A DNA stretch of 64,000 bases from Hydractinia symbiolongicarpus (lineage: Eukaryota > Cnidaria > Hydrozoa > Anthoathecata > Hydractiniidae). Position numbers and translations under genes: made by a program. The stretch lies in contig NC_079887.1 in the NCBI RefSeq assembly GCF_029227915.1, positions 7,316,001-7,380,000 on the forward strand. Direction: 5' to 3'. Numbering within the stretch: the first letter of the stretch is position 1; each line of letters opens with the position of its first letter. The notes beneath the pieces were generated by a model. That model worked only from the letters and a program-made list of their open reading frames with translations, made no database searches and was not told the origin of the DNA. Positions 1 through 64,000 of the stretch are shown piece by piece.

Positions 1-1440
1 TTACAAAATTTTAAAATTGAACGATCTTGAATTTGAAAAGTATCAAAATCGAACATGCATTTTCTTCCTTTGTGCCTTGGGAATAGCAATTTATATATAG
101 ATTTGTTTGTTTTGTTCACAAAGGAATATTTATTTGCAGACCAGATACAGTCAGGTAATAAAACGCCCTCGGTCAAGGGCACAGACCTCGCAAGCTCGAT
201 CTGTACTTTTGACCTTGGGCTTTTTATTTTACAGTTTAACATCAAAACCGGTCAGTTTCCGTTAACTACAGTTTCAACTAAAATGAATTTAACAAGGTAT
301 ATATATAATTAATTTATATATATAATTAATTTTTTGTATTTAAAACAAGCAGGAAATATACAAATGCAAAGTGATTTTTATTACAAGGAAAGAATTTATA
401 ACTATTTTAAACAAATGTATATATAATATACTGTAATTGAAACAAATTTAATATACCATTTTTCTTAGAAAAAGAGGATGGTGCAATAATATCCCTGTAG
501 ATTGTTTTAAAATCCTCAAAACAAGATTGTATACAAAGCAAATATCAAAAAAAGGAGAAAATCAAAAAAGGAAAAAAGGAAAAACATTGTTGAAAATTAT
601 ACAAATATGTGTAACGTCATTATTTTTTGCCCAATTATTGGTGAAGAATCTCCTAAAACTTTGCTTACCAAAATATCATGTTCAAGAAATAATAAACATA
701 AAAATAATGAACAGACAAACAGGAAGAATATCTTTAAAAATTAAAAAAGTGATCTTCATAGAAATTTGCCAAATAATATTACAGATGGAAATCTTAAAGA
801 AAGTATAGACTTCCATCACAAGTTACTTGTCTGGAAGATTCTTTACACTTTTTTAGCTTTAAATGGGAAGCCGTTTTGCCAAATCCTGTGTTGACAAAAG
901 GGAATTTGACCCTGTGGCGCTGTTGTGTTGTCAGATTAAAAGCCATTTAAGCTTTGTTTTAAACCTCCTCCTTAGTCAGTCAATCAGTATAATTCAACTC
1001 ATAAACTACGCTAATACATAGTGCGTTAGGGGACCGGCTAAACCATCGTTACACATTTTATATTGAAACGATCATGATCATTTCAAGATTGTTTCAACAA
1101 TTTTAATATCGTTTACATATCGTTTCATGAAACCAACATTTAGCGATTTAAAACGATTTGGAAACGAATAAATTTATGTTGTTTGATAAGCTCAAAAAAA
1201 TTTGATCATAAAGCTATAATGGCTTGAGTTGGAAAACCATTTAAAAACAAAATAATATCGCTAGCGTACAACAGTCACCATTAAGTTTTTGCCGGGGAAA
1301 TGCTGAATTAGAAAAGGGAAAGTGTGGAGAGAAAAAGAGCAAGAGAAAAAGAGAGAGAGGTAGATAGAAAGTATTTTAGAATAAAAGAGAATGGAATAAG
1401 GGAATAGGAAGAGAATGAATACAAGTATATAAGTAAGTTA
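1..1440. other. Intergenic, no gene recognised
   Basis: AT-rich sequence without a convincing exon. Around 490-540 there is a single unit resembling the 54-bp tandem repeat at 7588-7870 (a tgtagattgttt core followed by a run like aaaatcctcaaaac). Around 1060-1165 there are several ATCGTTTCA-type words shared with the repeat inside the RWDD4 intron (43560-44275). A short lysine/asparagine-rich open stretch near 580-750 looks like chance AT-rich coding. Confidence 0.5.
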
Positions 1441-1516
1441 CAGGCCATTCCTTGAGACAAGTGCGATCGCACGTGCACTCGCCTGCACACCCGTAAAAAT
1501 ATTTACAAGTGCTTTT
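1441..1516. repeat. Terminal-type repeat, inverted relative to 7893-7978
   Basis: The segment contains ccattccttgagaca followed by gcgatcgcac and a run of cactcg / acccgtaaa words. The same series occurs in reverse complement at 7893-7978, and a shorter related block (gcgatcgcacgcgtctca beside ggaattcc) lies at 44694-44762. This behaves like the end of a transposable element family. Whether 1441 and 7978 are the two ends of a single 6.5-kb element or ends of two separate insertions cannot be decided by eye. Confidence 0.5.
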
Positions 1517-2164
1517 TATCCCACTCGTGAATTTTTTCTTTGAGTGATGAAAAAGGCTATTACGCTGATTACATAACATTTATTTCTTTGTGATTGATTT
1601 GTTTAAAAAGTATAGAGAACATTAAAGTCGGCCCCTTTCCTTTACGCTGACACTCTTATCCTTGGCTGGTGCATTACACTGAGACTCGAACGAAAGACGG
1701 AAGACCATTTGGAGCCATGCATCAAATCAGTCCAACCTTCATTGTCACAGAGAATACTGCAAGAAGAGTGCACACGCATGCAAGTTAAATATAACCAGAA
1801 CATGAGAGAGGTTTAGGTGTCCTGCACCTTAATACAGCTTTCAGACGAATGTTTTCGTGATGTAATACCAAAGAAAAAACATGTTGAATACAGTTTAAAA
1901 AATCTTTTTAAAAAAATCTTTTTAAAAGGGGAAAAAGAAATCAAAAATGTCTAGAAATATATTTAATGGCAAAAACATATAGCGAATCTGCCAACACATC
2001 ATCGCGTCCAACGTTTCAACCTTGCACTTGTGGTTAATACGTTTTACAAAATTAATTTCCATACAAAAACAAAAATGGTTAAGTGTGAATCACACTTGCA
2101 AATATTCACATCTCACTTGTAAATTTTTGCTTACAAGTGCGAATTTTCGTACACCATAGCATAC

Positions 2165-2840
2165 TTACTTTGAATACTTTGAAGTAGATTTTGTGAGATC
2201 TTCATGCATCCAACTCGGCGAGTCCAATGCTCATCATGTCAATGATGCTGTTCGTGTTGGCCTTTCGAAACTGAGCATTGTATCATAATGGGTCAGTAAC
2301 TGTGATAAACAGGAACGACCTTCTCTAAAACCATGTTGTGAGTTGTTAAAGGGATTGTACTGTACAAGATGATCAACTATGTTCTTTTTTATAACTTTTT
2401 CAAATATTTCAAATATTTCAAACATGTGAAGTCAAGGCAACTGGTCGATAGTTGCCCACTTCGCCTTGGTCACCTCCTTTGAAAATGGGGGCAATGTTTG
2501 CAGTCCTCAAAAGCAGAGGTGTTACACCTGTGTTGAGACAGTTTGACCAAAACATAAGAAGTGGAGTTGCCACAGTAGCACTTGTAATTTTTTTAGCGGG
2601 TGCTTTTTGTAGCTCTGGCATAGTTTTATTCAAGAAATGGCCTGAAGTTAGTAAGACCACCATCAAAGATATGTTATGTTTGCGGCCTGAAGACCCTGCA
2701 AAAATTAGTCGGTCGGGCGTGTTTTTACCCAGGATTTTCAGATCAGAGCTGATAAATTGGTTCCCAGGACCAAAAAACAGTATAGCGTCTTGTTTGCAGA
2801 TCCTTTTTTTGCTGCCCTGTAAGCTATTAGTAGCCACAGG
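2165..2840 (-). pseudogene. LINE reverse transcriptase fragment (non-LTR retrotransposon)
   Basis: On the minus strand, frames read FWSNCLNTGVTP, then ANIAPIFKGGDQGEVGNYRPVALTS-type residues. These match the conserved start of non-LTR reverse transcriptase (a KGG-x-x-x-x-x-NYRP motif). After a frame change near 2420 comes FEKVIKKNIVDHL and then NSQHGFREGRSCLSQLL, the next conserved RT block. The frame change sits at a small tandem duplication of aaatatttc (about 2403-2423). No full-length RT, YxDD catalytic box or endonuclease adjoins it, so this is a dead fragment. The overlapping open frame on the plus strand is a shadow. Confidence 0.85.
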
Positions 2841-3342
2841 AGTATATACTCTAAAGGAAATAATTTTTATGAGAATTAATTTTGCAAGTTTTTGTCAATT
2901 TTGCAAAAACATTAGTTCTCACAAAAAATTATGTGACCTTATATTGCGTTTGACTCAGGTTTTTCTTACCAGAAGTGAGTCGGTCAGAGGACACGAACAT
3001 AACATATTTTTGATGGCGGCCTAAATAAGAATTTACTTCAGAAAGCTTTAGTAAAATGTGTCTATAAATAACTACAAAGGTGTTTGCTTATTACTTTTAA
3101 AGAGGACTCTGTGATATTAATTGAGGGTATTTTAGTGTTCAGACTGTTCCAAGTTTGAACAGCTTGATAGTTTCACTAGCTATACTTTAGAAAAACTTGT
3201 ACTAGAAAAAAAAAAGATAATAAATAAGAAAAGATATTTTTAATCAATACCTTTTGGATCTTGTATTCTTGAGAAAATTAATTGAAGATGAATATAGCTA
3301 AGCTATCTCAAGTTTCTACTTAATGTAGACCCACTTTTTCTT

Positions 3343-3665
3343 CTAGGTAGCTAACAAGATAAGAAATACAAATTGTTTAGCTAACTTAGATAGATGTGCA
3401 TATAGTAAATGGCTAGCCTCACAACTATCGAGGGATATACCCTGTCTATTATTTCCAGGAGGGGCCATATCTGATCTGTTACAACCAGGGTTAAGAGGGG
3501 AGGCTGGCTGTAAAGTTCTTTCTACCAACAATTCCTCTAGATCCAACCAAAAGATATCGCTGAGATTATGAATGGCACGAAGCAGCTGTTTCGATTGCTT
3601 GTTTTCATCCACCGTTGAGAAGAGGTTATTTGAAAGTGAAAGTGTTTTACACTCCGCCGTAGGTC
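3343..3665 (-). other. Unrecognised open frame, protein-like
   Basis: An open minus-strand frame of about 107 codons follows an in-frame TAG near 3668 and ends at a stop at 3343. It has protein-like composition: a region reading CKTLSLSNNLFSTV, then a helical, charged stretch with LLRAIHNLSDIFWLDLEELL, then a proline/glycine-rich part and a hydrophobic end. I recognise no domain. It could be an exon of an unannotated gene or a remnant of a transposon ORF. It lies just upstream of the 3732-4120 element and lacks an obvious start context. Confidence 0.25.
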
Positions 3666-3731
3666 TTATCTAGAGCGATCCCTGAAGGCTAAAAAAAAGT
3701 TATGAGTTTCTTAATTGCCCGTAACGAAATT

Positions 3732-4120
3732 ACGATGGCACTGAAGGGTCAAATTTCTATCGACATTTTCGGAACTTCTATTCAACTTACGGAACTTTTA
3801 TTCATCTTTTCAAAACATCTATTCACATTTTTAGAACTTCTGTCCAACCTTATCGGGATTTTATTCATGGGCCGAAAACTCCTATTCAAACAATTTCGGA
3901 ACTTCTATGTAATAATCGGAACTTTCTATTCAAGCACTTTCGGAAAACTTCTATTCAAGATGCGGAACTTCTATTCAACTACTTTCGAAAAACTTTCAAA
4001 ATATTGAGTAGGAGTTCCAAAATATTGAATAGGAGTTCCGAAATATTGAATAGGAGTTCCGAAATATTGAATAGGAGTTCTGAAATATTGAATAGAAATT
4101 TGACCCTTCAGTGCCATTGT
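3732..4120. mobile_element. 389-bp non-autonomous DNA element (MITE) with target duplication
   Basis: The ends are inverted repeats of about 30 bp: acgatggcactgaagggtca on the left, and the reverse complement with one change (acaatggcac...) on the right. Inside, the word ggaacttctattcaa and its inverse gaataggagttcc recur about ten times as subterminal repeats. The copies at 4010-4095 run in near-perfect tandem at 24 bp. Flanks are acgaaatt (3724-3731) and acgaaata (4121-4128), an 8-bp target-site duplication with one mismatch. An 8-bp duplication fits the hAT superfamily, but there is no transposase, so that assignment is inference. Confidence 0.8.
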
Positions 4121-4128
4121 ACGAAATA

Positions 4129-6100
4129 TACTATTAAGAACTAATTTTACTTGGTTTTTTTGAGCGTTTTGGTTAAAATAAGCCAGTCGTTTTGTTTCGA
4201 AGAAATCAAACAAGAAAATATTTCTAAGCACAGGGTCGTAGTCTGTGGGATAAGTGTGTTGTGTCCCGTTTTGCGGGAGATTTCCGCGGGAACATGGGAT
4301 GGCGACAAGGTTTTTTTGCCTGTCGTGTTGTTTTTCCGTCCTGGTTCTTTCCGTTGGATGCTACCTGGATAATTGGAAGGTTGTTAAAACTGTATTTTCA
4401 AATTGTTTTTAACACTTTGAAATACTTGCTCAAGCCTTTTTTGCTATCCATTTAATAAGCCATTGTTGTTCATCGGCTAGTTACTTTATATTTTAGCCAT
4501 AGTTGCTGCTTAGCCTAAGCCTTAGGTCATGTATGTAGAGCTAGCAGCTATTATAGAGCTAATAAAATGTTTTACACTCAGCTTAAGCCTACTCTTCTTG
4601 TCTGTAAAAATCACATGATACTCTTAAACTAATAATAGGTCTAGGCTTTTTCATTCTTCTGGTACAGCAAAAACCCAGGTCTGCATTTTTTGGGTATCTA
4701 GCTACTGAGGCTAGCCATTTTATGATTTTGGGAAAACACCTGTTCGTGCAGTAAGCTCTTCATAAATCGGGGTGAATTTATCATTTTTTAACTTCAAACC
4801 AGACATATTTTGTAGCTTTAGGTATGTTTTTGCTAGTAGATACTTTACTTGTTCTTGCTTAATCAAAGCTTCTTCTGTGGGAAGACAAGGGAAGACCGTG
4901 GAAAATCCCTTTCCCTCAACCAAAAGTAGTACCACCTAACATTCTGAATGAGAGAATGAGACTTTTTCACAAAGTCTTTCTTTTATAAATGGAGCTGAAT
5001 GAACATTTAGCTAATACGATGATGAAGAATCGCTGCAGTAGTAAATTGATAAGAGAAATAAACTACATTGTTTACAATGTTTTGGGTGTTTATGCACCCA
5101 TTTTCAAGCAATCAATAATGTAAAACTTTGTCGTAATATATACGAAGTTTAACAGGATGTCAGTAAAAAATCAAAAGGCCTGGGATGGGAAAAACAAGTG
5201 TCATTTTGACAAAAGAAAAAAGTTAATCAAATGTTAATCAATTCCTTTATAATATCTATGCATTAATAAGCTTTGAATACACATCCCTCAAAATTACTTA
5301 TGACAGAAAATGTCAAAATTTGCTATTACTTTAAATATGACATCATCATAATAATTAAATCTGGGCTTAATTGTAATTAAATTTAAAAAGAAAAAAAACA
5401 GCTAATGATACAAATAATAGGTGTAATAGAATAAGAAGTGTAACAGATTATTTAAAAGAATAGTCCTACATTTGCAGAGTCTTCAATGATATCTTTGCAT
5501 ATGCTAGTTAACCATTTAATGCAAACCACAATTTTTGCGAACCAAGTAGATTTTGTCATGAACATTTATTTCACAAAAGGAATGGCCACTGAAAAAAACC
5601 CACCCACCCACAAACAGCCAATGACCCTCTCTTTGACAAGTCGAGCATGGAGTCACCCCTAACCACTGTAAATTGTAAATTATGCTTTTGATAAAAAATT
5701 GCATATTGAACATAATGAAAAGCCCTTGCTGAAAGATTTTGGAGTAATAAACCTAACGTTTTTAATAGTTTTTATGCACACAGTATATTTATATACCTGA
5801 TTTGGATTACTTTTGGTGTAGATAAAATTTCCTGGACACAGGACAACTTATTTTTTAAGGCCTTGTTCCAATTTGACTTAGATTCACGCTCAAAAAAACA
5901 TCAACATAAAAAGTGACGATCAAAAAATTGAAAGACCGTGGCAAATAGCGTGCGGGTAACTAGCCAGCGCTTAACGTAGTACATGGCCCTCGCTTTTCCA
6001 CTTCGAATTCCACTGAATGCGATCCTAGCACCAATGCAGCAGATGTAAAACCTGGCAACAATGTTAGTCATTCATTCATCGTTCGACTTGAGGAGGGGTT
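4129..6100. other. Intergenic, mostly featureless
   Basis: No gene is convincing here. A 71-codon minus-strand frame at 4720-4935 is protein-like (charged helical segment TEEALIKQEQVKYLLAKTYLK, then a short hydrophilic end) but has no recognisable domain or splice partner. It could be an exon remnant. The stretch 5940-6100 is less AT-rich than its surroundings and ends in a TTTATAAA word near 6102, which could be a promoter for the short frame at 6174. Confidence 0.35.
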
Positions 6101-6173
6101 CCCTTTATAAATTATTGCGCAAAGTATGACTTGAATTGAAAACGAGACAAGTGCTAAAATTTTTGTCAACAAA

Positions 6174-6293
6174 ATGTCGCAGGAAAGTACGAAGAAAAAA
6201 CATATAGATCTTGAGGAAAGCAATGTTCTGCCTGGGGATGCAATAATCGTCATAGATACTAAAGTAGGAACCAGAGAACCACCAGTATTATGA
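6174..6293 (+). CDS. Possible short ORF (39 aa) of unknown function
   Basis: ATG at 6174 has an adenine at -3 and a TATA-like word (TTTATAAA) about 70 bp upstream. The frame is hydrophilic (MSQESTKKKHIDLEESN) and then reads GDAIIVIDTK. A possible donor (AAA/gtagga) lies inside, so it might be a first exon whose partner I could not find. The last codons run into the 34-bp repeat at 6265-6370. I recognise no family, and chance occurrence is quite possible. Confidence 0.2.
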   Translation: MSQESTKKKHIDLEESNVLPGDAIIVIDTKVGTREPPVL

Positions 6294-6370
6294 AGTAACC
6301 ACAAAAGAACCACCTGTATTTTGAAGTAACCAACAAAGAACCAGCAGTTTTTTTAAGTGACCACAAGAGA
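6265..6370 (+). repeat. Three imperfect ~34-bp tandem units
   Basis: Three successive units start agaaccacc or agaaccagc, followed by agt/tgt, a T-rich tract and aagtaaccaca or a close variant. They sit at about 6267, 6301 and 6335. The array is short and ends in a sequence without further copies. Confidence 0.6.
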
Positions 6371-6571
6371 ATGACCAGCTAAATAAATAAAACGAAATTA
6401 AGCATTTACTGCTCGATTGTGAAACATTTTATAATTACACAACAATTCATGTAATATTTTTTTGAGATGTTTGGCTTTATGCAACAGTTACGAAAGAAGG
6501 CTTTCAAAATCACATGGGAGAATTAACAAAAACAAAATTAATATTTTAATAACGAACTAATATCTAAATTG

Positions 6572-6963
6572 TAAGCCAAATATAACGAAAAACACTATAC
6601 AGAGGAGAGTCTAAAACGAGACATTGTTTTTTGTTGTAGACATTAAAGTTTGAATGAATTGAATGAATTAATAAACTGCACAGTTTGAAGTCATTGAGTG
6701 TGAGAGATGCCTCTTGCCATTGTATCAACTCTTGAGGAATCCATATCAAATTTTAGTTTATTTTTCGCAGCGATTACACACTTCCTTCAACCCTTTCTAA
6801 AAAATTATTCCGTTTAATCAGATTATGTATTAAACTGAAGTATTTTTATTTTGTAATTCGTCTATTGTAAACCAAACCAAATATAATGCTATATGGAGGA
6901 GGGTCAAAAACGAGACTTTTTTTGTGGTAGACAAAGTAAAGTTGGAGTAAATTAATAAATGTT
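6572..6963 (+). repeat. ~95-bp direct repeat pair, spacing ~294 bp
   Basis: The block at 6572-6670 (ccaaatataacg, then gaggagagtc, then aaaacgagac, then a T-rich tract, gtagaca, aaagtt, aattaataaa) recurs at 6866-6963 in the same order with scattered changes. No inverted ends were seen, so this looks like a segmental duplication or two copies of an interspersed repeat. Confidence 0.55.
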
Positions 6964-7587
6964 GTGTAGAAACATCTTGGCATCCGGCAGAAAATATACT
7001 TTTGTATTTTTTACATGGTTTCTGTTCAAGTAAAAAAAAATTTGCTTTCGATATGAATGTTTTTTCCTTGAAACGTGTTACATTTTATTTCAAAGGATGA
7101 ACTTTAATCCTGAAAACACTAATTTTGTTCTGTTCTTCTTGTTTCCATTATTGCCTTTAGGTGAAATAAATAAATAAATCACTACCTTAGTTCTAAAGTC
7201 CTGAGTGCCCTAATTCTAAATGGGCTAAGTCCTGAGAGCCTTAATTCTGAGGGGGGCCTAAGTCCATTTTCTTGATTTTGAGAAAACTGCGATTTAAGTT
7301 TTTACTTGATTCTGAAGTCATTTTTAATATTTAGGTATGGAAGTAAAACTTTTCTGAAAGCTATGATTATGATTTTGTTTCTTGGATCAAAAGTTGTTAA
7401 TGGGAAAGTAAATAAATCATGTGCTACCAAGTAAAAACAACAAAAAGGACTCAGGCCTCTTTAATGCTTACTAATTTTAAATTATAAGGACTTAGCACCA
7501 TATTCTTCTAATAACCACATATGAAATTACACTATGGAGGTTTTGTTGCTTTTCTTTATTACCATTGGATTATTAATACACTATATT

Positions 7588-7870
7588 CAAGAGATTGATG
7601 TAGATTGTTTCAAAATCATGAAAACGGGATCATAGACAGCGAAAAGATTGCCATAGATTGTTTAAAAATCATAAAATTGGCATCGTTGAAAGCGAAGAGA
7701 TCGTTGTAGATCGTTTAAACATCATGAAAACGGGATTGTAGACAGCAAAAAGATCGTTGTAGATCGTGTCAAAATCATAAAGCAGCATCGTAAAAAGCGA
7801 AAAAAATATTGGTGTAGATCGTTTAAATATAACAAAAGTTTTTTTCATCACTCTATAGCTAATATTTTGG
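7588..7870 (+). repeat. 54-bp tandem repeat, about five units
   Basis: Units beginning gtagatcgtt (or gtagattgtt, atagattgtt) occur at about 7597, 7651, 7705, 7759 and 7814. Each is followed by aaaatcatgaaaacggga and a tail agcgaaaagat. Units diverge by about 15 to 25 percent. A lone related unit is at about 490-540. The array abuts the repeat end at 7893-7978, so it may be the internal minisatellite of one element. Confidence 0.7.
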
Positions 7871-7892
7871 AAAAAGAAAAAAGTCACGAGTG

Positions 7893-7978
7893 CGTAAAAA
7901 GAACTCGTAAAATTTTTTACGAGTGTGCGGGCGAGTGTGTGTGCAATCGCGCTCGTCTCAAGGAATGGCCTTCACCAC
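7893..7978. repeat. Terminal-type repeat, inverted copy of 1441-1516
   Basis: This is the reverse complement of the 1441-1516 segment with changes. It reads cactcgtg-type words, then a tract of acgagtgtgcgggcgagt, then gcaatcgcgctcgtctcaag and gaatggcc. The conserved core is ggccattccttgagac next to gcgatcgc. The 54-bp tandem repeat lies immediately inside it. Confidence 0.55.
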
Positions 7979-8587
7979 ATTATAAATTATAAGTTGCATT
8001 TACATGTTAATCCTATTTCCATTTCAAAAACTGTATTAATACAGAATTCTTGTAGATAATAGTACATTGTCATATAATAAAAATAAGTACCATATTTTCC
8101 GTTATATAACCCGCAGGTTATAAGTTGATTTTTACAACTTCCACCGTTGGTGCGGGTTATAATGTGGTGCGGGTTATGTAATAAGTTTAATATTTTCCGT
8201 CATTTATTGTGAAATTTAAAGTTTGTAGATTCAATGAAGAAACTAGTACCAACGGGATAAAATGCGTACATTAATATAACTTCATGCGTGATATCTATAT
8301 ATCTACCTATATCTATGTAATCTTGCTTCAACTACGTGATTTAATTTTTTTCACACAGTGAAATTGCTTTAACTTTCTATTGCTAATATTACGAGCTCTC
8401 TCTGAAACACAATTCTGGAGATCATTTTTCTTCTGTGTTGAATGTAATTCTAATCTATTTATATCTTTGCAATCACATTGAGCACATTGAAATGATTTGC
8501 TTCTGGTAATAGAGCAATATAACAGGTATCATTTTTAGGTTTATTTGGCACGCATTTCACAACCTAGTGCCCAGGACTTAATTATTA

Positions 8588-8985
8588 ATTCCAGGAAGAT
8601 CTTGACCGTTTAGAAAGGAATGATATGAGAATGGTTAGGTGGATGTGTAACGTCAGTCTGAGAGACAGAAAGAGTTCAGATGAGCTAAGAAGCAGGCTAA
8701 GTCTCCGTAGAATTAAAGATGTTATCCAGATAAGAAGATTGAACTGGCTGGGGCACTTGGTAAGAATGGAGGAGGATAATTGGGTAAGAAAGTGTAGAGA
8801 CTTGATAGTTCCTGGGGCAAAGCCCAGAGGCAGACCGAGAAAGACTTGGCAGGAGGTTATAAGGACAGACTTGATACAGAGAAAGTTGAGTTTAGATCTA
8901 ACACAGTCTAGATCAGATTGGAAGAGGGCCATTAATATACCCCGTCCAACCCATGCTAGCATGGAAAACGGAGGTTAAGCCGAGA
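8588..8985 (+). pseudogene. LINE reverse transcriptase C-terminal tail
   Basis: The frame reads LERNDMRMVRWMCNVSLRDR, then RLNWLGHLVRMEEDNWVRK, then KPRGRPRKTWQEVI. This is the well-known tail that follows the polymerase domain in one large group of animal endonuclease/reverse-transcriptase LINEs (RMVRWMCG, WLGHvxRM and GRPxxTW motifs). The copy is 5'-truncated: polymerase and endonuclease are missing. It ends with a gatgatgatg run, a common type of LINE 3' end. Two older inverted copies of the same tail are at 42733-43010 and 49625-50230. Confidence 0.85.
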
Positions 8986-9299
8986 ATGATGATGATGTTA
9001 AGAATATTGAGAAATGTTAAAATTAAAGTATTTATTTATTTAAAAATATCTATTTAAAAATATTTATACAGGATGAGGACTTCAGTAATTTGCAAATATA
9101 TACAAAAATACAAAAAAACTGCTATCAATGTCCGTCCTGTCTGAGAATAAAAATGGAAAAAAGCAGTAAAAACGATAAAAACAAACAAAAAATTGATCAA
9201 CTAGAAATGCAACAGTATGCGCACAAGGTGTGAAGTGACTTCATGTGGGAGCTAAATAAGACATAGGCATAGTTCAAAACATTAATCCCACTTAGCTAA

Positions 9300-9575
9300 A
9301 CTTGAAGCAGACTGGACGGCACAGTGACTAAGATAGCCGCTGAGAGTGCACATCGCCCGATTTTTCGAATTTCAAGTGGCAGTAAATTATACAGTTTACC
9401 CCCTGCAAAATAGAAACTCTGCCGTTATTTCGTGTGTTATTGTCATGTTGTTGGCTGACAAAATAATTGTCAAAATGTTCAGATGTTAGATCATTTAGTA
9501 GACACTTTTTAACGAGTACACAAATATTACGGTTGACGAGTCCTGTGATGGATGGAATATTATCACAGATAATAA
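9300..9575 (-). pseudogene. LINE reverse transcriptase C-terminal fragment, frameshifted
   Basis: The minus strand reads ICVLVKKCLLNDLTSEHFDN, then QQHDNNTRNN, and after a frame change FAGGKLYNLLPLEIRKIG. This is the usual tail of a CR1/jockey-like reverse transcriptase (HxxNTR, then a GxKLYNxLPxEIR box). It belongs to a different LINE lineage from the 8588-8985 fragment. It lies inside the 8090-10243 element. Confidence 0.75.
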
Positions 9576-10559
9576 TTTTCTTTTTTTATCTTCGCTACCT
9601 TCGGGCAACAGGTGGCCACTGCAAATATCAAATAAAATAAATAATAATAAGATACAATTAATAAGACATACGCAACTATCTATTATGCAAAATTCTATAA
9701 GCATTAGAAAAGAACGTTCTGTACATCGCTGTTACAGACAATCCGTGATAATTATTATGTTTTTTATTTTTATGCCAAAAAAACTTAAATATACATAAAA
9801 ACAGAGATTTTACTTCAGGTTTATAACATGATGGCATGGTTGTTTTTTTTATTTGTTTGTTTGTTTAATCGCAGGAAACAAGAGTTTTTATTGGCTGAAA
9901 CTAATGTCTACAAATAAAAAGAAAACAGCATTGTCTGATTTGGACTGTTGGCATTCTCGTGTTTGGGGTTCACAAGTTTAAACGTCACCCACTAGTCTCC
10001 AGCATGAAAAAAACAGAACACACACACATGCTTAAAAAATGATTAAAGATAAGTACAAATACGCTAAAAAAATTTTTAACACGATGCGGATTATGCAAAG
10101 GTGCGGGTAAGTAAAACACATTGATTGAAATTTTATGCAGGTTATACGAATGTGCTGGCTATGTAATAGCAGTGAGTTTATAACCTCCTAAAAAAGCTGA
10201 GGGCCGGTTATACAATGTGCGGGTTATATACCGGAAAATATGGTAGATATAATACTAATAATTAAAACAAAAAGTAATGAAAGTAAAAAAAAACCTGCTC
10301 CCCCCCCCCCCCCCACCCACTGCTGTCTTTGTAGCTATATTTACTGAATTGTTTCTCATAAACTTGTTCTCATGTTTTAATTGTTCATTACTCTTGGCAT
10401 CTTTCATTCGTTGTCCTTGATCATCTTCACATTTACAAGTTAACCTGATCTTCAACGCAATCATGGTCTGAAAAACAAACACATTTTACTACACTTTCAA
10501 AGGCAACATTAATATAAACAAAAACATGATCCAGAACAGCTGGTTCATGTAAATCATAG

Positions 10560-10945
10560 TATATAGTTGCTTAAAACTTGTGCTAGTCTATGTGAATTTA
10601 GATTGAAATAACGAATGTTGAAATTTCCTAGAAAAATATGAATATCTTCCGTGCTCAAACAGTCATAGAGATGATCCCAAAAAGATGACAAAGATGTGGA
10701 ATTTGGCCTTCACAAAACTTCAATTCTAATAATTTCACCTGAAATTGACCGTTTTTACCATAGAGAAACCAGAAGCAATAACATTTTGGCTAGTATGTTC
10801 AAAACAATCTCTGTAACATACTGCAATACTTTTAACCTATCCACATCAGAATTAGAATAACCATTTGCAGTAAAAAACCCATGATTATTTCAGCTGTGAG
10901 AATCAAAGACAAAAAAAATGTGATTTATTGCATAAAATGGATGTT
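10560..10945 (-). pseudogene. LINE apurinic endonuclease fragment
   Basis: The minus strand reads NGYSNSDVDRLKVLQYVTEI, later RPNSTSLSSFWDHLYDC, then IHIFLGNFNIRYF. The YRPPxxS...FWxxL spacing followed by hxhLGDFNI is the core of LINE apurinic endonuclease; here the catalytic Asp of GDFN is Asn. A stop codon interrupts the frame before RPNS. No reverse transcriptase follows within this insertion. Confidence 0.7.
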
Positions 10946-11191
10946 GTAAAACCTATCATAAACATTATTCCATTATGACCTTCATCAAATTTCAAGAAAT
11001 TGTGACGTGACAATGTTAGCTGATCATTTATGCTACACAAAAACGTCACAAGTAGTTGGATGCCTTCCACCATAATTGTTATAGGGAAAGAAGTTCCAAT
11101 CTGAACCTGCGAAAGGGGGTGAAGTTTTGCCGACCTAGAGCATCAATTAGGTCGACAAACCGATCTGACAGGTTGGCAAGGTCGGCACGAG

Positions 11192-11416
11192 CAAGCCTAT
11201 TCATAGACAACCTGGCCATCCTAGCTAATTCACCGACTCCTGACTTAGTTAAAAGAACTACGTAGACATGAATCTCTATTGCCTGGCCCCTTCGTTGTTG
11301 GTAACCAGGTCTTACACAAGAAATCCAGCCATGTGGTTCTTAACTAATGCGTAGATAATACTGACAGAGCACGGATGAAGCAAGTCTGCAAAACTGCACT
11401 TACAGGCAGAACAGAC
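11192..11416 (+). repeat. Interspersed repeat, copy 1 (pair with 14572-14795)
   Basis: About 220 bp running from gcctattcatagacaacctg through tgacttagttaaaagaacta, ctattgcctggccccttcg and ccaggtcttacacaagaaat to acttacaggcagaacagac. It is repeated at 14572-14795 at roughly 90 percent identity in the same orientation. No coding potential or terminal inverted repeats were recognised. Confidence 0.7.
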
Positions 11417-12300
11417 ATTATATCATGGATTTAATTGTAGATAAAACCTGTTACAGGGGATTTATGTCACGGGGGCTCGACAACGGGGATTTCACTTGTG
11501 AGGTAAATCATTTACTCTGTAAATTACAAAAGTTAAAAAGTTATGACAAAATGGGGAGTTCACTTCGACGCTCCAACATTTCTTTGTTTGTTCAACAAGC
11601 CTGATAAATGTAGAAAAGTTGATTGACACTAACAAAATACAGACGCTATACTGAGTACCCTCAAAGAATCTTGTTAATAGCAAATAAAGCTCAGAGCGAA
11701 ATATGGAAACGGTAAAAATTCGTTGAAGCTACATTTTTGATACTTTGTACAAGAAGGTCGGTTTTGCCAACGTAACAAATTAATTTTCTCTGCATGCCGA
11801 CTAAGGAAAGAATATAGGTCGGCATGTACAAGCTGACTTCAATTTAATGAAGGTCAGGTTTCAGGTCGGCATTGCCGAGTGCTGACCTAGATTCACAGGG
11901 CTGAAAATCTAACAGGCCCAAAGAGAGACCTTGAATATTGTTGACCGAACAATAGCACACAATGCCTTCGCCACACACTGAGTTCCAACGCTTTTGCCAA
12001 ATTTCATATTGGTGTGATTAAAATTTCCCTGGGCAGACTTTATAACTTCAAGCCTGGATTACTCCTAATGTCACCGTCACAGAGTAACAGTACTAATTTC
12101 AAAAATGCCATGTTTAGGTTGAACTCTACAATGAAGGGCTACCACAAAAAAGATATGACAGAAAGCAAATCTTTTTTTTTAATGTCTCATAATCACCCTT
12201 TTCATAATTTGAGACACTTTTCATTCTACAGGCCCTGCTTTAAAATGTTCCAAAGGCTGCATGATGTGCTCCCAGGTGTTTATGGTGAATTCTTGACTAC

Positions 12301-12656
12301 TCAGGTGCTTAATACAAGGGGGAGAGGGGTCTTAATAGCTTGGGGGTCAGATTTTTTTTTAAAACCAATAAGCAGGGGGGTATTCAATGGATGGGTCAGA
12401 ATGTTTACTGAGAGATGAGATACATGTGTGATACAATATGTGATACAAAGTAGGTACAAATGCAGTGCGTAACAATCAATAAATGTAGTGCTAGCTTGCG
12501 TCAACGATGCTAATTTTTGACTATCAGGAGCTTATTCATTGGACGAAATGAATAAGCAGGGGGTCTTAATAAGGTGTGGGGTCTTAATAAGGTATGGGTG
12601 GGTGGGAAAAAACTCTAAAAATTATTAAGTGTCCCCCCCTTGTATCAAGCACCCGA
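12301..12656. mobile_element. 356-bp non-autonomous inverted-repeat element
   Basis: Left end tcaggtgcttaatacaaggg and right end are inverted with two or three changes, extending about 24 bp into a G-rich tract. The 6-bp GACTAC occurs directly before (12295-12300) and after (12657-12662), consistent with a target-site duplication. The interior repeats gggtcttaataaggt and ataagcagggg. There is no transposase. Confidence 0.7.
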
Positions 12657-13722
12657 GACTACCTACGCTACAAAACTCAAAACTATCTAGCTATGCGTAG
12701 AATATATTTTTCAATTTTAGTTCTATATATTCCAATAATATGTGCATATAAAATATGCAGTACTATTTAGTGTGTGTTTTTAGTCATATTGTTGTTTCCT
12801 GTGTTATTCTATACGCGATGTACATGTGATGGGGCACAGACATACATGTACTACTTATTAAGACTAACTTTTCCTAAAATTTTCACTTCAGGAGAGCTTA
12901 AAAGATAAAAAAAATTGAAAAGTGTTGTGTCAAGTTCTTGCAAGTGTTCTATAAAGCACAGGGTTAACAATTTTTGTTCCCTGCTAAAACACATCAATTT
13001 CATTGGATTGGTCAGGAAAGCTTGTATTTAAAACTTACCAATATATTCATTTATTAAAACCTACTTCGCAAAGTTAGCCAAAGATTCATTTATTGCATTA
13101 TTACATTCTCATTGTTTATCCATAAAAGCATACAACAATAAAATAATTCAAATTTAATGATTTAAGACCTAAGATCAATGTTACAAGCAATCAGGATAGC
13201 TGTTCTAGCATCTGGGATCATACAAATTTCAATTTTTTTGCCATATGCAGTCATTGACTTCTTCCGCTAGAAGAATGGTCTCAAAAAGGCCCTAATTGTG
13301 AATCGTAGCTAACACTCTGGTGTAGCCAAAAAGTCCAACACTATTTTAGGTGTGCTTTTGGGTTATGGTTATTTTTATCAGTTTGACATTCTACAAACAT
13401 CTATATATGTATTATATATTTGCACATTTGTGGCTGATGATGTGTGCTATCCCACATCTCTCCTGTAAAAGCTTGTGCAATTTTGTGCATTTTTGTATCT
13501 ATTAAGAATGTTTAAGTTTAGAAAACTTCACACCCATTTAGGTGGTTATGTGGGGAAAAAATATATAATGTAGAAGCATGGCTAGTAATTAATCATAATT
13601 ACTGGATTATAATGAAATATAGAAATGTTGAGGCATTGGAATGCATGTTACTGAATTTAATATCAGATTTCGTAACATTATAGTATGATGTTATTGTTGT
13701 TTAGAATACTAAAATATTAACC
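12657..13722. other. SSRP1 upstream region
   Basis: AT-rich, with no coding signal. Just before the SSRP1 start codon there is an acceptor-like tract ending in AG at 13704 (ttattgttgtttag), only 18 nt from the ATG. This suggests either an upstream untranslated exon or a spliced-leader acceptor. No clear core promoter was recognised. Confidence 0.4.
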
Positions 13723-16700
13723 ATGACAGATTCACTGGAATTTTCAGAAGTATTTTCTCTCATCAGAGGAGCCTTGGTAAGTTCGTATTTCTTGTCTTCA
13801 CTTTAAACTCTGCCCAATACCCTCTTTTAAATGCATGTTTAATTGGTAAGCATAATTCAATCTGGCATTTTCTTCTTTAAATTAAGAATGCTGGACGTCT
13901 TCAGCTGAACAAAACTGGAATTGTTTTCAAGTCCCAAAAGACTGGAAAAATTGAATCAGTTCCACTTACAGATATAGATTCATGTTACTGGATGCGCGTT
14001 GCTCGTGGGTTTGGACTTAAAATCATATTGAAAGATGGACAAAACTACAAATATCATGGATTCAAAGAAATTGTAAGTTTTTTTATTGATGCTTTCACCA
14101 ATAGAAATATATGAAATAGTTATAACCATTCTAAAATGTGGCAATCATTGGGTGAGTTGTGGTGAATTGCGTAAAATCGTATTAATGATTTTCTATGACT
14201 TAATAGAAAGTAAAATGTAGATAATATTTATATGTTTGTACTTGAAACTTGGTGATTAATTTGAACAAAATAAAGTTTAATTACCTGGGTATTTTAGATT
14301 ATTAATAACATGTGCAGGCTTGGACAGTAGTAAAATTTCTGGCGTGCAGGCCATCACACGCCAAAATCTGGTTGGCGAGTGCAACAGAACGCATGCCATA
14401 AAGTGAAGTTAGGCGTGCGTAGTACACGCCTTAAATACTTGACATGCATATGTTGGGTGAAAAATTGAAATTGAAAAAAAATGTGTATGAATCAACTTTC
14501 ATTGGACACTCCCATTTGCTTAGATCTTAAATTTATTGAATAGTACTGGTCCTTTTTAATCCACCAATAAGCCTATTCATAGCCAACCTGACTATTCTAG
14601 CTAATTCACTGACTCCTGACTTAGTTAAAAGAACTACGTACACATGAATCTCTATTGCCTGGCCCCTTCGTTGTTGGCAACCAGGTCTTACACAAGAAAT
14701 CAGCCATGTGGTTCTTAACTAATGCAAAGGGGGAACGCCAACGGAGCACGGATGAAGCAAAACTGCACTTACAGGCGGAACAGACGCACATAAATATTTT
14801 CAAGCACAATTACCAATTCGAACAATTTTAAAACCGAAACCCACATGCGGTATAATTTTTTTCTGTATATATAAATTTGGTTAAAATGTAGCTAAATTTT
14901 CTGAATGAATTTTGAAGTTTTATTTGAGCCACTTGGATACACTTAAAAGATTTTTTTTAATTTGAAAAGGAAGCATATTTTCTCCTATTCACTTGTGATA
15001 ACTTTATAAATAATAATAATAATACAAACTTAAAAACTTATTTTGTTTTACATGTTTTAAGTTTTTTTAAGTGACAGCATTTTTGCGATTAAATTCGCTT
15101 AATAAAAAATGCTCTGGTGCATTTATTACTTGTGGTAAGTGTTATTATGATTACAAAACTTCTATGTTGGCACATGGCAGATAAAAAGAAAAAGAAAAAA
15201 ATGCAGAACGAAGATTGATTAAAAGAGACAGAATGTATCTGAACTCTCATTACTTTGTATGTTGGATTTTTAATTTTTGAAGCTATAATAGGGGAGATGT
15301 AGCTACAGAAACGTGCTTTTTTTGTTTTATATGTTTAAGGGGTTTTGCAGTCTCCAGTGTTTGGGGTTCACTGGTTAAATCGTCCCCACCTTTTAAGAAC
15401 ACACCAAAATGCTTTGTAAGCGTGCAATCTTACGCAGGCACGCCAAAAGCAATAATGGCGTGTGCGGAGGCGTGCACAACCGCACACCATTCCTGTTCAA
15501 GCCTGTCTGTGACAGCTGTTCAACAATATTTTTGAATGACTAAAATACTTTAGCTATGCTTTGCTTTACAACTAAGATTTTTCTTAAAAGGACTGGTAGA
15601 TTGCATTCATTTTTTTGTGTTGCATAAAAAATTGAATTTGAAAAAACATGTTTTGCATTATGATTAAAGGTGAAGTTAACTTAAAAAGGTTTCATTTTAT
15701 TCTTATAACAGAAAAATTTCAAAAATTCAAGCTTTCTCTTTGAAAACTTTAATCAAAATCTCAATCCCTGTGGAAGTAAAAGAAAAACTTAATGGAGTAC
15801 AGTTGAGACCTGAATGTCTCCCGAAATTTGTTCCTGTAAAGAGAAAACCAGAATGTTTAGTCTGAATAAACACAAATCCTAGTCTTTTTGTCCAATCAAC
15901 TTTAATAGATAGAGTGATCAAACATAGTGCATAAAGTTTTCTTGTGGTAATAACACAAGCATGTTTTAAAAATTTAAAAAAGACATTTGTAAACAAACAT
16001 TTAAAGAGAAGGATGGGAATGCATACATTTTACTTTTGCCTTTAGTTTTTTACGTGAGCTACGAAACGATCCAAAATAAGCTAAATCCCTGCAATTTCCG
16101 AAGAATAGTGTGTAATAAACAGACCACTCAAAAGGTCAAGCTGCAAGAAATTATACACACTTTAGAACCACATAGACGTCTAGACAACCTGTCTATGAAT
16201 AGCTAACTTTTTATGATGAATTTGATACTTTTTTATGTTTAATTTCTCAAAAAAGGAAAATTTTCCTTCAGTATTCTTTTTGGTGGTAAAATAAGCGACG
16301 GTCTGTAAAATAAATTAAAAATTAGAAGGAATTAAAATTAGAAGTTTGGCAAGAACAAGGCAATAGGGACAACATAAGGAGCTGCATTTGTTAAAAATGT
16401 TACTAGCTTTAAAAACGTAATTAATAACTCTAAAAAGATTTTAAAGTCATTGTTGTTGCTTAGACTGGCTATATGTACAATAAAGTTATGTTTCCATGCA
16501 AAATTTTGAAGCATATAGCTGGCTAGCTATATCAAAATGTTTGAAGTTTATTTTGTTAGAAAGTTTAGTTAAAAGTATTTATATCAAATAAATCATGGAT
16601 ATCAAATATACACTTTCCTGTCATTTTTAGTTATATTTGAATGCCAAACATGATATTTAAGACGATTCAAGTTGTTGTTTTTGTTCTAAGTGATCATAAA

Positions 16701-19700
16701 CGTTTCCACCGCTATTAGCTCAACTATTGTGTAAGTCCCTAAAGTTGAAAAGCAACAGGCGTTTCGTACTCCCTTTAAAATTTTCCTTTGTGAATACAGT
16801 TACACCATTATTGTTGTTCGACTCCAGCCTTTTGGTACAATACACATTCGGTAAAAAAGACAGTCCTGCCAGATGAAACAGCAGCAAGTTTGCAAAGAAT
16901 ACACAACATTCTGGAACTTAATACATCATGATTTATGGATATCAAATAATATTAAGAAAATAAAAATAAAGAATTGTGTAATAATTTGTTTTGTTTTCTG
17001 AAACAGTTTAAGTTTGGCAAGTTTCTTTTTTAGGAATATGAAAGGCTAAAGGATTATTACAGCAAAAATTACAATGTGCCTTTGCAAGAACAGGATTTGT
17101 GTGTCAAAGGCTGGAATTGGGGCTCAGCAAAATTTAAAGGTAGATTAGTTATCTTGGTTAATTGGTTTCATTTTTACAGAGCTTCCAAAGCTCATCAAAT
17201 GTTCTCCTAATTTCTTTCTTTTTGTGGAACGATCAAGTTTCCCTCACTTCACCTTTTATAGGTACCGTATTTTTTTCTATATGATAAACTGCATATATTG
17301 TTTATATAAATTTATATTTTTCATAGCAGATAATTAATTACTGTGTATTGTTACTACAACAGAACTTATTCTAGAATTTAATATTATTTCTGAAACTATT
17401 CTCTTAACTATATCATAGGTGCAATTATGTCATTTGAAGTTGACAATAAAGCAGCATTTGAAATTCCTCTACGAGATGTTTCACAAGCCACAACAGGTAA
17501 GAATATCCATGAAGTCTTATGTTACGGATCTATTTTGCTGGCTACCCTTACCTACAATTTTCTATTGACCAGAGGCTGCTCACCTTGGTGAGCTGCTACG
17601 GTTATGAGTACGAGCAGACAAGAAAATCAGTCTTTCCCCCAAAAAGAAATGTGGTGCTTTGCCATTTTACTACTATACTCATTACTAGTCGTTAGCACGT
17701 GGAAAAATCAACGGGTTTGCCCAACCTTTTGATACTATATTGCGTGCGTCTCGCTACTTGCACAGCTAAGCTACCATTTTGCGTGATAGACAAATGGACA
17801 GACGCATACAGGTATTATATTATAGACTAGTCGTTAACCCGTGGAAAAATCCACGGGGTCGCCCGTCTGTTATATTTATTCGTTGCAACAAAGTGGTTAA
17901 AAATATAATTATAACGCATTAGATATTCGTGTTTCCGTAACATCATTTTCTAACTTGGCGGGGGGTCCGCACAGAGACAGACAAAATACGGCTGTGACAT
18001 TGGCATTCAAACCTTGAATATTATATTAATTGCATGACAAAATTTCCCAGTACAGCGTCTATTAATCTTAACCATAGTAAATTTATACAGGCTACTTTAT
18101 TCAGCCAGAAGTTACTTTTGATTTACATCTGTTAAACTGTGACAAAATAATTTTTTTGTGTGTGTCAACATAGAGACAGTTTTCTTAAATAAAACTCTTC
18201 AGTAAGCCTGGTTCTTATACACACAAGATTGTTTTTTTAGGCAAAAATGAAGTCACAATAGAATTTCATCGTAATGATGATGCAAAAGTGGCTTTGATGG
18301 AAATGAGATTTTTTGTACCTGCATATCAAGATGAAAATGCTGAGGATCCAGTAAAGGTGAGTTGGAATATGTTTTTTGTTTCCTCTACATAAGATTTTGA
18401 AATAATCCCTTCTACCTTGTGTATACAGTACAGTACTAAGTAATGCCATTATGCAATTGATAAATTTGTCAGCCAACAGAGGCCACCTTGTGCCGAGTTC
18501 CTTTTTCCATATGCTTGACAAATGACAACGTACACTGCAATTTTTAAGTTTTTATGATGATTAATTATTGCGTTTAGTTTTACCTTAAATCTAAACCATG
18601 CTGCGTTGGCTATGTTCTTATTACCTTATCTCTTTAGGAATTCCACGAACAAATTATATCCAAAGCAGACATTATTCAAGCTACTGGAGATGCAATTGTC
18701 ACCTTTGCTGAAGTGGCATGCCTGACACCCAGGTATACTATCATATCTGCGTATTAATTCTATATGTGCTTTTATTATTGAACTTCCAACTGCTAGCCAT
18801 CCAATGCTATCTCACTAGCACAGTTGGTAGTGCAGTAGATAGAACTCACCAGGCAAGAGTTTCTGAGTTTAACTTCCACTCAATCCATCATTTTTGCAGC
18901 ACTTGGGCAGCTAATGTGCTACAAGTTTGCTTATACTATTGCATATGCACTGTGATTCCTGTAATTGAAATCTCTGACCCCTGGCATTTATACCCCTTCC
19001 CTGTAACAAAAGCGTGAAGTCTTCTACATTTAATATATTTTCTAAATATTCTATATTTTTAAAAATGAAATGGGCTACAATAAAATGCAGTAGATGAAAT
19101 ACAAATGTTTACAACAGTGTACGTAACTTTGTGGATTTTTGTACTTGTGCAAACATTTGTGTATCTATAAAAGCAGGATCATATGGAGCAAGATTGCTAT
19201 TTTTGAGATTTGTACAATTTTTTTTTTACATTTTAAACCGACATAAATAAGTCGGCATGTCCATTTTTCTCAATGCAAAATCAAAACATGCCACATAAAA
19301 AGTTGTCCATATTGGGGTGATAAAATTATAAATGAGCTAAACCCTATTTGAACATGATAAGTTGTGCAAAATTAAATTCTAATTGATTATATTATTGTTA
19401 ATTTTAGAGGTCGATACAGTATCAGAGTATATCCATCTTTTTTACAACTTCATGGTAAAACCTACGATTATAAAATACCTCACACAACCGTCCTTAGATT
19501 ATTCTTACTACCACATCAAGACAACCGCTTTATGTTTTTTGTTGTAAGTACCATATTGTTTTTCTGTATAAACGTTGCACTAAATCATGATGGATTTTAC
19601 CTGATTTTGATTTTTTTATGTGGATGGCCTGGTGGTTAGAGCACTAGCCTGAAAATCGCAATGTTCGAGACTGGTCTCTGCCAACTCACCCCATCAGTAC

Positions 19701-22700
19701 ACTCGTACTGTAAAATTTGTCAACATTTGTGTAACAAGCTTCTGGTCACTATTGTCAAGTGAAAAACGTGATTGGGAAACGCAATGTATATGTCTTGCTT
19801 AAATTTTTTTGGCTTGCTAGATGCTGCATCTTTTGAATTTTGTAGGACGAATAAAGTCAATTGTGTATTACATTAAAGCATGGCTTTACGTCGATTAAAA
19901 ACATATGGTTCATTTAGTAGCATAAATAAGTGTGTTGTTGATTGCCTTGTACAAATTTGTAATTCTTTTAACGTGACCAACCTTAGCCAAAAAATCACAA
20001 TACTCGAGACTGGTCTCTGTCAACTCACCCCATAAGTAGCAAAGGTTGGGTGAACTGTTACTGTGCGTTGAGAAACTAAGAGAAGATGGTAGGTATGACG
20101 CTTCCATCTAAGCAATCTCAGCTGGCCTAGTGCTTGTGGCATAGGGATAGACTCAATACCTACAATAAACTACCCCATCCTATTTACTTACTTTATTAGC
20201 TTCGTGGTTGCTCTTCTTTACAAGTTTTCCTTATTTAAGGGATAAGTAAGTTTCAGGTCTTAATTAAATTATTGCTTCATATATTGAAATTCATTATCTG
20301 GAAATTCTGTTCTGGTAGATTTTTTTATGGTCAAGGCCTTTTTAATTTTGAACAAAACTAATAAGCGTCGTATCAAGATTGATTAGTACAATTGTTGCTG
20401 GTTTGTTTTTAGCCGGATATGAAAATTGTGAAAATTAAATTTACAGTGAAATCATAAAAGCATATCAAACTGCTGGAAACCTATCATATCTGTCGTTCCA
20501 ATTTTTGCAGAATATTGAAGAAGTATTTTTTTAAGTTTGGCCTGCCGTACAACCTTCAAAGTCAGTAATTGCTACAAACAAAAACACTCTCTTCTTCACC
20601 AACACTTCTTAATTTTAGTGATATTTTATGAACACATTTCTAGGTCAGCATGGACCCTCCATTACGTCAAGGTCAAACACGTTACCCGTTTTTAATATTA
20701 CAATTTGAAAGAGATGAAGAAATGACGTGTAAGCTGAACCTTACAGAGTAAGTTGTCTTGACTTTGTTGAAATTATCCTTTATAGAATTGCCAGTGATTT
20801 TGTCTGGGTTGTCTATTATTGGAAGAAAATAGGACAAATAATTTCTTAGTAACTTCATGAAATGCATGCGTGTGCTTATTGTAGAAGCTGCTCTCAGTGT
20901 GTTCATTATGTCTGATTCTTTTAAAATTTATAGTGATACCTAATGAACACGATACTAGGAAGATTGCAATCTTTCAGAATTTTTATTGGTTGTTGGAAAT
21001 TTTTTTAATAAAAATAGCAGCTTTAGAAATGTTTGTGTTATAGGGAGGAACTGGAAAAAAAATATAATAATAAATTGAGTTCTGAAATGTCTGGCTCTGT
21101 GTTTGAAGTTGTTAGTCGTGTTTTGAAGGAAGTATGTCAACGCAAGATTACAGTCCCAGGAAGTTTTAAAAGGTTTGTTTTTATTTTTTTTAGTAAGAAA
21201 TGAGTTTTTGTTCTACTACAATTTTTTTTTCCTAATTACTTACCGTAAAAATTGTCCAAATTTGTGTAACAAGGTTCTGGTCACTGTGTCAAGTGAAAAA
21301 CGTGATTGGGCCAGGTTCTAGAAGCTGCACCTTTTGAATTCTGTAGGACGAATAAAGTCAGTCGGGGAGTACTACATTAAAACATGGCTTTACGTCAATT
21401 GATGAACGAAGGATCATTTGGTTGCATTTATAACCATGTTGTTTATTTCCTTGTACACATTCGTAATTCTTCTAACGTGATCAACCTTTGACTTGTGAAG
21501 GGGCAAACGAAATCTTGAAGCAGTTCTTTATAAAAAACAAAGAGGTTTTTTTTTGAAGTTTAAATCAAAATTTATTACGGTTAGCAAGTTCCAGCAGCTG
21601 TAATCAAAATTTTGTCTCTAGCAACCGAGGCTGAAATCAAATTTTTGCCTTTAGCAACAGAGGCCGAAATAAAAAATTTGCCTTTAGCAACAGAGGTTGA
21701 AATCAAAATTTTGCCTTGGCAACATAGGCTAAAATAAAAAAAAAAGAATTTGCTTATTAGGCCAAGCCATCTTTTAACTGACTTAAAACTAGGTTGTTAT
21801 TTGTGTCAACGGGGTACAAAAAAAAGAAAATTAAAAATAATGCAGGTTTGTTTTGGGTTTTACATTCGATTTGCCACCATAGCATAGTGTTCACAAACTA
21901 GAGATTTTGTTTTTATATCATCATAAATTTTGTTTTGTTTTTGTTGCTTCCTGCCATTGTTGGTGAGGGTGGTTATTACTTAATTATAATGCTAACACAG
22001 GCCATTTGTTAGCCTTCTTCTAAATCTCTTCATGCTGAAACAGCTGGTTTATTTTTGCTAGCTTCATGTTACGTTTTTTTAAACTTGTTGTTGTAGTAAT
22101 AGCGGTACGAGTGCTATCACCTGCTCGTACAAAGCAAGCAACGGTCTACTCTACCCATTGGAAAGAGGATTTATATTCGTGCATAAGCCACCTGTTCATA
22201 TTCGTTTTGAAGAAATTTCAGCGGTGAATTTTGCACGTGGCAGTACTACTGGAAGGACATTCGATTTTGACGTTGATTTGAAGAATGGCACCTCTGTTAC
22301 GTTCAGCAGTTTACCGAGGTACGATCTTACTGGTCATTTTTTATATGATAGTGATATATAATAAAGGCGTTAATTTTTCAAATTTGCGGGAATATTATTT
22401 TACGAGATATTTAATTTATGTCTACTGAATTATACCTGCAACTATACCTATCCGCGAAAGTAAATTGTCCTTTTTTAGAAATTGTAGACCTCAAACCCCA
22501 AAAGAGGGATTACAACGGGTACATTAAAAACATTTCAGATGTATTTATTATTTTTCTTTTTAATACCTTACGAGGACAAATTATCTGTGCGAGTTATTTT
22601 GGATTACAAAGAACGCTTTTGGCCGAACAAAAAAATTTGCTACAAAAACTGCCGCAAAATACTAAAAAAATGGAAAATTTTCAAAGGCAAATATTTGCTG

Positions 22701-25700
22701 ATAACAGATTTTAAAATTCCTTGTGAAGGTTATTTTTGCGATTTTGGGCTAAATTTATTCTGCAAACAATTTGTTTTCTTAAGGTTAATCTAATCAAATA
22801 TCACTACTGTATTTTCTTTTCTTTTTTTTTTGCTGTTTTTATTGCTATGCAAGAAACGGGCAGTAGTAACTTCGTCTTTTTGCGTTTATCTTTAGCTTGA
22901 TTTAAACAATCAAATTAAAATGTTTTTTATTGTTTGTGATGTTTAGAAACTTTAACTTAAATTGATTGGTACTTAGTTTTTTTTCTTTTTGGTTCATGTT
23001 CTATTCTTCTTCTCTTGATAAAAAATTCAGTGGAATTTTTCGCTGCTAAAATGTTAATGAAAAAAATCCTAATGTTTTGACGTAGAGAGGAATATGACAA
23101 ATTATTCGACTTTGTCAACACGAAGAAATTGCACATCAAAAACAAAGGAAATAAATCAGTTAGTGGTAATCTTAACGACATGTTCGAGTCAGACGAGGAG
23201 GAACACGATGCTTACTTGAAACAGGTGAAAGCAGAAGGGAGGGAGCGTGACGATGAAGCAGACGATGATGATGACAGTGAAGAGGAAGGTTTGTACTTAC
23301 GTTTTTATTCTTGTTGTTGTTGTTGTTGTTTGTTGGTGTCGGTGTCGGTGTTGTTGTTGGTGTTGGTGTTGGTGTTGCTGTATTTCGTTTTACAAGACAT
23401 TTCCTACACTTTTGTATTGTGTTTTAGATGAAGATTTTAACCCTGCTAATGAGAAAGAAGACGATGTTAAAGAAGAGTAAGTCGGATAATTTTAATACAC
23501 CCTCTCTCCCTCTCTCTCTCACTTTAAGCTCTCTCCTTAAACTAATATGTGTAATATGCTACCACTGTTTAATTCAGGGTATTCATGTCTCCTTAAAACT
23601 CTCCAGTTCTCCAAAATTTTCTTCAATTTCACTATTTATTTGACTTGTATAAATTTTATACAGGGGTGCACTCTCCTTAGTTAGCAGTCACCCTGGGGGC
23701 ATGTGAATTGTGTTAAAATTCTGATAAATCATACCAAGGATCCTCTAAAGTCCCAATCTATTTAAACTCTGACTAAAGTGGCAACCCTGCAGTATGTAAT
23801 GTGTATGTTAATGCGTTTTATTTTATACCTAACCAGATTGAGGATTGCGGTTTCTTTTAAAGCGTATCACCAGCATTTGTCGTTGTTTTATAACCATAAG
23901 GTACTTCTCCTCAGGTTTGATTCTGATGTGTCGAATTCAAGTGGTGATGACGAGGATGAAGACGAAAATAGCGAAGAGAAGAAAAAGAAGAAGAAGAAAC
24001 GAAAATCAGAATCAAAGCACAAGGAATCAAAACCGAAAAAAGCGAAAAGAGAGGTGGAGCTTGTCAAATTTGAAACTTTCGGTAGTTTAGGGAATTAAAC
24101 TAGTTTTTGAGTTTTTCTTAGTTTAGCTGAAAAGAGAATCATTATGTTGTGATAGGCTTTTAAACTAGAACCCAGTGACTTACTGTTTTCTCAAACCTGC
24201 GAAATTGTTATTTATATTTTAGGAAGCAGGTTCTTCCACAAAAAAGAAAAAGGATAAAAACGCCCCTAAACGCCCGATGTCGGCATACATGTTATTTCTC
24301 AACAGCAACAGAGAGAAAATCAAAGCTGACAATCCTGGCATTGCATTCACTGATATTTCAAAGAAGGGTGCAGAAATGTGGAAGAATGTGGGGGGTGCAA
24401 AGGAGGTTAGCTTTTTCGATTTAATCTCAATCAATATGTAAACAAGAAGTCACGCCCTAGTTTTTGACTTTGTTAAAAATAAATTTAAAGCCAATGAAGG
24501 AAGACCGCTCAAAATTAGGAACGGAACGCCAAACATCAATCTAACGATTGAATTTTAACCCTCCTTCTGTTGTCACTCCCCTATATGTCAAAATTTAAAA
24601 ATGTAATCCTCGTTAATCCCAACGTTCCTGTAAAGCGCCTATAACAACAAATCAGTTTAAAATACGTTATATTCTCCAAAACACGGTATGAAATATCTTA
24701 ACAAGGGATTTAACCCCATCCCTTCGTAGCGACGCGTAGCCTACTGGTCCACAGTTTGCTTCGTAATCGCAAGGTCCGTGATGTTTACCAAGTGACTTTG
24801 CCGCAGCTATGGGTAAACCCACGCCACGTAAGGGAAATTGAATAGGCAATGGCGGTGTTTACATAACGTATACATTCTGAACACAGGACCCACATTGTTA
24901 ACAGTGTTTCCAACATTGTAATTGCTATCCTGTATAAGTATTCAGAATAATAATGAGTAATGCTAATAGTGTCGTTAGCGTATTTTTTTATTCCTAAATC
25001 ATCTAAAATGCAATCCTGTCCATAGCTGTATAAAAGATTACCAAGTTCGAATTTAGTTCCCAAGGTTGAAAGCCCAAGATCAGAAGCTTTTGCTAGTTTG
25101 GCGCACAAATGGCTTTGGGTGTGAAAATACAAAAGATGTATTAATGTAGCGTAAAATGGTAATATTTTAAGTGACACAAAAGCAACGTTGTGATGCCACC
25201 ACCATGTTTAGCGTGCCTTTGTTTACTGTGCCAAATGTTGTCGATAACAAAACAGTTTCAAATTTTGGACCAATTTTGACTTGAAATTGCTTCCACTCCC
25301 AAAAAAATATATTTTGTTGTTATTATATTTTTCAGTATGCTGTTTTGTTCAGTATGCTGTTTTGTTCAGTATGCTAATTTGTATGAAAACAAAGCATTTT
25401 TTTTATTTTTTGTACCAATTTTCACCTAATACGGTCTTTACCAATGACAAAACATCACAATATAGACGTCTATATCATTTTTTAAAAAGGCTCGTTACAA
25501 AGCTACATAACCTGTTCATCTCTATTTCGTGCTTGCTTGTCACAAAGTAGCGATCCAGCTAATATTTTCATCAAAACTTACTATTTTGAGAAAATTAGGG
25601 TTAAAGTCCTTAATGAAATTGTTAATTATAAGTCGTTATTTATTAATTCATTTCTTAGTTGTGGTATGATACAACATTGATGCCATAAATGATCAGATAC

Positions 25701-27308
25701 GAACCTAATCTTTTATTAGGGTTGTGATATTAATGTAACATCACCTCTAGGCCTTGTCAAGCGATTGAAATTCATATTGATAAACGTATCATTTAGAAAT
25801 GGGAGAACCTGGCTAAAGAAGCCAAAGTGAGATACGACAAAGAGATGAAAGAGTATAAAGAAAAGCTGAAAGAAAGCGGTGGCGCTCCTTCTCCTGCTAA
25901 AAAAAGCAAGTCAATTAAAGACATGATGAAGAAGAAAGAAACGCCCAAAAAGGAGGGTGATAATACCAAGTTTAAAAGCAAAGAGTATATCGAAACAGAC
26001 GATGATTCCTCCTCCTCGGATGACGATGACGCAACTGAGAAAGTAAGTTTTTGCTTCCCTTTTTTTATTTGTAGTTTATGTATTGGTGTGTCCAGTCATC
26101 GTTTTGGAGGCCACTTGGTCTCTTTTAAAACAACAGATTTATTTCTTACCACTTGGTTGGTTGTTTTTTGTGCACGCGTGACAACTGTCCAGTTAACACT
26201 ATAAAAACATCACAACAAAAAGACGACCATGGAGAGCAGCTGAAAAATATGGGCAAATAGACTGTGAGTCATTCCACCAAAATGTAGCGAAGCATGCAGT
26301 ACATGTCAATATGGTTAAAATTAAATACTGTTTTCAATGGAATTGATAGGATGAAGCATTCCATATAGCATAAGACATTCTATAATGATGGATTAAATTT
26401 AAAGCCCGTGGCTCAGTATGATATTTAGGATAATGTAGCTCTTTTTTCTTAGCTTTCATTTTAGTTTTTTTTCTCTAATATTTCTGAAATCTTTTCACTC
26501 TCCTACGTCATGATTTCTTCAAAATGTGTACCTACAGTGTAGCTACAACCCTTCCCAACATATAGTTAGACAAGGTGGAAAATTTCGAACTTACTTCCTG
26601 CAAGTAATTATATACGCTATTTCTATACTAAAATCTCAAAAAAATATTAAAAAATCAGAAAAATTCACAGCAGACTTTTGTTACAGATCTTAGATAAATT
26701 GATTAAATCTTTACAAATTCTTACTATCGTTTATTGTTGCTGACGTCAGCATGGTCATTTGTACTTAAAAAAACTTAGTCTTCTGGGGCAACTAGCTCTT
26801 TTTGCAAGCTGCTTACCTAAAATGTGAATCTTAGTTGTACTTCTGCAGTCTAATGTTTTTTTGCTTTGTAAAATGGCCAAAAAAGTGTAGCTACCTCATT
26901 ATATTGGCAGAAGTTGCACCATTCACAGGACCTAATATCCAATTTTTCCGAAACCTTGTTTTTCGAGCACAATTCGGAACAATAAAGAAATACGAATAAT
27001 CACCAGCCTGGTTGGAATTTTTGTACACTTTTAGAAACACATCTGAAACATTTCGATGGGGCAGAGAGATTGCACTTAGAAAATCTCACTGTAAAAATAA
27101 ATTGTTAGTATATAAATAAATCTTCTGTTTCTGTAAATTCTAGAAGTCATCTCCGGCTGAGGTTAAAACGTCAAAGTCAACCAGATCAAAGCGTGGCAAA
27201 GGCGATGACGAAGCGTTGGTCGCATTAGACGAAGGTTCTGCCCAAGAAGAAGAAGAAGAAGCAGAATTCTCTGGTGAACAAAGTTCGGATGATGATGATA
27301 GTGATTGA
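13723..27308 (+). CDS. SSRP1: SSRP1, FACT histone-chaperone subunit (16 exons, 736 aa)
   Basis: Exons: 13723-13776, 13887-14072, 17034-17139, 17419-17496, 18241-18356, 18638-18732, 19408-19543, 20644-20747, 21044-21172, 22097-22318, 23086-23288, 23428-23476, 23915-24053, 24223-24405, 25797-26042, 27144-27308. All introns are GT-AG and phases agree, giving 736 aa (vertebrate forms are about 710). The product pairs with SPT16 in nuclear FACT, which loosens and rebuilds nucleosomes during transcription and replication. Seen in order: N-terminal domain ([15 protein letters not shown]); double PH-like middle domain ([39 protein letters not shown]-like block); acidic linker with DDDDSEEE; lysine-rich patch; one HMG box, about residues 549-625 ([17 protein letters not shown]), split by a 1.4-kb intron; and a charged tail ending DDDDSD. 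Every landmark is intact, so a functional gene is likely. Confidence 0.97.
14315..15505. mobile_element. 1.2-kb inverted-repeat element in SSRP1 intron 2
   Basis: The ends are caggcttggacagtag (left) and the inverse of caggcttgaacaggaatgg (right), with further inverted similarity through ggcgtgc/gtgtgcgg words (about 14337-14440 against 15415-15500). A matching target duplication could not be seen. The interspersed repeat 14572-14795 is nested inside. No transposase was found. Confidence 0.55.
14572..14795 (+). repeat. Interspersed repeat, copy 2 (pair with 11192-11416)
   Basis: The same ordered words as copy 1 (tgacttagttaaaagaacta, ctattgcctggccccttcg, ccaggtcttacacaagaaat), with a short replacement near the middle of the 3' half (aaagggggaacgccaacgg instead of a gtagataatactgacag-type stretch). 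Confidence 0.7.
17681..17880 (+). repeat. Two copies of an actagtcgtta / cgtggaaaaatc repeat
   Basis: actagtcgttagcacgtgga (17683 on) and actagtcgttaacccgtgga (17825 on) each continue with aaatc-cgggt/cgggg and a t(c)gccc word. The cgtggaaaaatccacg core can form a small hairpin. Copy one continues with cgtctcgctacttgca and ctaccattttg, words that recur together at 31481-31600. This is a family of short interspersed repeats within SSRP1 intron 4. Confidence 0.65.
19620..19870 (+). mobile_element. tRNA-derived SINE in SSRP1 intron 7
   Basis: The head resembles a tRNA gene with both internal promoter boxes: tggtggttagagcactagcc (A box) and gttcgagactgg (B box), 30-odd bases apart. A body follows: tgtgtaacaagcttctggtc, tcaagtgaaaaacgtgattg, ttgaattttgtaggacgaat and aaagtca. 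A truncated body copy is at 21247-21492, and a scrap of the head/body junction (ctcgagactggtctctg, caactcacccc) is at 20001-20030. The head cannot fold into a full tRNA, so it is not called as a tRNA gene. Confidence 0.7.
21247..21492 (+). repeat. Head-less SINE body copy in SSRP1 intron 9
   Basis: Begins tgtccaaatttgtgtaacaa and runs through ggtcactgtgtcaagtgaaa, gattggg, gaattctgtaggacgaataa, cattaaaacatggctttacg and ttgtacacattcgtaattct. It is collinear with 19720-19985 but lacks the tRNA-like head, as expected for a 5'-truncated insertion. Confidence 0.7.
21588..21740 (+). repeat. ~42-bp tandem repeat, about 3.5 units
   Basis: Successive units carry agcaacagaggctgaaat (with one or two changes), then caaaattttgcctt. 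It lies in SSRP1 intron 9 shortly after the SINE body. Units differ by a few bases. Confidence 0.7.
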
Positions 27309-27760
27309 ATACCATTCCCCTTGTGAGTGCACACTAAATAGAAACAATTGTTCGGCTTAATCCTTCCGCGTGGTACACCTTAAAGAATTTTAGACATTTT
27401 CCGTGTAATTTTGCCACCAAATTAGGCGAATGGTATAGTAGTGGAAAGTCCTCTATAACTTCATAATGTGTCGTAAGTGTTTTAATATTGCTGTAACAAC
27501 AAGATCAAATTTGACAATGTGGTGGTTTTTCCACGTTTTCGAGGCAAAAAAATAACGTGTCTTCTATATCAATAACTTTATTCTGCCTCTTTGTAACGCT
27601 AAAAGAGGATATCCTATGCAAAGCATAAAATGGCGACCCGCAAAAATAGAAACAAGAGACTTTACGGACGACATTTTTATATTGTCTTCTGAAAGTTTAA
27701 AGCAGACAGACAGACATTTTTAGTGACAAACTAGAAACCCTACTTTAATAAATGTTAATG
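27309..27760 (+). promoter_or_regulatory. SSRP1 3' untranslated region with candidate polyadenylation signal
   Basis: Follows the SSRP1 stop codon. An AATAAA hexamer lies at 27747-27752, about 440 bp after the stop and just before the minisatellite. Each minisatellite unit also contains aataaaattt, so further usable signals exist. No other coding signal was seen in this stretch. Confidence 0.35.
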
Positions 27761-28629
27761 CTCATTTTGATGTATAATAAAATTTTTATGACTATTCCAG
27801 TGGCGGCTATGATCCGGTCTTCTAGAGGGTGAACGTCTGGACCTTTTAACTCTCATTTTGACATACAATAAAATTTTTATGACTATTCCGGTGGCGGCTA
27901 TGATCCGGTCTTCTAGAGGGTGAACGTCTGGACCTTTTAACTCTCATTTTGACATACAATAAAATTTTTATGACTATTCCGGTGGCGGCGATGATCCGGT
28001 CTTCTCGAGGGTGAACGTCTGGACCTTTTAATTCTCATTTTGACATATAATAAAATTTTCAGGACTATTCTGATGGCGGCGATGATCCGGTCTTCTAGAG
28101 GGTGAACGTCGGACCTTTTTATTCTCATTTTGACATATAATAAAATTTTTATGACTATTCCGGTGGCGGCGATGATCCGGTCTTCTAGAGGGTGAACGTC
28201 TGGACCTTTTAACTCTCATTTTGACATATAATAAAATTTTTATGACTATTCCGGTGGCGGCGATGATCCGGTCTTCTCGAGGGTGAACGTCTGGACCTTT
28301 TAATTCTCATTTTGACATATAATAAAATTTTTATGACTATTCCGGTGGCGGCGATGATCCGGTCTTCTCGAGGGTGAACGTCTGGACCTTTTAATTCTCA
28401 TTTTGACATATAATAAAATTTTCAGGACTATTCTGATGGCGGCGATGATCCGGTCTTCTAGAGGGTGAACGTCGGACCTTTTAATTCTCATTTTGAAATA
28501 TAATAAAATTTTTATGACTATTCCGGTGGCGGCGATGATCCGGTCTTCTAGAGGGTGAACGTCTGGACCTTTTAATTCTCATTTTGACATATAATAAAAT
28601 TTTCAGGACTATTCTAATGGCGGCGATGA
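27761..28629. repeat. Minisatellite, ~9.6 units of ~90 bp
   Basis: Units contain ctcattttgacatataataa, then atttttatgactattccgg, tggcggcgatgatccggtct and gagggtgaacgtctggacct. Starts of the actatt word are at about 27791, 27883, 27971, 28062, 28152, 28241, 28333, 28424, 28513 and 28604. A variant type (caggactattctgatgg upstream of a one-base-shorter gtcggacc) recurs every four units (28062 and 28424), so there is higher-order structure. Unit length is not a steady multiple of three, so the open frames here are not genes. Confidence 0.95.
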
Positions 28630-30614
28630 CTGCTATAATGACGCCATGAAATAAAACGACAATACCTCTTGTGTATACTCCATGCAAAAAAATTTTAAAA
28701 GATAAAAATATAGGAATACTTAAAAAGAAGCCGTTACGTAATGAATTTTTAGCAGACGCTGTTATCAGTGTGTTGTAAAAAAATTGTACATGTTAATTAG
28801 TTTTGTCTGATATTTCAAATTCGCTTCTCTGTGTGTAAGGTGGAAAAATGGGTGGTTATTCGAGATAGGCGCTTTATTAAGAAATGATTTTACCTCTTAC
28901 TAAAGCCACATTTTATCTTTAAATAATATTGCTTATATTTTAATCTGTACCGAAATTCCAGCCTTTACCAGAAGAAAAATTATGTTTTTGCGTGATTTTA
29001 ACGACTTTTAGCCCGGGATAAAATATCTAACCTGTGTTTCATCCCGGGCTGATATATCAGCCCACCTATGATCTTGAAAATTAACCATAACAGAGCTAAG
29101 TTTACCTCGGCTAAAAACTTAGCCGTGGCTAAAATTTGAGCTGTAGATCCCCTCTCGTGCAATGTTTTTTAAAAACATGAATTAACTACTGTAAGGAAAA
29201 AGAAAATTCGTGTGGCATATACAAATATTTTTAAACGAATTGCCACCATTTTTGTAAATGATCCCACCGCAAATTTAAAAAATAGAAAGGACCTGTTGCT
29301 ACAAAATTCGACCTAACGTGTAAATAGTTGCCCCTCTGTTGTTAAACAGGGCATCAATATTTTACAGTCCGAAAAGATAAAGTTATGCAAAGTGCTATAA
29401 AAATAACATTCTAAAAAATATTTTCCTTTTTATGTTTTTGCAGAATATTCTTAAATCAGAAACAGATTCATATGGGATGGGATAACAAATTTTCATAAAG
29501 AAAATATTTGACAGACGGAGTGTGGATTCTATACGGGGTAAAAATTTGTTATAATTTGTTTGACTATGAGTTGTTATCCATTCAGCTCAGTCTTTATTAT
29601 TAAAATATTTAGTAGAAAGTCTGTCTGCGGTACCGTGAAAATAGCTTTACAATATAAGCCATCTAAGCTTCGGTACCGGTAATAACCTTGGGATGGATTC
29701 AGATTTAACAGAAAAAGCTATCCTTTGGATTTAAAAAAATAATCTGATAGAAAAACGATTGATTCAATTTATACAAAAAGGATAAATTTTTATATCCAGA
29801 AAAAGTTAGACACAAATAGTTTAAGTGTTTTCCCGCGTTTTTTATAAAACAAAACGCAATTCACTGAATGTAGTAAGAATAAAAGCTAAATATGGGACCG
29901 CAGTAGTGATATTCACAACACGCATACAGGAGACTAGCGAACACATGGAAAGTGTAGGAAGGAACAACAGAATATCTTAGGAGCTAAATCTATTTCTCAA
30001 GTACAGCCTCACAACCCACATCTAACAGATTAAAGTGTATGCAGACCATTAAAACAAACTTATCCATGTTGCGATTTTAGATATTGCGCAAATGTTTTTA
30101 ACCATCAGTTTGCTCGATAGGCACCAAATAAGTGCCATCGTAACAAGAAATTATATCAATAAAAAAAGGCGACAAGAAATAGAGAAAAAAGATAGGAAAT
30201 TAATCAGGATGAAAGTGATTTTTTATCGATTACTCTACAAATCATCATCATATACAGTATATTTTGTCTTTCTGTATTGCCACCAAAGCGGAGCGCCAGC
30301 GCTACTTAACTTTATTATTCGTAAATTATTGTCTCTACGAAGAATATATTGTTCGTTGTTCATTTTTTCCGTAAAGAAACACATAGGAAATTTCTAGAGC
30401 GACGTATTCTGAATCGACGGTTGAACAATTAAACTTTGAGAACTTTTGCAAATCTACTAAGTGGTGAAATTTTCTTTCGAGTAATAATTTTCTCGTGCAT
30501 GGAACAAGCGTTAGAAATTAATCTTGTGCGTTTCTAAATCTGATTTCTTTGCATCAGCCATGTATGAAGCTTTTCAGCAGCATCCTTAGCACCGATATTT
30601 TTATTACAGTGTTT
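28630..30614. other. Intergenic, no gene recognised
   Basis: AT-rich DNA between the minisatellite and the 3' end of the minus-strand membrane-protein gene. The only structure seen is an inverted repeat around 29010-29052: agcccgggat... and ...atcccgggct separated by about 20 bp. The open frame at 30092-30397 has no recognisable domain and looks random. Confidence 0.45.
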
Positions 30615-33600
30615 TCATAACCTTATCTTTGCAAATGGCTTATATTTCTGTGGACCTTTTTTACCGACTAATTGCATATTTGTTTGGTCCGAAACGTATT
30701 GTTTATTTTCGTAACTTTTTATATTGTTAAGGATCAATCCGCTCCGTATATTATTATTTGTTCTGCTGAAAGACGAGCTTCTGTCGTTGTTTGAAATTTT
30801 TAGTCCACGCTTACGTTTAAAGTGTCGTATAATTGACACGACTATGACGACGACTATAACGACAACAACGATGAGGCCGACGATCAAGCCAGTCTTCTCG
30901 CCTATTTGTAGTCTTCCCCATACAAAACCTGAAGAATAATATAGAAGTCATTCCTAAGATAGCACTCTAAACAAAAGTTGGAAATAACAAAAGGATATTA
31001 ATATGGGATCTCAGTGACGGATGTGTGAATAAGTATTATACAATTGATAGTTATTGACATGCGCAATACACGAACGATCTTAATATGCGCAGTATATCAC
31101 TGCTAGTCATATACGCGCACATTGTGTCAATGAGAGTCTCGCGCATGCACAGTTTAGCATTGACAGCCGTGCGCATGAGTGGTATACCATTACTTAATAG
31201 CTAGGCACCTGCGCAATGTACAAATGGTCTCCATACACATGCGCAGTATGCCAATAATAGTCATGCGCATGCGCAATATACCAGCGATAGCCAAGCGCAT
31301 TACATGAATGAACAAAATGACGAGGAGTAGTTTGGGAAGACGTTTACGACTTACCTTCCCTGCAAGAAGTGGTATGTATCTGGATTTTCCCATCAAAGAC
31401 TGTCAGAAATGGTAATTTTATCGGGACCCTTTTTGTAACCTTTACCTTTAGCATCAACTAAAGAAAGAAGGAGTATATAAGACGAGTCGGTGGCCCGTGG
31501 AAAAATTCACGAGCTGGCCTGTCCTTTTTATACCCCATTGCCTTCGTCTCGCTACTTGCAATACCATTTTGGCTGTTGGATACACATACGGATATTTTCA
31601 TATAGACACAAAAAATGATAAAAGCTCAACTGTTTGTTCTGATTAGATCTTAACCTTTTTGGCGAGCATTACCTTTAGTTTGAGTTTATCAGTATTCGTT
31701 TTATATAGATCTGTCTTTACGTATACACCCGCTTGTGCAACTCCCCCGACATTGTATTCAAATCCAGTCACTGCAAACTCTTGACTGCTCTCCACCACAT
31801 GTGATAAATCTATTCCTGCAAAAAATTATTCGACGTTATTATTAGAAATTTCAAGTTAAGTAGGGATGTTTACTTGACAGGGCGTTTGAGAAAAGGCCGT
31901 ATAATGAAAAGGTTTCCCTATGCAACTATGTAGTGTAAAAGCCCTGTTTTTTAAAAGCATTAACAACTACGTTTAAAAAGCTAACTAACTTACCTAGAGC
32001 TTTGACCACAATTTTAAATTTTAATGTTACAGGCTCTTGACATTTGTTTAATTTCATACGTATGTCAACAGTCTGTCCAATAAACTTTATACTTGTGCAA
32101 TCAAGTTCTAATCCATCATCACTGAAAACGCACCAATCTGTTATTCCTCGAATGCGACGTTGTCGATCTGAAAAAAGGATAAGGTCACAAAAGTTATTAT
32201 TTTTCTCAGTGACTTTGTAAAAGTTTTTCATGACTTCACTAATGTGCCTATATCAGGGATCAAGCATGATTCGATATAAAAAAGAAAGGACTAAGCGTCA
32301 AATAAACTTGAGTCATTTTCCTTCCACACATCCTTCGCTAGTTACATTTTTTGCGTGATATTTTGTTGCAGGCTATAAATCTTTTGCTTTTAAAAAAGAT
32401 GAAATAGTTGAGTATGGACAGTCAGTCGCAGTTTTGCATAGAGTTAACGTTTTGAATATTTCAGATTTATGCGCATGTTTCTATGGCTTTCGATACCGTA
32501 AAATAGACCTTGCTTTGAGTTTTCTCCTTTCCTGTCTAGGTGATAAAAAATTACAAACAACTTTGAAACTAAACTTCAAATATCCATCTCGTTCAATAGT
32601 GTGCCAGATTAGACGTTTAGACCTTGAAATTTATGATTCCATTTTTACTACCTTGGATAGTCATCGAGTCATCGAGCACCAATCACAGTTCTCTACTAAA
32701 AATTAGATTCACACGCACCTGCCCTCTACCTGATTTATACTACATTATCCTGTACTTCGAGACAAAAATAAACAATGGTCACAAAACCACTCGAGATATT
32801 TTAAGAAACACGTAATTTCACATAACTTTACTTCGCATGGTGTCGTATTTAAACGGCATGTTAGAAAGAATACTTGCTTGCTGACGTCACTTTTAATCCT
32901 ACCATGCTCTCAAAGTAAAAAAATATTGTCTATAGAAAAATAGTTCTTTCTTTTTTCATTTCTCTATATAGGGTTTAAGTTAGTTACTCTTAGTTCGAGT
33001 CAGCTAGTCGTAGTTACTTTCTGAACAGTAAATATGATAGATAAAAGTGAGCCTTATAAAAAAATTTCTAATTGTACTGTTTTTTTTACGTGTTCTTGAT
33101 GCATTTAAGACATCAAAAATTTGTTTTCTTTTTCGTCACATGAATAGTCAAAGAGAATTCTGTGCACCACGTACATGCATTAAAAATAATATGATACAGA
33201 GCTACAATAAGAAATAGAGGAACGGGTTTTCACGCATACTAAAAGCATTCTGTCTTTTATGAGTCTCTTTTGGATATGTCTTTACCAGATTGGTTTGGGA
33301 TTTCCTCTTTATTCCTTAAAAATTAGCGTAACGTTGCTTAAAAATAACCTCCAAATAAATTTTAGGGTCAAAATTAAAATTTTCGACGTTTAGAAATGGA
33401 ATCCGATAAAACAAGCTTCCATCCGAAAAATTTCTACTTGAATTTTCGCCAAATTTTAAGTATTTGGACACAAATTCCGAATTGTTCTGCAAAAAGTATT
33501 TGCTTTAACAAGATATTCGCCACATGCCCGCTATAAAATGATTTTATAGCATCGTTTTCCATTACAATGGAATTCTATATTAAAAGTCTTACCACTTCAA

Positions 33601-33986
33601 TGTAAGTGCTAACATTTATTTCGTAGCTCTGTTAACCGCAAATTCAAATAATATGAAGAACATCTTACCACAAAGTACTTCTGAATATGTTAACTAGTTA
33701 ATCCTCTGTTGGTAAATGAGAGCCCTATACTTTATCATGGAGTCGTAAAGATGATCTTTCTTGACGGCTCATAGATTATTTTTATTTAAAAGCTTTCGAT
33801 TCACAGTGTAATATTTTTTCTTGTTAAAAAGAGAGAAACGATTACATTGTGAATTCCAACACGTTCACAAACAAACTACTTTAAAGACAAAATTTTAGAA
33901 AATATTTTCCGTGTTTATGACTTACCATTTGCAGGATATCCGTGAATAAGAAAGGAACATAATAATATTACAAACAGCCTTAACAT
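30615..33986 (-). CDS. Type I membrane protein of unknown family (5 exons, 264 aa)
   Basis: Exons in coding order: 33986-33926, 32167-31994, 31815-31673, 31457-31355, 30928-30615; all GT-AG, phases consistent. Residues 1-17 form a signal peptide (MLRLFVILLCSFLIHGYPA). The roughly 150-residue ectodomain has four cysteines (TDWCVF, LELDCTS, LNKCQEP, TTSCRE) and alternating hydrophobic residues, suggesting a disulphide-linked beta-rich fold. A valine/isoleucine-rich transmembrane helix follows (TGLIVGLIVVVVIVVVIVVS), then a basic stop-transfer motif (RHFKRKRG) and a cytoplasmic tail of about 60 residues rich in Ser, Asn and Lys, ending KPFAKIRL. It is predicted to be a cell-surface protein. I do not recognise the ectodomain; an adhesion or receptor role would be inference only. 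The gene faces away from SSRP1. Confidence 0.8.
31045..31310. repeat. Degenerate tandem repeat rich in catgcgcag words
   Basis: Lies in intron 4 of the membrane-protein gene. Words such as catgcgcaatacac, atgcgcagtatatcactg, gcgcatgcacagtttagcat, catgcgcagtatgccaata and catgcgcaatataccagcg recur roughly every 38 to 40 bp. The open frame over it (31190-31396) is an artefact of the repeat. Confidence 0.6.
31481..31600 (+). repeat. Third copy of the cgtggaaaaatc interspersed repeat
   Basis: Reads agacgagtcggtggcccgtg, gaaaaattcacgagc, and then the shared words cgtctcgctacttgca and taccattttgg, as in the copies at 17681-17880. It lies in intron 3 of the minus-strand membrane-protein gene. Confidence 0.6.
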
Positions 33987-35976
33987 GATGGCGACAGTAT
34001 AACAAACTTTCATAACGACAATTATAACATTTACACCATGAGAAAGAAATATTTTTGTTATTCGTCATTGTATAAACATTTGTTGACATTTATTACAGTT
34101 TGTCATATAATGCATATTTACATTATGATTACAACGGTATCAATTTCATAAAAAAAGACTCAGTCAGACATATTTGTGTTGTGCGCAATTTCTTTGTTTT
34201 AGAATTACTCACAGCCACAAACGGGCTAGGTTTCAGCAAGAATTCTTCAAAACGGCAGTCTCGAATAAGATAAGTGGATCCTCCAATCACATCGTTAGTA
34301 ATAACACAGAAGATACTAAAAAATTTAAGATAACTGTCATATTACCAACCTGGTGCATACCAAGTGGCCAAATTGGTATGCTCACTATGAACAATAAGAA
34401 CACACTTCTTCCTCCCCTTTGATTGCGACCATGTTATCACTTTGACTTATTTGTGTAAAACACATTACCGCGTTTTTAAAACGTATCTATAACATTTCAA
34501 GGCCAAGCCAAACTGTCGAAAGAGAGGCGGTAGGCGTGGAAGTGTTTGGCTGAGATGATATTTAAAAATAACATTCAGGTATGTAATTAATTACGAGTAT
34601 ATGAAACTGGAAATATTCGGACTCGGATGTGAATTTTAAGTAATAGGGAATCATGAAAGTGTGGATAATCCCGCTGCTCAGGGGACTTTTGTGTTACAAA
34701 AATGAATTTCAAAACTATTAGTAATACTTTTTTATAGTCTTCCTACTTAAATTTATATTTATTTTTCTTTTCTGCATAGTTTTATTTTACTGCAAGTTAA
34801 AATTGTAACAAGGCACATCGCTACTACTAATAGTGGGCGTTTTTATAACTAAACGCCCGAGGCGTTATATAAAATATTTGATTCGGTATTAAGTTATTCA
34901 TATGTTCTAGTGGGCGTTTAAGAGAAGGCGTTTACGAAGCCCTAGTATTTTTTTCTGGTGTTCATGGAATATATATGTATATGCCCATCTGCAGAGGAGT
35001 ATCTATTAGCTGAAGGCGTCTATTAGATAAAGGAGGCATTAATTGGAAGAGAATCTTTACACAGGGCGTGGGCGTTTAATCGAGGGGTCAAATGGAAGCA
35101 GAATAAGGCGTCTAATAAAAGGGCGTTTTAGAAACATTTTGGTATTGTGAAACTAGTAACTTTCTGTTGTAAAACATGGATGATTAATCCAAATTTGCTG
35201 TTACTAATTTTGAAGAGCTGTATTAAGCCTTTCCAGCAAAAAAATAGTCAAGGAGATTTGATTGTTATTTCCCATAGGAAACGAAATATGTTCGAGTAAT
35301 ATCATATAGTGTCTACCCGAGGGTGTTACTACTATGGTTTTAAAGTAACCTGTTTAGAACTTCTTAAAATTATTTGATTTATATATTACCTTAAAAGGAA
35401 TAAATTCCGTGCGGATAAAGTTTCACGGATTTCGAGGTTTTTTTCAAATGCACGCGATAAACGCAACAATTGGACTAACTGCGAAATTAAATCTACGCAA
35501 AATTGAATTCTTAAAAACAATTTTTTCAATTTTTTTAGGGGTTAAGTAGGAAAGACAATATAAACAATTACAATGACATGTTTTCCGTGTTTACACGTGC
35601 TTTCCACATTTACAGACTTAGTAATAATATCCCTAATATCCTGACAGCGTGGCTCACCTGAATTGGACGCATTTTTAGTAGATTGCTGACTTTTTCTCAT
35701 TTTTGATCTGTACCCCAATTATATTTTGTTATCTTTTCCGTTATCAACTTTTCTTCCAAAAAAGCCTTGTATTTTTTTGTCTTATAGCTTGATATAAAGT
35801 TCCTTTAATTTGGTTTTGTAACATTCCAAAAAAGCCTCCTTGCATAGGGGTGATCGTTTACTTGAATTGAAGAAACTTTCGCGGACAAGGATTTTTCTGT
35901 TAGAAAAAATTCAAAATTCTTAGCATAATCGTCACTTTTTTTGGCAATAATATAAACCTTCAAAAACTCTTATATT
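33987..35976. other. Intergenic upstream of the membrane-protein gene
   Basis: Would contain the promoter of the minus-strand gene, but no core promoter is recognisable. At about 34840-35130 the words gggcgttt and aggcgt(t/c)ta recur at least six times, with inverted copies (aaacgccc); similar words return at 36475-36530. This looks like a decayed repeat element with gggcgttt subterminal motifs. Confidence 0.4.
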
Positions 35977-36384
35977 TTACAAAGATGTGTCGTCATGAAT
36001 ATCGTCAAATAGATCGAACTCCTGATGTTCTTCAGGCTCCGATACTTCCTCCTCATCTTCGTAATATTCGTTGATATCTCTGACTGCGGAATGAATCAAA
36101 CTGGCGTAGCAATTGAAAATGTTATAAATTTTCTTTCTCGAAATAAGATTTCTAAGTATTTTGCGCGTTTAGCTTACTGGATAAACTTTCGCGAATGAAG
36201 AAACCCGCAAAATTAGCGTTGTGCTTACAGCTGCGCCCCTACCCAGAATGAATTTTGTGATTGTTGAGATATCACGCGGATGGTGTTCAACAATTATTGC
36301 GACAAGAATGATAAAGAGTTCAAGAACGAAACAAACAAGAAAGAAGACCAAAATGTTCTTGATTAGACAAATTATAGGAAGCAT
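35977..36384 (-). CDS. Possible small membrane protein with acidic tail, exon structure unresolved
   Basis: The minus-strand frame from 36384 encodes a strongly hydrophobic segment (NILVFFLVCFVLELFIILVA), then a polar part, and stops at TAA at 36169. The same frame continues beyond the stop and encodes NIFNCYASLIHSAVRD and then a very acidic end (YYEDEEEVSEPEEH... DDIHDDTSL) stopping at 35977. A donor-like gtaagc overlaps the TAA, so a short intron may remove it, but no acceptor in matching phase is convincing. A weak phase-matching pair (ctgg/gtaggg with ccgcag/tc) would join hydrophobic and acidic parts directly. The ATG follows an acceptor-like tract (ttttctctaaacag), so further exons may precede it. 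Confidence 0.3.
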
Positions 36385-37803
36385 AGCTGTTTAGAGAAAA
36401 CAAAAAAATTATTGGTAAAAAAAAATCGTTATGCTTTTTACAAGCCCTGGTGAGAGGAGCTACCGCGTTGAAATTAACGCGCCCTCTAATTAACGCCTTT
36501 ATTATAGAGGGGCGTTTATTTGAAACACAATTCAAACGGTAACCTTGTCGCAAGAGCTATTCCAGGGCTGTAATATTTTGACGTTTTATAATATGATCGA
36601 TGCTGCACGAGCTGTTAATGATTGACAATGATGATATTGATAATGCTATGGTGATGATATGATATGGAGAAATGTGCGCTCAGAACGCCCCCACGGCTTC
36701 GAGAATCGGCCCTCAATCGGCGAAAAATCAGATTATCCGTGAAAAGTGTAAACCAACATGGCAGAGAAGAAGTGACCAATGTGGGAAAAACCCAACCTTG
36801 AAGGTTAAATTTCGTGTTTTTACGATATGTATTTGCGAAACCAATGCTGTTATGTCAGAAATAATACACGCTTTTTTATAAGCAACACAAAAGTTCGGCT
36901 GGTTGCTTAACTTTAATTTCCCTGTTTCTATATACTTTCGTTCAAAAAGATCAAATACACGTGTTTGTTTGCTCAGTAGCTCAGTAAGTACACCGCATTG
37001 TTTTTTCCTTAGAGGATGCAATCCCCTGATCTAGGAATTGTACCACATGAAGATGAATTTCGTATCTAAATGTAAAGACAAATTATCTAAATCTCAGGAT
37101 AGCTTACAGAGAGATGGCAATTATTTCGCCACAGTTTGAGGTAGCTAGCTATTAGCTAGCTATAAATCAGTCAGGGTAAACACTTAATTAGGCAACGGTA
37201 GGCTAATTAGGGCATATCACCTAATTAGGCGACACATTGCAGACTAGTTAGGCCATGTCTTAACCTAGTTAAGACATTGCAATATTTAATAGCTTTTCAC
37301 ACATTCCTTGTTGCTATATTTTAGGTGACAATAGTAAAATACACAATAATTTAATGAAGATACTATTTCACAAAACGCAAAAAAAAATGTTTCTCTTTAA
37401 GATGGATGTAGTAACAATTATTTTGTTTGTTTTGTAACGTTTCTTTTTGATTCACATCCTATTTTAACAATGTTAAAATCCTTGTCAAACACTACCACGT
37501 TTATTAATTTTTTCCCTGTGGCATAGATGGCTGAAATCCATTATTTAAAACAACAAATAGTGCCACACGAGGTTTGGGCCATAAGTTGCCAACGCGCGAT
37601 GTAAGTAAGATGATAATTGGTCAAAATTGTCTGCAAAGTGGACAGACTTGATTCACATAAAAATTGTAGTGCGAAACACAATACTTTTTACGTATTTACA
37701 ACAGTAAATTTTCGTTTGCCTAGTTAGACTATGGGTCGCCTAATTAAACTACACCACGTCGCCTAACTAAACGACATCCTAATTAGGTCATGCCGCCTAA
37801 TTA

Positions 37804-38972
37804 CAGGGTGACCACTCCTCCTTAAATTCCTTAAGTAACCTTAGAAAAGAAAATCTTCGTAAAAGTGCTTTAATATACTTAAGGTGGCAGTAACCCTTTT
37901 TTAGCTGTCCAAATAGCAGAATTATTTACTCAGTGTTTTATTTATACCATTTTTTTACTATTTCCTAAAAATAGAGGCCTTAATACATAATGACATAATT
38001 TTACTTTAACACCAAATTTGCTGAGCCAGCAGAAATTTCTATTTAAAAATTTATCATAAACAAGAAAAAATTTCATCAGCTTCTGTTTTTAAATGAACCT
38101 TGGGTTAACCCTGTTAAAACGGTGTGCGGAGTTTTTTTGTTCATTCATATTTTTTGAACAATAGCCTCTTGTTTTTTCAATAGATTCTTTGTAAACATCC
38201 CCTGCTGCATCGTATATTTGTATAAATCATATAAATATTCAGAATAAAAAGATTTCCGCACACTGTATCATGGCTGCATGGTTCACAAAGCCTGTCTAAA
38301 AATTTTAAAGTAAGTTTAGGCTTGTGCGGTGTAGCATAATAAAAATCGTGTTAAATTTCTACATAATACGCCATCTTTGTTGTTACTAACGTTTCACTTT
38401 AATAATTACGTCCATTCTTTCTGTACAATTTCGCAAGCGCATAGACTTGAACTATTTTTGGCAGAACTTATAAATTATTCATGAATTTTATTTTAAAAAG
38501 TAATTGCTGAATATTTTTGGTGAAAAATAATAGTATTTTAGCTATAAAATCGTGACAAGTGTGTTATAACAGAAAAAATATGGATACATAGTCTAAAAAT
38601 AATCTTTTATAACTAATAATGTAAAAAAAAAATTCGATTTTTTAAAGGGTTACTGCCACCTTAAAAAAATTAAAATTTTAGCTATTCTCCTTAATTTCTC
38701 CTTATTTCTATTTTTTCTGATCGTAACTTTTTGGAAAATGTGTTCATGGATTGTTCACCACCAGTAAAATAAGACATATTTCTCTGTTACCTTAAATCCT
38801 ATATTTTGTATCTTTCAAGGCATAATAATTATGTATAAATTGGTTTTCTCCCCAATTATCCTTATTTTTTTATTCTCATTCGCAGCAAAATATCCTTATA
38901 AAATGTCAATTTGTCTCCTTAATTATCCTTAATATACTTACTTTTGTTCTCAATTTATTAGTGGTCACCCTA
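37804..38972. mobile_element. Middle element of the nest
   Basis: The ends cagggtgaccact (37804-37816) and agtggtcaccct(a) (38960-38972) are 12-bp inverted repeats of the short cAGGGTG type common in hAT elements. ctccttaa/ctccttat words recur near each end. hAT membership is inferred from the termini only. Confidence 0.6.
37883..38660. mobile_element. Inner TTAA-flanked element of the nest
   Basis: The ends are ggtggcagtaaccctttt and its inverse gggttactgccacc, each flanked by TTAA (37879-37882 and 38661-38664). A TTAA duplication is typical of piggyBac- or Kolobok-type elements. A degraded terminus of the same family (agggtactgccaccctttct) is at about 44776. No transposase was found. Confidence 0.75.
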
Positions 38973-39382
38973 AATTATTTGTTTACCCTAAATGAATTCC
39001 ATTGTTTGCATTTTTAGCTGTAAGATCTTTCGGCTTTGGCATTTGCGTGCCAGAAATAAAGATGAGGGCGCTAGGTGAAGCAAAGTAATTATTAGTCCAT
39101 TTATTCACACAGGCATTCTTAGGATATTTAATGAATTCAAATAAACCAAAAGGCATTACCCTATTCGGTGATTCGGTTTAACGTCATAACAATTTTTCTG
39201 GAGGTGAAAAGTTTCTGTATTTTAGGTGAAGACAGTGCAGAGCTAAACACATTTTGGAGTTTTAGGAACAATGTTAGGAAGTTTGAGCAAAGATAATCTT
39301 TTGGAGCAAAATCTAGATAGCTAAGCATCATCTTCAGACAGATTTTTATTGTGGTTACCTTTCGTTAGCTAACTACGAACTA

Positions 39383-40339
39383 CAGTGTTGTGAAAAGGTT
39401 TGTTAACATAGTGTTCGTGTAACGAGCGTGGTGCACACGAACCATGATAAAATTGTGGTCTTTATGTATAACAAACATTCTATCGTGGCCACCACGCTAA
39501 CATTATTATCTCCACGAAGGATTGTGTGTCACACGATTATTTTTGCGAGCTCCACGATTTTTATAGCCAGTATAATTTTTTTTTTTCTTTTAAAAAAAGT
39601 CTTTTATTAAAGTCAATTTGTTTGTTTCAAGTTAAAAAAGCATATTCATATTTTTTGCTTGGTGTATACTTTTTCGTCATGGACGCGATCGTATTTTTAT
39701 GAAATGTTATTTGTCTGAAAAGTTAAATTTGTCTGCACCGATAGAAATGCTTTTTTAGATTAAATTTTAAAAGTTTAAAAACGAAAAGCGGTGATAGAAA
39801 TGTTTTTAGATCGCATTTTAAAAGTTTATAAACGAAAAGCAGCGATAGAAATGTTTTTTAGATCGCATTTTAAAAGTTTATAAACGAAAAGCAGTGATAG
39901 AAATGTTTTTTTAGATCGCATTTTAAAAGTTTTTAAGCGAAAAGCGAAGATAGAAATGTTTTTTAGACTGCATTTTAAAAGTTTAAAAACGAAAAGCGGC
40001 GATAGAAATGTTTTTTAAAATCGCATTTTGATTTACGAACGATTAAAATCTATTATGTAGCTAGCTTTATTACAACGAATGAAAACGACAAGTGTTAATT
40101 TATATTTTTGCCGTCAGTTTTTGATTTAATTGATAAACTAACGGTCTTTGTTGTTTTACAATAGAAGTTATCTATCATGGAAGCCACAATGTAATATTTA
40201 ATTTTCGGTCGTATAGCCCACGAAACATGATCGTGAGGTCCATGATTGTTAAAAAAATACGCATCGTGGGCTATCGTGGTTTGTGCGTAACATGAAATAA
40301 ACACGAACCACGATGTTAACAAATCTTTTCACATTACTG
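39383..40339. mobile_element. 957-bp TA-flanked element with internal minisatellite
   Basis: Left end cagtgttgtgaaaaggtttg and right end (inverse: cagtaatgtgaaaagatttg) are inverted repeats of about 37 bp with a handful of changes, flanked by TA on both sides. CAGT...ACTG ends plus TA match Tc1/mariner-type elements. Words cacgaacc, ccacga and cgtgg recur inside both ends. There is no transposase gene. Confidence 0.8.
39740..40030 (+). repeat. ~52-bp tandem repeat, about 5.5 units, inside the 39383-40339 element
   Basis: Units start gatagaaatg at 39740, 39793, 39844, 39896, 39949 and 40001, each followed by a T-tract, agatcgcattttaaaagttt and a aaacgaaaagcgg-type end. The array fills the centre of the element. 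Confidence 0.9.
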
Positions 40340-41063
40340 TAGGTTTGTTTTCACCCAGCGAAATTTTAAAAATGGCTATATACACTGAATATTTGTTAAC
40401 CCCTACGATGTTCCAGTTGGAAGAAATCCACAGTAAAAGACTTTTTTTTACCAAATCCTAGCATCTTTTTTTCTGTCACGCAAATGCCAGAGCCAAGGAA
40501 CTTACCGCTGAAAAGTAAACAAATGACGTCACGCTGGAATTCAGCTATATATTTGAAGTATGCACACTCAGAAACATTTCTGTTCCTGTCCATTCTGTTC
40601 GGCAGATAATTTTCTTGACGAGGAAACAGCCTTTACTAACTTTTATTTGATCCCATAGATTTTATCACTAGTCTAATTAGTCTAGTATGTTTCTAGCTAT
40701 GCATCTTTTTTTTTACACTTTGGTGTAAATACAAAAGGGAAAACAAGTCAGCATCTAAAAAAGCGTGTATAGCTAACCCCTCAATAAGTTATTTTTGTTT
40801 ATGTGAGATTTTAACCTATAACAAAAACGTGTATTTATGTCATAAGTTTGTGCTTATGCAAATTCTGCAAATTGTTTTGCTTTATACAGAGATAAGCGAG
40901 ACATGTGTCCTGCAGGCCTATCAATAAGGGGTGAGTGATCGCTCTCACACACTCCAGATATCATTCCGATCTGACCTTCATACTGTTCAGACGTCTTTTT
41001 GCCGCGCAAAAAAAGGGCGTCGCCTGTGTCAAAAACTCATTTTAACTTTAAAGAACTAAAGAC

Positions 41064-42015
41064 TTGAATATGTCCACCAACACAAGCCCCATCAGTATCA
41101 ACCTAAGGAGTAATGTAAGAGCCAAGACCACCAACACAACCAACAACAACACGAAAAGTGAAATCCTCCCGGAAGAATCCTCATCCAACTTGGCAATCAC
41201 ACAAGACTTCCTTATTGAGCAGATCTCTAACCTCAAAGAATATTTCAAAAACGGACTATTGAAACTACTGAAAAATTAACTGTAGCTAATGCTTTTAATG
41301 AACATTTTACTTCTGTTGCAGATAAAATTAGAAACCAAATTCCACATAACAATACACACTTTTCATCTTACCTAAAAAATAATAATAGTAATAGTGGGGT
41401 CTCACTTCAAAGTCGTGTAGAATTTTTCGCTTACAAAAAGCTGCTCTCCGAATCATTACTTTTTCTAAATTTAACTCACCATCAAATCCTATTTTTCTTA
41501 ATCTTAATATTCTTACTCTTTCAGATCTTATAAAATTTCTCAACATTATTTTAACTTTTAATATTATAAATCTGCATTCTCCAGGTAATATTTGTGATAT
41601 TTTTAAATTGGTCTGCCATTCATCTAATCATTCAACAAGAAGTAAATCCATTAAACTTCTAGCTAGACCTTCTGTTAGGACTACCTCATTTGGTCTCAAA
41701 TCTATACGTTACCAATCTATTATTAATTGGAACAATATCCAACAACACTTTCACCAATACGACCTAGCCTCTCTCACTCTAAAACAACTAAAAAAAATCT
41801 GCAAAACTTATCTTCTGGATTGCTATAACACTAATCTCTCCACTGCATAAAAAAGATTTTACTAAAAAATTTTTTTTTGTAGTGTCATACTGCTTATTGC
41901 AATCGTTTGATCTTATATAGGTGGCCATCACCTGCATTAGTATTTATACTATCTGATGGTCTCCCCGTAGGTATTTATTTAATGTAAAATATACAGTTAT
42001 CTCACACGAAATAAA

Positions 42016-42053
<38 letters not shown>
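41064..42053 (+). mobile_element. Internally deleted LINE with (TAC)n tail
   Basis: The 5' part encodes a Thr/Asn-rich frame ending ITQDFLIEQISNLKEYF, like a LINE ORF1 start. This is followed directly by ANAFNEHFTSVADKIRNQIP, a pre-polymerase segment of the RT ORF. Then, with the catalytic core missing, from about 41440 comes LQKAALRIITFSKFNS, HSTRSKSIKLL, RTTSFGLKSIRYQSIINWNN, the RT C-terminal tail ending at a stop at 41850. The 3' UTR ends in a (TAC)n microsatellite (42016-42053), the usual 3' terminus of such LINEs. Since internal blocks are missing but both ends remain, it may have been mobilised as a non-autonomous derivative. Confidence 0.75.
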
Positions 42054-42732
42054 TGCTCAATTCTAAGAGATGGAATATTAACTGCTCAGGTCCACAAAAA
42101 GATTGGCTAGCTGAGCGTTTCTGGAACTTGTTTTATACTTGTTCCCCATGCCATAACACAAAGAAATTTTGTTGCTTCCCATTATTAACTTTTTTTATAT
42201 ATATATTATATTTTCATTGCTTGCGCAAACAAAATTATTAAAGCTCGGGCTGCCCAATTTCTTGTGTGGGTTGCTTTATTAATTGATAGGTCTGTAACAG
42301 CCATGGTTACATCTGAAAAGGACGTTTAATTTTTAACCTGGTTAAATTCTCCTAGTAATGCTACTATACATCTTAATTCAGTGTGATAGCCTGATTTGTG
42401 GTTATCCCTGCCTTCATTTCATATTAGCACTAATGTGATTTGGTTTATAGATTTTTTTGTCAATAACATTTTTAACTGAACAAACTTACACAGAGATTTC
42501 CAAAAACTTTTTAAGAAGAAGAGATTATATAATGTTAGGTGAGCTAAAGAGCCGTTGTATAGCAGTAAAATTGAATCTATAGTATATATATTTACAAAAG
42601 ATATGCTTCTAATGGCGGATTTAACTAATCCAAATAAAACCACAAATGCTTTCCCAATCAGGTTACTCCATGTTTTCAATTAAACCAGTATTTCTTCTTA
42701 TACTTCTAAAATTTGCCTCATGATCTATATAT

Positions 42733-43010
42733 ATTAAGTCTCTACGCTTTATCCAATTATCCTCCCCTATTTCTTTTCAAGTGTCCAAACCAACTCAATT
42801 TATTTTACTAAAACTTATTTTTTTAAAATTCAAGTGAAAGTTATCTTTTCCCTTGTTCTCCTGCTAAGTGGATTTCTACATGAATTAAACGATAGTAAAA
42901 TCTCTAATGCTATAAATGCCTCGCCTGCCTTTTGGCTAATTTAAACTCCTTCTGTATCTCAGACTGGTGTTCCACATCCACCTATTTATATTCCTCTTCC
43001 TATTTTCCTT
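42733..43010 (-). pseudogene. Decayed LINE RT tail, inverted relative of 8588-8985
   Basis: Nucleotide words line up with the reverse complement of 8588-8985: tctacgctttatccaattat, cctcccctatttcttttcaa, gtgtccaaaccaactcaatt, then after an inserted stretch ctccttctgtatctcagact and cacatccacctatttatatt. Stops fill all frames, so it is an old copy. Confidence 0.7.
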
Positions 43011-43229
43011 CCTATTTTACTTCTATTCCTATTTTATATAGCATTGTCAATGTTTTGATTTAAAAAGCAATTTGCAATTTTGAAAGATGATTGTTGATTA
43101 AAATTGCACTTTCCAGTTCTAAATAAACCCTGTATTAATATTTTGTTAAATTTCCCTCCACAGTCATATATATAGAGGCGAGAAAAAAACTCTGATGGAT
43201 GCTCTTAAATCAAGGTAAGGCATTTTAGC

Positions 43230-45604
<2,375 letters not shown>

Positions 45605-46968
45605 AGATTGAAAAGTTACCCCCTATTTTCTACTGGTGTCAGATGGTGCTGGTTGAGAATTGTAGAAGGGGTTATTGGAGTTTGACTATTTCAGTTGTTT
45701 ACTTATGACAAGGAGAAGATACTGAATACAGATACAATAATAATCTAGATGGAGTTTTCACGAACTACTGATTACAGAAATATGTTGTGTGCTGTCTATT
45801 CTATTGGGTTGGTTGGCAACCTGGTATACACAGCATGTGTTGTAATCATTTAAATTGAAGATTTAATTGGTAAAAAAGTGCCTTTTAATTATAGCATTCT
45901 CTTTAAATAATTTTGTTGTTCTTCTTTTAACTACTTAATGCTTTTTATGCAATCTTTTTTCCTTGTATTTTTCTTAGGTATTTATTTAGCTTGTTCCATA
46001 TTTAGCACCAGACATTCAAATTTTTTTCAATTTTGTTGTTAGGAATGGCTTTTTTAATTTTTTTGTTTTTGCAAATTTGTGATGTGTAATGACTTTCTGT
46101 GGTTACATAAAAAAAATATTTTTGCATTAATCATCAATAAGTCCACTGGGTAAATTCCCTAGCATTAAAATTCACAATTATTTTTTATTAATAATATTTT
46201 TGTAATCATTTTGAATGTTTTTGCAGAATGTTTGAATTAAACTTTGCGTATTATATAATTTCCAGAGAGAGTTTCCTAACCACATCATTGAGTTAAAAAA
46301 TATAAGGCCAATTATTGTTTGGAAGTGCATATCTTTTAACAAATTAGATGGTTAGGTGTAAGTATTTAAAAAAAATAATATTGCATGTTTAGCGAAAAAA
46401 CAAATTTTCTTCAAAAGATAGTAACAGTAGTTTTACTGATGTTTATGTTGGGTACACTTAAGTGTAAGTTTTTTTTTAATTTAACTTCTTTAATTTATTA
46501 TAAAAATTTAGTTTATTACCTATCATTAAAACCTAAGACCTAACAGTCTAGCTGAGTTTTAGTTACTCTGCATTTTAGTATGTAGGGTATCTTTGTTAAT
46601 AGTTATGCAGAGTTGAAAATTGAATTTGTATACATTTCATGCCTTGATACACCAAACTAATGTTTTTTATTATCAATTATCAGTTGAATTATTGGGTATA
46701 TTTCCGTAATAAGATTGTCATATGACAAAGCAGCAATGTTTTTAAAAATGTCTTGGTTTTATTTGGAAAAAGTTGCTGTAATGTAAACTTTTATATGACT
46801 AATTTGTTCTTGTCATAGCAACTATAGAACACAATATTTATACTGTCTACCATGTTCTTTTGTTTTCATGGGGTGGTATATCAAAGTTTCTCTTAATTAT
46901 TGGATATAAATATATACATACGTCTTTGTTAAGTCAGTGTATATAATGATGGTGTAGAAGGTTTCATT
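45605..46968. other. Intergenic between RWDD4 and the first fusion gene
   Basis: AT-rich, no coding signal and no recognised transposon. It contains the 3' UTR of RWDD4 and presumably the promoter of the following gene. A four-codon upstream frame (ATG ATG GTG TAG, 46946-46957) ends 11 bp before the next gene's start codon, if that region is transcribed. Confidence 0.4.
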
Positions 46969-49900
46969 ATGAAAAATAACTGTTTTATTGCTAAGACATT
47001 TACATTGACTTTGACACAAGAAAGTACAGTTTCCAGTCGCTCAGTGTTGCTACAAGGTAGCAAAAATGCCAACATACATGAAATTTTTTCAGAAGATTTT
47101 AAGCTGGCGTTGGACTCGTATCGGGAGCATGCAAAGAAGATCATAAACAAACAGTTAAATCTTTCACCAAATATTGACAGTTATGATATAAAATTCAGTG
47201 GCTTCTCTATTAAACCTGAACTTGTCCATGCAAAGACATCAATAGTGATGGATATGCACATTGTGGGCAACGTTTTGATGAAAAAAATGGATTTTTATAA
47301 ATATGAGGATGTCTCTTCCGCTGCAGTGAAAGAACTTATTGAAGTTTTAAAGCGTGCAATCGAGACAGTAGTAAGAAATCATGCTGATATAGAAATTACA
47401 AGTATGTGTTATGGATTCGAAGGTACAACCATGTCCTTAAAGTTTCTTTTGCAAAAAGCAAATAACGGTGTTTTTAGCAGCTTTGAAGAAAATCAAATTG
47501 TACAGGTGTTAAACGAGGAATCAAAATTGTCAGAATTTAAAATGTGCTTAAGTGACATTGGAATAGAAAGTGGTACAGTTAAAATTGAATTTCCATGTTT
47601 AAAGCCCTTCAGATATGTGTTTGTAACAACAAATATTGTTGTGGATGAATCTCACAAGTTATTAGATTTAGCTGATCGACTTGAAGGCTTTCAAGCAAGT
47701 CTTGAAGTTTTTTCAGTTTTTTATATGGACATGCAAAAGGAAAAGGAAAATGTACTGAACACAGGTAATATATTTGGTTATCTAATTTAGCAAAGCTCAA
47801 GCTTATTCAAAAGTAAGTTCATCCCTAAGGGAAGGGCCCTCCCTTCCCTTAGGGATGAACATTATGAACGTACTTAATAGCGAACTAAAACAAACAAGGG
47901 AAGAAGAATATTTGTTTTGTGTACAAGCCCTTTTTTTCTTTTTACTTTTACATGCTTTTAATTGGTTGTTTATGAATGTGCGATACCATGTTAATTAATT
48001 TTGGCTAGTTGTTGGTTCCAATGTTTGCTAGATGTGTAAAAGTAATAACCACCCGATGTTCGCATTATGTTCGTATTCTCAGGGCTGACTTCTCATTCCT
48101 TTTGTTGAAGAATTTATTTAAATTAAAAATTTTTGTTGTATATGTGTTTTGATTTTGCAGAGGTGTAGATTCTATTCAAAATGTTTACTCACTTCACCAC
48201 TGTCCATGATAAAACAACCTTAACCAAAAAATTTGATTAGTGTGAACAGGCATTGCCACTATGTTAAAATAAAGTTGAAAGTATGAATGTGTCAGAAATT
48301 TTATACTATATTATTGTATGATGCTTATTTAATGCATTTTGTTGGAACTGTTCACTTGAATTGTTTTTTCAAAATAAAACTATTTTCTATAGCTTCACAA
48401 TTCCATACATGTTTTTTTTTTAGAATCAGAAACTCTAGTTCACCCTTTAGTGAGTATTTGGTTTTATTCAAGACCTAATTGGACCAACAAGCAACTAAAT
48501 ATTCGGAATAATATTTAAGTATTGATTATGTTTCAGCGAAAATTAGAGACATCAGCAGAAGATCATACATTTATATTTGGAAAGGTATTGCTCTTTTTTT
48601 TTTTTTGTTGGTTGCGTTTTTAAAAACATTGACAGTCTTTGAACTAGTAAAGGATTAGGCCGCTATAAATTTTAGAAATCTTAAAAATTTTGTATAATGG
48701 GGTGGAACATTTAAAACCTTAAATGGAATGTAGAAAAAACTTCTTCTAACTTTATTTTTCATATGCAAACATTGTTTCACATTTTTTTTTAATTTTTGGA
48801 CAAACATTTTTCTGTTTCAGCTCTTCCAAAGCAGTAACAAGTTTAACTTTAAGGCCTTTAAAAATATCAAGCAAACAAACTGACCACTGAACTTAAATAA
48901 TTTGATTACGTGATAAGCATACAAAATTATGATTGAACAATCACTCCAGGCACTTTAAATTTTTTCTCATGCTACTCATAGAAAATTTTTAACTGCTTTT
49001 TAGAAAATTGAACGGTGTGTTGCCTTGATTTTGGTGGATATTCAGAATGACTTTATTTCTGGCAGTTTAGCATTACGAGATGCTCCTGCGAGAGAAGATG
49101 GAGAAAAAGTAGTTTCTGTCATTAATGAAATTTTAGGTAGATATTTTATTCATAAATAACTATGAACATGGAAACCTCAATAAGCCCAAGAAACAAAGTG
49201 CAAATACAGTATGATTAGATTGCACTTTAAGTTTTTAAATTGAGAGAAACCTTATTTTTTTGCCCTAAAATTCCCAGAAAAAGGTGTTAAGGCCTTACTA
49301 GGATAACAATTTCTGCTTTGAACAGCACTACTGTAATTTTATGTATTAATATGTAACCTTTTTTTGCTAAGAAATATTGTGTAGTGTAATGGCATGTTCA
49401 TTGCAACATTGAAGATCAATGACTGCTCTAGTACGTAGGGCAATTTTGTTGAGTGAACCCTGATTACTAGAGGATTAATAATAGCCAGTATATTTAACTT
49501 AACCTTAAGGATTATCAATGCAGGAATAACTCTTGTTGGATTAATATTTGCTAGACTTTTTTTTTTGAAAAAAAATCCCTTTAAACAAAAAAACATTATT
49601 CTCGACTTAACAGCCCTTTCCTATGCCTTTACCATTGGCTGGATGGGGTAATTGCATTGGACCTATCAAATCTAGACTGTGTGAGTTCTAAACTGGCATT
49701 CCTTTTCTTCCATTCCTTATTACGGTAATTCAAGTCTTTCTCGTTTTACCTGTGGCTGTTGCCCCAGGAACTATCAATTCTCTACACTTTGTTACTCAAT
49801 TAACCTCTTCCATTCTTTCCAAGTGTCCCAACCAACTCAATCTTCATATCTGGGTAACATTTCTAGTCCTACAAATACCTAAGCTGTTTCTAAGTTCACC

Positions 49901-52900
49901 ATTACTCTTTCTGTCTCTTAAACCAATATTGCACACTGACCTACAATTTTGTCATAGCCTTGATTCACAAATTATTCGCATTCCAATTAAACTTAGTGTT
50001 AAGCAACCTCTGATAATAACTCTTTCAAGCTAGCTTCTCTGTACTAGACAAGACATTTCTCATCTACAACATCGTGATTTGTCTTTTTCATTTGTCAACA
50101 CATCTGCAAATCTATTTCTCTCTTCTCTTAAATTTGTCTTATACACTGCTTTACAAGCACGGAACTAGCTTCAAAGTAGATATTTTTACTACTGCCTAAC
50201 TTTTGCTCTGCTCAACATCATTAATAAGGTCTGCCTTATCCAGTCGTTTCCTCCACCCATATAGGCACACTATAATTTTATAAAAGACGATTCTTCAAGT
50301 GATCCAAGTACTTTCAACATTTTCACTATCACATTGACCATTGTTGGACAACTGCTGAATTTCTGAAGTAAATTGTATTATTGCTATTAATTGTATTGTT
50401 GCTATTATCTCTTCTTTAGCTTCCGACAAAGCTTTTTTGAGCAGTCTTCAAGACAATATCACAATATGAAAAACATTTTCTAAGGTTAAATTAGAGCAGT
50501 AAATTTTCAATACTAACTCTGAAATGTCTGCACTAAGTGAGGATTCATTTTCTGATAAACTATTGCGGAAACAAAACTTTCTCAGAAACTAATAAGGCAG
50601 TGCTATTTCAAGGGGAAGAGAGAGGAAAGTTCCAGCTCCTGATAAGGACTCTGCTTTTACTTTCTCCCTCTAACATTCAAATAAATTTAATTTCAAGCAA
50701 ATGATTGTTGGCAAAGTTTTTAAACAACATTCCTGCACCGTGAAACATAAATAAAGTGCTAGCTCTGTAACCCTAGCGAGTTTCTACTTTACATTTTACT
50801 ACTTTTTGGGCTAATTTTTCACCGTGATCCATTATCGAATGCTTAAGAAGATGTTTGTTTCTCACCTTAATTTTTTGTATAAAAGAACTGGTTACTCTTC
50901 TAGTGAAGAGGCTTAATACCATACCTTTAGCAGGCTGCCACCATTGTTTTTAATTTGATTGTGGTCATGTTATGATAACAATTTGTACTCACGAACATGA
51001 ATTCTGTCCTAAAAAAATTATTTTCACAAAATTTGTACTGAAACTAAGTTTGCATTTGTCCACATTTTTTGTATTTGCAAGAGTGTCTGGGTTCCTCCAC
51101 AAAGGTTGTACTGAACAGTCAAATTTATACCTTTATTATTATGGTTTAGAGAAGAACAAATTCGATTTGGTTGTTTATACACAAGACTGGCATCCTTCTG
51201 ATCATTGTTCCTTTATCACAAATGTGGATAAATACGAGATCCACAGTTGTTCAAAGAAAACTGCAGAGAATGTAGAAGTATTTGATCAAGTGGTTTATGA
51301 TGGTGATCCTGTGTTAGTTCAGGAAATATGGCCACCACATTGTATACAGGGTTCTTATGGTGCAATGTTTCATAAAGACTTAAATGTAAGTTTTTTGCGC
51401 ATGGTTAAAATTTCTGTTTTGGTAAATATATGTAGATACTAACTTTGAAATTATCTAAAACTTTGGTATAGTTATAAGTATTGTATGCAACTAAAATATT
51501 TAAAAGATTCAAAAATGCTTCAAATTTTTTTAAGTACTTTTAAATATTCATTGCTAAAGCCGTATTCTAAGACCAAAATTAAACCAATTTCCTAAACCTG
51601 AGTCCACCCACCTATTTCGAAATAGTTTAGTTAGCGACGTCATTAAAAAACCAATAAACCCCTCTCTGTAACTGTTTGTCAAAAGTACATGATCAAATAC
51701 ATTTTCTTTATCCGTTTTTAAAGATTTACACAATGCAGGTAACAGCTAAAATAAGTTTTTTGTTCATTGCTTGGTCATTGCTGATGTCATCAAAATGTTA
51801 ATGACAAATTTTTTCTTTCTTTTGATGGATGGATGTCTTACAGTTACGCGAGTGCCATTAGAAAAGCCCTTATTCATGTTTGTGATTGTTAATAACATAC
51901 ATGGCACCAGGTTTTAATTTAAGACAACGAGGAGGCATATCTGATGGTGTGGTACTATTTAAAAATTCTACTGGCACTTAGGCAGTGAATCAATTCCGTT
52001 CCTAAGTGCCATAGTGGAGAACTTTTTAAGCACATGTCAACAATCTCTGTTGGTTTTCATTTTCTGACAACAGGCAATAACCATGAAAAATCTCCGCAGA
52101 AAAGAGCAACTTCACATACAATGGCAGCTGGCTAATGCATGTTAAAAAGACAATCTATTTAAGATTTAGAAAAAGAAGAGATTTTTTGCTTATGCTGCAT
52201 GTATTGTTTTCTTAAATAAGAACTGGTAATCAAACAACTAATATATGGTAGTACCTTTTTTCAAAAGAGTTGCTGCCAGTAAATGCAGCAGTTTCAACTT
52301 TACCTGAAACCTGAAGTAAAGTTTAGAAATAAGGTAATTATAAGTAAAGGTTTTACTACTGCAACCACCACCTTCTAAATAAAACAAAAGGTTATATTGA
52401 GCCGTATTTCTTGCAACATTTACAACAGCTTCCATAACTGCATAAGCCAGTGCAGTTTTTTCTTTAGTAATTTGAGTCCTCAGTTAAGAAGACCTATTGG
52501 CCTCCAAAGCTACACAAATGTTTTCATTTGGTGGTATTTCTAAATTAGGAAAATTAAAATCAGTAAGAGATTTACCAAATTGTCGAAGGACAGAATAAAC
52601 ATCTGGAAAGACCCTTTGGTTTGTTCTTCATTAATTTTTTGAATATATAATCCTCACATGTAGAACCCTTGTATTTTGTCCACAAAGTATAACGATCAGA
52701 AAGTTCACAGTAAATAAGTATTACTGCAAACTATTGTTCCATTCAGTATCATTTTGCAGGAGTCCATGCAATAAACAGGTTTCATCAAATGTTTCAGCTA
52801 TATTGGCAACCACAGTTCGTAAATCTTCGAAAGAAGCACTATATGTGTATGCAATAATAGCATATGTAAATAAAAAAGCTCACCTATGCGAGGACTCACG

Positions 52901-55640
52901 GGATTGGGAAAAATTGGGAAAAATTGAATTTTTGGGCAATTTTTAGTGTTTTTTATGCCAATTATGTAAAAACGAGAAAACATGTTAAAGAACTTTTATT
53001 TGGCTGAAATTTTAAAAAATGATAAAATTTTCCCTACAACTAATTGAATTTTAAGCAAGTGTTGGTATTTTGGGCAAACTTCAAGCATTTTGGTCCTTTT
53101 GTGACGTAATATAAGTGTGCCAAGTTTGTTTAAATTTGAGCAAGCCTATTAAGAGATATGCAAGGGGGAGAATCTGCCTCGGTTATAATATGTTTATGTT
53201 CAAAAAACCTGGCACGAATAGGGTTAGACAGTTAAGTAGTTATGCTCTATTATGCTTTGATAAAAGACTTTATCTCTAAACCTTATCCGGACAATTCCAA
53301 AATTGATTGATTGACAATTCCTAATTGTCCTATAACTCTACCGTTAACAGGGAATAAAAAATCAGAAAGACTTGTAAAGCTTGCTGGCTGGTTAATTTAT
53401 AAATACGGCTTGCAAATTACTTAAGAGATCATCTGATTTTCTGATTTTGAAAAATTTGTACCTAATTTAAATTCGTATTTATCACTCACTTTCAATTTAA
53501 TAAATATTTAAAATTATTTCTGGTTTAATTTATTGCAATCTTTTTTTTATCAGTTTGTGAAGTTCTCAAATGATGTTTGATTATTTATTAGGTCGTGAAA
53601 GACAGTGTAATCTTACAAATTGGAACAAATCCTTCCATAGATAGTTATTCAGCATTCTGGGATAATGCGAGGAAATCTCAGAGTAAATTGAAATCCATCT
53701 TGGAAAGCCATAACATCACCACAGTGGTTATTGCAGGACTGGCTACAGATTATTGTGTTGGTGCCACTTCTATTCATGCAGCCGAATTTGGTTTTGACAC
53801 ATATATCGTGAGGAATGCGTGCTGTGGTATACATCCCACAGAGATTGAAATTAGAATTGAGCAGATGATCAAAAAGGGTGTTAGTATTATTGGATCTCAT
53901 GAGGTATTGGTTCAAGGTTTTAATACCTAAATGCTGCAATTGATTTTTGTGCTGTCTTTTACCTAGAGATATAGATCAGGGTGTAATCCAGAAAAATTCT
54001 GGAATTTTTGAAAGGTTGTGTTTGTACACATTCTATGCTGGCATCCAAAAGAGAAAATTTTGGAATAATACATAAATATCTGCTTTTTTATGATGTTTTG
54101 ATGTTTTTAAAGTAGTGATGGATAACAATATTGAAGAGCGTACACTCACTTGTTGCAGATTAAAATCATTTTACAATGAAAAACAATGTAAACAATCTTC
54201 TTAATTTCTTGTTTATCGCAACTCCCAGATATAATTTTTTATAGCTTTTAATAAAAATTGTATGTTAAAAGATAATATGAATATGGCTAGAAAAATGTTT
54301 AATTTGTGAAAAAGCTGAAGTACCCAATGTCACCAGTCAAAAACGCTGTGGAAAGTGAAATTGCAGAAAAACAAATGAAAGAAACATTTTCTTTGTTTGC
54401 ATTTAAAACTCATGCATTATATGGTGGTTTAATAATTTATTTTCTCTTTCTTTAAGGTCATCAACGTTCTCTCCTTATTGCCTATGATGACTATGAGATC
54501 AATACTAGCATAATATATTTTATGCTTTTAATTTTAATCACACAACACCTGTGCACATTGTTTTTGAAAAAGATTACTGGATGGTCAGATGGTGCCTTAA
54601 GGTGTTAAGTGAAAGTGTATTCTAAAAAATATTAAACCTTTTTTTGACTAATGTATGATAAATTCGAAATAAATTTTGATTGGGAAATAACACGTTAAGA
54701 GCAACTAAAAATGCTGTATTACACCCTGTAGATATGTAGATATTTCCACATACTTATCTAAGGTAAATTTGGAAATACATTAATTATCAAGCGTTCAATT
54801 GATTTTAGATTCCTCAGAAACATAGTCCGTGGTTGAGTTTTCCTCCAATCAGTCCTGGTGGAAACAATCAGTATACTGAGGGTATGTGTCTTTACTTATT
54901 TATTTATTAATTAATTAATAAATTATTTTTTTTTAGTTTGTAACAGTCTTAAATCCTGATGCATAATATTTTTAGATTCTGTCACTGTTAAGACTGTATT
55001 GGAAAATTATATCAATTTCCAAATATTGGAGAAATCTCTTAACAAGCCAGATAATGATTGCAACTGGCTTAAACTTGGGAATGAGCTCTCAAAAGTAGTC
55101 AATATAACAGAAACCTATTTGATTAGAATACAGAATCGAGCGCGATGTGGCGGTGGAAACCCAGCAGAAGAGTTATTTAATAGCATGAAATCTAAATTAC
55201 CAACCCTTACCATAGCTGATTTCACTGCTTCAATTAAAGAGTGTCGAAGAGAAGATGTTCTTCGGTACTTAAATAGCAAGGTATTGCCTGAATTATTTAC
55301 TGATTTATCACTTGAAGAAGTCGAAGATTTGTCTGGCTTACTTAACACAAGCAATGGTCCAGGTTGGGATATCTTGGCCGCCATATTGGGATACAGTACA
55401 AGTGAAATTGACTTAATAAGAAGTGTTTCTATACAGTCTGGACATACTTACAGTCCCACGGGAAGCCTACTGAGACGGTTGTTACATATCAGTCCTGATT
55501 TAAAAGTTAGTGTGTTGATAAATGCTGCTCGTCGAATACAACGAAACGATATTGCCAATTTTTTATTAGAAAATATTACAGAAATGAATAACCAGCGTAT
55601 GTCAAATAAAAGACACATTTCAAAACTTTTGATGTTATGA
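46969..55640 (+). CDS. Nicotinamidase-like/tandem Death-domain fusion, copy A (8 exons, 762 aa; catalytic Lys lost)
   Basis: Exons 46969-47764, 48424-48449, 48537-48584, 49004-49136, 51150-51385, 53592-53903, 54809-54881, 54976-55640; all GT-AG, phases consistent, and the same architecture as copy B. Residues 1-265 are an unrecognised domain, then a short linker. Residues 291-520 form an isochorismatase-fold nicotinamidase: ILVDIQNDF (Asp302), metal ligands in QDWHPSDH (Asp347, His349) and WPPHC (His398), IDSYSAFWDN, and GLATDYCVGAT (Cys468). The catalytic lysine position (LQ-x-GTNPS) is Ile423, so hydrolysis of nicotinamide is doubtful. Residues about 553-641 and 653-742 are two Death-like domains: NWLKLGNEL with NPAEELF; PGWDILAAILG with SPTGSLLRRLL and RRIQRNDIANFL. 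Inferred role: a cytoplasmic adaptor sensing or binding nicotinamide, possibly partnering copy B. I know of no named gene with this layout. Confidence 0.85.
47817..47860. repeat. Perfect 20-bp-arm hairpin in intron 1 of copy A
   Basis: The left arm gttcatccctaagggaaggg (47817-47836) and right arm (47841-47860) are exact inverted repeats around a 4-base ccct loop. It begins 52 bp after the exon-1 donor. Copy B has no equivalent at the same place. Confidence 0.9.
49625..50230 (-). pseudogene. Decayed LINE RT tail in intron 4 of copy A
   Basis: The reverse complement aligns over its length with the 8588-8985 tail: ctagactgtgtgagttctaa, tctttctcgttttacctgtg, gccccaggaactatcaattc, ctctacactttgttactcaa, agtgtcccaaccaactcaat, then weaker similarity upstream (a LERV..RG stretch at about 50000-50030). 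Numerous stops. It is inverted relative to the host gene. The plus-strand frame over it (49752-50033) is a shadow. Confidence 0.75.
51835..52850 (-). pseudogene. Broken Helitron-type (Pif1-like) helicase in intron 5 of copy A
   Basis: Reading the minus strand from 52850 down, despite several frame changes and stops: SFEDLRTVVANIAETFDETC with LLQNDTEWN; CELSDRYTLWTKYKGS; VLRQFGKSLTDFNFP; YAVMEAVVN; then a damaged Walker A (FYLEGGGCSSKTFTYNYLI instead of GGGGSGKT) followed by AATLLKKGTTI; ALFCGDFSWLLPVVRK (the GGDFRQxLPVV box); and finally TPSDMPPRCLKLKPGAMYVI with a FNGTRVTVRHP-like end. This is the domain order of the helicase half of Helitron RepHel proteins. The replication-initiator part was not found. 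The copy is inactive. Confidence 0.8.
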
Positions 55641-56668
55641 TTGCTTTTTTTCAACAATTGTATTTGTAGATAATTTAAGTTTGCCTTTTTGAAGCACAAA
55701 GTTCATGACCAGTAAATACTAGTACATGCTGTTTGCGAGTTAGTCCAGTGAGTGAGCATCAACAGCATGAATTGTTGTTTTCTTAGATATTATTTTTTTA
55801 CGTTTTTATTTATATTATAATAACTGACTTTCTGTCTGTAAGCCAAAAATTGACAAGAAAATTCCAGTAAATTTTGACAGGTGAATTCCCATGGTTTTTC
55901 TAATGGGTGAATTCCACCGAATTTTTCACAGGAATTTAAATTCTGAATATGTTTAGACGACGGCTGGTTGCATTGTCTGTCTACTAAAAATAAATTACTT
56001 GTCTTGCTTGCCGGATGAACGTTTCTCTTTTGCTGCCACTTGGTTGTATTCTGTTGTTCTTAGAGTGGTTTTTAAACACACATAAAATTTAAACATAATT
56101 ATTTGTGTAAATCTTGTTTATGTGCCTGTAATTCTAAGTTTATTATGTTTAAGATGTATCTATTTGGAATGGTTTTACCAAGTACTGTATATTGTTCTAT
56201 CTGATAGTAAGGAAATCCTGCTACCAGGGCAAATGATGTTGATGTAATATTTTGTAGAACTAAAAGTCCTAACGTTTTCAGATGCAAATGCTATTATGTT
56301 GCAAAGATTATTACATTACATTTTATTATAAAATGTAGTTTCAATATCATTTGACACCCTTTAAGATTGAACTACAACAACCTGCCTTGCATTGTAAATG
56401 AAATGTTAATTTGTAAAAAAATGCTATAAGAATGTTTATTTTTTATTATCCTTAATCTTCCAAGTTTTAACATTAAACTTGTTTGACATGATTTCTCTAA
56501 TTTCATGTTAGCTTTTTTCCTATTTTACTGTTTTTTGCAGTTCTTTTTATAGAGTAGTGTATTAATGGCATATATATGTACTGCGTTTTCAAGTCATTTA
56601 TGACACATATAGCATTATGGCTATTCAAGGAAATGCATATGACCTGACACAGTCTTAATGGTTTCACC
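55641..56668. other. Intergenic between the two fusion genes
   Basis: About 1.0 kb, AT-rich, no coding signal or repeat recognised. It holds the 3' UTR of copy A and the presumed promoter of copy B. A five-codon frame ATG GTT TCA CCA TGA (56658-56672) overlaps the copy B start codon; if transcribed it would act as an overlapping upstream ORF. Confidence 0.4.
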
Positions 56669-59600
56669 ATGAAAGGTAAATGTTGTACGGCTAAGACACT
56701 AACGTTGGCGTTGACTCAAGAAAGTGTAATTTGCAATCGATCAGTGTTGTTGCAAGGTGGTGAAAATGCCAACATACATGAAATTTATTCGGCAGAGTTT
56801 AAGTTGGCATTAGACTCATATCGAGAGCATGCCAAGAGGCTCATAAACAAACAGTTGAGACTTCCACCGAATAATGAAAGTTATGATATAAAATTCAGTG
56901 GATTCCGTATTAACCCGGAACATGTCCGTGCAAAAACATCAATAGCGATGGATCTTCACATTGTGGGTAACTTTTTGACGAAAAAAGTGAATTTTTATAA
57001 ATATGAGGATTTTTTTTCGGCATCAGGGAAAGAACTTATTGAAATTTTAAAGCGTGCAATAGAGACTGTAGTAAGAGATCATGCCAATATAGAAATTACA
57101 ACATCGTGTTATAAATTTGATAGTCTTAGCATGTCCTTCAAATTTCTGTTACAGAAGTCAAATATCACTGTTTTTAGTAGTTTTGAAGAACATCAAGTTG
57201 TTAAGGTATTAAATGAGGAGTCAAGATCATGTAAATTGTCTGAATTTAAAATGCGATTAAGTGAGATTGGGATAGAATTTGGTATGGTGAAGATTGACTT
57301 TCCATGTTCAAAACCATGCAGGAAAGTGTTAATAACAACAAATATTATTGTGGATGAATCTCACAAGTTATTAGATTTAGATGACCAACTGAAAGGAGTT
57401 CAAGCAAGTCTTGAAGCATTTTCAGTTGTTTACAGGGATATGCGAAATGAATGTGATAAAGAAGTGAAAACAGGTTACATATTTAATCCTGTGTTTTTTG
57501 TTTGTTTTTTCTGACGTGTTTATGAACATTTTTATACTATTTATTTTAAAGGGAGCTTTCAAAAGGTATGTTCGTCTGGGAGACGGGAAAGGGGTCACAC
57601 AATAATGAACAAAAAGAGGGATATTTCTTGATTTTTTTTTAGTTTTTATGTTGAGTATTAAAGCTATACTTTGTTGGTGTTGTACTTTATTGGTTGATTT
57701 CGGCAAGTAGTTGGTAATAGTTGATAAATGTATAAAAATACTGACCGTGTGATCTTAGCATTGTGTTATTAGTGTGTGAGTTTTTTGTTAAGATATTTGG
57801 AATACAATGACTTAATGCAAAGCATTATCTATTTTGTTTTTGCAGAGGAGAGTTGTATGTATGAAGAGAAAGGTCGATGACAAAAATGAAACGAACATTT
57901 CATGGGAGGAGGTGGGGATCGAAAATTTTCGGGAAAGGACTATTTCATTAAAAACTGTGACATAAAGAATTTTTTTATTTCAGGGAACAGTTCATTGTCA
58001 AATGGTTTAACTCCGCTTATTACCGTGAACGGATGTGGTAGGATGTAATTACTACCTTTAAACTTTATTTATTTATTTATTTAAATTTCACAGTTGTTTT
58101 AAAAACTTTTATGTAACTTTTTACGCGATTGTTGGATGGATATTCCTTGAAGTCCTTAAAACTGCTTTTTATTGTACAAGGAGTAAGAATGACGCTTTAT
58201 TTAAACTTATTTTATTTTAAAGGTTAATACTGGACTTTTTCTCTTTCAGACTCGCACCCAGTTCACCCCTTGGTAAAAATTTTGTTTGATTTATATAAAG
58301 TTGTTATTTCCTTCATATTAAACTCTATTGTAGTAACTTTGTTGTTTGTTATTCTTTCACTGTAGAATGATTATTGTTTTAGCAAAAATTGGAGACAACA
58401 GCAGAAGATCACCTGTTTATATTTGGAAAAGTAATGCCCTTTTGATATTGGGTCAGTTACAAATAAAAAGGTGTATGATTAAGACGAAGCGCCATTTAGA
58501 TTTTACCCCTCCATTCCTAAAGTTCAAATTAAAAAAAAATCTCTAAGGAAAGCAAACTTAGTCCCTAAGGAGAACAAGCACTCCATTATGTTAAGCATAT
58601 GCGAACAACATCCAGTTAAAAGTACTTTCCATTCTTCAAAAAAAAAGATGTTTCGCAGTATGTTTTTGTATAAATACCGTTCACTTTTCTATTTGCCATT
58701 CGCCTCTGACATAGTTGGTAAAAGTTCGAAAATATTTGTTTTGTTTTATGGTTTGCTTTATTTTTTAGAAAATTGAACGATGTGTTGCTTTGATTTTGGT
58801 GGATATTCAGAATGACTTTATTTCTGGAAGTCTAGCCTTACGAAATGCTCCTGCGAAAGAAGACGGAGAGGAAGTTGTTTCAGTCGTTAATCAAATTTTA
58901 GGTAGTTATAGTTCTAGTGTAGCTTTCTACAAGAAAACTTAGTAGTTAGGAAGCTTCTAAATATGCCTATTTTTTCACTCTGAGACCTTGGCAGATTCTT
59001 GGGGAGTTCTGTGAAATAACAAAAAAGTGAGCATATTTGTTTCTCAATTTCTTTTCAATGGTCAGGTTTCATTGTTAAAAAAACTAAGAAAAAAACAAGC
59101 CATGTTGTAAAAGGTCAAAAATGTGAAAAAAAATTATTGTCAGTTGATTCCTACTTGTCTTTATTTATTTTTTGCAAACAAATCTGAAGATGTACGGAGA
59201 AAAACCTTCCTGATGAAAACATGTCAAAACCTTGTAACCCACGATATTTTGAAAAGCCTTTTCGAAATAAAAAGTAATGGTTGCATTGTAAGGGCTACCT
59301 CAAGATTTGTTTGCCAGTGATGCCATATTAATAGTATTATACAAATGTATTGCACATTTATTCAAGAATTGTTGGTGTTAATTATTATATTCGTGGTATT
59401 TAGGGCCTTCTCTGCAATAATATAATAGTAAACATGTTCAAGTAAAATTGACAAGAATTTTCAAACTTTTTAGTAAAGTAAACTAATAGGCCTACACTTT
59501 CCTCAACACTTTTCATGCATCTTCGCTGTTCTAAAATCTGTGCCGTTAATATCCTTCAAGAGGATCCGTCAATGTTACTAATAAAAGGACTGAGTACATC

Positions 59601-62600
59601 CATTTGTTTCGTAGAACCTACATTTTCAAGTTATCCTAACAAGTAACCCACAAAACTTAATTTTATCGTCGAGCAAGTTTATTGTATTGTTATCCATTAA
59701 AGAAACGTTGTATTGCCAATCAAACCCAAAAATTTTGAGTCAGGCAGCTTAAGGATAAAAAGCATTTTTTTGTGACCTCACTGTTCAGAAAGTTAAATTA
59801 AAAGCAAATTTTCATGCAGTTTATTTCTTTGTTGTTACCAATATATATTCATTGTTATTGAGAAAACATTTTGTTCAGTGTGTTACACTCTGAAGTACTA
59901 AACTCCACTTTTATAGTTTATTTTAATCTTAAAACTTTGTTCTTGTAAGTTTTTCAATTTAAATTCATTTGTGAGAACGGCTGTCTAACAAAATCTGTTG
60001 TGATTTAGAGAACTACAAATTTGATGTGGTTGTATATACGCAAGACTGGCATCCTCCCAACCATTGTTCCTTTATCACCAATGTAGATAAATATAAAATC
60101 CATAGTTGCTCAAAGAAAACTGCAGAGAATGTAAAAGTTTTCGATCAAGTGGTTTACGATGGTGATCCTATTTTGGTTCAAGACATGTGGCCACCGCACT
60201 GTATACAAGGTTCCTATGGTGCCAAATTACACCGAAACTTAAATGTAATGCCTGTTTGCTGCAAGATTTTTTTTAAGATCCAAAACTATATTTTTCTTTT
60301 GTATTATGGGCATATTACCTCTACTGGGCAAAGAAGGTCAGGAATCTCATTAGATATATTGTGGGCGTCTTGTATTCATTTTGTATTCTAATATTTTCTA
60401 ATGTTTTATTGGTCCAGACAATAGTAAAATAAAGTTGCACTTTAATGGGGGAAAAATGGCCATAAGTCAGTCAATGTCGAAGTTAAAAAAATTTCTTTGG
60501 TGTGAGAAAAGTCGGAAAAACACTTTTTTCGAAAACAAAGTGATGAAAATTCATAGAATTTTTATTTGCAGAAGGGGAAATTATTTACTTTCATAACTAA
60601 TTTTACCTTACCAGTGCATTTTTAAACAATTTTATGTTAAAAAGGCGTATTGATACGATGAGTGGTTTTAGTAGTTTCACCTGTTGTTTTTGTCATTCGC
60701 TTTATATTGACTAGCATGTCATTGTGGAAAAATAACAAATCTACTTTGCCTATCACCGGCATTCGGAAGGAGGATATTAGTATATAGACTAGTTGTAAAA
60801 TAGCAAATCTACTTTGCCTATCATCGGCATTCGGAAGGAGTGTATTAGTATATAAGACTAGTTGAAAATAACAAATCTACTTTGCTTATCACTTTTATTT
60901 TGATTATTTTCAGAAAACAATTCGTTGATTTTATTAAAAATATTAAGACTAAGACGTTTTAAACGAAATGACAACAACAATTACAATGTTTAATAACCCG
61001 TGACTTTGTCCGAACCTTAATATATAACAGCCCTGTGGTTTTTAAATTTATCAAGGAAAATTATGTTATGTATAAAATTCTCAACTGATGAAATTATTTT
61101 ATTTATCACATGATTTGTCCCAGTAAGGAGTATAGCTTTTAGGAGAAGTTTTACAGGCGTTTTTTAAGAAGATTTTAGAAATTATAATCGAATTTGCCTG
61201 CCACAGACAGAGAGACGTTTAGTGGTCACGAGATATTTTTACAGGGACCATGGAACGTCATTTAATTTATTTTAAAGCTTTTTAGCTATCCTGTTTTAGA
61301 TGTACGGCTTAAGGAGAAGTAGGTTTGAGAGAAGTTTTGTTATCTGATGCAGTGGTGGGCAAAGTGGGTAAACCTGTAATTAAGTTTTTTAAAAAATTTC
61401 ATTAAAATAATAAGTTTATCAGATACGAAATATTGCGGTATTAGGTAAATTCTTCTTTTTCATACACATTTATTTTGTTTATTTAGGTCTTACAGGACGG
61501 TGTTATATTGCAAAAAGGAACAAATCCTTCCATAGATAGTTATTCAGCATTCTGGGATAATGCAAGAAAATCTCAGAGTAAATTGAAATCCATCTTGGAA
61601 AGCCATAACATCACCACAGTGGTTATTGCAGGATTGGCTACAGATTATTGTGTTGGTGCCACTTCTATTCATGCAGCCGAATTTGGTTTTGATACGTATA
61701 TTGTGCAGAATGCGTGCCGTGGCATACATCCAAGAGAGATTGATATTAGAATTGAACAGATGACCAAAAAAGGTGTTAATATTATTGGATCTCATGAGGT
61801 ACATCGACTGCCTTTATATGCAATAATAATGCATTGTTTAGATTTGTGCGTCTAAAAATTTGCACAACCTTTCGTACGTCACATTTTGAAATTTAGCGTG
61901 ACAAGTATTTGAACAAGGATATAAAACTCCGGAAGGGGTGTTCTTATCATTGTAGCAAGGTATTTGCGGAGTGATATAAACATAGATGACTGAAGATTAC
62001 TATTACACCTGTGTTCCTTTGATTATAGATTCCTCAAAAACAAAGTGCATGGTTAACATTTCCTCCACTCAGTCCTGGTGGAAATAATCAGTACACTGAA
62101 GGTATGTGTTTTTGTTTGGTTAAATAAATCCCTTTGTAAAAATATCCATATTGGTCTGTATAAATTGAGACACATCAGTGGTTCTCATACGGACTAGGTG
62201 GCAAGTGATGTTTCGCCAAGATACACAAAAACCGAGTTCACAAAACTGCCCATTGTACAAGTGAAAATATTTCCATCACCAAACTACTAGCATGCTTAAA
62301 TGATGTCAGGTGGTGCATTATTTTTTAGAGTATTTTTTTTTATTATCTCGAGAAGTATGTTGGTTATACCACAGAGGGCCAATAAAGCAGTACTTAAATT
62401 TTTTACCTTGCACGTTAAACTGATTCTGACCAATTGTTACGTTCCATTATGTGGTACAAGTAGGCTTAATACCCGTCGTATTACACAATCATAACTTGGC
62501 CTGTTGTTTATATTAGGTTTTAAAGGATATCAAATAATTTTTTCTTTTGATTGTACTGAAACATCAAGTGCAATTATATATAGTACAAACAATTACCACT

Positions 62601-63511
62601 ATGGCTAAATTTTTGAAAGTACACTATATAATGTTCCGATAGAACTTTGTGTGGCAACTAATTACCTTTTACAGGAAGGGGGCTGGCGTGGCGTGGCCTG
62701 GCCTGGCCTGGCCTGGCCTGGCCTGGCGTTGTACGTTTTAGTTATGTATTAAAATCAATCTCCACAACCCCTCCTCCACTGCTCACTACTATCTCCCAAA
62801 GATTTTTATATGCATTGCCTGTTTGTTGTATGTGATACCTTAACTTTAGATTCCGTCACTGTTAAATCTTTATTGGAGAATTTTATTATTTTCAAAACAT
62901 TAGAGGAATTCCTAAATAAGCCAGATTGTGATTGTAATTGGTTTAAACTGGGAAGGGAACTCTCAAAAGTAGTCAACATATCAGAAAGTTATTTAACGAG
63001 GATACGAAATCGAGAGCGATGTGGCGGTGGAAATCCTGCAGAAGAGTTATTTAATAGCATTAAGTCTAAATTACCGTGGCTTACTACAGCTGAATTTTCT
63101 GCTTTGATTAAAGAATGTCAACGAGAAGATGTAATGCGGTATTTGAACGAAACGGTATTGCCGGAATTATTTAGTAATTTATCACTTGAGCAGATCGAAC
63201 ACTTGTCTGCCTTACTTAACACAAGCAATGGTCCAGGTTGGGATATCTTAGCAGCCAAATTGGGATATACTACAAGTGACATTGACTTGTTAAGAAGTGT
63301 TTCTATACAGTCTGGATATACTTACAGTCCCACTGGGAGCCTGCTGAGACGGTTGTTACACATTAGTCCTGATTTGAAAGTCAGTGTGTTAACGAATGCT
63401 GCTCGACGCATACACCGAAACGATATTGCTAATTTTTTATCAGAAAATATCAAGGAAATAAACAATCAACGAATTGTGTTGAACCGAAGACACAGATTCC
63501 AGACGTTTTGA
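56669..63511 (+). CDS. Nicotinamidase/tandem Death-domain fusion, copy B (8 exons, 763 aa; catalytic triad intact)
   Basis: Exons 56669-57473, 58250-58272, 58383-58430, 58769-58901, 60009-60244, 61487-61798, 62029-62101, 62850-63511; GT-AG, phases consistent. Layout equals copy A: an unrecognised 268-residue domain, linker, nicotinamidase (about 293-522), two Death-like domains (about 555-743). Catalytic residues all present: Asp304 in ILVDIQNDF, Lys425 in ILQKGTNPSIDSYSAF, Cys470 in GLATDYCVGAT; metal ligands Asp349, His351, His400. Known for the family: nicotinamide is deamidated to nicotinate, feeding NAD+ salvage and removing an inhibitor of sirtuins and other NAD+-consuming enzymes. The Death domains (NWFKLGREL with NPAEELF; PGWDILAAKLG with SPTGSLLRRLL) would allow recruitment to signalling assemblies; that coupling is inference. 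Introns are unrelated in sequence to those of copy A, so the duplication is not recent. Copy B is the better candidate enzyme. Confidence 0.88.
57984..58037 (+). other. Possible cassette exon (18 codons) of copy B
   Basis: A polypyrimidine tract and acceptor (tttttttatttcag) precede 54 nt that stay open in phase and end at a donor (tgtg/gtagga). Entering and leaving in phase 1, it would insert 18 residues (NSSLSNGLTPLITVNGC core) between exon 1 and the micro-exon at 58250-58272 without shifting frame. No counterpart is seen in copy A. The donor is weak. Confidence 0.35.
60729..60895 (+). repeat. ~68-bp tandem repeat, 2.4 units, in intron 5 of copy B
   Basis: The words caaatctactttgcctatca, tcggcattcggaaggag and ttagtatata(a)gactagtt start at 60736, 60804 and 60872 (last unit partial). 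The actagtt word resembles the end of the 17681-17880 family. Confidence 0.75.
62682..62730 (+). repeat. (CCTGG)n-type pentanucleotide microsatellite
   Basis: Six or seven ggcctggcctgg-type units flanked by ggcgtggcgt variants, in intron 7 of copy B, about 120 bp before the last exon. It is a strikingly G+C-rich island in AT-rich DNA. Confidence 0.9.
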
Positions 63512-64000
63512 TGGTGATAATAATTTCTCCGAAGATACTTTACCCATCGAAATTGTTGGATTTGTTATCTGCATATTTTGTATCAAAATTATGCCATATT
63601 TTTACTGGATCTAAATTGGTCGAAGTTTGCAATTGAAATATTAAATTTTTAGTGAATTATTTAAAGGGAGTTATTTGTATGAAGAAGGTATAAAAAAGAA
63701 AAAAGAAAGGTGTCTATTTTTAAACTTTCTTGTGTGTGTATGGTGCTAACTTTTTAAAGAATGAAAAATAAGAAATTCTTAACAACACTATATCGCGACG
63801 TTTTTTTTTCACTCTTGCAGACATTGTGAAAATGTTATATTAATAGTTACACAAAGTTTATTGTGTTCTCTCTGAGACAGATGTTTGGGCTGTGAGAGAT
63901 AGAAGAAATATTGTAGAAAATTAAGTTGGTGATTTTCTGAAAAATCATCATGGTAGTAACTGCATAACAAATTTAACAGCCAGTGGAGAATTAGCGATAC
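63512..64000. other. Downstream of copy B, no gene recognised
   Basis: 3' flank of the second fusion gene to the window edge. AT-rich with no coding signal. It cannot be seen from this window whether a third paralogue follows. Confidence 0.4.

Follow-up and report, generated by a model that had tools for sequence, protein, structure and literature searches.

NAD breakdown has a central place in innate immunity and in cell death, as have the assemblies built by Death domains. The SARM1/TIR NADases, which consume NAD, are comparable in function to the type of protein described here in that NAD chemistry is tied to a signalling scaffold; the present type would act on the product nicotinamide, itself both a product and an inhibitor of NAD-consuming enzymes, and not on NAD, and no TIR domain was identified in the Pfam scan of the two proteins, A and B.

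By sequence, the closest described relatives are the animal nicotinamidases (Naam/PNC), of which the Clytia protein P0026 is about 50% identical over the catalytic domain and PDB entry 9u8m was the best PDB match (E 7e-59). The catalytic Lys-Asp-Cys triad, on which the activity of SpNic depends experimentally (excerpt of PMC6271260), is common to yeast Pnc1 and the animal enzymes, and the loss of nicotinamidase from vertebrates, pointed out in the initial annotation of this locus, is likewise stated in the excerpt of PMC3665594. The triad and metal residues of the animal enzymes are the same in gene B, whereas the orphan N-terminus and the two Death domains set the Hydractinia pair apart from them, as does, for gene A, the absence of the Lys. 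Among the 98 matches of the protein search, EF-hands were listed in 17 and no Death domain was listed in 96; for A and B, the Pfam listing was without the EF-hand family. No further protein combining Isochorismatase and Death domains appeared in protein searches of limited reach, and the view that the architecture belongs to no described system agrees with these searches and with the literature searched.

Locus and gene structure

Genes A (46969-55640) and B (56669-63511) are adjacent on the + strand of the window from the colonial hydroid Hydractinia symbiolongicarpus, i.e. the whole analysed stretch of 64,000 nt to which all coordinates refer. The spliced coding sequences are 2289 nt (A, 762 aa) and 2292 nt (B, 763 aa), each divided into eight exons with phases identical between the copies, and all 14 introns of the two genes are of the GT-AG type. 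The predicted domain order is alike in both genes, with the orphan N-terminal domain followed by nicotinamidase (PF00857) and two Death domains in tandem. The features are as follows.

46969..47764, + strand: gene A exon 1, orphan N-terminal domain (265 aa); relatives in gene B and P0025, no Pfam family above cut-off
48424..48449, + strand: gene A exon 2, linker
48537..48584, + strand: gene A exon 3, linker
49004..49136, + strand: gene A exon 4, nicotinamidase, catalytic Asp302
51150..51385, + strand: gene A exon 5, nicotinamidase, metal ligands Asp347, His349 and His398
53592..53903, + strand: gene A exon 6, nicotinamidase, nucleophile Cys468, Ile423 instead of the catalytic Lys
53619..53621, + strand: gene A ATT codon (Ile423); gene B counterpart AAA (Lys425)
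53622..53797, + strand: gene A tract of 176 nt near-identical to gene B (at most 3 mismatches), starting directly 3′ of the Ile/Lys codon
54809..54881, + strand: gene A exon 7, linker
54976..55640, + strand: gene A exon 8, tandem Death domains and stop
56669..57473, + strand: gene B exon 1, orphan N-terminal domain (268 aa); exon 1-2 junction placed by phase and by gene A, with no NCBI protein
57846..57911, + strand: gene B alternative 5′ exon, isoform X2 ATG at 57902; the start of P0002 maps inside, 5′ edge inferred
57984..58037, + strand: gene B alternative 5′ coding exon, isoform X2
58250..58272, + strand: gene B exon 2, linker, part of P0002
58383..58430, + strand: gene B exon 3, linker
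58769..58901, + strand: gene B exon 4, nicotinamidase, catalytic Asp304
60009..60244, + strand: gene B exon 5, nicotinamidase, metal ligands Asp349, His351 and His400
61487..61798, + strand: gene B exon 6, nicotinamidase, catalytic Lys425 (codon 61514-61516) and Cys470
62029..62101, + strand: gene B exon 7, linker
62850..63511, + strand: gene B exon 8, tandem Death domains and stop

The gene A protein is letter for letter that of NCBI LOC130622852 (P0001), which is not an independent sequence because it was drawn from the same assembly. PADLOC returned nothing for P0001, and its weak restriction-enzyme match for P0002 (E 0.0065) was dismissed.

Duplication and selection

Of 759 aligned residues, 592 are identical between A and B. 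Pairwise dN/dS was 0.234 overall, with values of 0.36 in the N-terminal exon, 0.145 in the nicotinamidase exons and 0.20 in the Death exon, and blastn of the gene regions (E 1e-3) aligned the exons and nothing else; intron 1, searched by itself at higher sensitivity, yielded one block of ca. 60% common to A and B. The exon-restricted alignment together with the low dN/dS therefore indicates an old duplicate kept by selection, and the substitution pattern places the pair under purifying selection. The initial proposal of a real fusion, with the reading frame kept over eight exons and phases shared by both copies, was thereby borne out. Pseudogene status of A was ruled out by its open frame, its GT-AG splice sites and the dN/dS. 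The 176-nt near-identical tract, a length reached in none of 2000 codon shuffles (maximum 110), is probably the product of gene conversion between A and B.

Nicotinamidase domains and catalytic residues

The whole proteins scored 78 bits (A) and 89 bits (B) against PF00857 (cut-off 27). In gene B the triad D304, K425 and C470 and the metal ligands D349, H351 and H400 are all present. Gene A keeps the metal ligands D347, H349 and H398 as well as Asp302 and Cys468, and has Ile423 at the position of the catalytic Lys, a residue present in gene B and in every one of 118 homologues. A complete nicotinamidase, initially assigned to both copies, is thus found in B and not in A, and the two copies are therefore not equivalent: gene A is probably a pseudoenzyme, as judged from its residues, and as A is without a residue that its relatives use in catalysis, the pair looks like an active enzyme with a switched-off partner. 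Among the homologues, 49 columns are conserved at a level of 80% or more; A deviates at seven of these and B at five, and the columns with a departure in A only are two, the Lys to Ile change and one Arg to Cys.

Separate nicotinamidase exons with the catalytic Lys intact were located on C8, with no Death match found near them. The C8 nicotinamidase is sister to the Clytia enzyme (support 96/91), and the position of A and B among animal nicotinamidases had support of only 28/17. The C8 gene rules out the idea that the fusions are the sole nicotinamidase of Hydractinia, and with its Lys the housekeeping role can be met outside A and B.

Death and orphan domains

Against PF00531 (cut-off 22.6), the whole proteins scored 30 bits (A) and 35 bits (B). 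The second Death unit alone was above the cut-off in both (A 27.8, B 27.7 bits), whereas the first unit alone reached 17.5 bits in B (E 0.0047, full-length), which is under the cut-off, and gave no match in A. Accordingly, of the two Death domains initially described, Pfam accepts the second, and the first, though below the cut-off, is supported by a ten-member family profile of Hydractinia tandem Death modules and by hhalign. With this profile, the first unit matched RIPK1 Death domains (E 0.0095-0.014), the second unit matched p75NTR, NRADD, MyD88, ankyrin and FADD, and hhalign of the first against the second unit gave a probability of 98.2% (E 5e-14). From A and B alone, hhalign of the two units gave 4.6% only, and the first unit, searched against the PDB, returned a spurious repeat protein and sorting nexin-25, with no Death domain. 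Matches of the first-unit profile to IRAK4, Pelle and UNC5 (E 0.1-1.4) were not counted, as non-Death chains occur at those E values. The likeness to RIPK1 in the first unit and to p75NTR, NRADD, MyD88 and FADD in the second consists of profile matches across each unit; these proteins differ in being receptors, adaptors or kinases, and no matched chain is named a nicotinamidase. The AlphaFold2 model of exon 8 from two sequences (12 helices) had a mean pLDDT of 43, too poor to support a claim, and a PDB fold search with this low-confidence model gave no match at E 0.001.

Sequences related to the Death cassette are scattered through the Hydractinia genome (C1, C5, C7, C10, C12 and C13). Eight tandem Death loci were aligned, each having one open frame akin to gene B exon 8 with 20-27% identity to it, and Pfam called Death in six of the eight; they differ from A and B in that their partners are other or unknown. 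One tandem Death module, missed by Pfam and matched with P0002 at E 0.017, adjoins a TNFR cysteine-rich frame.

The orphan N-terminal domains of A and B have as relatives each other and one entry in the protein database, P0025. Searches of the orphan domain returned no Pfam family above cut-off and nothing better than E 0.1 among PDB sequences, and an AlphaFold2 model of exon 1 from three sequences was too poor (pLDDT 35) to support a claim.

Proposed function

The architecture and the loss of the Lys are shown; a role in signalling we infer. We tentatively favour, short of confidence, the reading that the locus encodes two nicotinamidases, one active and one inactive, that are brought into Death-domain assemblies, i.e. 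a two-protein nicotinamide-handling module with the Death domains as scaffold. B would be the active nicotinamidase, recruited into a signalling complex through its Death domains, where it would remove nicotinamide by conversion to nicotinic acid. A would bind nicotinamide and hardly hydrolyse it, and could enter the same assemblies through its like Death domains, there to act as a subunit that is regulatory or responds to nicotinamide. On this reading Death-domain signalling would be coupled directly to nicotinamide, as put forward in the initial annotation. A bolder version, rather unlikely in our estimate, has A as a nicotinamide sensor, its nicotinamidase fold binding nicotinamide without turnover and gating Death-domain assembly by its occupancy, and its active twin B as resetting the signal by destroying nicotinamide; if true, the locus would be a self-resetting, metabolite-gated Death-domain switch that reads NAD breakdown. 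Side by side, A and B form a natural experiment on signalling by catalysis versus nicotinamide binding, and the question is testable in a cnidarian; in its relative H. echinata, metamorphosis is linked to apoptosis.

The Death domains of A and B could also simply oligomerise. A serious alternative, if still an unlikely one, is metabolic specialisation, in which the Death and orphan domains serve only to oligomerise or to localise B as an extra nicotinamidase and the redundant A decays, with no signalling. Archaeal, bacterial and yeast nicotinamidases are described as monomer, dimer and heptamer in the excerpt of PMC3665594, and A changes slightly faster than B against all seven outgroups, though these are not seven independent comparisons. 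However, the frame and splice sites of A are intact, dN/dS is well under the value for one freely evolving copy, and C8 already carries a nicotinamidase with intact Lys. Against the favoured pair, counts of change do not mark A alone as freed from constraint: A is mildly ahead against outgroups (8 to 4 with the C8 gene), but by family frequency it departs at 10 of 27 sites and B at 17.

Metamorphosis in Hydractinia is inhibited by a larval metabolite, trigonelline (N-methylnicotinic acid); the larvae of H. echinata are rich in it and show a drop on induction (excerpts of PMC12225738 and PMC9604745). The fusion might then make nicotinic acid for trigonelline, its supply being tied to the caspase-dependent apoptosis of metamorphosis; titles in the reference list of PMC4715348 report caspase-dependent metamorphosis and instructive apoptosis in H. 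echinata. We regard this developmental coupling as improbable, since it assumes that Hydractinia makes trigonelline from nicotinic acid, the C8 nicotinamidase could supply the nicotinic acid, and the papers are on H. echinata, not H. symbiolongicarpus.

Equally doubtful is that gene A is active with another residue standing in for the Lys. Its Asp, Cys and metal ligands are all retained, and the alignment places an extra Lys seven residues upstream of Ile423 that is absent in B; yet the site is invariably Lys among the homologues, and OiNIC K104A lost more than 98% of activity (1.45% left), possibly by misfolding, as its authors suspected (excerpt of PMC3581539). As the K104A effect may be one of misfolding, some residual activity of A is possible under the favoured active/inactive pair.

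Gene models and the short isoform of gene B

That prediction joined neighbouring orphan-domain, nicotinamidase and Death-domain genes into an annotation artefact is highly improbable: the NCBI model of gene B (P0002) is without exon 1, so that exon 1 may sometimes be a separate product, but the eight-exon phases are identical in two diverged copies, conservation between them extends to linker exons 2, 3 and 7, and the NCBI models connect the nicotinamidase exons with the Death exons in both A and B.

P0002, the NCBI isoform X2 of gene B, has 516 aa, and a 21-residue start (MGGGNSS...) replaces the orphan domain; it was the only form of B returned in the protein search, which did not return the 763-aa full-length protein. 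The isoform starts just upstream of the nicotinamidase. A start at this point had initially been named as evidence against the fusion; such an isoform is annotated for B, and its nicotinamidase and Death domains stay joined. The 57846 edge of the alternative exon was placed by an AG acceptor that closes the intron block conserved between A and B. By eye, the MGGGNSS start fits an MGxxxS-type N-myristoylation start, which we take to be a possible N-myristoylation signal; this putative modification would place the enzyme and Death domains of the short B isoform at membranes.

Structure of the fused genes

The tandem genes each combine an orphan N-terminal domain, a nicotinamidase domain and two Death units encoded by exon 8. 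The window that contains them spans C13:7316001–7380000 in a genome of 481 Mb.

46969–55640, + strand: gene A, 762 aa, eight exons, spliced at GT-AG sites
56669–63511, + strand: gene B, 763 aa, eight exons, spliced at GT-AG sites
53619–53621, + strand: Ile codon ATT of gene A (AAA in gene B), placed by alignment

The initial annotation of eight exons with like phases in both copies was borne out by forward-strand GT-AG splicing, the phase being identical at each exon junction. The gene A product was the same, letter for letter, as the Hydractinia symbiolongicarpus NCBI protein of LOC130622852. For gene B, isoform X2 of LOC130622850 (516 aa) comprised exons 2–8 after a differing 21-residue start, and no 763-aa NCBI form was among the protein search matches, so that the link between exons 1 and 2 of gene B is drawn from phase and by analogy with gene A. 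Transcripts starting at the nicotinamidase part had been named as evidence against the fusion; the short isoform lacks exon 1, with the nicotinamidase and Death exons still joined.

The short isoform starts with MGGGNSS, which we take to fit an N-myristoylation pattern. Blastn of the A and B gene regions (E 1e-3) returned no match in introns. Comparing just the two copies of intron 1 at higher sensitivity identified a block ca. 60% identical between the genes (47930–48163 versus 57627–57848, E 7e-11), which ends at the splice acceptor of the alternative 5′ exon of gene B, and may therefore serve as an alternative promoter or in the control of splicing. On the basis of this acceptor and the MGGGNSS start, a membrane form of gene B is possible.

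The orphan domain covers the N-terminal 265–268 residues. Its one relative beyond A and B was a 271-aa database protein on a 1298-base contig, sharing 232/263 residues with gene A and 186/266 with gene B. No family, PDB sequence match or confident fold was found for the domain, nor was it detected by tblastn on 16 fetched loci of the same genome.

Nicotinamidase domain and catalytic lysine

The Isochorismatase family (PF00857) matched both genes, as had been anticipated, with 78 bits (A) and 89 bits (B) against a Pfam cut-off of 27. The solved structures closest to gene B were nicotinamidases (top 9u8m, E 7e-59). PMC3665594 describes a catalytic triad Asp-Lys-Cys (yeast Asp8, Lys122, Cys167) and a metal bound by Asp51/His53/His94. 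In the alignment, the Lys was present in gene B and in 118/118 nicotinamidase homologues, which were search matches picked by similarity to gene B, possibly favouring active enzymes, and was replaced by Ile in gene A. The earlier view of a complete nicotinamidase in both copies thus held for gene B, with its triad Lys, but not for gene A, which retains the Asp, the Cys and the metal ligands. Across 49 columns conserved to at least 80%, gene A departed at seven and gene B at five; the two departed from by gene A only were the Lys and an Arg. Seven residues upstream of the Ile site gene A has an extra Lys, absent from gene B.

A Lys-to-Ala mutant of a bacterial nicotinamidase kept 1.45% activity, with misfolding suspected by its authors (PMC3581539, in part), and for a second nicotinamidase PMC6271260 states experimental triad dependence of activity and, from modelling, a stabilising role for the Lys. 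Because of the Ile at a position that is Lys in all 118 homologues and of these findings on the triad, gene A is probably a pseudoenzyme, the product of which may still bind nicotinamide.

Death domains and dispersed relatives

Death (PF00531; Pfam cut-off 22.6) matched the whole proteins with 30 bits (A) and 35 bits (B). The C-terminal repeats had been expected to score as Death; the second unit did so alone (27.8 bits in A, 27.7 in B), while the first stayed below the cut-off (17.5 bits in B, no match in A) and gained its support from profiles. The search for exon 8 relatives in the same genome gave 14 further Death-region matches (E up to 1), of which 12 were fetched; relatives were located on chromosomes C1, C5, C7, C10, C12 and C13. 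Pfam recognised Death in six of eight relatives, the exceptions being L037 and L039. The profile of these eight with genes A and B matched, in its second half, Death domains of p75NTR, NRADD, MyD88, ankyrin and FADD, and in its first half that of RIPK1 (E 0.0095–0.014), with fainter matches to IRAK4, Pelle and UNC5 (E 0.1–1.4) interspersed with non-Death chains. By hhalign, the two halves aligned with 98.2% probability (E 5e-14), compared with 4.6% for halves built from A and B only. On the Pfam, profile and hhalign results, a Death domain is the most likely identity of either unit, with the first one divergent.

Locus L035 (C13:7426001–7435500), ca. 52 kb downstream of gene B, carries a tandem Death exon that has the GGGNPA motif of gene B; the fused cassette may derive from this exon. 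At L039 (C5:22938001–22947500) a weak tandem Death exon (E 0.017 in the genome search with the short gene B isoform, no Pfam match) is preceded, ca. 2 kb upstream and in the same orientation, by a TNFR_c6 frame, which suggests a receptor gene. A second cysteine-rich frame was seen by eye further downstream, and the locus possibly encodes TNFR-type receptors in tandem that have two Death domains.

Duplication history

Between A and B, dN/dS was 0.234 overall and 0.145 in exons 4–6, with dS ca. 0.5; free evolution of one copy since the duplication would be expected to give a dN/dS of about 0.5 or higher. Exon 6 contains a 176-nt tract with at most three A/B mismatches (maximum 110 in 2000 codon shuffles), beginning immediately 3′ of the Lys/Ile codon. 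As the tract exceeds the shuffles and starts past that codon, gene conversion probably homogenised the neighbouring Cys region, leaving the codon different. Gene A had changed slightly more than gene B against 7/7 outgroups, in small numbers (8 v 4 with the C8 gene, 7 v 6 where the difference was smallest), whereas family frequency leaned the opposite way, with departures at 10 (A) versus 17 (B) of 27 sites.

Other PF00857 loci and spread of the fusion

C8, about 19,740,000, minus strand: third nicotinamidase gene, two catalytic exons read

This gene has the Lys and clusters with a Clytia enzyme (support 96/91). Tblastn of the Death cassette gave no match in 9.6 kb downstream, and Death matches were likewise absent here from the list of the genome-wide search with the short gene B isoform. 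The locus may still have a very divergent Death exon, since this tblastn missed 5 of the 12 Death loci that were fetched, and the exons of A and B themselves were not among the 20 matches of PF00531 across the genome. Elsewhere PF00857 matched C2 at three places and C9 at one, and the frames read there were not nicotinamidases; the C9 frame and one C2 frame (L001) presumably resemble ISOC2. The three C2 frames (L001–L003) are 199 aa each with equal scores, and the sequence outside them differs between loci (ungapped comparison), which suggests retrocopies or duplicates.

PF00857 and PF00531 occurred together in 2/24, 0/1 and 2/98 protein search matches, always the two Hydractinia proteins; absence elsewhere is not thereby proven, because the searches required shared five-letter words and length limits, and the 98-match search scored only the best 8000 candidates. 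No nicotinamidase/isochorismatase-death domain fusion appeared among the papers listed on these domain pairs, on cnidarian nicotinamidases, on Hydractinia nicotinamide or death domains, or on SARM1 with nicotinamidase (12 of 21 listed); no paper was listed for nicotinamidase pseudoenzymes.

Proposed function

Like Death domains would draw the gene B enzyme and its probably inactive twin into one assembly, in which gene B would clear nicotinamide and gene A would regulate or read it; we infer every mechanistic step past the sequence. An unlikely, Hydractinia-specific alternative has gene B supplying nicotinic acid for trigonelline, which is described as a larval inhibitor of metamorphosis (PMC12225738 and PMC9604745, in part); caspase-dependent metamorphosis is reported in H. 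echinata, according to titles cited by PMC4715348.

Neighbouring features

A repeat fragment within intron 4 of gene A (49731–49918) is 81% identical, in reverse, to 8661–8848, where the reading frame, without a Pfam match, presumably resembles a LINE. An open frame at 44800–45126 (+ strand), ca. 2 kb upstream of gene A, matched an RWD domain below threshold (E 4e-4, 20.9 bits versus 22.8). Charged exons at 23081–23428 and 25797–26201 had no match in the Pfam scan, and we assume a resemblance to the chromatin factor SSRP1. Directly downstream of the window (C13:7380001–7389000) are long frames that we take to resemble a retrotransposon polyprotein with gag-like, reverse transcriptase and integrase parts.
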